Shown here piece after piece: positions 1-42,623 of a stretch of DNA of 42,623 nt (the stretch's first letter is position 1; every line of letters starts with the position of its first letter). The translations under genes were made by a program, and so were the position numbers. A model generated the notes under the pieces. That model ran no database searches, was not told the DNA's origin, and was given only the letters and a program-made list of their open reading frames with translations. Origin of the DNA: Chromatiales bacterium (GTDB lineage: Bacteria; Pseudomonadota; Gammaproteobacteria; Steroidobacterales; GCA-2729495); contig JABIQA010000038.1 of the NCBI GenBank assembly GCA_018699155.1, forward strand, positions 1-42,623. The letters are read 5' to 3'.

Positions 1-1131
1 ATCGTCGACATTGCTGCCCAATTTGCTCGCGTAATAGTAACGCAGCGTTTCTGGGTCGAGATAGTCGAGGAAGGTTTGCGCTGATATGAATGTGCCGCGT
101 GACTTCGACATTTTTTGGCCATTGACGGTTAAGAAGCCATGAATGAATACGCCACTGGGTTTCCGGATGGCCGCAGCTTCGAGTACTGCAGGCCAGAATA
201 GCGCATGGAAATAAACAATATCCTTGCCGATAAAATGATACAGCTCGGTATCGGATTGTTCAGCGAAGTATTCATCAAAATCGAGATCGGTACGGCGCTC
301 GCAGAGGTTCTTAAAGCTTGCCAAGTAGCCTACGGGTGCATCCAGCCAAACATAGAAGTATTTGTTATCAGTGCCGGGAATGCGGAAGCCGAAATAAGGC
401 TCATCGCGGGAAATATCCCAGTCTTTTAGGCCGGTTTCGAACCACTCGCCAAGTTTGTTGGCCACACCGGCATCGATTACGCCGCTGCCGGTCCATTCGC
501 GCAGCATTTGTTCAAACTCGCCGAGCTTAAAGAAGAAGTGTTCCGATGCTTTCTGCACAGGCACTGTGCCCGAGATGATCGAGCGGGCATCGATAAGTTC
601 GGTTGGGTTGTAGGTCGAGCCACACTGTTCGCAACTATCGCCATATTGATCTTCGGCGCTGCAAGAAGGGCAGGTGCCGCGGACAAAACGATCGGGCAAA
701 AACATCTTCGCCTCTTCATCGTATGCCTGCTCAATAGTTCGCGCTGCAATCAGGTTCTTGGCTTGAAGTCGCCCATAGATCTGCTCCACAAGCTCACGGG
801 TTTCTTCAGAGTGGGTGCTGTGATAGTTATCGAATTCAATATGAAACGCTGCGAAATCGGTGGAGTGTTCCTCGCGATAACGTTCGACCAGATTCTCGGG
901 GTCGATACCTTCATCACGGGCCCGCAGCATAATGGGCGTGCCATGAGCATCGCTGGCGCAGACGTAGGTGCACTCATTACCAACCAGTTTTTGAAATCGT
1001 ACCCATATGTCGGCTTGTATATACTCGACCAGATGGCCGAGATGGATGGAGCCGTTGGCATAGGGTAGAGCCCCGGTCACGAGTATCTTGCGCCGGGTTT
1101 TGGTTGAATCTGTGTTTATGGTGTTAGGCAT
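1..1131 (-). CDS. metG: Methionyl-tRNA synthetase, N-terminal part (runs off the left edge)
   Basis: Class I aminoacyl-tRNA synthetase that charges tRNA-Met in the cytoplasm. Reading from the ATG at 1131 towards position 1, the frame stays open for 377 codons. It begins [20 protein letters not shown] and shows the HIGH-type signature HLGH near residue 32, a zinc knuckle of CPSC...CEQCG type at about 146-162, and the KMSKS loop at about residues 340-344. The anticodon-binding and C-terminal domains lie outside the window. The zinc-bearing insert places it in the long, E. coli-like MetG class. In many gammaproteobacteria metG lies directly divergent from mrp. Here the pair is separated by three minus-strand genes (1232-5834), which is a local departure from that arrangement. 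Identification is secure; only the truncation by the window limits it. Confidence 0.97.
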
Positions 1132-1231
1132 GGGGCGTATTCTAGCGCCGCAGGCTTAGAATTGCTCCACCAATGAGCGACGAAACCGGCTTGGCTAACC
1201 GAGTGTCTGACCCAGATGGCAATGGCTGCCC

Positions 1232-2296
1232 CTAGGTCTGGTCCTTTACTAGCTCAAACTTCGATTTGTCGTTGGCAGCCTCATACGCCGATTGACCGCT
1301 GATCGTGGCTTTGTCCATAAGGTCTTTAAGCGTGCTGTCCATAGTGCACATGCCGGAGCGGCGGCCGGATTGCATTGCCGTCTCGAGTTGGTCTAGTTTC
1401 CCCTGCCGAATCAGGTTGGCTGTTGCAGAGTTGTTAATCAGAACTTCGAGCGCGGCTACCAGGCCTTTGCCGTCTTTTCGTGGCACGAGCTGCTGCGAGA
1501 CTACACCGCGTAACGATGTCGATAACATGGTTCGAACATGAGATTGCTTATCCGTAGGAAACACATTGACGATACGGTCAACAGTTTGCGCTGCGCCGTT
1601 GGTGTGCAGTGTGCCCATAACGAGAATGCCCATCTCAGCAGCAGTTACCGCAATACTGATGGTTTCAAGGTCACGCATCTCACCCACTAGAATGACGTCC
1701 GGGTCTTCACGCAGAGCAGAGTGCAATGCATCGCCGAAGCTGCCCGTGTGCTGACCAATTTCCCGCTGGCTAATAAGGCAGTTTTTGCGTGCATGAACAA
1801 ACTCAATAGGGTCTTCTATGGTAAGGATATGCCCATGCATCCTGTCATTAATGGCATCGATCATTGCAGCCAGAGTAGTGGACTTGCCGGACCCGGTTTT
1901 GCCGGTAACCAAAATGAGACCTTGTGGTTCTTTGCTAAGCCGCATGACTGCAGGTGGCATGTTCAGTTCATTGAGCGAGCGAGCGGTAGCCGGAATGGCC
2001 CTCAGTACCGCACCCATTCCGCCCAAATGCCGCATGACGTTAACGCGGAATCGTGCCAGGCCTTCAATGTTGTAGGCAAAGTCAGTGGCATCCCTTTTGT
2101 CGAATTCATGGCGGGCCTTGTCATCCATAATTTCAAGAAACATGTCACGCGCATGATCCGGAGTTAGGATGTCGCTCTCAATTGGCCGGATTTCACCGTA
2201 TACCCGTGTGCGGGGTGGCTGGCCGGCGATGAGATGCAGGTCGGAGCCATCATTGGCGATAAGTTGTCGCAGGTATTGATCGATCTGGTTGCTCAT
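1232..2296 (-). CDS. PilT/PilU-family type IV pilus retraction ATPase (second of a pair)
   Basis: Hexameric secretion-type ATPase expected to drive depolymerisation of type IV pilins at the inner-membrane base, giving pilus retraction and twitching. The 354-residue length is normal for PilT/PilU. Visible motifs are Walker A GKTGSGKST at 132-140, Asp-box EDPIEFVH near 161-168, Walker B region VILVGEMRD at 201-209 with the catalytic Glu at 206, and His-box GTLHT near 208-232. The C-terminal motif that reads AIRNLIRE in canonical PilT is ATANLIRQG (291-299) here, so this is a paralogue rather than a textbook PilT. It starts 31 bp after the stop of the similar gene at 2328-3407, in the same direction, so the two are probably co-transcribed. 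Whether it is the PilT or the PilU functional type cannot be decided by eye. Confidence 0.92.
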   Translation of the reverse strand: MSNQIDQYLRQLIANDGSDLHLIAGQPPRTRVYGEIRPIESDILTPDHARDMFLEIMDDKARHEFDKRDATDFAYNIEGLARFRVNVMRHLGGMGAVLRAIPATARSLNELNMPPAVMRLSKEPQGLILVTGKTGSGKSTTLAAMIDAINDRMHGHILTIEDPIEFVHARKNCLISQREIGQHTGSFGDALHSALREDPDVILVGEMRDLETISIAVTAAEMGILVMGTLHTNGAAQTVDRIVNVFPTDKQSHVRTMLSTSLRGVVSQQLVPRKDGKGLVAALEVLINNSATANLIRQGKLDQLETAMQSGRRSGMCTMDSTLKDLMDKATISGQSAYEAANDKSKFELVKDQT

Positions 2297-2327
2297 AAAT
2301 CTGTCCTGAATAATCTGCGCGGTTGAT

Positions 2328-3407
2328 TTACTTAGCGTTTAGAACACTTGTGTTGGTAACGAATCGCTCGAACAGTTCTTTATCATGTGCGTACTTAAAT
2401 GCATCGTCTGGGTCGGCGCGCTGTTCCTGAATAGCACTTAAGAGGGCCTGATCCATCAGCTGCATGCCGTAGTTTTGTCCCATTTGCAGCTGAGAAGGTA
2501 TCTGGTGACTCTGGTCGGTCATAATGAGATTCGAAATCGCTCGGGTGTTGATCATGATCTCCATCACAGCTGTGCGGGAGCGACCATCGGGTGTTTTGAT
2601 GAGATTCTGTGTGATCACTGCTCTAAGACTTTGTGCCAGAAAGCTCTTCGTTTGTTCGCGCTGGTCACCCGGTAGCGCATCGATAATCCTATCCAGGGTT
2701 TTTACGGCGCCGATGGTATGCAGGGTGCCAAGTACCAGATGTCCGGTTTCCGCGGCGGTCATGGCCATTGATATGGTTTCGGCATCACGCAACTCGCCAA
2801 CCAGAACGATATCGGGGTCTTCGCGTAATGATGAACGAATGCCATCGGCGAACGATGTAACATGCGTGCCGAGTTCACGCTGAATAATTTGACTTTTATC
2901 AGCTATATGCACGAACTCGATAGGGTCCTCGAGGGTAATGATATTGAGTCTGCGATGCTGGTTCATGTGGTGAAGCATTGCTGCAAGCGTTGTCGATTTT
3001 CCGGTGCCAGTTGAGCCTGTTACCAGCACCATGCCCTGATGGTAATCGCACAATTCTTCAATAATTGGGGGTAGGTTGAGACTTTTGAGAGTTGGGACTT
3101 CGGTTGGGATAAACCGGAACGTCGCACCTACGCCGGTGGCCTTGCGGTAAAGGTTGACGCGAAACCGGCCGCTCTCTTCAGAGACATAAGAAAAGTCGAC
3201 ATCTTGGCCCTTATTGAAAACGTCTTTTTGATTCTTGGATAGAATCTCATCGATATAGCCCTCAAGCTCGGCAGCACCAAGTTCGCGGAATTTAATTGGT
3301 CGGAGTTCACCATGCATGCGCAGCATGGGGGGGATGCCAACGGCAAGGTGCACATCGGAGCAGCCTTGCGAAAGGCCGAGCTTTAAGAATGCATCAATAC
3401 GAGCCAT
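2328..3407 (-). CDS. PilT/PilU-family type IV pilus retraction ATPase (first of a pair)
   Basis: A second retraction-type ATPase of 359 residues. It has an N-terminal PAS-like domain starting with SDVHLAVGIPP (17-27), Walker A GSTGTGKST (131-139), LEDPIEFVH (159-167), Walker B region IVLVGELRD (200-208, catalytic Glu 205) and the His-box LGTLHT (226-231). The segment corresponding to AIRNLIRE in PilT is AISNLIMTD (290-298), keeping NLI but losing the Arg. It lies 24 bp downstream of the HEAT-kinase gene and 31 bp upstream of its paralogue, forming one minus-strand unit. PilT and PilU commonly work as a pair, PilU depending on PilT. No other pilus structural gene is in this window, so any pilus served must be encoded elsewhere. 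Confidence 0.92.
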   Translation of the reverse strand: MARIDAFLKLGLSQGCSDVHLAVGIPPMLRMHGELRPIKFRELGAAELEGYIDEILSKNQKDVFNKGQDVDFSYVSEESGRFRVNLYRKATGVGATFRFIPTEVPTLKSLNLPPIIEELCDYHQGMVLVTGSTGTGKSTTLAAMLHHMNQHRRLNIITLEDPIEFVHIADKSQIIQRELGTHVTSFADGIRSSLREDPDIVLVGELRDAETISMAMTAAETGHLVLGTLHTIGAVKTLDRIIDALPGDQREQTKSFLAQSLRAVITQNLIKTPDGRSRTAVMEIMINTRAISNLIMTDQSHQIPSQLQMGQNYGMQLMDQALLSAIQEQRADPDDAFKYAHDKELFERFVTNTSVLNAK

Positions 3408-3431
3408 GTACTTACCTCAGTATAGACAGTG

Positions 3432-5834
3432 TTAAGTCTGATTGCTTTTTAGGTCATCCAAAGCTATCACCAACTCTTGCATTGAATCATAGCGGTCTTT
3501 GATTTCGATCGACATTGCTTTTCGCACGATAACCGCAATACTTTCGGGAATGTTCGGGTTCAGTTCTTCGCATGGCGTGCAGTTGCCCTGAACATGCTGA
3601 TACATAACGGCCATATGGTCGCCTTTGCTATATGGAGGCGTGCCGGTGAGCATTTCGTACATGACCACACCGAGACTGTAAATATCAGCATGGTGGCCAA
3701 CCTTCTTGCCGAGAATCTGCTCAGGTGCCATGTACTTGGGTGAGCCGATTACATAGCCGGTTTTGGTTAGCTGTGCGTCGCCAGACTCTGGTCCTGCGGC
3801 TGCGGCGACACCAAAGTCAACAATCTTAAGCAACCCATCATCGTTAATCAGTAGGTTGGCGGGTTTAAGGTCGCGATGCACAACACCAGCCTGATGCGCT
3901 TCGGCCATGCCGAGAGCGATGTCTTTGACCCAGCTTAGCGCCTTGCCAAGAGGCATCGGCTTTTTTTTCTTGATCTCGGCACCCAAAGTATGCGATGGGA
4001 AGTATTCCATGGATATTGCATAGTTGCCGGAAAGTTTCAGGAAGTCATAAATACGGATAACGTTGTTGTGAGTAATTTTTCTAGAAAACCTAAGTTCGTG
4101 GACGAAACGGTTCATCATTTCGTCATCTGTGCTGATAGCAGAGTTTAGGAACTTCAGAATGAGTTGCTCGTTAACGACGGTATCTTCAACTAGCAGCACT
4201 GTGCCGAATGCGCCCTTGCCGACTTTTCCGATATAGCGATATCGACCCTCGATCATGTCGTTGGGTTCGAGTTCATCAATATTAATTCGGTTATCTGTGG
4301 CGATGGTTGGCAGTATTGCTGTCGCCGCCGACATATCACTTGGAGGCAGGGATTGCCCAGTGTCCGAAAGTCTATGATTGCGGGCACTAAGACCAATAAT
4401 GCTGTCGCTAAGCCGATGTTCGATGCGCGCCAGAGCATCGCTGGCAGCATGTTTGACCATTTCGTCGCGACCCTTTGCAGACGCGGCGATTCGGGTTTTC
4501 ACATCTTCGGTAGTTTGTTCGGATGTGACCATCGACAGCGTTTTAATAGCTTCAATGCGCACCTCGTTTTCTTCATGCTTGGTGAGCGGCATAAGTTTGT
4601 GCACGATGCGTTCGTCCCCCACCTTTGCCAGAGCCCTTAGCGCGGCAGGGACTGATTTGTCATCTGCCGCGAGCATTTCGATCAGTGCCGGCATGGCTTC
4701 GCTGCTGCCAATATCGCCCAATGCATCGGCAGCGCGTTCGCGAACCCACCAGTCCGGGTCTTTAGTGGCTGCAATCAGATGCACTACTGCGCGCTCATCG
4801 CGTGTCTGATTGAGAATTTCGATTGCAGATCGTCGGATGTTCTCATCTTCGTCTCTAATCAAATGCAGTGCTGCATTGGTGACTTTGGGGCCGCCAATAG
4901 ATGCCAGTGCATCACAGGCGCGGGAGCGCACCCACCAATCATTATCACCAATAGCATTTAGCAGGTATTTGATGCTATCAGCATCGGCGAGTTCGTTGAG
5001 CACTTCGACAGCGGAACGTCGGGTGTACTCAGATTCGTCTTTTAATGCATCCACAAGATGCGGAATTGTGCCGGGGTCTTTCAGTTGCACTAGGAGTTCT
5101 ACTGCTTTGCCCTGTACTCCAAAATCGGGATCGCACAGCATGGCGCATACAACTTTGATATCTTGAATCTTGTTAAACTGCAATAAGCCCTCAACAGCTA
5201 CCTGGCGCACATCACGATCGCTGTCTTTAAGCAGACCCTCCAGCACCTTGGCAACTTCTGGGCGCTTGAATTTGGAAATAATGCCAGTCAGCGCAACTTT
5301 GACGAGATGATCTCCACCATCAATGCGGGCGATAAGCTCGGGCAGCAGGTCGACTGTTGCAAACTCACGAATCAACTTAAAGGCAGCAACCTGATTCTGA
5401 TGGTCGAGTTGATAAGCACGAGCCAACAAACTTCGTATATTCAACCGCTCAGCATGTGCCCGCAAAATATCAGCCATGAGTGCCATGGAGATATCATCTT
5501 CGCCGATAAGCGCTATAAGACGATCAGGGCTGAAGTTGTGCGAGGCAGATAGCGCTGATCCTGCTCCCGAGGCGCAACTGCGATCAGCATGCTTCAAGGC
5601 TGCGGCAAACAGCGGAAAGCTGCGCTCATTTACGAGATCAGCAAGCACGTTCACCAGGGCGACGGTCTGTTTTTTGTCGGCGTTGGCCAGAGATTCAATG
5701 ATGACTGGCACGGCACTTTGTCCGAGATCTGTCAGCGCTAACAGAGCTTTTTTAGCAACAGCCGTTTGGCAATCCCGTTCTTCTAATAAACGGGATAGGT
5801 TTTTCTCGGCTTTTAATGCGCTGAAAAGCTTCAT
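3432..5834 (-). CDS. HEAT-repeat / serine-threonine protein kinase fusion protein
   Basis: An 800-residue cytoplasmic protein with no signal peptide or clear membrane segment. Residues about 25-475 are a run of HEAT-like helical repeats; the most regular units (about 205-390) repeat patterns such as 'DxDWWVRxRAxDALxxIG', seen at 298-314 and 360-376. A linker of about 50 residues follows. A complete Hanks-type kinase domain then runs from about 530 to 795: glycine loop GKVGKGAFGTV (536-546), ATP-binding Lys 561, Glu 580, catalytic HRDLKPAN (653-660), DFG (673-675) and APE (703-705). All key catalytic residues are present, so an active kinase is expected. It is the promoter-proximal gene of a unit with two PilT-like ATPases. 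I infer, without direct proof, that it phosphorylates or scaffolds the retraction machinery. Confidence 0.93.
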   Translation of the reverse strand: MKLFSALKAEKNLSRLLEERDCQTAVAKKALLALTDLGQSAVPVIIESLANADKKQTVALVNVLADLVNERSFPLFAAALKHADRSCASGAGSALSASHNFSPDRLIALIGEDDISMALMADILRAHAERLNIRSLLARAYQLDHQNQVAAFKLIREFATVDLLPELIARIDGGDHLVKVALTGIISKFKRPEVAKVLEGLLKDSDRDVRQVAVEGLLQFNKIQDIKVVCAMLCDPDFGVQGKAVELLVQLKDPGTIPHLVDALKDESEYTRRSAVEVLNELADADSIKYLLNAIGDNDWWVRSRACDALASIGGPKVTNAALHLIRDEDENIRRSAIEILNQTRDERAVVHLIAATKDPDWWVRERAADALGDIGSSEAMPALIEMLAADDKSVPAALRALAKVGDERIVHKLMPLTKHEENEVRIEAIKTLSMVTSEQTTEDVKTRIAASAKGRDEMVKHAASDALARIEHRLSDSIIGLSARNHRLSDTGQSLPPSDMSAATAILPTIATDNRINIDELEPNDMIEGRYRYIGKVGKGAFGTVLLVEDTVVNEQLILKFLNSAISTDDEMMNRFVHELRFSRKITHNNVIRIYDFLKLSGNYAISMEYFPSHTLGAEIKKKKPMPLGKALSWVKDIALGMAEAHQAGVVHRDLKPANLLINDDGLLKIVDFGVAAAAGPESGDAQLTKTGYVIGSPKYMAPEQILGKKVGHHADIYSLGVVMYEMLTGTPPYSKGDHMAVMYQHVQGNCTPCEELNPNIPESIAVIVRKAMSIEIKDRYDSMQELVIALDDLKSNQT

Positions 5835-5986
5835 TACACTCTAAATTATTCTGACCTATAGGCCTTGTAAACTAGCGCGTATCTGCGCAAAAAAACAAAG
5901 ATTTGCCACATGACGCATTCCATGGGAAAGCATGACTCATCATGCGTTACAATGTCGCGCTTTAGCCACAATGCGTTCTGTTAAGC

Positions 5987-7084
5987 GTGTCACGAATTAT
6001 GCCAACAACATCCGATAATTACATAGAAAAAGCCCTGTCTGCGATAGACGTACCGTTTCTCGGGCGTAATCTACTGTCGGCCGGTGCCGTTTATGAGTCC
6101 GGTGCCGATGGCTCCGGACTTAAGATTGCCTTGAAACTCGGGTTTTATCTCGGTACAGATCAGGCGGCCATTGAGGCTGATCTCGCTGCCGCAGTGCGAA
6201 CGGCAACCGGAAACCCAGCAACTGTCAGTATTAGCAGTAAGGTTGTTGGTCATACGGTGCAAGGTACCCTGACGCCACTTGAAGGCGTAAAGAACGTAAT
6301 TGCCGTAGCTTCCGGAAAAGGCGGCGTTGGCAAGTCCACGGTAGCCGTTAACCTGGCTCTGGCGCTGCATGCCGATGGCGCCCGTGTAGGCATTTTGGAT
6401 GCGGACATATACGGCCCCAGTCAGGCGCGTATGCTCGGGTCTGCAGGTCAGCAGCCGGTGAGTAAGGACGGCAAGAACTTTGAGCCGTTGCAGTGCTATG
6501 GCATTAGCATGATTTCAGCCGGCAACCTGTTTGATGAGGAAGAGCCCGCAGTTTGGCGCGGCCCGATGGTCACTCAGGCGCTCACTCAACTTACTTTTCA
6601 AACACGCTGGCCGGATCTGGACTACCTGATAGTCGACATGCCCCCGGGTACTGGCGACATTCAGCTAACGCTAAGTCAGAAAATTCCGGTGGCTGGTGCG
6701 GTTATTGTGACTACGCCTCAGGATATTGCGCTACTTGATGCTCGCAAGGGCTATAAGATGTTTGAAAAGGTGAATGTGCATGTGCTCGGCGTTGTCGAGA
6801 ATATGAGCACCTTTATTTGCCCGCACTGCAATGAAGAGACGGCATTGTTTGGTGAGGGGGGCGGTGCCGATATGGCCGATAAGTATGATTTGCCATTGCT
6901 AGGGCAGTTACCGTTAAACGCCTCTATTCGTCTGCGGGCGGATGAGGGTAAACCGAGTGTGGTGGCTGATCCCGATGGTCCCGCAGCTCTTGAATTCACT
7001 AATATTGCGCGAAACATGGCGGCAGCCTTGTCAGTGCGTAAAAAAGATTATAAAAAGTCATTTCCCAAGATCGTAGTTGAGTAG
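5987..7084 (+). CDS. apbC: Mrp/ApbC-type iron-sulfur cluster carrier ATPase
   Basis: P-loop NTPase of the Mrp/Nbp35 family that carries [4Fe-4S] clusters to apo-proteins in the cytoplasm. The N-terminal MIP18-like (DUF59-type) domain covers about residues 10-95. The deviant Walker A SGKGGVGKST is at 109-118, followed by ILDADIYGPSQ (136-146) and the bridging CxxC (CPHC, 278-281) that holds the cluster at the dimer interface. The length of 365 residues is typical. The GTG at 5987 gives the longest frame; the ATG at 5999, four codons in, is an equally good start, and neither has a convincing ribosome binding site. It is divergent from the HEAT-kinase unit across about 150 bp and is followed by dcd 37 bp on, as in many gammaproteobacteria. 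Confidence 0.95.
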   Translation: MSRIMPTTSDNYIEKALSAIDVPFLGRNLLSAGAVYESGADGSGLKIALKLGFYLGTDQAAIEADLAAAVRTATGNPATVSISSKVVGHTVQGTLTPLEGVKNVIAVASGKGGVGKSTVAVNLALALHADGARVGILDADIYGPSQARMLGSAGQQPVSKDGKNFEPLQCYGISMISAGNLFDEEEPAVWRGPMVTQALTQLTFQTRWPDLDYLIVDMPPGTGDIQLTLSQKIPVAGAVIVTTPQDIALLDARKGYKMFEKVNVHVLGVVENMSTFICPHCNEETALFGEGGGADMADKYDLPLLGQLPLNASIRLRADEGKPSVVADPDGPAALEFTNIARNMAAALSVRKKDYKKSFPKIVVE

Positions 7085-7121
7085 CGCGGTCCGGCGGCCA
7101 AATATTTAACGAGGTGCAGGC

Positions 7122-7688
7122 ATGTCCATTAAAGCTGATCGCTGGATCAGGCGTATGTCAGAAGAACACAGCATGATAGAACCGTTTGAGCCGGGTCAGA
7201 TCCGTCGCAACGAGACTGGGCCTATTATTTCCTATGGCACATCAAGCTATGGCTATGACGTGCGTTGTGCTGCTGACTTTAAAGTGTTTACCAATATTAA
7301 TTCTGCTGTGGTTGATCCGAAGAACTTTGCTTCCGAAAGTTTTGTGAGTGTTGAAAGCGATGTTTGTGTTATACCGCCGAACTCATTTGCATTAGCCCGC
7401 ACTGTTGAGTATTTCCGTATTCCGCGCAGCGTGCTAACAATTTGTTTGGGCAAATCTACCTATGCCCGATGCGGAATTATCGTTAACGTCACGCCGCTAG
7501 AACCTGAATGGGAAGGTCATGTGACCTTAGAGTTTTCGAATACAACTACGTTGCCAGCAAAGATCTATGCCAATGAAGGCGTAGCTCAAATGTTGTTCTT
7601 TGAGTCGGATGAGATCTGTGAAGTTTCCTATGCTGATCGCGGTGGCAAATACCAAGGTCAGACTGGCGTTACTTTGCCTAAGGCATAA
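7122..7688 (+). CDS. dcd: dCTP deaminase
   Basis: Deaminates dCTP to dUTP, feeding the dUTP-to-dUMP route of thymidylate synthesis. The 188-residue protein begins [12 protein letters not shown] and carries the family's signature stretch [12 protein letters not shown] near 38-49, GKSTYARCG near 110-118, and [15 protein letters not shown] near 126-140, which contains the conserved Glu that acts as the general base. The C-terminal GGKYQGQTG closes over the active site in known structures. The start is supported by an AACGAGG ribosome-binding sequence about 9 bp before the ATG. It is probably co-transcribed with mrp upstream and ends 6 bp before the convergent DUF3108 gene. Confidence 0.97.
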
Positions 7689-7694
7689 GTCGCT

Positions 7695-8477
7695 TCAGAG
7701 CCGGTAGCTCGATAACAGTAAGGTCACGTTTTTTTTGCCGTTTTTTAACTGAATCACTTTTACCGCTTGGTAAGCTACCTCGGGTGCATACCAGATGTAG
7801 GCTGACCGGCTCGAACCCGGACGCTGCCGCAAATACTTGATTGTTTTGAAGGTTCCGGCCGGAGTTTTTACTGTTTCTTCGCCCTGATACATGAACTCAT
7901 AGGTTTTGGCTGAGTTGCGATGAATCATCGTATAGGCGCTCGGCTGCTTGCCGGCCTGCAAATCTAGAGTTACCTGCAAGTCTGCGCTCATGCGATCGAG
8001 CATGCCCCGTCTTAACTCAATGTCCGCAAGTTCTTCCTGATGATTGCTGCGCGCGATGCCCGCATTCCAATCGAAACTGGCTTGGCTGTCTTCGAATTTA
8101 TCGCCGCTGCCGGAATTAAAATTATACTCATCAACTCGGATTGTATCTCCGTCCATCGTAAACCTGCTGCTTTCAATGGCTGCATTGGGCCGGATTAGGC
8201 TGGCGAGTCCGGTAGCCTCAGTGCGACTGCTGAGCAGATACTGGCCTGCAGTATTTGTTGTTTGCAGCTCGATGACACTTTCGCCTGACAAGCCGAAGGC
8301 CTTGAGTTGATAGCGAAGTTCGAAGGGGCTCAGACTTTTGGCTTTAAGTGCAGGCTGTGGCCCGATGTTTGCAGTAACTTTGGGCGCGCTGTCTGCAGCC
8401 CCGGACGCAGTAACTGTCAGAAGTAACGCCGCTGCCAAGATGTTTCGGATGACTGATCTAATTGCTTTCCTGTTCAT
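7695..8477 (-). CDS. DUF3108-domain secreted/periplasmic protein
   Basis: A predicted exported protein of 260 residues whose biochemical function is unknown. It begins [20 protein letters not shown] and has a signal peptide ending near TASGAA; the rest resembles the DUF3108 family, rich in beta strands (for example SPFELRYQLKAFGLSGE near 50-66). The ATG at 8477 was chosen over an in-frame ATG at 8522 for two reasons: it has a GAGG ribosome-binding sequence 7 bp upstream, and it puts the signal peptide at the true N-terminus. It overlaps the end of purN by 20 bp, so it is likely translated from the purM-purN transcript. The same order, purM-purN-DUF3108, is familiar from Pseudomonas, but no purine-related role for DUF3108 is known to me. 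Confidence 0.88.
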   Translation of the reverse strand: MNRKAIRSVIRNILAAALLLTVTASGAADSAPKVTANIGPQPALKAKSLSPFELRYQLKAFGLSGESVIELQTTNTAGQYLLSSRTEATGLASLIRPNAAIESSRFTMDGDTIRVDEYNFNSGSGDKFEDSQASFDWNAGIARSNHQEELADIELRRGMLDRMSADLQVTLDLQAGKQPSAYTMIHRNSAKTYEFMYQGEETVKTPAGTFKTIKYLRQRPGSSRSAYIWYAPEVAYQAVKVIQLKNGKKNVTLLLSSYRL

Positions 8478-9099
8478 ATAGTACCTCAGGAGATGCGAGC
8501 TCTTGGCCATTGTTGTATACAACGTTGTTTTCCAGTTTTAGTTGACCGCTGGTGAGCATGGCAATGGCCTGCGGGTAGATCAGGTATTCACCAATGCGCA
8601 CTCGGTCGGCCAGTGAATCGGCGGTGTCGCTAGGATGAATGGCTACTTGATACTGCAATATGGCGGGGCCAGCATCGAGTTTTGGGATGACAAAATGCAC
8701 AGTGGTTCCATGCCATTGTTCGCCGGCATCGATGGCTCGTTGGTAAGTGTTGAGGCCGGGGTATGCGGGCAGTAAAGAGGGGTGGATATTGATCATACGA
8801 CCGTCATAGCGGTTGACCAGATCTCCGGCCAGAATCCGCATAAAGCCAGCGAGAACAATCAGGTCGGGATTCATCTGCTCCAAAGCTGCGTAGAGCGCCT
8901 CATCGAAATCGCTGCGTTTCGCAAATGAGCGATAGTCGACGGTAATTGCCGGTATGCCGGCATCAATTGCACGCTGTAGGCCATAGGCCTCTGGGTTATC
9001 GCTTACGACGGCAACAATCTCCAGCTTTGCAATCTGTGCATCAATAATGGCTTGCAGGTTGGTGCCGCTGCCCGAAACCATGACAACCGAGCGCATCAT
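8458..9099 (-). CDS. purN: Phosphoribosylglycinamide formyltransferase (GART, folate-dependent)
   Basis: Transfers a formyl group from 10-formyl-tetrahydrofolate to GAR, the third step of de novo purine synthesis. The 213-residue protein shows the phosphate-binding GSGTNLQAI (10-18) and the catalytic triad Asn 104, His 106 and Asp 142 in [12 protein letters not shown] and DAGPAILQ. The start overlaps the purM stop by 4 bp (ATGA), the usual sign of translational coupling; a second ATG immediately follows and is equally possible. Length and motifs match the E. coli enzyme closely, with no anomalies. Confidence 0.97.
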
Positions 9100-10130
9100 G
9101 GTTTCAGATGCACGTCACCACTGCCATCGCTGATACTGCCGATAATTTTTGCCGATTCGCCGGCATCATTCAGCAGGGCGACCGCAGCAGCAGCCTGATC
9201 TTTATCGACCACCAGTACCATGCCGATACCGCAGTTGAAGGTCCGTTGCATTTCAGTTTCGGGAATACCGCCTTCCTTTTGCAGCCATTTGAATATTTCA
9301 GGCCGTTGCCATGCCGTGGTATCAATGCCGGCATCGACATCCGCCGGCAAAATGCGCTCCAGGTTCTCAGCCAAACCACCGCCGGTGATATGAGCAATAC
9401 CTTTAACCGGCATCTGTTCAATCAACGCGAGTACAGGCTTGACATAAATTCGGGTGGGCTCCAGAAGGTGCCTGCCTATGCTTGTATTTTGCCAAGGGCT
9501 ATCCGGATTGATGTTGCTGTTGTCGAGCACTTTTCGGATCAGCGAGTAGCCGTTGGAATGCGGGCCGGAAGATTCTAAGCCAATCAGCGAGTCACCAGCG
9601 GACATGGTGCTGCCATCGATAATAGCTGCTTTTTCGACCACGGCCAGACAGAAGCCCGCCAGATCGTAGTCGCCTTCGGGGTACATGCCCGGCAGTTCGG
9701 CGGTTTCGCCACCCAGAAGTGCTGCGCCAGCGCGGTTACAGCCTTCGGCGATGCCGGCTATAACATTGCTGGCAACATTATTATCGAGCTTGCCGCAGCC
9801 ATAGTAATCGAGGAAGAACAGAGGTTCGGCACCCTGAGCCAATACATCATTGGCGCACATAGCGACTAAGTCGATGCCGACAGTATCGTGCAGGCCCAAA
9901 TCTATGGCTAGGCGGAGTTTGGTGCCGACGCCATCGGCTCCAGCCACCAATACAGGCTGGCGGTAGCGCTCTGTATCCAGTTCAAACAGGCCGCCAAAGC
10001 CACCGATGCCGCCGAGTACGCCGGGGCGATGGGTTGCTTTTACCAGAGGCTTGATGCGGTCGATGAGTTCGTTACCTGCATCGATATCAACACCTGCATC
10101 TCGATAGGTTACGGTTTTTTTTTGGCTCAT
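9096..10130 (-). CDS. purM: Phosphoribosylformylglycinamidine cyclo-ligase (AIR synthetase)
   Basis: Closes the imidazole ring to make AIR from FGAM and ATP, the fifth step of purine synthesis. It has 344 residues, almost the same length as the E. coli enzyme. Recognisable family segments are [15 protein letters not shown] near 9-23, [12 protein letters not shown] near 40-51, the DGVGTKL motif near 65-71, [20 protein letters not shown] near 84-103, [11 protein letters not shown] near 140-150, and the C-terminal NCGIGMV near 299-305. It heads the minus-strand unit purM-purN-DUF3108 and is divergent from the DUF2066 gene across about 75 bp, which must hold promoters for both directions. Confidence 0.97.
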
Positions 10131-10204
10131 TCTTGTCTCTTGTTTGTGCGAAGCTACTCCGCAGAGGCGAAGTGCGAGGCTATAATACCGTGAGTGCAGG
10201 CAGA

Positions 10205-11293
10205 ATGATGAAAATTTCTTTGAAACAGCTAACTTTATTTGCCGTCTTTGCGGTCACCTTTTGGTTTGGCGGACTGGCACAAGCCGTCCATGTCGAGGGT
10301 TTGTACACAGCCAATGTGGAGCTTGCCGGCAGCAGCAGTAGCGCCCGTGCTACGGCATTTTCAGCGGCTTTGGCCGAAGTTCTGGTGAAGGTTACCGGCC
10401 AGGAGAGCCTCCCGGCCGAGAAGGCCGCACTGTTTGCTAATGCGGGCGCCTTTATCCAGCAGTATCGTATGCTTGATGATGGGCGGATTAGTGTGACTTT
10501 CGATCAGCGGGTGCTAAGGCGACAGCTGGATGCGGCTGAACTTCCTGTCTGGAGCGCTGAGCGTCCAGCGGTTGTGGTTTGGTTGGCTGTTGATGAAGGG
10601 CAGGGCAGACGCAGCGTGCTCGGAGCTGCTGGAGGGCTGTCGGGCAGTAGCGTCGCGGTCGCCGATAGCTATCGACAGGCACTCTATGAATCAGCCGATA
10701 AGCGGGGGTTGCCATTAATACTGCCTTTAATGGATGGCGAAGATTTAGCCCAGGCATCATTTGCCGATATGTGGGGTGGATTTGGTGATGTCATGTTGGC
10801 GGCATCTGCGCGATATTCAGCTAATGTTGTTTTGATTGGCCGGCTGCGACTGTCAGGGGCAAAGGTTCAGAAGGTGCGCTGGTCGATGTTTGTTGCGGGG
10901 AGTGAGAGCTCGGAGTGGGTTGGTGAGCTAGGCGATGGTCCGAGAGTTGCCGCTGATATGCTGGGGCAGCAGCTTGCCACGTTTGCCGCCGCAGCCGATG
11001 CCATCACAGTCACGGTACGAGGCATTAATACGCTAGATGACTATGCACGAGTGCTCAATTACCTGCGGGGCTTGTCTATTGTTGAGCGGGTTGGCGTCTC
11101 CCGTGTTCTGGCTGGTGCGGTTGAGTTTTCTATTGCGGCCAGGAGTGACAGTGAAAGGCTCAACCGCGATATCAGTCGCGGCGGGGTATTGGATGAATGG
11201 GTTGGTGGGAGCGCCGGCGTTATCGCAGTTGATAGCGCTGCAAGCCTAGCCAGCTACAGGGTCGCCGATGGCCTGGTGTACACCATTAAGTAA
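10205..11293 (+). CDS. DUF2066 exported protein
   Basis: A predicted exported protein of 362 residues with no known biochemical function. It begins [17 protein letters not shown] and has a clear signal peptide ending near GLAQA, followed by [16 protein letters not shown], which is typical of DUF2066. The frame is open back to 10133, but the ATG at 10205 (or the one directly after it at 10208) puts the signal peptide at the N-terminus and is preceded by a purine-rich GCAGGCAG. It is divergent from purM and followed 3 bp later by a CDP-alcohol phosphatidyltransferase and then hda. That order is common in Pseudomonas relatives. Proximity to hda may reflect operon conservation only. Confidence 0.85.
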
Positions 11294-11296
11294 GGA

Positions 11297-11890
11297 ATGA
11301 TTTTACCAATTATGTCGTTTGCCAATCTTTTTCAAGCCCGTCAAATTCCAAACTGGATCTGTGTTATTCGGGTGCTGCTGATCCCACCTATTTTGTATTT
11401 GCTGCTCGATGAGCGCTTTGCTTCGGCCTTATTGCTGGCCTCTATAGCGGCGGCTTCAGATGCTCTGGACGGTTTTCTGGCTAAACGGTTTAACTGGACC
11501 AGCCGCCTGGGCGGCTTTCTTGACCCATTGGCCGATAAATTTTTGCTGGTGGCGATCTTTCTGGTGCTGACTGGCTTAGGTCTGGTGCCGGTTTGGCTAA
11601 TGGCGGTTGTTATTGGTCGCGACATTGCAATTGTCGTCGGCGGGTTCACCTATCAATGGCTTATCGGCGAGGTATATGCAAACCCCACCTGGATTAGCAA
11701 GGTGAATACGTTCTTGCAATTAATCTATGTGCTCTGCGTAGTGGCACAACAGGCTATTGGTTTACCCGGCGAATTGGGGTTATTAATTTTAGGCACATCG
11801 GTATTTGTCAGTAGCCTGATCAGCGGCCTCGATTACATTTGGACCTGGGGTGCCCGCGCTCTCTCCAACCGCGGCAAAGAAAGGGCTTAG
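11297..11890 (+). CDS. CDP-alcohol phosphatidyltransferase family membrane protein (PgsA-like)
   Basis: Integral membrane enzyme of the class that moves a phosphatidyl group from CDP-diacylglycerol to an alcohol acceptor. The catalytic signature D-x2-DG-x2-AR-x8-G-x3-D-x3-D is represented by DALDGFLAKRF near 55-65, followed by GGFLDPLADK near 72-81; the expected Ala-Arg is Ala-Lys-Arg here. Five or six hydrophobic helices span the 197 residues. The acceptor cannot be read from sequence; glycerol-3-phosphate is the most likely by family resemblance, but the canonical pgsA may be elsewhere. The ATG at 11297 sits almost on top of an AAGG sequence, so the ATG at 11312 is a real alternative start. 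It lies between DUF2066 and hda with very short gaps (3 and 5 bp), so co-transcription is likely. Confidence 0.88.
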   Translation: MILPIMSFANLFQARQIPNWICVIRVLLIPPILYLLLDERFASALLLASIAAASDALDGFLAKRFNWTSRLGGFLDPLADKFLLVAIFLVLTGLGLVPVWLMAVVIGRDIAIVVGGFTYQWLIGEVYANPTWISKVNTFLQLIYVLCVVAQQAIGLPGELGLLILGTSVFVSSLISGLDYIWTWGARALSNRGKERA

Positions 11891-11895
11891 TAGCA

Positions 11896-12585
11896 ATGCG
11901 TCAGCTGTCCCTCGATGTGCAACTTGCAGATTATGCAGTGTTTGAAAGTTTCTACGAAGGTGAGAATGCGGCTGCTGTATTTGCTTTGCAGCGCTTGTTA
12001 AAGGTTGAGCAGGGTGTAGTTTGGCTATGGGGTAATCAGGATGCAGGCAAATCGCATTTGTTGCAGGCATTGGTTGCTGAAGCAGGCATTAATAGTATTT
12101 CCTCAGCCTACCTGCCGTTGAGCGATACAACGGTGCACCCGGGAATGCTTGAAGGCATGGGCGAGTTGGAGCTTATTTGTATCGATGATGTACAGGCAGT
12201 TTCGGCTAATCATGATTGGGAGGCCGCACTCTTTCGATTGTACGAAGAATCATTTCAGGCCGGTGGGCGCTTAGTGGTTGCTGCAAATGTTGCTCCGGGC
12301 GGTGCGGGTTTTATTTTGCGTGACTTGGAGTCGAGGCTGGCCTCAGGGGCTACTTTTCGACTGCATGCATTGAGTGACGTGGACAGCGTGTTTGCGCTAC
12401 AGAAGCGGGCTGCATGGCGCGGTTTGAACTTACCGGAAGAAACAGCGAGCTATTTGTTGACCCGGGTTAATCGCAGCCCCAGCGTATTGTTTGCATTGCT
12501 CGATCGCTTGGATAAAGAAGCATTAACGGCTCAGCGGAAGTTAACGGTGCCGTTTGTTCGTGAGGTTCTGGGTGATCAGAGTTAG
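11896..12585 (+). CDS. hda: DnaA regulatory inactivator Hda
   Basis: AAA+ protein related to DnaA that binds the DNA-loaded beta clamp and stimulates ATP hydrolysis by DnaA, preventing re-initiation of replication. It has 229 residues from the ATG at 11896. The N-terminal QLSLDV (3-8) fits the clamp-binding peptide that precedes the AAA+ domain in Hda. Walker A is GNQDAGKS near 47-54, and Walker B is LICIDDVQAV near 94-103, with a sensor/arginine-finger region around DLESRLASG near 153-161. The start at 11896 was preferred over 11839 because it avoids a long overlap with the preceding gene and puts the clamp motif at the N-terminus, as in E. coli. It is the last gene of the plus-strand unit. 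Confidence 0.95.
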   Translation: MRQLSLDVQLADYAVFESFYEGENAAAVFALQRLLKVEQGVVWLWGNQDAGKSHLLQALVAEAGINSISSAYLPLSDTTVHPGMLEGMGELELICIDDVQAVSANHDWEAALFRLYEESFQAGGRLVVAANVAPGGAGFILRDLESRLASGATFRLHALSDVDSVFALQKRAAWRGLNLPEETASYLLTRVNRSPSVLFALLDRLDKEALTAQRKLTVPFVREVLGDQS

Positions 12586-12670
12586 TGTTTTCTTGTTCGA
12601 AAGATAACTAGCAGAGCGCAGCCCGTATCTGAATCTGCAAAAAAGCTTTTGATCCATCATCTTTGTATGT

Positions 12671-12988
12671 TTAACCTCGTTGGGCATAGATGGCGACAAA
12701 GAACAAGCTGATGGATATGGTCGCTACTGCAAGAGCGAGAAGAAGCTCTCCTGAGCTCGCGATCACATCCATGACACCGAGAGTGGCGTAAAAGATCATT
12801 GCGAGAGCAATGAGGTTGCCCCAGTTGCGGATGCGCCTGAGCGCACCCAGCAGTAATATCGCCGGCGTGGCAATTCCAAGCAAAATAACAACCCAAAGCT
12901 GACTGTTGGCATCACTCTGTAACCAGAGTGTAGTGGCAGTGCTTAGGGCGAAGAGCAGGGCAATTGAAATGCGATAGAGCAGGGTCAT
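12671..12988 (-). CDS. DUF2069-type small inner-membrane protein
   Basis: A 105-residue protein that is almost entirely hydrophobic, with about four predicted membrane helices (roughly 5-22, 30-48, 57-75 and 82-100) and a short basic loop LRRIRNWGN near 50-58. Size, topology and position directly downstream of wrbA match DUF2069 proteins in Pseudomonas, whose function is unknown. It starts 25 bp after the wrbA stop and is probably co-transcribed with it. The family assignment rests mainly on context and topology, so it is less certain than its reality as a gene. Confidence 0.8.
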   Translation of the reverse strand: MTLLYRISIALLFALSTATTLWLQSDANSQLWVVILLGIATPAILLLGALRRIRNWGNLIALAMIFYATLGVMDVIASSGELLLALAVATISISLFFVAIYAQRG

Positions 12989-13013
12989 ATGAAGTTTCCG
13001 CTAGGGGTTGAGT

Positions 13014-13676
<663 letters not shown>

Positions 13677-13743
13677 TTACTTTTCCCCGGCCCGAAAATC
13701 TCTGAGCATTAGTGTACAGAATTTTCGGTTTGGCATTTATTCC

Positions 13744-14091
13744 TTACAAAATATCCAGAACGTCTTCCGGAGGACGCCCGATGCGGGCGCGGTTGCCATG
13801 CACTGCAATCGGGCGCTGAATGACCTTGGGATGCTCGCAGAGCCATGTGATCTTGTCAGCCTCATTCAATCCTGCAACCCTCTCTTGTTCTGCTTTATAG
13901 TCTTCCTCGCCCGTCCGCATAATGCCATTGGCATCGGTTCCGAGGGCAAGAATAATCTGCTTAAGCGTTGCAGCATCTGGGGGCGTTTTTAAATATTCAA
14001 CTATAATGGGATTATGGTCGTTATCTTTCAGTAGTTGCAGAGTTTGGCGCGACTTTGAGCAACGCGGGTTATGATAAAGGGTGATGCTCAT
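13744..14091 (-). CDS. ArsC-family (glutaredoxin-type arsenate reductase-like) protein
   Basis: Thioredoxin-fold protein of the ArsC/Spx superfamily, 115 residues. It begins MSITLYHNPRCSKSRQTLQL; the single Cys 11 in NPRCSKSR is the position of the catalytic Cys in glutaredoxin-dependent arsenate reductase. The Arg-bearing segments IMRTGEEDYK near 57-66 and HPKVIQRPIAV near 87-97 match the family. No arsenic-resistance genes (arsB, arsR) are near, and the gene sits in a conserved housekeeping block with wrbA. It is therefore closer to the YfgD-type branch, for which arsenate reduction is not established. A gap of 136 bp separates it from wrbA. Confidence 0.9.
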   Translation of the reverse strand: MSITLYHNPRCSKSRQTLQLLKDNDHNPIIVEYLKTPPDAATLKQIILALGTDANGIMRTGEEDYKAEQERVAGLNEADKITWLCEHPKVIQRPIAVHGNRARIGRPPEDVLDIL

Positions 14092-14345
14092 GTCTGAATG
14101 CCTTATTGTTTGTAAGTTGCTTAAGTTGGCTGGAAGTGGAGGGGCCGTTAATGCGTTATTCTAGCCTTCCTTTAGGCCAACGTCGAAACTCTTGCTGCAA
14201 GGTGATGATCATGCAATCGGCAGTTGGCCAAACATATGCGTTTAACTAAAGCATGATGAGCTTATGCGCAATGTTTTCCATGTACAGTAATAAGCAGGCT
14301 GAATAGGCTCTTTCTAGCGATTAGGTTTGTGGTTGGCGTCCATCA

Positions 14346-14636
14346 ATGCAGTTAATAAAATGCTATAGGGTTTCCGGAAAAGTGCAGGGCGTTTTTTTTA
14401 GGTCAAGCACAGTACGTCAAGCCACTGAATTAAATTTGTCGGGCACCGTCCTTAACCGAGCTGATGGAACTGTCGAGGTGGTTGCCGTGGGCGAGCCCGT
14501 TGCGCTCGAAACGCTGCATCAGTGGCTGCATAAAGGTCCGAAGCTTGCGATTGTTGATCAAGTTGAAGAGCTGCCCTGTGATGAGCGAATGCGCAATGCG
14601 TTGCCCGTTGAGGGGTTTTCTGTATTGCGTATTTAA
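14346..14636 (+). CDS. acyP: Acylphosphatase
   Basis: Small enzyme that hydrolyses carboxyl-phosphate bonds of acylphosphates. The 96-residue protein shows the phosphate-cradle motif GKVQGVFFRSS near 11-21, with the catalytic Arg, and the second motif GTVLNRADGTVEV near 33-45, with the catalytic Asn. The usual Trp after Gly (GWV) is Thr here, a minor substitution. There is no clear Shine-Dalgarno sequence before the ATG at 14346, which may mean weak translation or a different start. The gene is convergent with the lytic transglycosylase gene 23 bp away; acylphosphatase next to this gene and proS is familiar in Pseudomonas. Confidence 0.9.
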   Translation: MQLIKCYRVSGKVQGVFFRSSTVRQATELNLSGTVLNRADGTVEVVAVGEPVALETLHQWLHKGPKLAIVDQVEELPCDERMRNALPVEGFSVLRI

Positions 14637-14659
14637 CCGTCAGTGGTTCCGCAAGAGTT

Positions 14660-15238
14660 TTAGTTGCGAAACCATTTATTACTCAGTCGCCCCAGTACTT
14701 TTTCCGAATACCAAGTTTGACCATAGCTGCCGTTATAGCGCGCGAGTGCGCGGGTCATATCACCGGATTCTCTGTCCATGTAATGTTTCAATATGGTACA
14801 ACCCATGCGGAGATTAATGTCGATTTCGAACAGGTTGTCATTCGGGCGCTCAAGTTCATCCAGCCAAAATGGCATAACCTGCATCAGGCCGCGCGCACCT
14901 GCGCTTGAAATGGCAAAACGGTCAAATCTGCTTTCTATATCAATGACGGCAAGCACCAGTTCTGGCGGTAGTTCGGCGCGGGTTGCCTCCTGATGCACAC
15001 GGGTTAGAATTTCGATGCGTTCCGCATGGTCGGGAACAGTGAGCATTAAGCGACCGGACATATCTTTTAGCCACACTTCGGCATCAAATCGGTCTGAAAA
15101 GCTATCGGTATTGCTGACTGCTTCCAGCAGTAATGCGGTAAGCTCCGGGTCGTTTTGTGCGTAGGCCATTTGCGCCGGCATGAGCAAACTGCTGGAGACC
15201 AGTATCAAAGCCGCGCAGCAAAGCACTTGGCGATGCAT
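14660..15238 (-). CDS. Lytic murein transglycosylase (SLT domain), exported
   Basis: Cleaves the glycan strand of peptidoglycan between MurNAc and GlcNAc in the periplasm with formation of 1,6-anhydro-MurNAc. The 192-residue protein has a signal peptide (residues 1-27, ending MAYA), then a single SLT domain. It contains the catalytic Glu 102 in ESRF (102-105), GARGLMQVMPFW (114-125) and the C-terminal ARYNGSYG (166-173). The start at 15238 lies 8 bp after the proS stop and places the signal peptide correctly; in-frame codons upstream would run into proS. The ribosome binding site is weak, so translation may be coupled to proS. The product is small, without a LysM or other cell-wall-binding domain. 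Confidence 0.92.
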   Translation of the reverse strand: MHRQVLCCAALILVSSSLLMPAQMAYAQNDPELTALLLEAVSNTDSFSDRFDAEVWLKDMSGRLMLTVPDHAERIEILTRVHQEATRAELPPELVLAVIDIESRFDRFAISSAGARGLMQVMPFWLDELERPNDNLFEIDINLRMGCTILKHYMDRESGDMTRALARYNGSYGQTWYSEKVLGRLSNKWFRN

Positions 15239-15248
15239 TGCTTCGAGC

Positions 15249-16958
15249 TTACTGCGCTTCGAGTTTTTCCTGAATAAATGCCAGAGCATTAGTTAACTCA
15301 ACCTCTTCGGCTTCGCTGGCCTGACGATGACGGTACTCGATTTTGCCTTCCTTGAGTCCGCGCTCGCCGATAACCAAGCGATGCGGTATGCCCATTAAAT
15401 CAGAATCCGCGAACTTTACGCCGGGACGCGCATCGCGGTCATCAATTAAAGCTTCGATGCCTAATTTGCTCAGCGCCTCAGCTAGGTTGTCCACGGCATC
15501 TTTTACCGCCTGCGAACGATCGTAGCTCAAACCCAGAATAGTGACCGGGAACGGGCTGATAGCAACCGGCCAGATGATGCCGTTTTCATCATTATTTTGC
15601 TCAATAGCAGCGGCGACTAGACGAGATACGCCGATGCCATAGCAGCCCATGAGGGGGGTTAGTGCTTTACCGTTTTGATCCAGTACATTCAGGTTCATGC
15701 TCTTGCTGTACTGATCGCCAAGCTGAAAGATGTGGCCCACTTCGATACCCCGAGCGATGGCGATGGTGCCACCACCGGGACTGCGGTCACCGGCCTGCAC
15801 ATTGCGCAAATCAGCAGTGGTGGGTTCGGCTAGATCACGGCCCCAGTTCACCCCGGTTAAGTGCTCATCACTTGCATTAGCCCCGCACACAAAATCGCTG
15901 ACAAAGGCAGCGCTATGGTCAACCCAGATTGGCAGATCGAGACCAACCGGCCCCGCAAACCCGGGGCCAATTCCCGTTGCCGCCAGAATCTGCTCGCTGT
16001 TGGCCATGGTGAGTGGCGTTTTGACGCCTTCGATTTGCTCTGCTTTAAGCGCGTTCAATTCATGATCGCCACGAACGATCAATGCAATCAGGCCGCCATC
16101 TTCAGCCTCGACAAGCAGTGTCTTTAGGCACTGTGACGGCTGTGTTTTGAGATACCCTGTGATGCTTTCAATGGTCCTCATGCCAGGGGTGCTGACAGTG
16201 GTCATGGTTTCTGTAGCAGCAGCGCGTGCACCTTCTGGCGGTAATGTGGGAGCGAGCTCGACATTCATTGCAAAGCTGTCGTTGTCGCAATAGGCAATGC
16301 CGTCTTCGCCCGAATCAGCCAGCACATGAAACTCGCAGGATTTAGACCCGCCAATTTCACCGCCTGCAGCATCGACAGGGCGGAAGTGCAGGCCGATGCG
16401 CATCAGAATATTGGTGTAGGCTTTCGCCATACTATCGTAGGTTTGTTCCAATGATTCAGTATCAGTATGGAATGAATAAGCGTCTTTCATGATGAATTCG
16501 CGTGCGCGCATCAAACCGAAGCGAGGGCGAATTTCATCACGGAATTTAGTTTGAATCTGATAGTAAGTGACTGGCAGTTGTTTGTAGCTGCGCAGATCTT
16601 TACGCGCGACATCGGTAACCACTTCTTCGTGCGTCGGGCCGAAGCAGAACTCACGACCATGCCGGTCATTTATGCGCAATAACAGTGAACCGTATTTATT
16701 CCAGCGGCCGGTTTCTTCCCACAATTCGGCGGGCTGAATGGCGGGCATCAGAATCTCCAGCGCACCGGAGCGATCCATTTCCTCACGCACCAGTTGCTCG
16801 ACTTTGCGCAGAACTTTCAGCCCCAGAGGCATCCAGGTAAATAGGCCGGAAGACAGTTTCCGAATCAATCCGGCGCGGAGCATCAGCTGATGACTGATAA
16901 CTTCGGCATCGGCCGGAACTTCTTTTAGTGTGGTGACGGGCAGGTTTGAGAGGCGCAT
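15249..16958 (-). CDS. proS: Prolyl-tRNA synthetase
   Basis: Class II synthetase that charges tRNA-Pro. The 569 residues match the long bacterial form with an editing domain between motifs 2 and 3. It begins MRLSNLPVTTLKEVPADAEV; motif 2 is in the region RDEIRPRFGLMRAREFIMKD near 140-159. The INS editing insertion (about 220-400) includes the GFAGPVGL segment near 335-342. Motif 3 is near GCYGIGVSRL (438-447), and the anticodon-binding domain follows with RPGVKFADSDLMGIPHRLVI near 508-527. The lytic transglycosylase gene follows immediately. The upstream 100 bp separate it divergently from pssA. Confidence 0.97.
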   Translation of the reverse strand: MRLSNLPVTTLKEVPADAEVISHQLMLRAGLIRKLSSGLFTWMPLGLKVLRKVEQLVREEMDRSGALEILMPAIQPAELWEETGRWNKYGSLLLRINDRHGREFCFGPTHEEVVTDVARKDLRSYKQLPVTYYQIQTKFRDEIRPRFGLMRAREFIMKDAYSFHTDTESLEQTYDSMAKAYTNILMRIGLHFRPVDAAGGEIGGSKSCEFHVLADSGEDGIAYCDNDSFAMNVELAPTLPPEGARAAATETMTTVSTPGMRTIESITGYLKTQPSQCLKTLLVEAEDGGLIALIVRGDHELNALKAEQIEGVKTPLTMANSEQILAATGIGPGFAGPVGLDLPIWVDHSAAFVSDFVCGANASDEHLTGVNWGRDLAEPTTADLRNVQAGDRSPGGGTIAIARGIEVGHIFQLGDQYSKSMNLNVLDQNGKALTPLMGCYGIGVSRLVAAAIEQNNDENGIIWPVAISPFPVTILGLSYDRSQAVKDAVDNLAEALSKLGIEALIDDRDARPGVKFADSDLMGIPHRLVIGERGLKEGKIEYRHRQASEAEEVELTNALAFIQEKLEAQ

Positions 16959-17059
16959 GATAGGGCTGCATGACTGATAAGTAAGGGTAAGCGGGCGATA
17001 TTCTAACCATTAAATAGGCTTAAGTCGCCGCCCGCACTGACCAAACCCACGCAGACTGG

Positions 17060-17944
17060 ATGAATTTGGATGAATCGCATGGCAAACTCTCCGCTTCTAG
17101 GGGTATAGCAGGCATGGGCCGCGTCAAAAATATTATGCTGGACACATCTGATAAAAAGCGCCTGATTCGCAGCAAAGGAATCTATCTGCTGCCGAACCTG
17201 ATGACTACCGCCGCGTTGTTTGCGGGCTTTTACGCCATTGTCGCGTCTATCGATGGCAACTTCGATAAAGCGGCTATCGCGATATTCGTGGCGCAGATCT
17301 TTGACGGTCTAGACGGCAAGATTGCTCGGCTTACGCGCACCGAAAGTGACTTCGGTAAAGAGTATGACAGCCTTTCCGACATGATCGCTTTTGGTCTGGC
17401 GCCTGCGATTGTGGTTTACCAGTGGGGCATCGAGCGCTTGGTGGAGACGGGCCCGGTATGGGGCAAATTAGGCTGGCTTGCTGCGTTTACCTATACGGTT
17501 TCGGCAGCGCTGCGTTTGGCGCGGTTTAACGTTATCTCTGCAACCACCAGCAAACAGTTCTTTGAGGGTTTGCCAAGTCCTCCGGCAGCATCTCTGGTGG
17601 CAAGTTTTGTTTGGTTGGCCGCCGATCTCGGTTGGTCGGGAACCGGATCGCTGTTGCTGGCATTTCTGGTGACGGCAGCAGCCGGCACCTTAATGGTGTC
17701 CCGTTTTAACTATTACAGCTTTAAAGAAATCGGTACGCGTAAACAGGTTTCATTTACCTACATCATCATCGTGCCAATGGTATTTGTGCTTATCGCATTG
17801 AATCCACCTTTGGTGCTTTTCTGCTTGGCAGCAAGTTTCGCTATCTCCGGTCCTTTCTACTGGCTCTGGAGAAAGGTACGGCCTGCAAAGGTTGTTGAGG
17901 TCGGCCCCGAAGCCGATGACAATAATTACCGTGATCAGGTCTGA
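17060..17944 (+). CDS. pssA: CDP-diacylglycerol-serine O-phosphatidyltransferase
   Basis: Integral membrane enzyme that makes phosphatidylserine, the precursor of phosphatidylethanolamine. The CDP-alcohol signature appears as DGLDGKIARLTRTES near 75-89, followed by FGKEYDSLSDM near 90-100. It is preceded by RSKGIYLLPNLMTTAALFAG, a stretch typical of class I Pss from Pseudomonas and Bacillus rather than the unrelated E. coli PLD-type enzyme. About seven or eight hydrophobic helices follow. Of the 294 codons from the ATG at 17060, the first 25 are poorly conserved in appearance; ATGs at 17114 (after GCAGGC) and 17135 are alternative starts. It is divergent from proS and 23 bp upstream of the HolD/UDG-like gene. 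Confidence 0.92.
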   Translation: MNLDESHGKLSASRGIAGMGRVKNIMLDTSDKKRLIRSKGIYLLPNLMTTAALFAGFYAIVASIDGNFDKAAIAIFVAQIFDGLDGKIARLTRTESDFGKEYDSLSDMIAFGLAPAIVVYQWGIERLVETGPVWGKLGWLAAFTYTVSAALRLARFNVISATTSKQFFEGLPSPPAASLVASFVWLAADLGWSGTGSLLLAFLVTAAAGTLMVSRFNYYSFKEIGTRKQVSFTYIIIVPMVFVLIALNPPLVLFCLAASFAISGPFYWLWRKVRPAKVVEVGPEADDNNYRDQV

Positions 17945-17967
17945 CCTGCAGGTGTTGCTGCGAGCTT

Positions 17968-18816
17968 ATGACTGACCATAGCAATGCAAGCCGTTCTGAT
18001 ATGCTCCGTGCAATGGGTATTTCGGAGTGGCGTTTGCGCAGTTACTCACCAGGCTCGGAACCGATTGAAACACTTGCTGCCGAGTTGGCAACGGTCTCTT
18101 CCTCGCCACAAACAGCAAGATCGGAATCGGAGAACCCCTCCGCGTCGAAACCATCGACCCCTGGACCGGTGCTTAATCCACCACAGGCTCAAACGCTGGA
18201 ACTGGCAGCTGCACCTCAGGTGCCGGTCGAACGGGCAGTGGCATCAGCTACGAGTTGGAATGATTTAATACCCCTGATATCGGCTTGTGCAGCATGCCCC
18301 CGGCATACCGATCGCACTCGCGCGGTAGTTGGTGCGGGCAGTCAGTCTGCCACCTGTCTTATTGTTGGCGAAGCACCGTCCCCGGCTGACGATGCGGCAG
18401 GTGAACCCTTTGCAGATCAGGGCGGCGTTCTCTTAACCGATATGCTGGCCGCCATCGGACTCGACCGATCGCAGGTTTACATTACTCATATGACGAAGTG
18501 TATGGCAGCTGAACAGCGACCGCCTGAGGCGGCAGAGGTGCATAGCTGCGCCGCACATCTTGAAGCACAGATTGCATTAGTGCGACCTAGCCTTATTCTG
18601 GCCCTTGGCCTTACAGCCGGACGCTATCTCACTGGTACTGATACGGATATTTCTGTTACCGCCCTGCGTGGCCAGGTGCATCGACATGCCAGCACCGATA
18701 CCCCTTTAGTTGTTACCTATCACCCAAGGTATCTATTGAAGCGTCCTAGTGAGAAAGCGCGCGCGTGGGAGGATCTGCAACTGGCGCAGCGTACTCTGTC
18801 CGGACCGCCTGAATGA
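17968..18816 (+). CDS. HolD (psi)-like N-terminal peptide joined to a family-4 uracil-DNA glycosylase-type domain
   Basis: A 282-residue protein in two parts. Residues 11-24 contain MGISEWRLR, which resembles LGITQWSLR at the N-terminus of the E. coli DNA polymerase III psi subunit (HolD), the peptide that binds the clamp-loader collar. A low-complexity Ser/Pro/Ala linker fills about 40-95. Residues about 96-280 match family-4 uracil-DNA glycosylases: Cys 107, 110, 178 and 194 in a CX2C...C-X15-C pattern suited to a [4Fe-4S] cluster, GEAPSPADD (134-142) in the place of GEAPG..ED, and HPRYLL (252-257). It overlaps rimI by 4 bp, as holD precedes rimI in E. coli. The likely role is the clamp-loader psi subunit partnering HolC, with uncertain glycosylase activity. 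A plain UDG is the main alternative. Confidence 0.82.
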   Translation: MTDHSNASRSDMLRAMGISEWRLRSYSPGSEPIETLAAELATVSSSPQTARSESENPSASKPSTPGPVLNPPQAQTLELAAAPQVPVERAVASATSWNDLIPLISACAACPRHTDRTRAVVGAGSQSATCLIVGEAPSPADDAAGEPFADQGGVLLTDMLAAIGLDRSQVYITHMTKCMAAEQRPPEAAEVHSCAAHLEAQIALVRPSLILALGLTAGRYLTGTDTDISVTALRGQVHRHASTDTPLVVTYHPRYLLKRPSEKARAWEDLQLAQRTLSGPPE

Positions 18817-19283
18817 GTGCGGCAACAGATGACTTTTTGCCGGAGGTTCGCGGCATGACACTGGAAGATATTCCTGCGGTTACAGTTATTGAATCCAAAT
18901 CCTACGACTTCCCCTGGTATGCAAACACCTTTCGTGACTGTTTAAGCTCTGGTTACCATGGCGTCGTATTCGAGCGCCATGGAATATTGTTTGGCTATGG
19001 CATGCTGTCGGCAGCGGTGGGTGAGGCGCACCTGTTAAATCTTTGCGTTGCCCCTGAAATGCAGGGTAAGGGTCATGGCGATCGTATGCTGCATGTATTG
19101 ATCGACATGGCTCGTGAGTTGGGTGCTATGCAAATGTATCTTGAGGTTCGGGCATCAAACAATGCGGCGAAATACCTTTACTATCGGGCGGGATTTAATG
19201 AAGTTGGCCTGCGTAAAAATTACTATCAGGCGAAAAACGGCCGCGAGGATGCGGTGGTTTTTGCGAAAGAGTTAGTGGTTTGA
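18813..19283 (+). CDS. rimI: Ribosomal protein S18 N-alpha-acetyltransferase RimI
   Basis: GNAT-fold acetyltransferase that acetylates the N-terminal Ala of ribosomal protein S18. In its 156 residues the acetyl-CoA-binding motif A reads NLCVAPEMQGKGHGDRML near 71-88. It is followed by LEVRASNNAAKYLYYRAGF near 110-128, which carries the conserved Glu and Tyr of RimI. The ATG overlaps the preceding stop by 4 bp (ATGA) and its own stop overlaps the next start, so this is the middle of a coupled three-gene unit. An N-terminal extension of about 10 residues relative to E. coli is present but unremarkable. Confidence 0.93.
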   Translation: MSAATDDFLPEVRGMTLEDIPAVTVIESKSYDFPWYANTFRDCLSSGYHGVVFERHGILFGYGMLSAAVGEAHLLNLCVAPEMQGKGHGDRMLHVLIDMARELGAMQMYLEVRASNNAAKYLYYRAGFNEVGLRKNYYQAKNGREDAVVFAKELVV

Positions 19284-20533
19284 TGAGCCCGATTTACGGA
19301 CGTAAAACAGTTATTGGCTGGGCCCTATATGACTGGGCTAACTCCGCTTTTTCATTAACAGTTGTCACCGCATTTTTCCCTATTCTGTTGTCGGGTTATT
19401 GGAATGATGATGCTGCATCGGTAGTGACGACCTTTCGCCTAGGTTGGAGTAATGCCGGTGCCAGTTTAATTGTCGCAATATTTGCACCGGTGCTCGGCGT
19501 AATGGCTGATGGTCGCGGCAGTCGCAAGCATATGGTGGCATTGTTTGCGGCAGTGGGCTTAAGCATGACTGCCGCGTTGTTCTGGGTCGCCCAGGGCGAG
19601 TGGTTATTTGCAATTGTGCTCTATGCGCTTGCGTATATCGGCTTTGCTGGCGGCAATTCATTTTATGATTCGCTGCTTACTAATGTTGCTGATGACGCAG
19701 AGTTTGACCGAGTGTCGGCTTACGGCTTTGCCTTAGGTTATTTGGGCGGCGCATTACTGTTCACATTAAATGTACTTATGGTAATGAATCCCGAATGGTT
19801 CGGCCTTGCAACCGCAGAAGAAGCCATGCGCTGGTCATTTTTATCCGTGGGTATTTGGTGGGGTGTGTTCAGTATTCCGTTACTGCTTTGGGTGCCGGAA
19901 CGTGCCCCCGATGCTGCGTCACTCCGGAGCATCTCGTTTCTGGACGGTTGGCGGCAGGTTATAGCGACGCTGCGCAACGTCCGTCATCATCGCGCATTGG
20001 CGATATTCTTGTTGGCTTATTGGTTCTATATCGACGGAGTTTATACCATTATTAAAATGGCCGTTGATTATGGTTTGTCGCGTGGCCTCGCAGCTGAAGA
20101 TTTGATTTCTGCCATCCTGTTAACCAACTATGTTGGTTTTCCTGCAGCGATTGCGTTCGGGGTTTTGGGTGCCCGCATCGGCGCCCGCAAAGGCATCTAT
20201 ATTGCGTTAACGATCTATGTTCTGGTTACCCTTGCGGCACCGTTTGTGACCCTGAGTTGGCATTTCTATGCGCTAGCATTCACCATTGGCCTGGTGCAGG
20301 GCGGGGTGCAGAGCCTCAGTCGCTCCCTCTACGCTCGTCTCATTCCGCCCGGTCGGCATGCCGAGTTTTTTGGTTTTTACAACATGCTTGGTAAGTTCGC
20401 TGCAATTCTGGGGCCGGCACTCACTGGTATTGTTGCATTGCTAACGGGCAGCCAGCGTTTGGGTATTTTATCAGTGATGGTTTTATTTCTTAGCGGGCTA
20501 TATCTGTTACGCAAAGTACCGATTGAGGATTAG
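19280..20533 (+). CDS. UMF1/BtlA-type MFS transporter (Atg22-like)
   Basis: Polytopic inner-membrane protein of 417 residues with about 11-12 predicted membrane helices. The N-terminal GWALYDWANSAFSLTVVTAF (11-30) is the hallmark of the UMF1 family of the major facilitator superfamily, related to the yeast vacuolar effluxer Atg22. Internal MFS loops such as GVMADGRGSRKHM near 72-84 and GARIGARKG near 299-307 support this. Substrates of bacterial members are largely unknown; amino acids or small solutes are guesses from the yeast relative. It overlaps rimI by 4 bp, and its stop codon overlaps that of the convergent tgpA gene (TTAG at 20530-20533). Confidence 0.88.
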   Translation: MMSPIYGRKTVIGWALYDWANSAFSLTVVTAFFPILLSGYWNDDAASVVTTFRLGWSNAGASLIVAIFAPVLGVMADGRGSRKHMVALFAAVGLSMTAALFWVAQGEWLFAIVLYALAYIGFAGGNSFYDSLLTNVADDAEFDRVSAYGFALGYLGGALLFTLNVLMVMNPEWFGLATAEEAMRWSFLSVGIWWGVFSIPLLLWVPERAPDAASLRSISFLDGWRQVIATLRNVRHHRALAIFLLAYWFYIDGVYTIIKMAVDYGLSRGLAAEDLISAILLTNYVGFPAAIAFGVLGARIGARKGIYIALTIYVLVTLAAPFVTLSWHFYALAFTIGLVQGGVQSLSRSLYARLIPPGRHAEFFGFYNMLGKFAAILGPALTGIVALLTGSQRLGILSVMVLFLSGLYLLRKVPIED

Positions 20534-22527
20534 CCTGAAGTCGGTTCAAAGGCTTTCACGAGTTCAGTTAATTGTCGCAGCTCTTCTGTTGGGGCAGCGC
20601 TGCCAACTGACTCATAGCGCAGCCGGATATACATTTGTGTAATCAATTCAATCTGTGGTCTGTCGGTTTGCCGGAGTCGGCTGGCGCGAGCGGCGAAACT
20701 TGCAGGGCCTTCGCTGCGGTGACGAGTTACTCCGCTAGCGGCCAGTTTCTTGCAGAAGGTTTCGTAAATTTGCAGCAGCGGGTCTTTGTTGCTGCGGATG
20801 CTGAAGCGCAGGTAATACGTAAGTGCCGCCATTAACAGGCTTAGGCTGATCGCCATTAGCAGAACCAGATCCCGCATATCCGGCTTGTCGAAACCTGCAT
20901 TACGCAATAAGTCTGACTGCATTTCGGGGCCGAAAGCCAGTACCCAGCGGTTCCATGCGGCATTGACAGCATCCAGACTGAGTATTGCCTGATGGAATAG
21001 TTGCGTATTGCGCATGTTGCGGCGGAAATCGAAATCGCGGTCGGATAATGCTTCGTCCAGACCGAGTTCAACCCGCTGTGGAGCCACCGCAGCAGTCGGG
21101 TCAGCACGCAACCAGTTACCGTCTATCCAGACCTCGGCCCAAGCGTGCGCATCGGATTGGCGCACGATCAGGTCGTTGTTAATTGGATTCACTTCGCCAC
21201 CGAGGTATCCGGTGACCACCCGCGCTGGAATATTTGCGGCGCGGGCGAGTGTCGCAAAGGCCGATGCATAGTGCTCACAGAACCCTCTGCGACTGGTGAA
21301 CAAAAATTCGTCTACCGGGTTGTTACCTAAGCGCGGTGGCCGAAGTGTGTAGTAGAAATCCTGTTGCCGGAACATATCGAGTACCCGATTCAGATAGTCT
21401 TTGTCGCTGCTCGATTCATTTCTGAGCTTTAGTGCAAATGCCAGTGTCTCCGGGTTACGTCCGGTCGGTAAGTACCGCATAGCCTGAATGTGCCGTTCGA
21501 CATCAGGCACTTGTTTTCGGGCAAGTTGATAAGATCGTGCCGTATAGGCAATACGCTGTTGTACCGGTGTTTGACTGATCAACTGCAGGTTTGCCGATAG
21601 ATAGGCTTTGCCCTGGCTCCATTGCACTGGGGTTTCTAATGCGAGCAACCATTCTCTGCCGTGCGGCTCGAGCATTAGTTCGTATTCGTAGTAGGTGCCA
21701 CCCACCAATAGATCCTCCACTGAAACTATCGGTTCACCCCGATCAGCCCACGACCATTCCCGGCCATTGAAGTAAGTCATCACCGGACCGCGCCAATAGC
21801 GCTCACTTGCCGGTGGTATAGCGCCGTTGAACCTTACCCGGAAGGCAACACTATCGGAGAGGCTTAAGCTGGAGATATCGCCCGGACTCATCTGATCGCT
21901 GAGACCGGTTTGCGCGCTGTAGCCACCGGTAGACATCGCCCAGAACGGTGCCGGAATCCGCGGGAATAGAAAGAACAGCACCAGCATGATAGGCAGCGCC
22001 TGAATAATGAGTCCGGCGGTTTTTGTGATGACTTGGCGCGATGGCAATACTGCACCAACCCGGCTGATCTGAATCAATGCAGCGACTGACAGACTAACGC
22101 CAAATAGTATGTAGGGGATGGCCCAGAGCTGTTGTTCACGAAGAAATGCCGCAAACATCAGGAACCAGCAAATTGCGGATACGACGGTCAGGTCCCGCCC
22201 AGTTTTAGTTTCGAGGATCTTCAGCGCCAACATCACCAGCAGCAATGCTGTGCCAGCCTCTACGCCGGTAATGCTGCGGTAGGTAAAGCCAACGGCAGCT
22301 AGGGCTGCAAACACCAGTGGCACCTTGATCCACGCAGAGGGCATGCCCCAGTTGCGATACTCGAGTGCATAGCGCCAAGCGCCAACGCCGAGCAGCAGAA
22401 GCGTGATCCATATATTCACATGGAGAAGGTGTGGAAGACTTACGAAAAGAACGACAGTGAGCAGCCACAGTATGCGCGTGCGTTTATCCTGCGCATCGGG
22501 TTCATGCAATGGTGGGAGTTTATCCAT
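20530..22527 (-). CDS. tgpA: TgpA-type membrane transglutaminase-like protein (DUF3488 + transglutaminase core)
   Basis: Integral membrane protein of 665 residues. The N-terminal third has six or more hydrophobic helices (DUF3488). A periplasmic transglutaminase core follows, with Cys 417 in RRGFCEHYASAFA, His 461 in SDAHAWAEVW and Asp 476 in ADPTAAV forming the expected catalytic triad. A further helix lies near 551-573 and a cytoplasmic tail (DUF4129-like) ends the protein. TgpA of Pseudomonas aeruginosa is the named relative; its substrate is not clear to me. The ATG at 22527 overlaps the stop of the DUF58 gene (TAATG) and was chosen for that coupling. It belongs to the moxR-DUF58-tgpA unit. 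The three probably act together on a periplasmic or cell-envelope target. Confidence 0.92.
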   Translation of the reverse strand: MDKLPPLHEPDAQDKRTRILWLLTVVLFVSLPHLLHVNIWITLLLLGVGAWRYALEYRNWGMPSAWIKVPLVFAALAAVGFTYRSITGVEAGTALLLVMLALKILETKTGRDLTVVSAICWFLMFAAFLREQQLWAIPYILFGVSLSVAALIQISRVGAVLPSRQVITKTAGLIIQALPIMLVLFFLFPRIPAPFWAMSTGGYSAQTGLSDQMSPGDISSLSLSDSVAFRVRFNGAIPPASERYWRGPVMTYFNGREWSWADRGEPIVSVEDLLVGGTYYEYELMLEPHGREWLLALETPVQWSQGKAYLSANLQLISQTPVQQRIAYTARSYQLARKQVPDVERHIQAMRYLPTGRNPETLAFALKLRNESSSDKDYLNRVLDMFRQQDFYYTLRPPRLGNNPVDEFLFTSRRGFCEHYASAFATLARAANIPARVVTGYLGGEVNPINNDLIVRQSDAHAWAEVWIDGNWLRADPTAAVAPQRVELGLDEALSDRDFDFRRNMRNTQLFHQAILSLDAVNAAWNRWVLAFGPEMQSDLLRNAGFDKPDMRDLVLLMAISLSLLMAALTYYLRFSIRSNKDPLLQIYETFCKKLAASGVTRHRSEGPASFAARASRLRQTDRPQIELITQMYIRLRYESVGSAAPTEELRQLTELVKAFEPTSG

Positions 22528-23537
22528 TAGCTGCGGCTTGGTTTCGTCGGCGCGAACATCGCCAGTTCGCGCAAGCAATGATGCAGATGCGAGTGGCCTT
22601 TTGCCGGAGAGACAGCCACGCCGGGCAGACGTAGTCCGTAAATCTGTTGCTCATTATCGGCATCAATCACTAGGCGGCACATTGCGGAAAGGCGACTTTC
22701 AGTATCTGGGTAGGCCAGTTGATTCCAATCGATCCACAATGGCATTTGGCCGCCTTCCTTATATTCCTTAACGAGCAAAATGCCGAGGCTGGCTGCTGAC
22801 TTCCATGCAATATTGCGCAGGGAATCGCCGCTACGGTATTCGCGCAAACCAGAGAACTCATCTTCACCGCTTAGACTAAAGCCGCTGAGGCCCTGTTCGC
22901 TGCTGGTTCTTAGAATAGTTTGAAGTCGATCCATGGGCCGCGGATAAACGAGGGCAGGCAGGTCCATATGCACCGAGGCCCAGGCACGAAATAGTCCGAG
23001 TGGGTAAGTAGTGCTTAATTCGATCCGCGGACATGCAATCCAGCCGCGCCTGCTGGTTACCAGTGGCAGTGTGAATATCGCCCGGTTTTCAGCGCGAATA
23101 TCACCGCAGACCAAAACAGTTCGCTCCAGTCCGGCAGAAATTTGCGACCGACTGAGCGCATCGTTATTGTCGAGAATAAATTCAAATTGAGCCTTATCTC
23201 CGGCAAACACTGGTTTTGCTTGTTTGAAGCTAATGCGTAGACCGGCGAGATTCCCATGGCAATGATGCATAGCCACAAGGCCGACAGCGGTGAGCAGAAA
23301 CGTTAGCGCAAAACCCATATTGTTTGCGTAGTTTAGCGAGCCGATGAGCAACATAAGAGCAACGGTCGCAAACAAGAGGCCGGCGCGAGTTGGTAGGATA
23401 TAAATTCGGCGGCGATGCAGCAGTACCGATGAGTCATCGGTGCCCTGACGTTTTAGTATCCACTCATTGCTGCGCGCTCTCAGAGCATTCCGAATGTCGG
23501 CAAGTGTTGCGCGCAGAGTTTCTACCAGCCCCTTCAT
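22527..23537 (-). CDS. DUF58-domain membrane-anchored protein
   Basis: A 336-residue protein with two N-terminal membrane helices (about 53-70 and 75-95). A large domain with a von Willebrand-like topology follows. It contains the DUF58 signature region GLREYRSGDSLRNIAWKSAA near 222-241, preceded by SGFSLSGEDEF. DUF58 proteins accompany MoxR ATPases and transglutaminase-like proteins in many bacteria, often as the partner that couples the ATPase to metal-cofactor or envelope substrates. The start at 23537 overlaps the moxR stop by one base (TGATG). The frame is open further upstream to 23693, but that stretch is antiparallel to nothing and overlaps moxR, so it is not coding in this frame. Confidence 0.92.
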   Translation of the reverse strand: MKGLVETLRATLADIRNALRARSNEWILKRQGTDDSSVLLHRRRIYILPTRAGLLFATVALMLLIGSLNYANNMGFALTFLLTAVGLVAMHHCHGNLAGLRISFKQAKPVFAGDKAQFEFILDNNDALSRSQISAGLERTVLVCGDIRAENRAIFTLPLVTSRRGWIACPRIELSTTYPLGLFRAWASVHMDLPALVYPRPMDRLQTILRTSSEQGLSGFSLSGEDEFSGLREYRSGDSLRNIAWKSAASLGILLVKEYKEGGQMPLWIDWNQLAYPDTESRLSAMCRLVIDADNEQQIYGLRLPGVAVSPAKGHSHLHHCLRELAMFAPTKPSRS

Positions 23538-24472
23538 CAGGGTATGGCGACTTCCGCAAGCACTTGCATTGCCGCTTGGCCTGGCATCGCGCCACTGGCA
23601 GAATTGAGGCGGAGCCGATGGTCGGCAACAGCAGCGAAGACGGATTGCAGGTCTTCTGGTTGAACACCTGCATGGCCCTGAATGAGCGCCCAAGCCCTGG
23701 CAGCGTTGATTAGATCGATACTGGCACGTGGTGATAAACCCAGTTCGAAGTCTGGGTGCTCGCGGGTATAGCGCGTTAATGCCTGCACATAGTCGAGCAG
23801 TGCTTCGCTGACTTCAACCAGTTTGATGGCATGTTGCAAGGCTGGTAGTTCGTCGCCGCTAATCTGCGGCCTTAGTGTTTTTAGCATTCCGCGTCGGTCA
23901 TCGCCACGGAGCAGTTTTCGTTCCAGAGGTTCCGACGGGTAACCCAGGCCGATCTGCATAAGAAAGCGGTCGAGTTGTGATTCGGGCAATGGGTAGGTGC
24001 CAATCTGATGCGCAGGATTCTGTGTGGCGATAACGACAAACGGTTGTGGTAGTTCCCAACTTTCTCCATCAACAGTGACCTGTTGCTCTTCCATTGCTTC
24101 GAGTAATGCGCTCTGCGATTTTGGTGCAGCACGATTCACCTCATCAGCCAGCACCATTTGTGCAAACAGTGGGCCTTTGTGGAAGACAAAGCGGTTGTCG
24201 TTTTGCTGATAGATGGATACGCCAATGACATCGGCAGGCATCAGATCGCTGGTAAATTGGATGCGACTGAAACTGAGGCCGAGACTGCGGGCTAAGGATC
24301 GCGCCATTAGAGTTTTACCCACGCCGGGTACATCTTCAATAAGCAGATGTCCTCCGGCAAGGATGCAGGCTAAGGCCAGCTGTATTTCCTGTTCCTTACC
24401 AAGGATGATCTGGCCAACTTCATTTGCGAGTTTGTCGGTAACGGCTTTAGCGCTTGCAATGTCAGTGACCAT
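23537..24472 (-). CDS. MoxR-family AAA+ ATPase
   Basis: Cytoplasmic AAA+ protein of 311 residues, of the MoxR clade, thought to work as a chaperone for VWA/DUF58 partners. Visible motifs are Walker A DVPGVGKT (47-54), Walker B MVLADEVNRA near 104-113, sensor 1 in VIATQNPAHQIGTYPLPE near 147-164 and the arginine-finger region DRFLMQI near 169-175; the lid domain includes LGLSPRAS near 245-252. It is the first gene of the unit moxR-DUF58-tgpA and begins 12 bp after the valS stop, on the same strand, so the unit could be read through from valS. Confidence 0.95.
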   Translation of the reverse strand: MVTDIASAKAVTDKLANEVGQIILGKEQEIQLALACILAGGHLLIEDVPGVGKTLMARSLARSLGLSFSRIQFTSDLMPADVIGVSIYQQNDNRFVFHKGPLFAQMVLADEVNRAAPKSQSALLEAMEEQQVTVDGESWELPQPFVVIATQNPAHQIGTYPLPESQLDRFLMQIGLGYPSEPLERKLLRGDDRRGMLKTLRPQISGDELPALQHAIKLVEVSEALLDYVQALTRYTREHPDFELGLSPRASIDLINAARAWALIQGHAGVQPEDLQSVFAAVADHRLRLNSASGAMPGQAAMQVLAEVAIP

Positions 24473-24484
24473 GCTGTGTTCCTG

Positions 24485-27373
24485 TTATTCGATTGTGGTC
24501 AGTAGCTCCAGTTGATCATTCAGCTGGCTGATCTCACGTTCCAATTCTTTTTGTCGTTGTCGTTCTTTGTCCACGACAGCCGGCGGTGCTTTGGCAACAA
24601 ATGCTTCGTTGCTAAGCTTACCTTGTAACTTTTTCAGTTCCCCGGTAACTTTTTCCATGGCCTTGCTCAGTCGTACTCGTTCTGCTTCAACGTCGATCAA
24701 ACCGGCCATGGGCACCAGAATTTTCATGCCACCAAGCAAAGCTGTTGCGCTGGGCGGCGGTGTTTCTCCGATATCAAGAAATCGACTGCTTTCCAGACGA
24801 GCAAGTTTACTCAGATAGATTTCATGGCGGACAAACAGCTCGCGATCTTTCTCAGCAGCATCCTGCATTAATACGTTCAGCTGTTTGCCGGGAGAAATAT
24901 CCATTTCACCGCGAATTTGCCGTAAACCGAGTACGAATTCTCTGATCCAGAGCAGCTCTTCTTCAGACTGCTCGTCGCGCGGGCAGTCTGCGCTGTTCGG
25001 ATAGGGTTGCAACATGATGCTGGGGCCCGTTTTGCCAGCCAGCGGCGCAACTTTTTGCCAGATTTCTTCGGTAATGAACGGCGTAATAGGGTGCAGACAG
25101 CGAAGCAATGCTTCGAGCACCGTGATCAGCGTGTTACGAGTGAGGGCTTTTTCGCTCTCTGACAGGTTGTCGTCCTGCAGGATGGGCTTCGACAGCTCAA
25201 GGTACCAATCGCAGTACTCGTTCCAGGTGAATTCATATAGGTCTTTGGCGGCAAGGTCGAGACGATAGGCCTCGATGTGCCGCTGCACTTCGCCAATGGT
25301 TTTGCCAAGTCGCGATAGGATCCATCGGTCAGGTAGGCTGAGTTTAGCGGGGTCGATAGTTTGTCCGGTAGCGCAGTCGACATCACCCTCGGTATTCATT
25401 AGGGCATAGCGCGTGGCATTCCAAATTTTGTTGCAGAAATTGCGATAGCCAGAAACACGATTTAAATCAAAGCGGACATCGCGACCGTTGCTGGCGAGCG
25501 CTGCGAAGGTGAAACGCAATGCATCAGTGCCAAATTCGGGAATACCATCGGGAAACTGCTGGCGGGTGGACTTTTCAATTTTAGGTCGTAATGCTGGCTG
25601 CATTAAACCGCCGGTGCGTTTTTCCACCAGCGGTTCTAATTCAATACCATCAATCAGATCCAGTGGGTCCAACACGTTGCCTTTTGACTTCGACATCTTC
25701 TGGCCATCTTGGTCGCGGATCAAACCGTGGATATACACTTCACGGAATGGTACGTCGCCGGCAAACTTTATGCCCATCATGATCATACGCGCAACCCAGA
25801 AGAAAATGATGTCAAAACCGGTGACCAGCACATTGCCGGGATAAAAAGTTTTTAGTGCATCCGGGTCGTTCGGCCAACCGAGTGTAGAGAATGGCCACAG
25901 CGCTGACGAGAACCAGGTGTCGAGTACGTCGGGGTCCTGAATAAGCTTTTCTGTAGCCGGTATGTTGTATTTCTCGCGGGCTTCCGCTTCATTGTGCGCA
26001 ACATAGATGCTGCCATCTTCGCCGTACCAAGCTGGAATCCGATGACCCCACCACAGTTGGCGCGAAATACACCAGTCCTGAATGTTATTCATCCATTCGA
26101 AGTAGGTTTTCGACCAGTTTACCGGAATGAATTTAATTCGCCCATCTTCTACCGCCTCAATAGCGGGTTTAGCCAGCGGCCCTGTTTTTACAAACCATTG
26201 GTCGGTGAGATACGGTTCAATAACCTGACCGCTGCGGTCGCCACGCGGGACCATTAATTTGTGGTCGGCGATTTTCTCAAGCAGTCCAAGTGCATCGAGA
26301 TCGGCAACAATGGCTTTACGTGCAGCGAAGCGATCCATCCCACGATATTTTTCAGGCAGCAGTGTATAGGTATCGACATCGCTGGTGGAGCCATCGACTC
26401 CCGGCTTATGCACTGCTTTGTGCCCGAAGGTGAGGTCATCGCTAGCAGATGCTTTTATATGCGCGTCGACAGTAAAGATATTAATCAGACCGCCATGCGG
26501 GATATTGCCGAGTTCTTCTTTATGCCTGCTCCACACCTCATAGTCATTAAAGTCATGTGCGGGAGTGATCTTGACGCAACCACTACCAAACTCAGGGTCG
26601 ACATACTCATCGGCAATAATCGGAATATGCCGGCCGGTGAGGGGTAGGCTGACCATTTTTCCGATCAGATGCCCGTAACGTTCGTCATCCGGGTGAACCG
26701 CCACAGCGGCATCGCCCAGCATAGTTTCCGGGCGGGTGGTGGCAACGGTCAGGTGGCCTTTGCCATCAGCAAGCGGGTAGCGGAAGTGCCAAAGGTAGCC
26801 GTTCTCTTCTTCAGAGATGACTTCCAGGTCAGAGACGGCGGTGTGCAATACCGGGTCCCAGTTAACCAGACGCTTGCCGCGGAAGATAAGCCCTTCGTTA
26901 TGCAGGCTGACGAAAACTTCAATTACGGCCTCAGACAAACCCTCGTCCATTGTGAAACGTTCACTCTCCCAGTCGAGCGAACTGCCCATCCGGCGCAACT
27001 GATTGGAGATGGTGTTGCCCGATTTTTCTTTCCACTCCCAGACTTTCTCAAGGAATGCTTCGCGCCCGAGATCATGGCGACTGATGCCTTCAGCTTCAAG
27101 TTGGCGTTCTACAACCATCTGCGTGGCAATTCCGGCATGATCGGTGCCGGGTTGCCATAGTGTGTTGTGCCCCTGCATGCGGTGGTAGCGGATCAGGGTG
27201 TCCATGATGGTGTCCTGAAATGCATGACCCATATGCAATGTGCCGGTCACATTAGGTGGCGGAATCATGATGCAATAGGGTTTTCCCTCATTCGAGGGTT
27301 CGAAGTAGCCTGCGGTTTCCCACTGCTTATACCAGCGCTCTTCAATATCGCCAGGTTGGTATGTTTTATCCAT
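24485..27373 (-). CDS. valS: Valyl-tRNA synthetase
   Basis: Class I synthetase of 962 residues that charges tRNA-Val and edits mis-activated threonine. The HIGH motif is HMGH at 47-50 within [18 protein letters not shown] is at 559-563, and the CP1 editing domain lies between about 190 and 350 ([10 protein letters not shown] near 207-216). The anticodon domain begins near 640. The final 65 residues form a charged coiled coil typical of ValS, which helps bind tRNA. The upstream gene ends 6 bp before it. Length and motifs are entirely normal. Confidence 0.98.
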
Positions 27374-27379
27374 GAATCC

Positions 27380-27700
27380 TTAGTCCGGTTCCCCGGTTCC
27401 CTGAACGGGTTTGCCGAGGTGTTCTTGCAAAATAGTATCGATTATCTCAGGCAGTTCATCACGAAGATGATTGGTGAGATCTTCCAGTAGCGCATTTTCC
27501 ATTTCGCGAATAGCGCTGTAGAGCAAGCGTTCCATCAATCCATGCGCGCTGTCGGTAAGGCGGATACGCAGTTCGTTAATCTGATGCTCGTCGAGCATCA
27601 GTGTCGGGCTGCTGCCCAGAGCCAGATCTGCGGCCTCAGTCAATACCGGTATATCCAATGAATCTGTGAGTACCGGAATGTCGTTATCATCTATAGCCAA
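27380..27700 (-). CDS. Small protein of unknown function between holC and valS
   Basis: A 106-residue acidic protein if read from the TTG at 27700, which lies one base after the holC stop; the frame has no ATG in a sensible place and stays open into holC up to 27856. Near its N-terminus it repeats the short segment DIPVLT twice (about residues 7-12 and 16-21). The rest is predicted helical, for example LRIRLTDSAHGLMERLLYSA near 43-62. No catalytic motif was seen. A small gene of this kind also lies between holC and valS in Pseudomonas, which supports its being real and translated from the pepA-holC-valS transcript. The start codon is the least certain part; the ATG at 27595 would give a shorter product. 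Confidence 0.72.
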   Translation of the reverse strand: MAIDDNDIPVLTDSLDIPVLTEAADLALGSSPTLMLDEHQINELRIRLTDSAHGLMERLLYSAIREMENALLEDLTNHLRDELPEIIDTILQEHLGKPVQGTGEPD

Positions 27701-27701
27701 T

Positions 27702-28148
27702 TCAATTACCGCCGATTTTATGCGTGTCGGGTTCGATCCCCGCCGCCCGGTACTGAGTAAATCGTTGTCGTCCGGACTGTCTAACCGTGGTTGATGCGTC
27801 AATAATTTCGGCGATCCGCGGGAATCTGTCGAAGTTAGCCGGCACTGGGTTAGCAAGATTGATTATCAAACCATATTCTTTACTGGCCGGCTGTTCATGC
27901 CCAATCATAATGGGCGCAGACGTCTGATGGCTATCCCCGCTTAGATTGTGTGGTACGAAGCCATCATCTTTGAATGTCCATAGCAGCTTGTTGAGCTCCA
28001 TCGCCTCACTGCTTGTTGCAGCTAGCAGGTAGATGGTATTGCCTGCTTTGTACGCAGTTTCTGTTAATCGACAGACAAAATTAAGCCTCTCGGGCCGGGA
28101 AGCCGACTCAAGGACATAAAAATCAACACGGGTCGCAGTATCCTGCAA
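27702..28148 (-). CDS. holC: DNA polymerase III subunit chi
   Basis: The chi subunit links the clamp loader, through psi (HolD), to single-stranded DNA-binding protein. This 148-residue protein starts MQDTATRVDFYVLES and contains CRLTETAYKAGNTIYLLAA near 26-44. It also has the LNKLLWTFKDDGFVPHNL stretch near 53-70, matching LW.F....F.PH of HolC, then PIMIGH near 79-84. The C-terminal 25 residues are a polar extension beyond the E. coli length. It follows pepA by 23 bp as in E. coli and Pseudomonas (pepA-holC-valS). The window also has a HolD-like protein at 17968-18816, so both members of the chi-psi bridge may be encoded here. Confidence 0.93.
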   Translation of the reverse strand: MQDTATRVDFYVLESASRPERLNFVCRLTETAYKAGNTIYLLAATSSEAMELNKLLWTFKDDGFVPHNLSGDSHQTSAPIMIGHEQPASKEYGLIINLANPVPANFDRFPRIAEIIDASTTVRQSGRQRFTQYRAAGIEPDTHKIGGN

Positions 28149-28171
28149 CAGGCTTCTCCTTCAGCGCTAGC

Positions 28172-29653
28172 TTAGTGCTGCAGCAGGTATTCAACCAGCA
28201 ACTGAACAGGCCGGCCGGTGCTGCCTTTGCTGGCAGTACCGCCGTTGTAGGCGACACCGGCGATATCGAGATGCGCCCATTCCATACCGTCCGTAAATCG
28301 AGATAAAAAGCATGCCGCTGTAATTGTGCCTGCTGCTCGGCCACCGATATTGGCCATGTCAGCGAAGTTGCTTTTTAGCAGATCATTGTAGGGCTTATCG
28401 AGTGGCAAGCGCCATGCGAGATCATCTGCTGCATCACCGGCACCCATGAGTGCATCGGCGAGTTTGTCAGAGTTGGCCATCAGCCCCATGCGGTGTTTGC
28501 CCAGCGCTATGACCACGGCACCGGTGAGGGTTGCGATATCAATAAGCGCAGCGGGCTTAAAACGACGGGCATAGGTGAGCGCATCGCAAAGTATGAGTCG
28601 CCCTTCTGCATCTGTATTAAGAACTTCGATAGTTTGTCCCGACATTGAGGTGACAACATCACCCGGCTTAGTGGCGGTCGCACTAGGCATGTTCTCGCAG
28701 GTCGGAATGAGTACAACCAGGTTCACTTTAATGCCAATTTCTACAGCAGCGCGCATAACACCAAAAGCCGAGGCGGCACCGCCCATGTCGTACTTCATTT
28801 CATCCATTGCTGCCGGCGGCTTCAGAGAAATGCCGCCGGTATCAAAGGTAATGCCTTTGCCGACAATGACGATAGGCGCCTTAGTTTTAGCTGCGCCCTT
28901 ATACTGCATGATGATGAACTTAGCTGGTTCTGAACTTCCCGCAGTTACAGACAAGAACGAACCCATGCCTAGCTTCTTTATATTGGCCTCAGTGAGAACC
29001 TGGGTGGTCAGTTTTTTATCTGTCTTTGCTAGTTTGCGTGCTTGACCGGCAAGGTATGAGGGTGTGCAGTAGTTTGCAGGAGTGTTGCCCAGGTCGCGGG
29101 TAAAGCTCATGCCTATGCCAATACCGTTGCCGTCCGAGAAGCCTTTCTTCGCCGCATCGTTGTGCTTGCTGTCGATGCTGATGCTGAGTTTTTTGAGTGA
29201 CTGTGCGGCTGGCTTGGGTTTGCCCGGCTGCCGGAAGCGGTATGACTGCCGATGCCAGGTTTCGGCAAGGATGCGCGCAGACCGGTAGGCACCGCCATTG
29301 CTGATTCCGTCGGCAGCGAGGTAAAACAGGGCGTCTGCATAGGATTTGTTCAGCAGAACGGTGAAACTTGCCTGCACCGCTTTGCGATATTCGACCCGGT
29401 CGAAGGCCTCTTTCTCACCGCAACCGACCAGCAGGATGCGCTCGGCCGGTAATCCGCCGGTTTCTGTTAGCAGCAGGGTTTCGCCGGCTTTGCCTGAGAT
29501 ATCCCCTGCTTTGATCACAGCAGATATGGCTTTGGCTGCCAGGGCATCAATGGCCTTACCGACGGATCCAAGTTTTCCTGAAGCAAACACAGGCACTACG
29601 GCAACCTTGCAGCGCTGTTTTCCCGGTTTGCCGGTGGTTACTTGAAATCGCAT
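28172..29653 (-). CDS. pepA: Leucyl aminopeptidase (cytosol aminopeptidase, M17)
   Basis: Di-metal aminopeptidase that removes N-terminal residues from peptides; in E. coli the protein also binds DNA in Xer recombination and at carAB. The 493 residues include the metal and catalytic region GKGITFDTGGISLKP near 264-278, DMGGAASAFGVMRA near 289-302 and the signature NTDAEGRL (near 347-354) characteristic of M17 enzymes. The C-terminal GGTASKGSTGRPV is also typical. The ATG at 29653 has AGGAGA 7 bp upstream. It is divergent from lptF across about 140 bp, an arrangement shared with E. coli, and heads pepA-holC-(small protein)-valS. Confidence 0.97.
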   Translation of the reverse strand: MRFQVTTGKPGKQRCKVAVVPVFASGKLGSVGKAIDALAAKAISAVIKAGDISGKAGETLLLTETGGLPAERILLVGCGEKEAFDRVEYRKAVQASFTVLLNKSYADALFYLAADGISNGGAYRSARILAETWHRQSYRFRQPGKPKPAAQSLKKLSISIDSKHNDAAKKGFSDGNGIGIGMSFTRDLGNTPANYCTPSYLAGQARKLAKTDKKLTTQVLTEANIKKLGMGSFLSVTAGSSEPAKFIIMQYKGAAKTKAPIVIVGKGITFDTGGISLKPPAAMDEMKYDMGGAASAFGVMRAAVEIGIKVNLVVLIPTCENMPSATATKPGDVVTSMSGQTIEVLNTDAEGRLILCDALTYARRFKPAALIDIATLTGAVVIALGKHRMGLMANSDKLADALMGAGDAADDLAWRLPLDKPYNDLLKSNFADMANIGGRAAGTITAACFLSRFTDGMEWAHLDIAGVAYNGGTASKGSTGRPVQLLVEYLLQH

Positions 29654-29704
29654 CTGTATCTCCTAGAAATTAATGGGTTATTAATGTTTGTTAGTGACGC
29701 GGGC

Positions 29705-29734
29705 TTGACTCTGTTTGTGTGGAGCACCCATGAT
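29705..29734 (+). promoter_or_regulatory. Candidate sigma-70 promoter for lptF-lptG
   Basis: TTGACT at 29705-29710 (five of six match the -35 consensus) is followed after 18 bp by CATGAT at 29729-29734 (four of six match -10). It lies in the pepA-lptF divergent interval, 62 bp before the chosen lptF start. This is a weak call made by eye; no extended -10 is present. Confidence 0.3.
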
Positions 29735-29796
29735 TGAGGTCCGCACCTCTGAACCAACGCGTTCGCGCTAGTTTACTTGATATTCTGACTATTTAT

Positions 29797-30909
29797 ATGC
29801 CCAGTATTCTTAATCGTTACGTATTTCGTGAGACGCTGATTACCTGGGCAGCGGTGACCGCAGTGCTGTTGCTTGTGCTGATGATAGAGCAGTTTGCTCA
29901 GGTGCTTGGCGATGCAGCCGGATCGAAGCTGCCCAAAGATGCTCTGTTTGCTTTGATGGCACTGGGTTCTGTGCAGTATTTGACGATACTAATGCCGATC
30001 AGCATTTTCATTTCCATTATGGTGTCGCTTGCGCGTTTTTATCGCGACAGTGAAATGGCCGCGATTATGGCCTGTGGCATCGGTCCCGCTTCGCTGTATC
30101 GTCCTCTGTCAGTGATTGCGCTGGTGTTGGCCGGCATGGCGGCATGGTTGTCGCTGGATATTGCACCAACGGCAAGGCGCACGATTCAGGAGATCGGTTT
30201 CGACGCCAGTAAAAACCTGAGTTTGAGCATGCTGGAAGCGGGTCGGTTTATTCCGCTTGGAACCCGTGATGCGGTTTTGTACGCAGAGACGGTGGATGAA
30301 AGTGGTCGTCTTACCAATGTGTTTGTGCGGAATCGCGAAGCTGATGAGGTTCAGGTGATCGTCGCGGCCGAGGCCAACCAACGTAATGATGAAAATACGG
30401 GCGTTAAAATTCTTACGTTTATCGATGGTCATCGCTATGAAGGGGTGCCAGGCACGCCGGAATTCCGCATAATTAAGTTTGCCGAGCATGGCATTCCGTA
30501 CGTTGTTCCTGAGGTCGGACCCCCAAAATTTGATATTGATGCAATGACATTTGGTGAGTTATCGGTGTTAGAAAAGTCGCGCGCAGGTGCAGAAATTCAG
30601 TGGCGTTTGTCAGTGCCGTTGACGCTATTTGTGCTAACTGTATTGGCTGTACCTCTCAGCAAATCGAGGCCGCGTCAGAGCCGCTACAGCAATCTGGCCG
30701 GCGGTATTTTTATCTACATTATTTACGTCAATATTCTTGTCGCGGCCAAAGTATGGCTAGTGCAGGGCATTACTCCGGCATGGCTGGGGTTATGGTGGGT
30801 GCACCTCATATTTCTATTGGTGGCCATTGGTCTGTTGCTGAATCAGCACGGTGGCTTGATGCGTTATAAGGCTTATCTGCGAAACCGTTTCGGTGGAGGG
30901 GCTGAATGA
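29797..30909 (+). CDS. lptF: LPS export permease LptF
   Basis: One of the two transmembrane subunits of the LptB2FGC complex that pulls lipopolysaccharide from the inner membrane and pushes it across the periplasm. The 370-residue protein begins MPSILNRYVFRETLITWAAV; about three membrane helices in the N-terminal 110 residues are followed by a periplasmic beta-jellyroll domain (about 130-260). Three more helices follow near the C-terminus. The stretch EIQWRLSVPLTLFVLTVLAV near 267-286 is a hallmark of LptF/LptG. The ATG at 29797 was preferred to 29734 because N-YVFRE is the standard beginning. The stop overlaps the lptG start by 4 bp (ATGA), indicating coupling. Confidence 0.96.
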   Translation: MPSILNRYVFRETLITWAAVTAVLLLVLMIEQFAQVLGDAAGSKLPKDALFALMALGSVQYLTILMPISIFISIMVSLARFYRDSEMAAIMACGIGPASLYRPLSVIALVLAGMAAWLSLDIAPTARRTIQEIGFDASKNLSLSMLEAGRFIPLGTRDAVLYAETVDESGRLTNVFVRNREADEVQVIVAAEANQRNDENTGVKILTFIDGHRYEGVPGTPEFRIIKFAEHGIPYVVPEVGPPKFDIDAMTFGELSVLEKSRAGAEIQWRLSVPLTLFVLTVLAVPLSKSRPRQSRYSNLAGGIFIYIIYVNILVAAKVWLVQGITPAWLGLWWVHLIFLLVAIGLLLNQHGGLMRYKAYLRNRFGGGAE

Positions 30910-31976
30910 GAATTATCGACGGCTATATTTTCCGCTCGATTATTGTAATGACGCTGATGGTTCTTGGCGTGCTGCTTTCGGTGGGAGGCTTTATTGAGTT
31001 TGTTTCTCAGTTGGATGATATTGGCACTGGTGCTTATGGCGTTACAGAAGCGTTGATGTATGCCGGCCTCAAACTGCCGAGATTTGCTGTCGGCGTATTG
31101 CCGGTATCAGTGTTGTTGGGTGGCCTGTTGGGCATGGGTGCTTTAGCGACGCACAGTGAACTTATTGTGCTGCGCGCTTCAGGTGTTTCATTAATGATGA
31201 TTGGCCGGTCGGCGTTATATACGGGTATAGCGCTGGCAGTTGTTGGGGCGCTTCTTGCTGAGAGTATTGCTCCACCGCTGGATCGTTATGCCCGGCAAAT
31301 GAAAACGTTAACCAAAAATTCTGATATGCGTATGGCTGTTGCGGGCAGTACCTGGCTGCGTGACGGTAGTTTGTTTCTTAACATCACTGAAGCAGAGAAT
31401 GGCATCGGTTTTGGTGGTGTTTTTATTTATAACGTCAACCCTGAGAACAATGGGTTGTTATCGATTAGTCGGGCGCGTTCAGCTGAGGTGGATGCACTTA
31501 ATAATTGGGTCTTTAATGACTACAGCGAAAGTGTGTTTGTTGATGAAGGCACTGTTGTTAGTGACTCGCCAACCACCGGTGAACCGGGGCAGCTAAACGC
31601 GGATGTGCTCGAGTTAACTGAAGTTCGTACCAGCAGTCTTAGCGGTTTCGAACTGTATAGCTATATTGATTACTTAAAGTCGAACGGCCTCGATGCGGAA
31701 GAATACGAGATCGCTTTTTGGGGTCGTATGGCAGGCATTGCGGGCATTGCGATTATGTCTGTGTTAGCTGTGCCTTTTGTGATGGGGAGTTTGCGTTCAG
31801 GTGGGGCCGGAGCGAGGATGCTGGTTGGCTTGGCCATTGGTCTCGGCTACTTTTTGTTCAATAGCATTGCAAAAGACACATCAGATGTTTTTAACCTTAA
31901 TCCCTTTCTGATGGGCTGGATGCCGACGGTTATTCTTGCAGTTTTAACGGTGGTCTTGCTGTTGAGAACGCGTTAG
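30906..31976 (+). CDS. lptG: LPS export permease LptG
   Basis: Partner of LptF in the LPS transporter. It has 356 residues and starts MRIIDGYIFRSIIVMTLMVL. It shows three N-terminal helices, the periplasmic jellyroll (about 130-255) and three C-terminal helices, with the second-half signature AFWGRMAGIAGIAIMSVLAV near 267-286. The sequence RDGSLFLNITEAE near 153-165 is the periplasmic start of the jellyroll seen in LptG. It overlaps lptF by 4 bp, and a convergent RDD gene begins to end 11 bp after its stop. No lptB or lptC is nearby, as is usual in gammaproteobacteria. Confidence 0.96.
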   Translation: MRIIDGYIFRSIIVMTLMVLGVLLSVGGFIEFVSQLDDIGTGAYGVTEALMYAGLKLPRFAVGVLPVSVLLGGLLGMGALATHSELIVLRASGVSLMMIGRSALYTGIALAVVGALLAESIAPPLDRYARQMKTLTKNSDMRMAVAGSTWLRDGSLFLNITEAENGIGFGGVFIYNVNPENNGLLSISRARSAEVDALNNWVFNDYSESVFVDEGTVVSDSPTTGEPGQLNADVLELTEVRTSSLSGFELYSYIDYLKSNGLDAEEYEIAFWGRMAGIAGIAIMSVLAVPFVMGSLRSGGAGARMLVGLAIGLGYFLFNSIAKDTSDVFNLNPFLMGWMPTVILAVLTVVLLLRTR

Positions 31977-31987
31977 CGATAGTGCTA

Positions 31988-32434
31988 TCAGCGCTTCGGT
32001 GTGCGTTGCAGTCGGGTTTCGCTCCATAGATCGTGCCAGGTGCTTCTTTCGCGGTTAGTCCACGCCCACCAAAAACCCATGCCCATTGTTGCGAAGGAAA
32101 TGAAAGCGGCACTGAAATGCAGTAGACACTGTTTTGCGTTAATTCGACCACCGGCTTTAGTCGTTATCCTGATATTCCAGGTTTTCATGCCCAGCGTTTG
32201 GCCGCTTCGGGTCCAGCAATATGCAAAGTAGCCGAGGCTGAGCGCCAGCAGTGCTGCTTGGTAAGCCGGATTTCCTATTGGCACCGGTTCCCCATAAAAA
32301 AACACGATGGGTAGCGAACCGATTATTGCCAGAGCGAGAATTAACAGCCAGTCATACATGCCTGCCATCAGTCGGCGCAGGGGCCCGACTGCCAAAGAAT
32401 CCGGGCTAGCTAAAATACTCATGAGTTGGTCCAT
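31988..32434 (-). CDS. RDD-family membrane protein
   Basis: A 148-residue inner-membrane protein with three or four predicted helices. Near the N-terminus, AVGPLRRLMAGMYDWLLILA (about 15-34) carries the Arg and Asp of the RDD family, and the later TLGMKTWNIRI (near 80-90) is the conserved post-helix segment. RDD proteins have no single known function; some have been linked to ion or proton antiport. An RDD gene convergent with lptFG is also found in Pseudomonas, so this is the end of the conserved block. Upstream of its start begins a region of different, accessory character. Confidence 0.88.
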   Translation of the reverse strand: MDQLMSILASPDSLAVGPLRRLMAGMYDWLLILALAIIGSLPIVFFYGEPVPIGNPAYQAALLALSLGYFAYCWTRSGQTLGMKTWNIRITTKAGGRINAKQCLLHFSAAFISFATMGMGFWWAWTNRERSTWHDLWSETRLQRTPKR

Positions 32435-32668
32435 TTGCTGGGGAGTGATTCTGAGAGGCTATTTTGAACAATTGAGGTCCTGAATACAAAGTAAATACAG
32501 GGAGACTTTTGCCGGCAGTATCGTTGCTTCAAATTCTCCGTTAGTTGAATGCATTATTTTTATTTAGGACTAATAAAAAGCGTTATAGCCCTATAGTAAT
32601 GGCTGCTGATCATGGGCTTGAGCTAGAAGAAGAACCGGTTTGCTGGCATCAATAATCAGGAGAATGCG
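32435..32668. other. Non-coding interval upstream of the small ORF
   Basis: A 234-bp AT-rich stretch, divergently flanked by the RDD gene and the small ORF at 32669. I see no ORF with support here, and no strong hairpin. TTGAAT (32545-32550) with ACTAAT 18 bp on (32569-32574) is a poor promoter match (four of six at each box) pointing towards the small ORF. It would suit a leader of about 90 nt, but it is not firm. Confidence 0.4.
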
Positions 32669-32815
32669 ATGTCTGCTATAACAAATGATCCTGCGCATAA
32701 TTCCCTAGCGCTTGAGATGTCAGTCGATACGTATACAGCAGTAGATGCTTTTCTAATTAACGAATCGGACGACCCATCTCTTGTCGTTACTGCATGGCTA
32801 GTACTAGCGACTTAA
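32669..32815 (+). CDS. Small ORF, 48 residues, unknown function
   Basis: A free-standing small gene read from the ATG at 32669, with AGGAG at 32658-32662 six bases upstream, one of the best ribosome binding sites in the window. The product begins MSAITNDPAHNSLALEMSV, is acidic in the middle (NESDD near 33-37) and ends in a short hydrophobic stretch, LVVTAWLVLAT. It has no Cys, no clear signal peptide and too short a hydrophobic tail for a normal membrane anchor. It stands divergent from the RDD gene and convergent with the AraC-type regulator, whose stop is 37 bp away. I do not recognise a family. A leader-plus-core peptide, a small membrane-associated peptide or a chance ORF with a good ribosome binding site are all possible. 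Confidence 0.5.
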   Translation: MSAITNDPAHNSLALEMSVDTYTAVDAFLINESDDPSLVVTAWLVLAT

Positions 32816-32852
32816 TGCTTTAGCCTGGATCGTATTCCCAAGCCTGCAGCGC

Positions 32853-33875
32853 TTAAATCTCAATTTGTACAGGCCGGTAATCGCCGGGTGTGCTGCCGGT
32901 CCAGCGCTTGAATGCACGGGAAAAATTGCTTTGGTCTGAGAAACCGAGCAGGAAAGCAATTTGGCTCAGCGAGTAATCGCCCTCACGGATATATTCTTCC
33001 GCCATCAGTCGCCGTGTTTCATCTCTGATATCCTTAAAGTTTTTACCTTCGCTGCTGAGTTGCCGCTGCAAGGTGCTTAAACTGCGATTCATTTTTCGCG
33101 CAACTTCTTCCTGACCGACATGCCCTGAGGGCATTAGGGAAATTAGTAACCCCCTAACCTGACTAGTGACTTTGTCCGGGTCGAGCGCCTGCACATAGCT
33201 GTCCAGGATTCGTTCGTTGGCCATAGCCAGCTCAATATTCCTTCCTGATAACATTGCATCGCATTCTGCTTTATCAAATTCAATGTAATTGAACGGCGTT
33301 CCGAGCTCGACCGGAGCTGAAAAAGCATCGGTGTAACGACTGATACTGGCGCGGTTATGGTCAGCGGTAAAACAGACTTTAGTCGGACAGAAATCATCAT
33401 CGCGGGTCAAGCGGCAGAGTCTAAGCATTGCCATAAAAAAGGCATCAATAGACTCCGGTGGCCCCATCGGGCTGCCCTCAGGGTAGTGCACTTCGAAGCG
33501 GTAGTGAGTACCGTCGTCGACGATATCCAGGTCGAGCGGCATGCTGCAGATTACTTTGAAGTAGCGCTGCAACCGTTTCAGCTCTTCAGTAATCGAGCTG
33601 CTGGCTAGCCAGGCAAAGCTGAGAGCATGAAAGGTAGTGGTTTTTACGTTACTGCCAATAACCAGACCCACGCAGGGATCGCCGGTTTCTTCCACAATCA
33701 TTTTCCAAAGCGCAATCATCTTTAGTGTGGGATAGCGCGCGCCAGGCTTGTACATTAAGGCTGGATCCATGTCGAGCTTATCCAGCAAGGGTTTTGGGTC
33801 GATGCCATAGTGCCGTTCGACCGTTTCGGTCATCAGCAGTGCGTTCGCAGATAGTGAAGTTGGTTCTAGAAACAT
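32853..33875 (-). CDS. AraC-family transcriptional regulator (arabinose-binding-domain type)
   Basis: A 340-residue regulator. The N-terminal two thirds resemble the ligand-binding domain of the OruR/ArgR-like branch of AraC proteins (PF12625 type), with VERHYGIDPKPLLDKLDMD near 19-37. The last 95 residues are the double helix-turn-helix DNA-binding domain, including SLSQIAFLLGFSDQSNFSRA near 299-318 and FKRWTGSTPGDYR near 319-331, the standard second HTH. The start at 33875 is backed by GGGAAGG just upstream and gives the usual family length; the frame is open to 33983 but that part looks untranslated. It is divergent, across about 80 bp, from two small genes, its most likely targets. The ligand cannot be inferred. 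Confidence 0.93.
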   Translation of the reverse strand: MFLEPTSLSANALLMTETVERHYGIDPKPLLDKLDMDPALMYKPGARYPTLKMIALWKMIVEETGDPCVGLVIGSNVKTTTFHALSFAWLASSSITEELKRLQRYFKVICSMPLDLDIVDDGTHYRFEVHYPEGSPMGPPESIDAFFMAMLRLCRLTRDDDFCPTKVCFTADHNRASISRYTDAFSAPVELGTPFNYIEFDKAECDAMLSGRNIELAMANERILDSYVQALDPDKVTSQVRGLLISLMPSGHVGQEEVARKMNRSLSTLQRQLSSEGKNFKDIRDETRRLMAEEYIREGDYSLSQIAFLLGFSDQSNFSRAFKRWTGSTPGDYRPVQIEI

Positions 33876-33956
33876 AAGCCTTCCCAAGTCTTTGATAGGT
33901 ATTGAATCTGACTTGGCGGCTAAAGACAAGATGCATCGCACTTGTTTCCGTAAGTT

Positions 33957-34379
33957 ATGTCTATGAACTTCGGCAGCCCACATTTATCCACCGATTGGCT
34001 CAGACGAGCAGATGCGGTGGCCAGAGCAGTGCACCTCTGGGTAAAGCGGCGTGCATTGCAGCATTTATGTGAGGGGAAGGAAGAATCAGCGTTGGCAGCG
34101 CATGGCTATGCATTTGGCTTGATTGAAGGGCTCGCAGGCTCGCTGGAGCTGACCGTGCAGGAGCATCAGATGGTGGCTTATGTATTTTGTTTGCTGAACG
34201 GCAATGAGAAAGACGCGTTGCATGCTGCGCGCGCTTTGCTCGATATCTCCGGTGAGGTGGCTGCAAGCTCCAGCTACCTCCATGGGTTAAATGATGCGCA
34301 GACTTTGTATCTTGGTGCGCACCTGGCAACGATGCAGCAGGGTGACACGATGGCTGAATGCCCTCGTGTTGAATCTTGA
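33957..34379 (+). CDS. Hypothetical helical protein, divergent from the AraC regulator
   Basis: A 140-residue protein (138 if the ATG at 33963 is used; TAAG lies 8 bp before that one). It is predicted almost entirely alpha-helical, for example LRRADAVARAVHLWVKRRAL near 15-34 and KDALHAARALLDISGEVAAS near 85-104. It has no signal peptide or membrane helix, and two Cys. No known domain was recognised. It lies 41 bp before another small gene on the same strand, and both probably share one promoter controlled by the divergent AraC regulator. The conserved-looking amphipathic helices and the orderly spacing argue for a real gene, but function is unknown. Confidence 0.6.
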   Translation: MSMNFGSPHLSTDWLRRADAVARAVHLWVKRRALQHLCEGKEESALAAHGYAFGLIEGLAGSLELTVQEHQMVAYVFCLLNGNEKDALHAARALLDISGEVAASSSYLHGLNDAQTLYLGAHLATMQQGDTMAECPRVES

Positions 34380-34420
34380 CTGGCATCATCGATTTCTGGT
34401 TGAAGTAGTGGAGGTTCGAT

Positions 34421-34609
34421 ATGGCTGTATCAACGAGTGATTTGTTCATGCTGAAAGGCTGTAATGTTCAGGTGGAAAGCGCTGCAGAGCTCTGGCACCT
34501 GCAACAGCAGTTGCAGGCCGCCGTGGTTTGTACAGAGCCTGGTGCGTTGCGCGATGCGGCGATGGCTGAGATGGTGCATATCTCTATTTTGGTTGAGGAT
34601 CAACTTTGA
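34421..34609 (+). CDS. Small protein of unknown function
   Basis: A 62-residue protein beginning MAVSTSDLFMLKGC, preceded by GGAGG about 7 bp before the ATG, a strong ribosome binding site. The centre, VESAAELWHLQQQLQAAVVC, is an amphipathic helix with a Gln-rich face, and the end, MAEMVHISILVEDQL, is hydrophobic-acidic. No known family was seen. It follows the helical protein at 33957-34379 by 41 bp, and about 110 bp after its stop comes a strong rho-independent terminator. The two genes and terminator therefore look like one short transcription unit. Its reality is supported mainly by the ribosome binding site and operon layout. Confidence 0.6.
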   Translation: MAVSTSDLFMLKGCNVQVESAAELWHLQQQLQAAVVCTEPGALRDAAMAEMVHISILVEDQL

Positions 34610-34721
34610 TATTTATTATGGCGAAGAACCGCAAACAGTGCTTCTGCAAAAGATGCTTGCGGACCTACTGATACCGTGGAATAACCCCTCGCGCATTTTT
34701 TGATTGTAATGTGCCATTTTT

Positions 34722-34749
34722 GCCCCATCATTGGATGGGGCTTTTTTTT
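34722..34749 (+). terminator. Rho-independent terminator of the small-gene unit
   Basis: A perfect 8-bp stem (GCCCCATC with GATGGGGC), a four-base loop (ATTG), then eight T residues at 34742-34749. The run of T is on the plus strand, so it ends transcripts from 33957-34609 before the 2OG-oxygenase gene. This is the clearest terminator in the window. Confidence 0.92.
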
Positions 34750-34778
34750 GCTCTTTTTTGGCCTTAGTTGATGTCTGT

Positions 34779-34808
34779 TTGTGACAGAAGCGCTTTTCTG
34801 GCTACACT
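34779..34808 (+). promoter_or_regulatory. Candidate promoter for the 2OG-Fe(II) oxygenase gene
   Basis: TTGTGA (34779-34784) and TACACT (34803-34808), four of six matches each, are separated by 18 bp. They fall directly after the terminator and about 73 bp before the ATG at 34882, so an independent promoter is expected in this place. The match is weak. Confidence 0.3.
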
Positions 34809-34881
34809 GACAAAGTTACTATGAATGATCGGGTATGTATTGAGCTAGCAGCCCCCTGATGGTGGGCAGGATGGATCGGGT

Positions 34882-35541
34882 ATGAGCAGTAAAGTATTAG
34901 TTGGTGGGTTGAGCAAGTTGTTGCCTCAATCTCTGCGCATCAAGTTGCGGACCTATGCCGCCAAAAGAACGAAGGCTCATTCCGTTCAGGTATTTGCCGA
35001 TGGCGGAGTGATTTTGTGTGATGGCTTTTTAGACCGTCAGGAGTTTATCAAATTGCAGCAATGGGCCTTAAAGGCCAATTGCGATAGAACGCGAGAGGCG
35101 CGTAAATGGGATCAAAGGCTGATCCGCGATTTCGATGACAACATGGGTACCCGCCAGTGGTCGAGCAAAGGGAGTGACATGCCAGCGGAACTGAAGATGT
35201 TTATTGATGCCGTTCATGCAACCGGCTTTATTGATCCCGAAGCAGAAATCTATATTGGTGTGTATCGCTGGAAGGCGCATTCCGGAATGGGCGAGCATAA
35301 CGACGCTCACACTAATACCGCACTTACCTTTTATCTGAACGATACCTGGAAAGATGACTGGTTCGGTGACTTTATTTTTTATGAGTCAGACAAGGCAAAG
35401 GCTAATGGCATGGGGCATGCTGTGGCACCATTGGCTAACCGGCTGGTGATTAACCGTGACACGGTATCGCACAAGGTGACTTACACATCTAACGTTGCGA
35501 TGGACCGTCTGACCTTGCAGGCATTTCTACCGAAGAGTTAA
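34882..35541 (+). CDS. 2-oxoglutarate/Fe(II)-dependent oxygenase (prolyl-hydroxylase-like fold)
   Basis: A 219-residue cytoplasmic protein with the double-stranded beta-helix iron-site residues: His 139 and Asp 141 in GEHNDAHTN, distal His 197 in DTVSHKVTY, and Arg 209 in MDRLTLQAF as the probable 2-oxoglutarate anchor. Between them, ALTFYLNDTWKDDWFGDFIF and VAPLANRLVIN are the spacer segments seen in prolyl-4-hydroxylase-like members (PF13640 type). Activity would be hydroxylation of a protein, peptide or small molecule using O2 and 2-oxoglutarate; the substrate is unknown. It stands alone, between a terminator and the convergent copB. The start at 34882 has only a weak GGATCGGG ribosome binding site. 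Confidence 0.82.
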   Translation: MSSKVLVGGLSKLLPQSLRIKLRTYAAKRTKAHSVQVFADGGVILCDGFLDRQEFIKLQQWALKANCDRTREARKWDQRLIRDFDDNMGTRQWSSKGSDMPAELKMFIDAVHATGFIDPEAEIYIGVYRWKAHSGMGEHNDAHTNTALTFYLNDTWKDDWFGDFIFYESDKAKANGMGHAVAPLANRLVINRDTVSHKVTYTSNVAMDRLTLQAFLPKS

Positions 35542-35559
35542 GTGCTGCGATAGCGGGCT

Positions 35560-36282
35560 TTATAGCCAGCCCTGAATACCAACAACCCATTGAGTATTGT
35601 GCGTGCTATCCCCTTCTGCACGCGTCAGATCGGCAGTTTCCCCGTATTCCTGCACGTAGGCTATGCCGATATAAGGCAGTAGGTTTTTACGCCAGACATA
35701 ATGCAGCCTCAATGCCAATTCGGTTTCGTTCACCCCTGAGCCAATTCCCACTTCAGTGTCTTTTTGGCTGAATGCGTTAATCGAAAACTGTGGCGCCAGC
35801 ATCCAGCGATTGGTAATGAGTAACTCTTTTTCTGCATCAAGGTAGAACTCGATGTTGCCACCGCGACCGATCCCCACGTAGCTTTCCACCTCAAAGCTAT
35901 AAGGCGCAGTGCCGCTGAGCCCGAAAACCGCCGAGTCGCGATTCGGTTGCGGACGGATATCTCGTTTCCAGCCTGCTTGTAAATCCCAGAACGCTGAGAT
36001 GCCTCGGCTGTATTGCACAATCAGATTGGCCTCTTCTACCTTGCCGTTTTCGGTGTGGCCATTAGAGCGAATTGACAGACCATTGAGGTCGGTGCCTATC
36101 TGCAGTTGTGCCTGCTCCCAATTAAGCGTATTCGCACCGGAACCGAAACCGTATTCTAGGCTTTGCACAGAAAATTTGGTGATGATCGGGTTGCCGTTCA
36201 TCTTTATATCAGCGAGCACCGGCCCGCTAGAGAACGAAGCGCATAGGGCAAGAAACAGCGTGGTTGGCTTGTTAATGCTCAT
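35560..36282 (-). CDS. copB: Copper resistance outer-membrane protein CopB
   Basis: Predicted beta-barrel outer-membrane protein of the CopB family (PF05275 type) thought to hold copper at the cell surface. The 240-residue protein has a signal peptide ending near VLADIKMNG. It continues with strand-rich sequence such as WEQAQLQIGTDLNGLSIRSN and VEEANLIVQYSRGISAFWDL. It ends in WVVGIQGWL with no C-terminal Phe. The long Met/His-rich N-terminal repeat region known from P. syringae CopB is absent, so this is the short core form. The ATG at 36282 lies 2 bp after the copA stop, so the two are translated together; the frame upstream to 36339 overlaps copA and was rejected. Confidence 0.88.
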   Translation of the reverse strand: MSINKPTTLFLALCASFSSGPVLADIKMNGNPIITKFSVQSLEYGFGSGANTLNWEQAQLQIGTDLNGLSIRSNGHTENGKVEEANLIVQYSRGISAFWDLQAGWKRDIRPQPNRDSAVFGLSGTAPYSFEVESYVGIGRGGNIEFYLDAEKELLITNRWMLAPQFSINAFSQKDTEVGIGSGVNETELALRLHYVWRKNLLPYIGIAYVQEYGETADLTRAEGDSTHNTQWVVGIQGWL

Positions 36283-36284
36283 GC

Positions 36285-38090
36285 TCAACTTACCTCCACA
36301 ACGCGAAACATACCCATCATGTGATACATCAGATGGCAATGATACGCCCAGTTGCCTCTTGCATCGGCAGTGACCAGATAGCTGATTTTTCTGCCGGGCT
36401 GTACGATCACAGTGTGTTTTCGCGGAATACGTTTTGGATCTCCCGTTTCAAGATCGCTCCACATGCCATGCAGGTGGACGGGATGATTCATCATGGTGTC
36501 GTTTACCAGAGTGATGCGTAACCGCTCGCCATAGTTAAATTTCAATGGCTCGGCATTGACAAAGGCCATACCATCCATGGACCACATGTAACGCTGCATG
36601 TTGCCAGTGAGATGCAATTGGATTTCCCGCGTAGGGTCGCGTGGGTCAGGTGTCGGGTAAAGGTTGCGTAAATCGGCGTAGGTGAGCACTCGTCGCCCAT
36701 TATCGACCAGTCCGATACCCGGGTTGTTGAGTTGAGTCTGTGGCATTTCTGCACGCATGTCAGTTTGCGGGCCTTTTTCGGAGCTCTTGTGAATGACGGG
36801 TGCAGTGCTGCCCATGCCCGCCGGCGCTGGGCTGCGGTGATTCATGTGGGGATCGGTCATGTTGGCGTGATTCATTTTGGGGCTGGCCATATCCATGTTC
36901 GCGTGGTTCATTTTGGAGCCGGCCATATTTCCGTGATTCATGCCACTATGACCGCCACCGGCGTGAGCCATACTCATACCCATGTCGCTATGGGTAAGAA
37001 TAGGTCGTGGGTCCATCGTGGGTACATCTGCGTTTAATGACAGATCCGGAGTTAGCATGCCGAGGGCATAGCCGGAGCGGTCGATGTCTTGAGCAAAGAT
37101 GCTATAGGCTGCATCGCTTTCTGGCTCGACGATGACATCATAGGTTTCGGCCACACCAATACGAAAGTCATCGACAGTCACGGGCTCGATAGCCTGCCCA
37201 TCGGCGCTGACAACTTTAAGTTTCAGGCCAGGAATGCGAATATCGAAAAACGTCATGGCGGCGGCATTGATGAATCTTAAGCGGACCTTTTCGCCACGTT
37301 TGAACAAACCCTTCCAGCGGTCTGCAGGTGTCTGACCGTTCATCAAAAATGTGTAGGTTGTGCCGTTGACGTCCGAGATGTCTCGATCAGACATCCGCAT
37401 CATATTCCACATATGCCGTTCGGAAGCAGTGGCTGATAGCCCTTGCGATTGAACGTCTTTCCACGTATCCACTAAAGTTCGTTCGTTCCAATTGTAGAGA
37501 TCACTCTGTTTTTTCAGATTGCTATAAATGCTTTCGGGTTTTTCGTCACTCCAATCCGACAGTATGATGACGTAATCGCGTTCGGTGGGGAAAGGCTCGC
37601 CGCCCTCAGGCTCAATGACTATTGCGCCCAAAACCCCGGTTTGCTCCTGAAACCCGGAATGACTGTGATACCAGTAGGTACCGCTTTGGTTAAGTGGAAA
37701 ATTGTAATTAAACGTTTCGCCAGGTCTTATGCCGGCGAAGCTCAAGCCAGGGACACCGTCCATGTCTTCGGGCAGAATAATGCCATGCCAGTGAATGGAG
37801 CTGTCGACACCAAGTTGGTTGGTCACGTTCATATTCACGTGCTGACCTTCTTTCCAGCGCAGTGTGGGCCCTGGCAGTGAACCGTTGACAGTTGTGGCGA
37901 TGCGGTTTTTCCCAGTGAAGTTCACCTGCTGATTGCCGATAGTCAGATTGAAGGTATTGCCGCTCAGGTTATTGTTTGCATCCGCTCTGGTCATGAGCCC
38001 TGAGGCAACGAGTGAGGCGCCCGCAGCAACGCCTGTAACAAAGCGTCGCCGCGAAAGCAGTTGGTGCGAGGTAAAAGGAGGCTGATTCAT
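36285..38090 (-). CDS. copA: Multicopper oxidase CopA, copper resistance
   Basis: Periplasmic multicopper oxidase of 601 residues (PcoA/CopA type) that oxidises Cu(I) to less toxic Cu(II). A twin-arginine signal, RRRFVTG at 14-20, sends the folded protein out. Copper sites are read from IHWHG (99-103), WYHSHSGF (140-147), HPVHLHGMW (536-544) and YHCHLMYHMMGM (583-594), the last giving the type 1 and trinuclear ligands. Residues 367-417 are a Met/His-rich insert in which MNHGNM and MNHANM units recur about every 10-12 residues. Such inserts bind extra copper and help substrate delivery. It follows the CopL-like gene by about 100 bp and is coupled to copB. Confidence 0.95.
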   Translation of the reverse strand: MNQPPFTSHQLLSRRRFVTGVAAGASLVASGLMTRADANNNLSGNTFNLTIGNQQVNFTGKNRIATTVNGSLPGPTLRWKEGQHVNMNVTNQLGVDSSIHWHGIILPEDMDGVPGLSFAGIRPGETFNYNFPLNQSGTYWYHSHSGFQEQTGVLGAIVIEPEGGEPFPTERDYVIILSDWSDEKPESIYSNLKKQSDLYNWNERTLVDTWKDVQSQGLSATASERHMWNMMRMSDRDISDVNGTTYTFLMNGQTPADRWKGLFKRGEKVRLRFINAAAMTFFDIRIPGLKLKVVSADGQAIEPVTVDDFRIGVAETYDVIVEPESDAAYSIFAQDIDRSGYALGMLTPDLSLNADVPTMDPRPILTHSDMGMSMAHAGGGHSGMNHGNMAGSKMNHANMDMASPKMNHANMTDPHMNHRSPAPAGMGSTAPVIHKSSEKGPQTDMRAEMPQTQLNNPGIGLVDNGRRVLTYADLRNLYPTPDPRDPTREIQLHLTGNMQRYMWSMDGMAFVNAEPLKFNYGERLRITLVNDTMMNHPVHLHGMWSDLETGDPKRIPRKHTVIVQPGRKISYLVTADARGNWAYHCHLMYHMMGMFRVVEVS

Positions 38091-38193
38091 TTTAGTGGTA
38101 TCCCGAGTTCGTCATTGCGAAACGAAAGATTGAGCATTGAAATCTGCGAAGCTCTGTATTGAGCGGGTTATCGCAGACGCACTGATCTTGTGT

Positions 38194-38559
38194 TTAGGCG
38201 CAATCGGGTGGGATTGGTACGCCTTCAGATAGAGGCGCAGAATGAACGTCCACGTAGGGAGGATAATCGGCAATCTGCAGTGCCAGCTGTTCTTCCGATG
38301 TTTTGCTAAACGCAATGCTTGCACTGGGGCAGTCATTGCAGTCGTTGTCGCACATCTGATCGGCCGGCATTTGGTGATTTTCCAGCTCAGTTGTCTCGCA
38401 GTGTTCATGAGGTGCTTCCACGGACACAACAATACCGGATGCAGTGTTGTCGTTGGCATGTTCGTTGCAGTTCGCATGGGCGAGACTGATGCCCTGCAAA
38501 GACAGCAGCAGGCACAGCAGCATGTTTCCAACGGCTCGCGAACTCATAATATTTTCCAT
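38194..38559 (-). CDS. CopL-like small Cys/His-rich exported protein
   Basis: A 121-residue exported protein. The start MENIMSSRAVG is followed by a hydrophobic signal segment that ends near LAHA. The mature part is rich in Cys and His: NCNEHAND, APHEHCETTE, then DQMCDNDCNDCPS (around 69-80), giving a CxxxCxxC cluster, and a Pro-rich end, PIPPDCA. Position first in a CopL-CopA-CopB order matches the copLAB operon of Xanthomonas, in which CopL is needed for copper-responsive expression. I therefore propose the same role. Direct homology was not tested. The ATG at 38547 (MSSRAVG) is an alternative start, and a different small metal-binding protein is the main alternative identity. Confidence 0.68.
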   Translation of the reverse strand: MENIMSSRAVGNMLLCLLLSLQGISLAHANCNEHANDNTASGIVVSVEAPHEHCETTELENHQMPADQMCDNDCNDCPSASIAFSKTSEEQLALQIADYPPYVDVHSAPLSEGVPIPPDCA

Positions 38560-38657
38560 TCTACACTCTGGAGTATTGATTAGGGTCAAACATGGTTGCG
38601 TTCTTGCCGGGGATTATCGTTTTGTTGGTTACTAAATCTGTTCGACAACTTTATAAC

Positions 38658-38737
38658 GTCTTAGTTCTTAAGAGTCTTGTCAGTCTACGCTTTTATTTTT
38701 ATGAATAGCTTGGTTTTATTGGTCTTAAAAGGTCTTA
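38658..38737. repeat. Recurring GTCTTA/GTCTT motifs in the cop-rSAM intergenic region
   Basis: The intergenic region has GTCTTA at 38658-38663, GTCTT at 38674-38678, GTCT at 38683-38686, and two exact GGTCTTA copies at 38721-38727 and 38731-38737, ten bases apart (one helical turn). They could be half-sites for a regulator of the copper operon, but this spacing pattern is noted by eye only. Confidence 0.35.
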
Positions 38738-38753
38738 CGGGAGCTCTTCCCGT
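38737..38753 (-). terminator. Weak hairpin downstream of the radical SAM gene
   Basis: ACGGGA at 38737-38742 pairs with TCCCGT at 38748-38753 around a five-base loop. It lies 29 bp after the radical SAM stop codon in the minus-strand direction and is followed on that strand by AAGACCTTTT, so the T-run is short. It may end the operon, but a full rho-independent terminator is not evident. Confidence 0.3.
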
Positions 38754-38781
38754 GATAGTCCAGTTGTGTTGATTGCTTTAT

Positions 38782-40101
38782 CTAACCCCTTATATGTTGC
38801 CAAAGAGGACCATGCCTGCCGGATTTGCGCAGCGCTGCAAACAGTCGCTTATTGAAATTGATTTTCAGCGCCGGAACCGACCAGGTTGGAAACTTATCTT
38901 TGTTGGCTTCCAGTAAAATTTCGATGTCCTTTCGGAATGCCATTCGCTCTGCACGATAGCCAGGATCCAATGCTTCGAAATCATCGATCCAGATCATGAT
39001 AAATACGCTGAATGGATCGAGGTCAGCAATGAAATCCAGCGTCTGTTGCACATCCTCGATAGTTTCGCCTTCGGTACCGATAATGAATGTGTGGCAATCA
39101 GGGATGCCGGCTGTTTCACATGTGTTGTGTAGCTTTCGGATATGCTCGGTGGTAAAGCCTTTGTGCATTTTTTTTAGCACATGGTCTACACCTGAATCTG
39201 ATCCAACTTCCATGCCGGCACAGCCCGCGGCCTTCGCCAGTTCGGCAAACTCCATATCAAAACCCAATGGGTTGGCGTAGCAAGTCCATGGAATCGTCCA
39301 GTTGCGCTTTATTAGTTCGCGACAGACCTTCTTGGCGTGAGTTTTCGGCAGATTAAATACTGAGTCAACGATAAAGAAGTGATTTATTTCGGGGCAGTCG
39401 TTAACCGCAGCAAACATTTCATCGACAACGGCGACAGGGTCGCGGGTGCGGCCAACCCGGCCTTCAATGATGGGGTAGGTGCAATAGTCGCAACGTAGCG
39501 GACAGCCACGTTTGGTTTGGATAGAGTCGACACCGAAGCTCTGGTAATACGTGTGCGCCGCAAGTGAACGGTCTGGAGGTATCAATGTGTTCATGTCCAG
39601 AAATTCGGGTGGTCGCGGGCTTGATATTATCTGACCATCGATACAGCGATGCAGAGCGCCGATTGAGCTTATACCTTCGCCTGTTTCAAGAGCCTTCAAC
39701 AGCTTTGGGAACGCCTGTTCGCCTTCACCAGAAATGCCGTAATCGGGTTTGAGTCGAGCCATTAATTCTTTGGGCATTACACTAAAGCCTGAGCCCCCAA
39801 GAACCACAGATGCAGCACAGCTTTCGCGAATGGTAACGATTAGGTCAGCGTAGTAGTCGAGATTGTCTTCCATACCGGAATAATCATTGTTCTGGATATT
39901 GCGCATTCCCAGAGCCACAACATCCGGATTTATTTTGCCGAGAGTTTCTTTCAGGTGCGCGTCAGGGTCGTCGACAAAGCACAGGTCAATCAGCTCTTTG
40001 TCATGGCAGTCGGGCGTGTTGGCCATGATATACAGCAGTCCGATGGGTACTACTGCATCCGGAAGTATTTCCCGATTGCCGGAGATAAAAGCGATTTTCA
40101 C
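38782..40101 (-). CDS. B12-binding radical SAM enzyme
   Basis: A 439-residue radical S-adenosylmethionine enzyme. Residues 1-150 form a cobalamin-binding-type domain, starting MKIAFISGNREILPDAVVP and containing VVLGGSGFSVMP (99-110) and GISGEGEQA (122-130), but without the DxHxxG cobalt-ligating motif. The SAM cluster motif CxxxCxxC is C200-PLR-C204-DY-C207, and later MEVGSDSG (297-304) belongs to the radical SAM barrel. Class relatives include methyltransferases and ladderane-type cluster enzymes; the substrate is unknown. The start is 15 bp after the chorismatase stop in the same direction, so it is the last gene of the operon. It could methylate or otherwise modify an aromatic or lipid product. 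B12 binding without the His motif is also seen in other members. Confidence 0.88.
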   Translation of the reverse strand: MKIAFISGNREILPDAVVPIGLLYIMANTPDCHDKELIDLCFVDDPDAHLKETLGKINPDVVALGMRNIQNNDYSGMEDNLDYYADLIVTIRESCAASVVLGGSGFSVMPKELMARLKPDYGISGEGEQAFPKLLKALETGEGISSIGALHRCIDGQIISSPRPPEFLDMNTLIPPDRSLAAHTYYQSFGVDSIQTKRGCPLRCDYCTYPIIEGRVGRTRDPVAVVDEMFAAVNDCPEINHFFIVDSVFNLPKTHAKKVCRELIKRNWTIPWTCYANPLGFDMEFAELAKAAGCAGMEVGSDSGVDHVLKKMHKGFTTEHIRKLHNTCETAGIPDCHTFIIGTEGETIEDVQQTLDFIADLDPFSVFIMIWIDDFEALDPGYRAERMAFRKDIEILLEANKDKFPTWSVPALKINFNKRLFAALRKSGRHGPLWQHIRG

Positions 40102-40116
40102 GAATTCTTTGCCTCG

Positions 40117-41163
40117 TTAAGCCGACGCGGTATTGCCCGCAAGGGCATGGCTTGCTTGATAGACGGCTTCAACTTCTACCAGCAAATCGGAACGGCATAT
40201 GTCGCCTAGTAGCACTATATAGTCTGGCGTACTGTGATCAGAGTTATGGAGTAGCTTTTTCAGGCTATCGACAGCCAGGGGGAAATCGGCTTTATCGCGA
40301 ACATAGATCCGCAGGGATCCAGTGGAGAAGCTTTGGGCCTTGACGGTTTGCTTCAGTGCGGCGTCGCGCAAACTAATTATATTGAGCGTTGTCTCTTCTG
40401 CTTGGTTTATGACTTTGCTGGTGTGCACACTTTCATGCCCTAGTATGCTCGCAGTCCCCGATACAAGTAGAAGCGGAAATTCACACTGGCTTAATAATAC
40501 AGCGCGGGCGAATGAGGGGCTGCGAGGCCCGTATTGGCGAGGATACTGAAATGCGCTCATTTGGCGGGGGTTTTCGACACGGATATTGTCGCTCTTGGCG
40601 GCGAGTATCGTAATGCCCAGCCGCGTTCCTGCAGCACTGCCGATGGCTGTTCCGGCAGGGAGTGCTTCAATGTTGCAGTTGTGTGACTCGAATGCAATCG
40701 CGCGGCCTAGAGAAAACTGGCGGTAGCGTTCGCTGTCACCATCACCTTTGTTAATCTCAGGAATGTAATTCCAGGTGCGGACTATGTCTTGATAGTTACG
40801 CTGGACAACCTCATTCAGCATGTTGTTATAGATATCTTGAGTTAGTGAACTCAGGTCGCTAGTGTCATCGATAAACACTGTGGTGTGAATCATTAGCCAC
40901 GATTTACTAGCAGCAAAAAACATGTTGTTAGCTATTCTCCCGCTGTGCACGGGTTCGCTGGTTTCCCAAACTTCGAATTTGGCCCCGTTGCCCAGTACCT
41001 GAAGAGGTATGGGGATATTTACCGTGCCGTCAACGGATTGCTCCGACGCATCTCGGCCAAAACAAAAGCGGAAGAGGGTGTTGGTTTCGGTTGAGCTGTC
41101 TGTCTTGTCTAGGCGCACCGTGAGCTCAGAACAAGAGGGGATTTTTTTAGCTGCTATTGACAT
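40117..41163 (-). CDS. Chorismatase, hydroxybenzoate synthase family (FkbO/Hyg5/XanB2-like)
   Basis: Enzyme expected to hydrolyse chorismate and release pyruvate, giving 3-hydroxybenzoate, 4-hydroxybenzoate or a cyclohexadiene acid, depending on subtype. The 348-residue protein carries family stretches that I recognise from XanB2 and FkbO: TWNYIPEIN (130-138), RYRQFSLGR (146-154), GTAIGSAAGT (171-180), ENPRQMSAFQYPRQYGP (197-213), SGTASILGHESVH (235-247), and the C-terminal GDICRSDLLVEVEAVYQ (320-336). The latter holds Glu residues near the active site of the family. In Xanthomonas, XanB2 feeds xanthomonadin pigments and ubiquinone. Here it lies between an FAD enzyme (3 bp upstream) and a radical SAM gene. 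Product subtype cannot be read from sequence alone. Confidence 0.86.
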   Translation of the reverse strand: MSIAAKKIPSCSELTVRLDKTDSSTETNTLFRFCFGRDASEQSVDGTVNIPIPLQVLGNGAKFEVWETSEPVHSGRIANNMFFAASKSWLMIHTTVFIDDTSDLSSLTQDIYNNMLNEVVQRNYQDIVRTWNYIPEINKGDGDSERYRQFSLGRAIAFESHNCNIEALPAGTAIGSAAGTRLGITILAAKSDNIRVENPRQMSAFQYPRQYGPRSPSFARAVLLSQCEFPLLLVSGTASILGHESVHTSKVINQAEETTLNIISLRDAALKQTVKAQSFSTGSLRIYVRDKADFPLAVDSLKKLLHNSDHSTPDYIVLLGDICRSDLLVEVEAVYQASHALAGNTASA

Positions 41164-41166
41164 GTG

Positions 41167-42513
41167 TTAGCTTTTTCGCCGTTTGGCTGGCCCGAAAATA
41201 CCAGCCATAAAGAAGATGAACTTAAATACGAGTAATCGCAGGTGTACCGAGTTACTTTTATACACATCACCGGCAAGCATTGACACCACCGCCTGTTCTA
41301 CACCCAATATATTGCGCGGGTTCTGGAATAAATACTCCATTTGAGGCGTTGTAAACCGGTATATAAACCAGCTGAAAGCCTTTACTGCACGGGTCATTGC
41401 CTGCTCGTAGCGCTTGCGTGTAATGGCGTACCTTAGCCTATTTCCCCGCAACCAATGGTCGACTAAAGGCACTACTCGTTCTGCACCTGACATTGCCAGA
41501 TATACACCGCTCGAGAAGATTGGGTCGATAAAAGTATGTGCATCTCCGATAAGGGTGAACCCTTCTCCGCTGCGTTGGCTGGACGTATATGAATAATTCG
41601 ACAAAGCTTTTGCAGGGAATAGCTGCATGCCATTCTTAAAGCGCTTGTGTGCTGCAAAGGATTTTTTCACGGTATTGCCGAGGAAATCGCATAAGGATTC
41701 AGATGGCTTGCGCGTCTTTAGGTAGTCAGGGCTCGAGACAATGCCAACGCTCATCAGCTCGTCGCCGAGTGGTATAAACCACATCCAGCCTTGGTCAAAC
41801 CAATACACATTGATATCTCCAGAGCCATCACCCTGGTTAAGCGGAATACCGGAGAAGTGGGCAAAAACTGCAGAAGCTGTGTGTCGTGAGTTCGGTATGC
41901 GCCACTTTTGCTGTTTGGATATGAGTGATTGTTGCCCGGATGCATCAAGTACATAGCGACACTGCCACGCGCTAATATTGTTGTCAGCATCACGGACCTT
42001 CAGTTGGTGGGCGCCATCACTGGCTAGAGAAACGGCCATAACTTCATGCTGTTCGAGGGTTTGCACGCCACTGGATGTACTGTTGTCGAACAGTATTTTA
42101 TCGAGTTTGGAGCGCTCAATTTGATAGGCATGAGGTGGTGACTCACCCAGAGCATTGGCGAAGGGAAAGCGGGTTGGTTTGGCTTTGATGCTCGGACTGG
42201 TAAAGACGGCCGCATTTTTTTGGATGCCAGCAGCTGCCACCTGATCGAGTACACCGAGCTTCTCAAAGATAGGCAGGTTCATTGGTAGGAGTGATTCGCC
42301 GATATGAAAGCGAGGATGTGTTTCTCTTTCAAATAGAGTGACTTGCCAGCCTTTTTGTGCAAGCAGTGTTGCTGCAGTAGTGCCGGCAGGCCCGCCACCT
42401 ATAACAATGATATCCCTCGTCTGGGTGTCCTTGTTAGCCGATGGCGTAGCTGCTTCAATATTCATCTGGTCATTGTACTTGAACAGTGGTTTGCTCAAAA
42501 TAGCGTCTTGCAT
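41167..42513 (-). CDS. Halogenase-superfamily FAD-dependent oxidoreductase
   Basis: A 448-residue flavoprotein. It has the Rossmann FAD motif GGGPAG (39-44) and GESLLPMN (72-79). A Lys (99) sits in IQKNAAVF, matching a conserved Lys of phenolic flavin halogenases. GWMWFIPL (242-249) corresponds to the GWxWxIP motif, and FIDPIFSSGV (328-337) to the Fx.Px.Sx.G-type motif of flavin halogenases. It also looks like a geranylgeranyl-reductase-type oxidoreductase, so halogenation is a hypothesis. The C-terminal VFKFIFFMAGIF may touch the membrane. The start is uncertain: the ATG at 42513 lies in a 16-bp palindrome, and the ATG at 42465 is an alternative. It is the first gene of a unit with the chorismatase and radical SAM genes. 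Confidence 0.82.
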   Translation of the reverse strand: MQDAILSKPLFKYNDQMNIEAATPSANKDTQTRDIIVIGGGPAGTTAATLLAQKGWQVTLFERETHPRFHIGESLLPMNLPIFEKLGVLDQVAAAGIQKNAAVFTSPSIKAKPTRFPFANALGESPPHAYQIERSKLDKILFDNSTSSGVQTLEQHEVMAVSLASDGAHQLKVRDADNNISAWQCRYVLDASGQQSLISKQQKWRIPNSRHTASAVFAHFSGIPLNQGDGSGDINVYWFDQGWMWFIPLGDELMSVGIVSSPDYLKTRKPSESLCDFLGNTVKKSFAAHKRFKNGMQLFPAKALSNYSYTSSQRSGEGFTLIGDAHTFIDPIFSSGVYLAMSGAERVVPLVDHWLRGNRLRYAITRKRYEQAMTRAVKAFSWFIYRFTTPQMEYLFQNPRNILGVEQAVVSMLAGDVYKSNSVHLRLLVFKFIFFMAGIFGPAKRRKS

Positions 42514-42525
42514 GAATATTCATGC
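42510..42525. repeat. 16-bp perfect palindrome at the flavoprotein start
   Basis: GCATGAATATTCATGC at 42510-42525 is a perfect inverted repeat that contains the proposed ATG start at 42511-42513 of the minus-strand flavoprotein gene. A two-fold symmetric regulator site, or a small structure affecting translation, is possible; chance is also possible given its AT-rich centre. Confidence 0.45.
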
Positions 42526-42592
42526 GTTGGATATCTTAAACACAGCAATCTGGGTGTTGATTCAATCATAGTTAGGGAAGTGGGGCTTAAAA

Positions 42593-42623
42593 GTGGAAAA
42601 ATCGCCAGAAGAGCAGAAGTTGG
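42593..42623 (+). CDS. Possible start of a plus-strand gene at the right edge
   Basis: From the GTG at 42593 the frame reads VEKSPEEQKL and is open to the window end. GGGGC lies about 6 bp before the GTG. If real, the gene would be divergent from the flavoprotein operon across about 80 bp. Only ten codons are visible, so this is a tentative note. Confidence 0.15.
   Translation, partial: MEKSPEEQKL

Follow-up and report, generated by a model that had tools for sequence, protein, structure and literature searches.

The window, by which we mean the whole stretch of DNA that was analysed (42,623 nucleotides), is an entire contig. At its end are three minus-strand genes, encoding a FAD-dependent halogenase-like flavoprotein of 448 aa (41167..42513), an FkbO/Hyg5-family chorismatase of 348 aa (40117..41163) and a B12-binding/radical SAM protein of 439 aa with a GTG start (38782..40101). 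The genes are separated by gaps of 3 and 15 bp respectively, in agreement with the initial annotation, whose family assignments are borne out by matches to PF04820 (1.3e-31) and PF01494 for the flavoprotein, PF21168 (8.5e-29) for the chorismatase and PF04055 (4e-19) for the radical SAM protein. An intergenic stretch of 79 bp (42514..42592) lies between this operon and a divergent, ApeE-like acyl carrier protein (ACP) gene on the plus strand, truncated by the contig end after its first 10 codons (42593..42623); these final 31 bases encode VEKSPEEQKL. The full-length ACP is known from congeners (Pfam PP-binding, 3.1e-11).

It had been suggested that the operon is the end of a larger cluster continuing beyond position 42623. 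This proved correct: the contig stops inside the ACP gene, and in the same genome the remaining aryl-polyene (APE) genes are split over two further contigs, C213 and C189, with the chain-length factor (CLF) falling in the contig gap. In a congener the APE cluster is in one piece on the same contig as the trio, where the neighbouring genes are ketosynthase (KS), ketoreductase (KR), dehydratase (DH), TE, glycosyltransferase (GT), DH, COG4648, ACP, acyltransferase, KS, CLF, MMPL, LolA, acyltransferase, AMP-ligase and ACP. The earlier remark that ketosynthase, ACP and ligase are all missing from the window therefore holds for the ketosynthase and ligase, which are on C213 and C189, but not for the ACP, whose start sits at the contig edge.

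The core of an APE system, comprising a KS with a CLF-like partner, KR, dehydratase(s) and ACP(s), is present in the congener and on C213 and C189. The starter functions are a predicted aryl-acid-activating ligase (the congener AMP-ligase is a member of PF00501) and a source of aryl acid, the chorismatase in the window, while LolA-like, MMPL/RND, acyltransferase and glycosyltransferase genes would serve export and attachment. Of 15 congener cluster proteins compared with the apeA-R system of E. coli CFT073, 13 match Ape proteins, with identities of 59% to ApeR, 57% to ApeQ, 45% to ApeK, 44% between an acyltransferase and ApeD, 42% between the GT and ApeJ, and 26% for both MMPL with ApeM and the ligase with ApeH. 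The two systems share two ACPs, a TE, a GT, COG4648 and an RND exporter. The congener CLF and LolA find no match among the CFT073 Ape proteins, and both have Pfam matches (LolA_3, 1.3e-13). We regard it as near certain that the trio belongs to an APE cluster of the xanthomonadin type, in which it would form the end that makes the starter and tailors the head group, and predict from the gene content that the product is a yellow aryl-polyene pigment. The cluster found around the trio also agrees with the earlier statement that chorismatases start pigments of this kind.

The arc and xanthomonadin clusters resemble this one in having a chorismatase-made hydroxybenzoate starter, an AMP-ligase, a KS whose partner has an N-terminal KS domain, KR, DH, GT, acyltransferases, LolA and an exporter. 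In the arc cluster of Azoarcus (Table 1 of PMC3949708) the halogenase gene arcA adjoins the chorismatase gene arcB, and the ligase is arcT. A halogenase relative in such a cluster, as had been anticipated, and its place beside a chorismatase are thus already known from arcuflavin (PMC3949708); what is new here is the B12-radical SAM protein. It was rightly singled out as the unexpected member of the operon. It is absent from the published gene tables of both E. coli ape and Azoarcus arc, and no B12-dependent radical tailoring step in aryl polyenes appeared among the papers listed by literature searches. A further difference is that the arc list includes arcM, whereas no methyltransferase gene is apparent by eye in the congener cluster (arcM was not used as a query). 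In CFT073, 4-HBA is reported to come from UbiC and the ring to be methylated by the SAM-dependent ApeB (PMC8253772); here, by contrast, the cluster has a chorismatase of its own as well as a B12-radical SAM protein, and there is no profile match to ApeB in the cluster stretches of the congener or of this genome.

The chorismatase scores 100.5 bits against PF21168 (cut-off 27) and 195 bits against TIGR04444, below the curated cut-off of 325, which is reached by none of the chorismatase matches in the 32 close-clade genomes described below. It matches the structures of Hyg5 (5ag3, 1.2e-36) and FkbO (4bps, 1.4e-34). Hyg5-type (CH-II) enzymes are marked by a catalytic Glu plus Gly/Gly/Cys (PMC7170507). 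Gly236, Cys323 and Glu330 align with G240, C327 and E334 of Hyg5 (numbers counted by hand from the alignment), and Ala173 occupies the place of the third Hyg5-type Gly. The likely product, judged from these residues, is 3-hydroxybenzoate.

The radical SAM protein has a CX3CX2C motif at residues 200–207 within a radical SAM core, the three cysteines being invariant in all 63 aligned members. Its match to the B12-binding family PF02310 is just under the cut-off (29.0 against 32.1 bits). TIGR04072 is its best NCBIfam match, ending at position 359 of 443, followed by BzaD, in which methylation is at a ring carbon, and tryptophan 2-C-methyltransferase. The initial guess of a TIGR04072-type enzyme was right as to the best family, but the score (271 bits) is below the cut-off of 360, and the same is true of all four other close-clade proteins tested besides this one (P0001), whereas five of five far-set proteins exceed it. 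In the tree, the close clade stands on a branch of length 1.25, separate from the TIGR04072-like far set. By sequence, the protein belongs to an unnamed sister clade of the TIGR04072 ('ladderane') proteins, which occurs in Gammaproteobacteria, Myxococcota and Planctomycetota. It resembles proteins of ladderane-type clusters in domain order and in its type II fatty-acid-like gene neighbours, and differs from them in having aryl-acid neighbours.

The predicted structure (pLDDT 93.6) has as its top fold match the tryptophan 2-C-methyltransferase TsrM/TsrT (6wtf), with a Z score of 36.8 over 433 residues, in an alignment that spans model residues 1–438 and thus includes the N-terminal domain. TsrM is also the closest solved structure by sequence, although the score against its equivalog model TIGR04428 is 139.5 bits against a cut-off of 500 and its cluster is of another type. 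Other top folds are AprD4 (Z 30.7), OxsB (Z 28.7) and CysS; the presence of the non-methylating AprD4 and OxsB among these neighbours speaks against head-group methylation. Arg67, which all 63 of the 63 members aligned share, takes the position of Arg69 in TsrM, a residue located under the cobalt (PMC8992657). Val248 is at the place of TsrM Glu273, which is reported to keep SAM off the cluster (PMC8992657); a Glu is found there in 3 of the 63. The protein thus has the cobalamin-face Arg of TsrM but not the Glu that makes TsrM non-radical.

The synteny of the trio is kept in both congeners compared, with proteins 88–97% identical (in one congener the radical SAM gene is interrupted by a contig end). 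Judged by the refuting condition of the initial annotation, that the three genes are not conserved together in relatives, the full trio was seen only in this genus, in 3 of 3 genomes, while its pairs recur more widely. The chorismatase is found in 10 of 35 close-clade radical SAM loci, and 8 of these 10 belong to other genera. The arrangement is not due to chance, since it is syntenic in both congeners and the chorismatase–radical SAM pair is found in other genera and phyla. At least three of 14 APE core families occur in 14 of the 35 loci, and two Myxococcota loci have all 14 together with the chorismatase and the radical SAM gene. The flavoprotein–chorismatase pair is found in two other genera without this radical SAM gene nearby; in G008 and G091 the flavoprotein, chorismatase and APE genes are present, with no close-clade radical SAM gene nearby. 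In L067 (G231) the radical SAM gene is present, and no APE gene occurs within about 20 kb. The cases of G008, G091 and L067 count against the pathway proposed below.

Whole genomes were compared at E<=1e-30, using 32 close-clade genomes (this genus excluded) and 44 far-set (TIGR04072-like) genomes. A chorismatase is present in 13/32 versus 3/44 (p=0.0005). A NosL-like protein, related to 3-methyl-2-indolic-acid synthase, is found in eight of the 32 (seven at 254–263 bits, one at 108 bits) and in none of the 44. No genome has both at this threshold, and one or the other (counting the seven) is present in 20/32 versus 3/44 (p=3e-7), in Fisher tests that count related genomes as independent; the NosL-like loci form a single clade in the tree and may represent one event. 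Neither gene was found at this threshold in 11 of the 32 genomes, nor nearby in 11 of the 25 close-clade loci of at least 9 kb, and for four of these 11 loci there is a chorismatase elsewhere in the genome (E<=1e-30).

By homology to the systems studied in E. coli, Xanthomonas and Azoarcus, we propose the following pathway. The chorismatase would convert chorismate to 3-hydroxybenzoate (possibly also 4-hydroxybenzoate), which the AMP-ligase would place on a carrier protein. The ketosynthase/chain-length factor, ketoreductase and dehydratases would lengthen this starter to the polyene, and the acyltransferases and LolA/MMPL pair would attach and export it. For the flavoprotein the most likely role is halogenation of the ring. 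For the B12-radical SAM enzyme it is C-methylation of the aryl head group, probably in its carrier-bound form, with MeCbl as methyl donor and a second SAM giving the 5'-deoxyadenosyl radical.

The flavoprotein has the motifs GGGPAG, GESLLP, a Lys in GIQKNAA and WMWFIP at 243, and we take the lysine and WxWxIP to mark a FAD-dependent halogenase of the CndH/CmlS type. Together with the PF04820 match and GxGxxG, these identify a halogenase homologue. The three closest structures are all annotated halogenases, CndH (3e1t, 7.1e-46), ChlB4 (3.7e-45) and CmlS (3.3e-43), and lysine and WxWxIP are retained in the five rows compared, representing four distinct genomes (two rows are one congener gene). 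The score against the CmlS equivalog model is 186 bits against a cut-off of 900, so that by sequence it is a relative of CmlS and not CmlS itself. Ring halogenation is most likely by analogy with xanthomonadin, which carries halogen (PMC8253772), but a hydroxylase, dehydrogenase or inactive relative is an appreciable possibility, short of even odds. Besides the low CmlS score, the QhpG mono-oxygenase model ranks second and the flavoprotein/dehydrogenase structure 3nix scores almost as high as CndH. Arcuflavin is reported to be non-brominated even though arcA is listed as a halogenase (PMC3949708), and for this reason we raised our estimate slightly.

For the radical SAM enzyme, we give a probability of roughly 55% to radical C-methylation of the aryl head group. 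The results themselves establish the identity and gene content of the cluster, its recurrence across phyla, the link to aryl-acid-forming enzymes and the TsrM-like predicted fold; which reaction takes place, and at which site, is deduced. CysS, of the same fold class, methylates pantetheinylated 3-methoxy-4-aminobenzoate in cystobactamid formation; it differs in alkylating the methoxy carbon and in having a bulky residue, not Arg, under its cobalt (PMC12846815). The enzyme might instead act on the polyene chain, by acyl-ACP C-methylation or isomerisation, the unsaturated chain being a substrate shared with TIGR04072. This would suit the best family match, to a model named for lipid biosynthesis, and the far-set loci, 29 of 45 of which have at least three APE-like core families and only one a chorismatase; for B12/SAM-radical proteins of anammox lipid clusters, too, an action on polyunsaturated chains has been proposed (PMC2649909). 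We nevertheless consider it unlikely, because the aryl-acid-forming enzymes are linked to the close clade and not to the far set, the clade has its own branch and a TIGR04072 match that ends before the C-terminus, the ring methylated by TsrM, the nearest fold, is aromatic, and PMC8123684 calls BzaD a methyltransferase. Less probable still is a non-methylating radical reaction in which the hydroxybenzoate or aryl polyene would be rearranged, dehydrated or closed into a ring, in the manner of OxsB, AprD4 or BchE relatives. Two of these are among the best folds, and the non-conserved TsrM glutamate leaves a radical path open, but TsrM is closer in both sequence and fold, and B12-radical SAM enzymes are reported to be mostly methylases (PMC12846815). 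The compact three-gene pathway to a modified hydroxybenzoate offered by the initial annotation is highly improbable: in G018 and G192 the 46 and 38 kb examined do contain the chorismatase–radical SAM pair and no complete APE cluster, but in this genus such a cluster directly adjoins the trio, and the idea is superfluous here as the ketosynthases, carrier proteins and ligase are on C213 and C189.

More tentatively, the close-clade proteins may mark out a class of aryl-lipid pigments that spans several phyla and in which the head group is alkylated by radical rather than classical SAM chemistry. There would be two interchangeable aryl sources, chorismatase-made hydroxybenzoate or, in one branch of the Myxococcota, a NosL-like enzyme whose polyene would be of an undescribed kind, indolyl (or aryl derived from tyrosine), and the enzyme family would have TIGR04072 as its non-aryl branch. 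If so, aryl-polyene pigments would be tied to B12 supply, and a shift in pigment mass would be an easy experimental way to learn which reaction this B12-radical SAM clade, an uncharacterised neighbour of the 'ladderane' family, carries out. Head groups would also have a decoration additional to ApeB methylation, O-methylation and halogenation.

It is worth adding that in L056 (Woeseiaceae) the radical SAM gene is directly followed by one for a methyltransferase resembling ApeB (46% identity), and that another class I SAM methyltransferase is found in L056, L061, L064 (a fragment) and L086. Simple replacement of ApeB by the radical SAM enzyme therefore does not account for these loci.

Three open reading frames lie on the minus strand at the end of the window, encoding a flavoprotein (41167–42513), a chorismatase (40117–41163) and a B12-radical SAM protein of 439 residues, here called the rSAM (38782–40101). 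They have the positions and the 3 and 15 bp gaps given in the initial annotation, and Pfam and NCBIfam searches confirm the families proposed there: the flavoprotein is tryptophan-halogenase-like (PF04820, 1.3e-31), the chorismatase belongs to FkbO/Hyg5 (PF21168, 8.5e-29), and the rSAM matches PF04055 (4e-19), with PF02310 just below cut-off. Downstream on the same strand, the same searches identify genes for a CopA multicopper oxidase and CopB copper resistance (35560–38090), whose function is, as far as seen, unrelated to the trio. Between the trio and copA are two overlapping minus-strand reading frames of 139 and 131 residues (38112–38589), for which a Pfam search gave no match. They are 94–95% identical to reading frames in a congener, and one of the two is therefore probably a real small gene. 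At the far end of the window, 3432–5834 encodes an 800-residue protein that combines HEAT repeats with a serine/threonine protein kinase domain, adjoining two PilT-like genes (1232–2296 and 2328–3407) labelled as ATPases by eye.

The trio was originally thought to be either the end of a larger cluster continuing past 42623 or a compact self-contained pathway. The genome is assembled as 2.24 Mb in 218 contigs, of which the window is one complete contig (C13). In a congeneric gammaproteobacterial MAG (G002, contig JAQWPD010000044.1), the same neighbourhood lies on a 106-kb contig. Adjoining the trio there, and divergent from it, are genes for an ACP, an AMP-ligase, an acyltransferase, a LolA-like protein and an MMPL exporter, followed by a chain-length-factor-like protein and a ketosynthase. 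Further along come an acyltransferase, ACP, COG4648 protein, dehydratase, glycosyltransferase, thioesterase, second dehydratase, ketoreductase and ketosynthase. Of 15 proteins compared from this cluster, 13 match Ape proteins of the E. coli CFT073 aryl polyene (APE) cluster (BLAST, E ≤ 0.01, most far better), the roles of the CFT073 genes being those in Table 1 of PMC8253772. In the genome studied here, one half of the cluster is on contig C213 and the exporter-to-ligase part is on contig C189, at 91% DNA identity; the ACP gene starts at the edge of the window, and the chain-length-factor stretch coincides with an assembly gap. The genome carries an APE cluster split across three contigs. The larger cluster therefore exists, and the compact three-gene pathway is rejected for this genome because the remaining genes have been found. 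The trio is real and well explained as belonging to a cluster of known type; what is new is the recurrent rSAM enzyme. Among literature titles and abstract openings, covering few subscription journals, none combined an aryl polyene or a chorismatase with radical SAM or cobalamin.

The chorismatase aligns to the solved structures of Hyg5 and FkbO and keeps the catalytic Glu. It also keeps the Gly and Cys listed for the Hyg5 type in PMC7170507, with Ala in place of the third Gly named there. Gly-Cys-Glu is common to all 18 chorismatase rows compared, three of them second copies of the same genes. The product is likely to be 3-HBA, with the warning in PMC3949708 that chorismatase products are not accurately told from sequence alone. 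The structures nearest to the flavoprotein are the halogenases CndH, ChlB4 and CmlS, and the lysine and WxWxIP motif are kept. In Table 1 of PMC3949708, the arcuflavin cluster likewise has a 'halogenase' (arcA) next to a chorismatase (arcB). The same paper describes arcuflavin as non-brominated despite arcA, and halogenation is therefore a predicted, not certain, reaction for the flavoprotein. In G008 and G091, which represent two other genera of the order, a flavoprotein and chorismatase stand beside APE genes with no close relative of the rSAM nearby. Together with the arcuflavin listing, this makes the chorismatase and flavoprotein ordinary members of APE clusters. All three genes together were seen only in a single genus. 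Flavoprotein matches tallied as FLAVhal in eight rSAM-bearing loci (L063, L066, L068–L071, L076 and L078) are a longer, non-orthologous relative, 24–28% identical, one of which was examined in Pfam; they are left out of the trio counts.

A protein like the rSAM is present at E ≤ 1e-50 in 9 of 396 genomes of the order, including this genome and two congeners. A scan of a genome collection confirmed 251 rSAM loci; the analyses use the best 80 of these 251, whose gene content was read by tblastn and stop-to-stop profile searches. Of the 80, 35 form a close clade (47–97% identity to the query), spanning Gammaproteobacteria, Myxococcota and Planctomycetota, and the other 45, which are TIGR04072-like, make up a far set (29–38%). 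The alignment comprises 63 of 81 possible rows: L072 was dropped for an in-frame stop, L076, L079, L081 and L112 because they are incomplete, and a further 13 far-set loci, among them one duplicate contig end and some incomplete ones, to keep the set small. Plasmid searches found two weak relatives, one annotated tsrT, which serve as the tree outgroup. They also found chorismatases in 11 records, and the one examined at region level had no APE genes there. In the tree (short search, no bootstrap), 31 close-clade rows share one branch of length 1.25 and SH-aLRT 100. The window protein and all four other close-clade proteins scored fall below the TIGR04072 cut-off, and all five far-set proteins fall above it. 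The branch and these scores mark the close clade as a sister group of TIGR04072 that has no name of its own. The rSAM is below the cut-offs of both TIGR04072 and TsrM, and is filed as neither.

Neighbourhoods were counted with profiles built here, many close-clade loci being on short contigs. Among the best 80 of 251 loci, chorismatase is found in 10 of 35 close-clade loci (two from the genus studied here) and 1 of 45 far-set loci, and at least three of 14 APE core families in 14 of 35 and 29 of 45 respectively. Two Myxococcota loci hold all 14 core families together with the chorismatase and rSAM. Whole-genome counts omit the genus studied here, leaving 33 of the 35 close-clade loci, in 32 genomes, and 44 far-set loci once the duplicate L092 is removed; the background is 140 genomes from the phylum of the close-clade genome G410. 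Chorismatase (TIGR04444) matches at E ≤ 0.001 in 19/32 close-clade, 5/44 far-set and 13/140 background genomes, and at E ≤ 1e-30 in 13/32, 3/44 and 3/140, two of the last three being rSAM carriers. At the stricter threshold, Fisher tests, which treat related genomes as independent, give p = 0.0005 for the close clade against the far set and p = 4e-10 against a background of 1/138. The latter background fits only part of the close clade; the two chorismatase-bearing carriers are removed from it, and at least two carriers without chorismatase (G408 and G410) stay.

One Myxococcota branch (L066, at 7537–8721; L068, at 12805–15381; L069, L070 and L078) has, instead of chorismatase, a radical SAM relative of 3-methyl-2-indolic acid synthase (NosL-like; TIGR04158 about 260 bits in two tested, below the cut-off of 400), encoded near the close-clade rSAM gene. 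L068 also has a ligase with BagE/FevW as its best family and flexirubin FlxY as its third, and KS/CLF genes are also there. It is possible that these loci make an indolyl or tyrosine-derived polyene. At E ≤ 1e-30 the NosL-like protein is found in 8/32 close-clade genomes, seven at 254–263 bits and one at 108 bits. In the far set it is found in 0/44, where no control matched, so that this figure leans on the same model's close-clade matches. None of the eight is among the 13 chorismatase genomes at that threshold; for the seven strong matches the chance of no overlap is 0.015 if independent, and three of the seven have weak chorismatase matches. Such loci form one clade in the tree, and may therefore represent a single event. 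Counting the seven, chorismatase or a NosL-like enzyme is present in 20/32 close-clade genomes versus 3/44 far-set genomes (p = 3e-7). From this association, the substrate of the close-clade rSAM reads as the aryl head made by these enzymes.

Some loci fit this less well. Among the best 80 of 251, 11 of 25 close-clade loci of at least 9 kb have no aryl-acid gene nearby, four of these (L056, L057, L060 and L087) having a strong chorismatase elsewhere in the genome. L067 (genome G231) has the rSAM and no APE gene within about 20 kb, and G018 and G192 have a chorismatase–rSAM pair with no full APE cluster in the stretches examined. Another SAM methyltransferase is present in L056, L061, L064 and L086. 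The rSAM might be a simple replacement for ApeB, and a profile search of the best 80 of 251 loci found ApeB in 0 of 10 chorismatase-bearing close-clade loci; this idea is weakened by L056, where an ApeB-like gene is beside the rSAM.

After TIGR04072, the best NCBIfam matches of the rSAM are BzaD and tryptophan 2-C-methyltransferase, and its best solved relative by sequence is TsrM, over both domains. The structure predicted from 63 sequences (pLDDT 93.6; a seven-sequence version at 68.8 was unused) is also closest to TsrM (Foldseek; VIA-align 2: Z 36.8, rmsd 2.7, 433 residues), followed by MgmA, AprD4, OxsB and CysS. In TsrM, Arg69 lies below the cobalt, and Glu273 bars SAM from the cluster, so that no radical is formed (PMC8992657, PMC13331322). 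Arg67 of the rSAM is in the position of Arg69, and is kept in 63/63 aligned members and in 79/79 loci covering the position among the best 80 of 251. Of the two patterns used in the scan, one includes the Arg67-Asn motif, so that selection accounts in part for the invariance of Arg67 in the close clade; the far-set sequences examined, which are unable to match that pattern, keep the Arg too. By contrast with Glu273 in TsrM, the rSAM has Val248, and Glu is found in 3/63 aligned members, so that a non-radical mechanism is disfavoured. The simplest reading is that the rSAM is a predicted radical methylase whose cobalamin face resembles that of TsrM. CysS is described in PMC12846815 as a B12-radical SAM methylase able to act on a pantetheinylated benzoate. 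The organism uses B12, as its genome carries both MetH and a cobalamin riboswitch.

In G008, which belongs to the same bacterial family, an APE cluster with flavoprotein and chorismatase, and with no close-clade rSAM nearby, contains a B12-radical SAM gene of another subfamily (L040, 12309–13898), nearest to the ApyD, PhpK and BchE models and below cut-off for all. This suggests that APE clusters have acquired B12-radical SAM enzymes on more than one occasion. In the far set, weak ApeB-like methyltransferase matches occur near the TIGR04072-type genes of L124 and L127. The TIGR04072-type proteins of L088–L109 (Desulfobacterales and relatives) are often found in a KS-KS-KR-ACP-thioesterase-glycosyltransferase run, and 13 far-set loci with this run also have a gene labelled by eye as polysaccharide-deacetylase-like.
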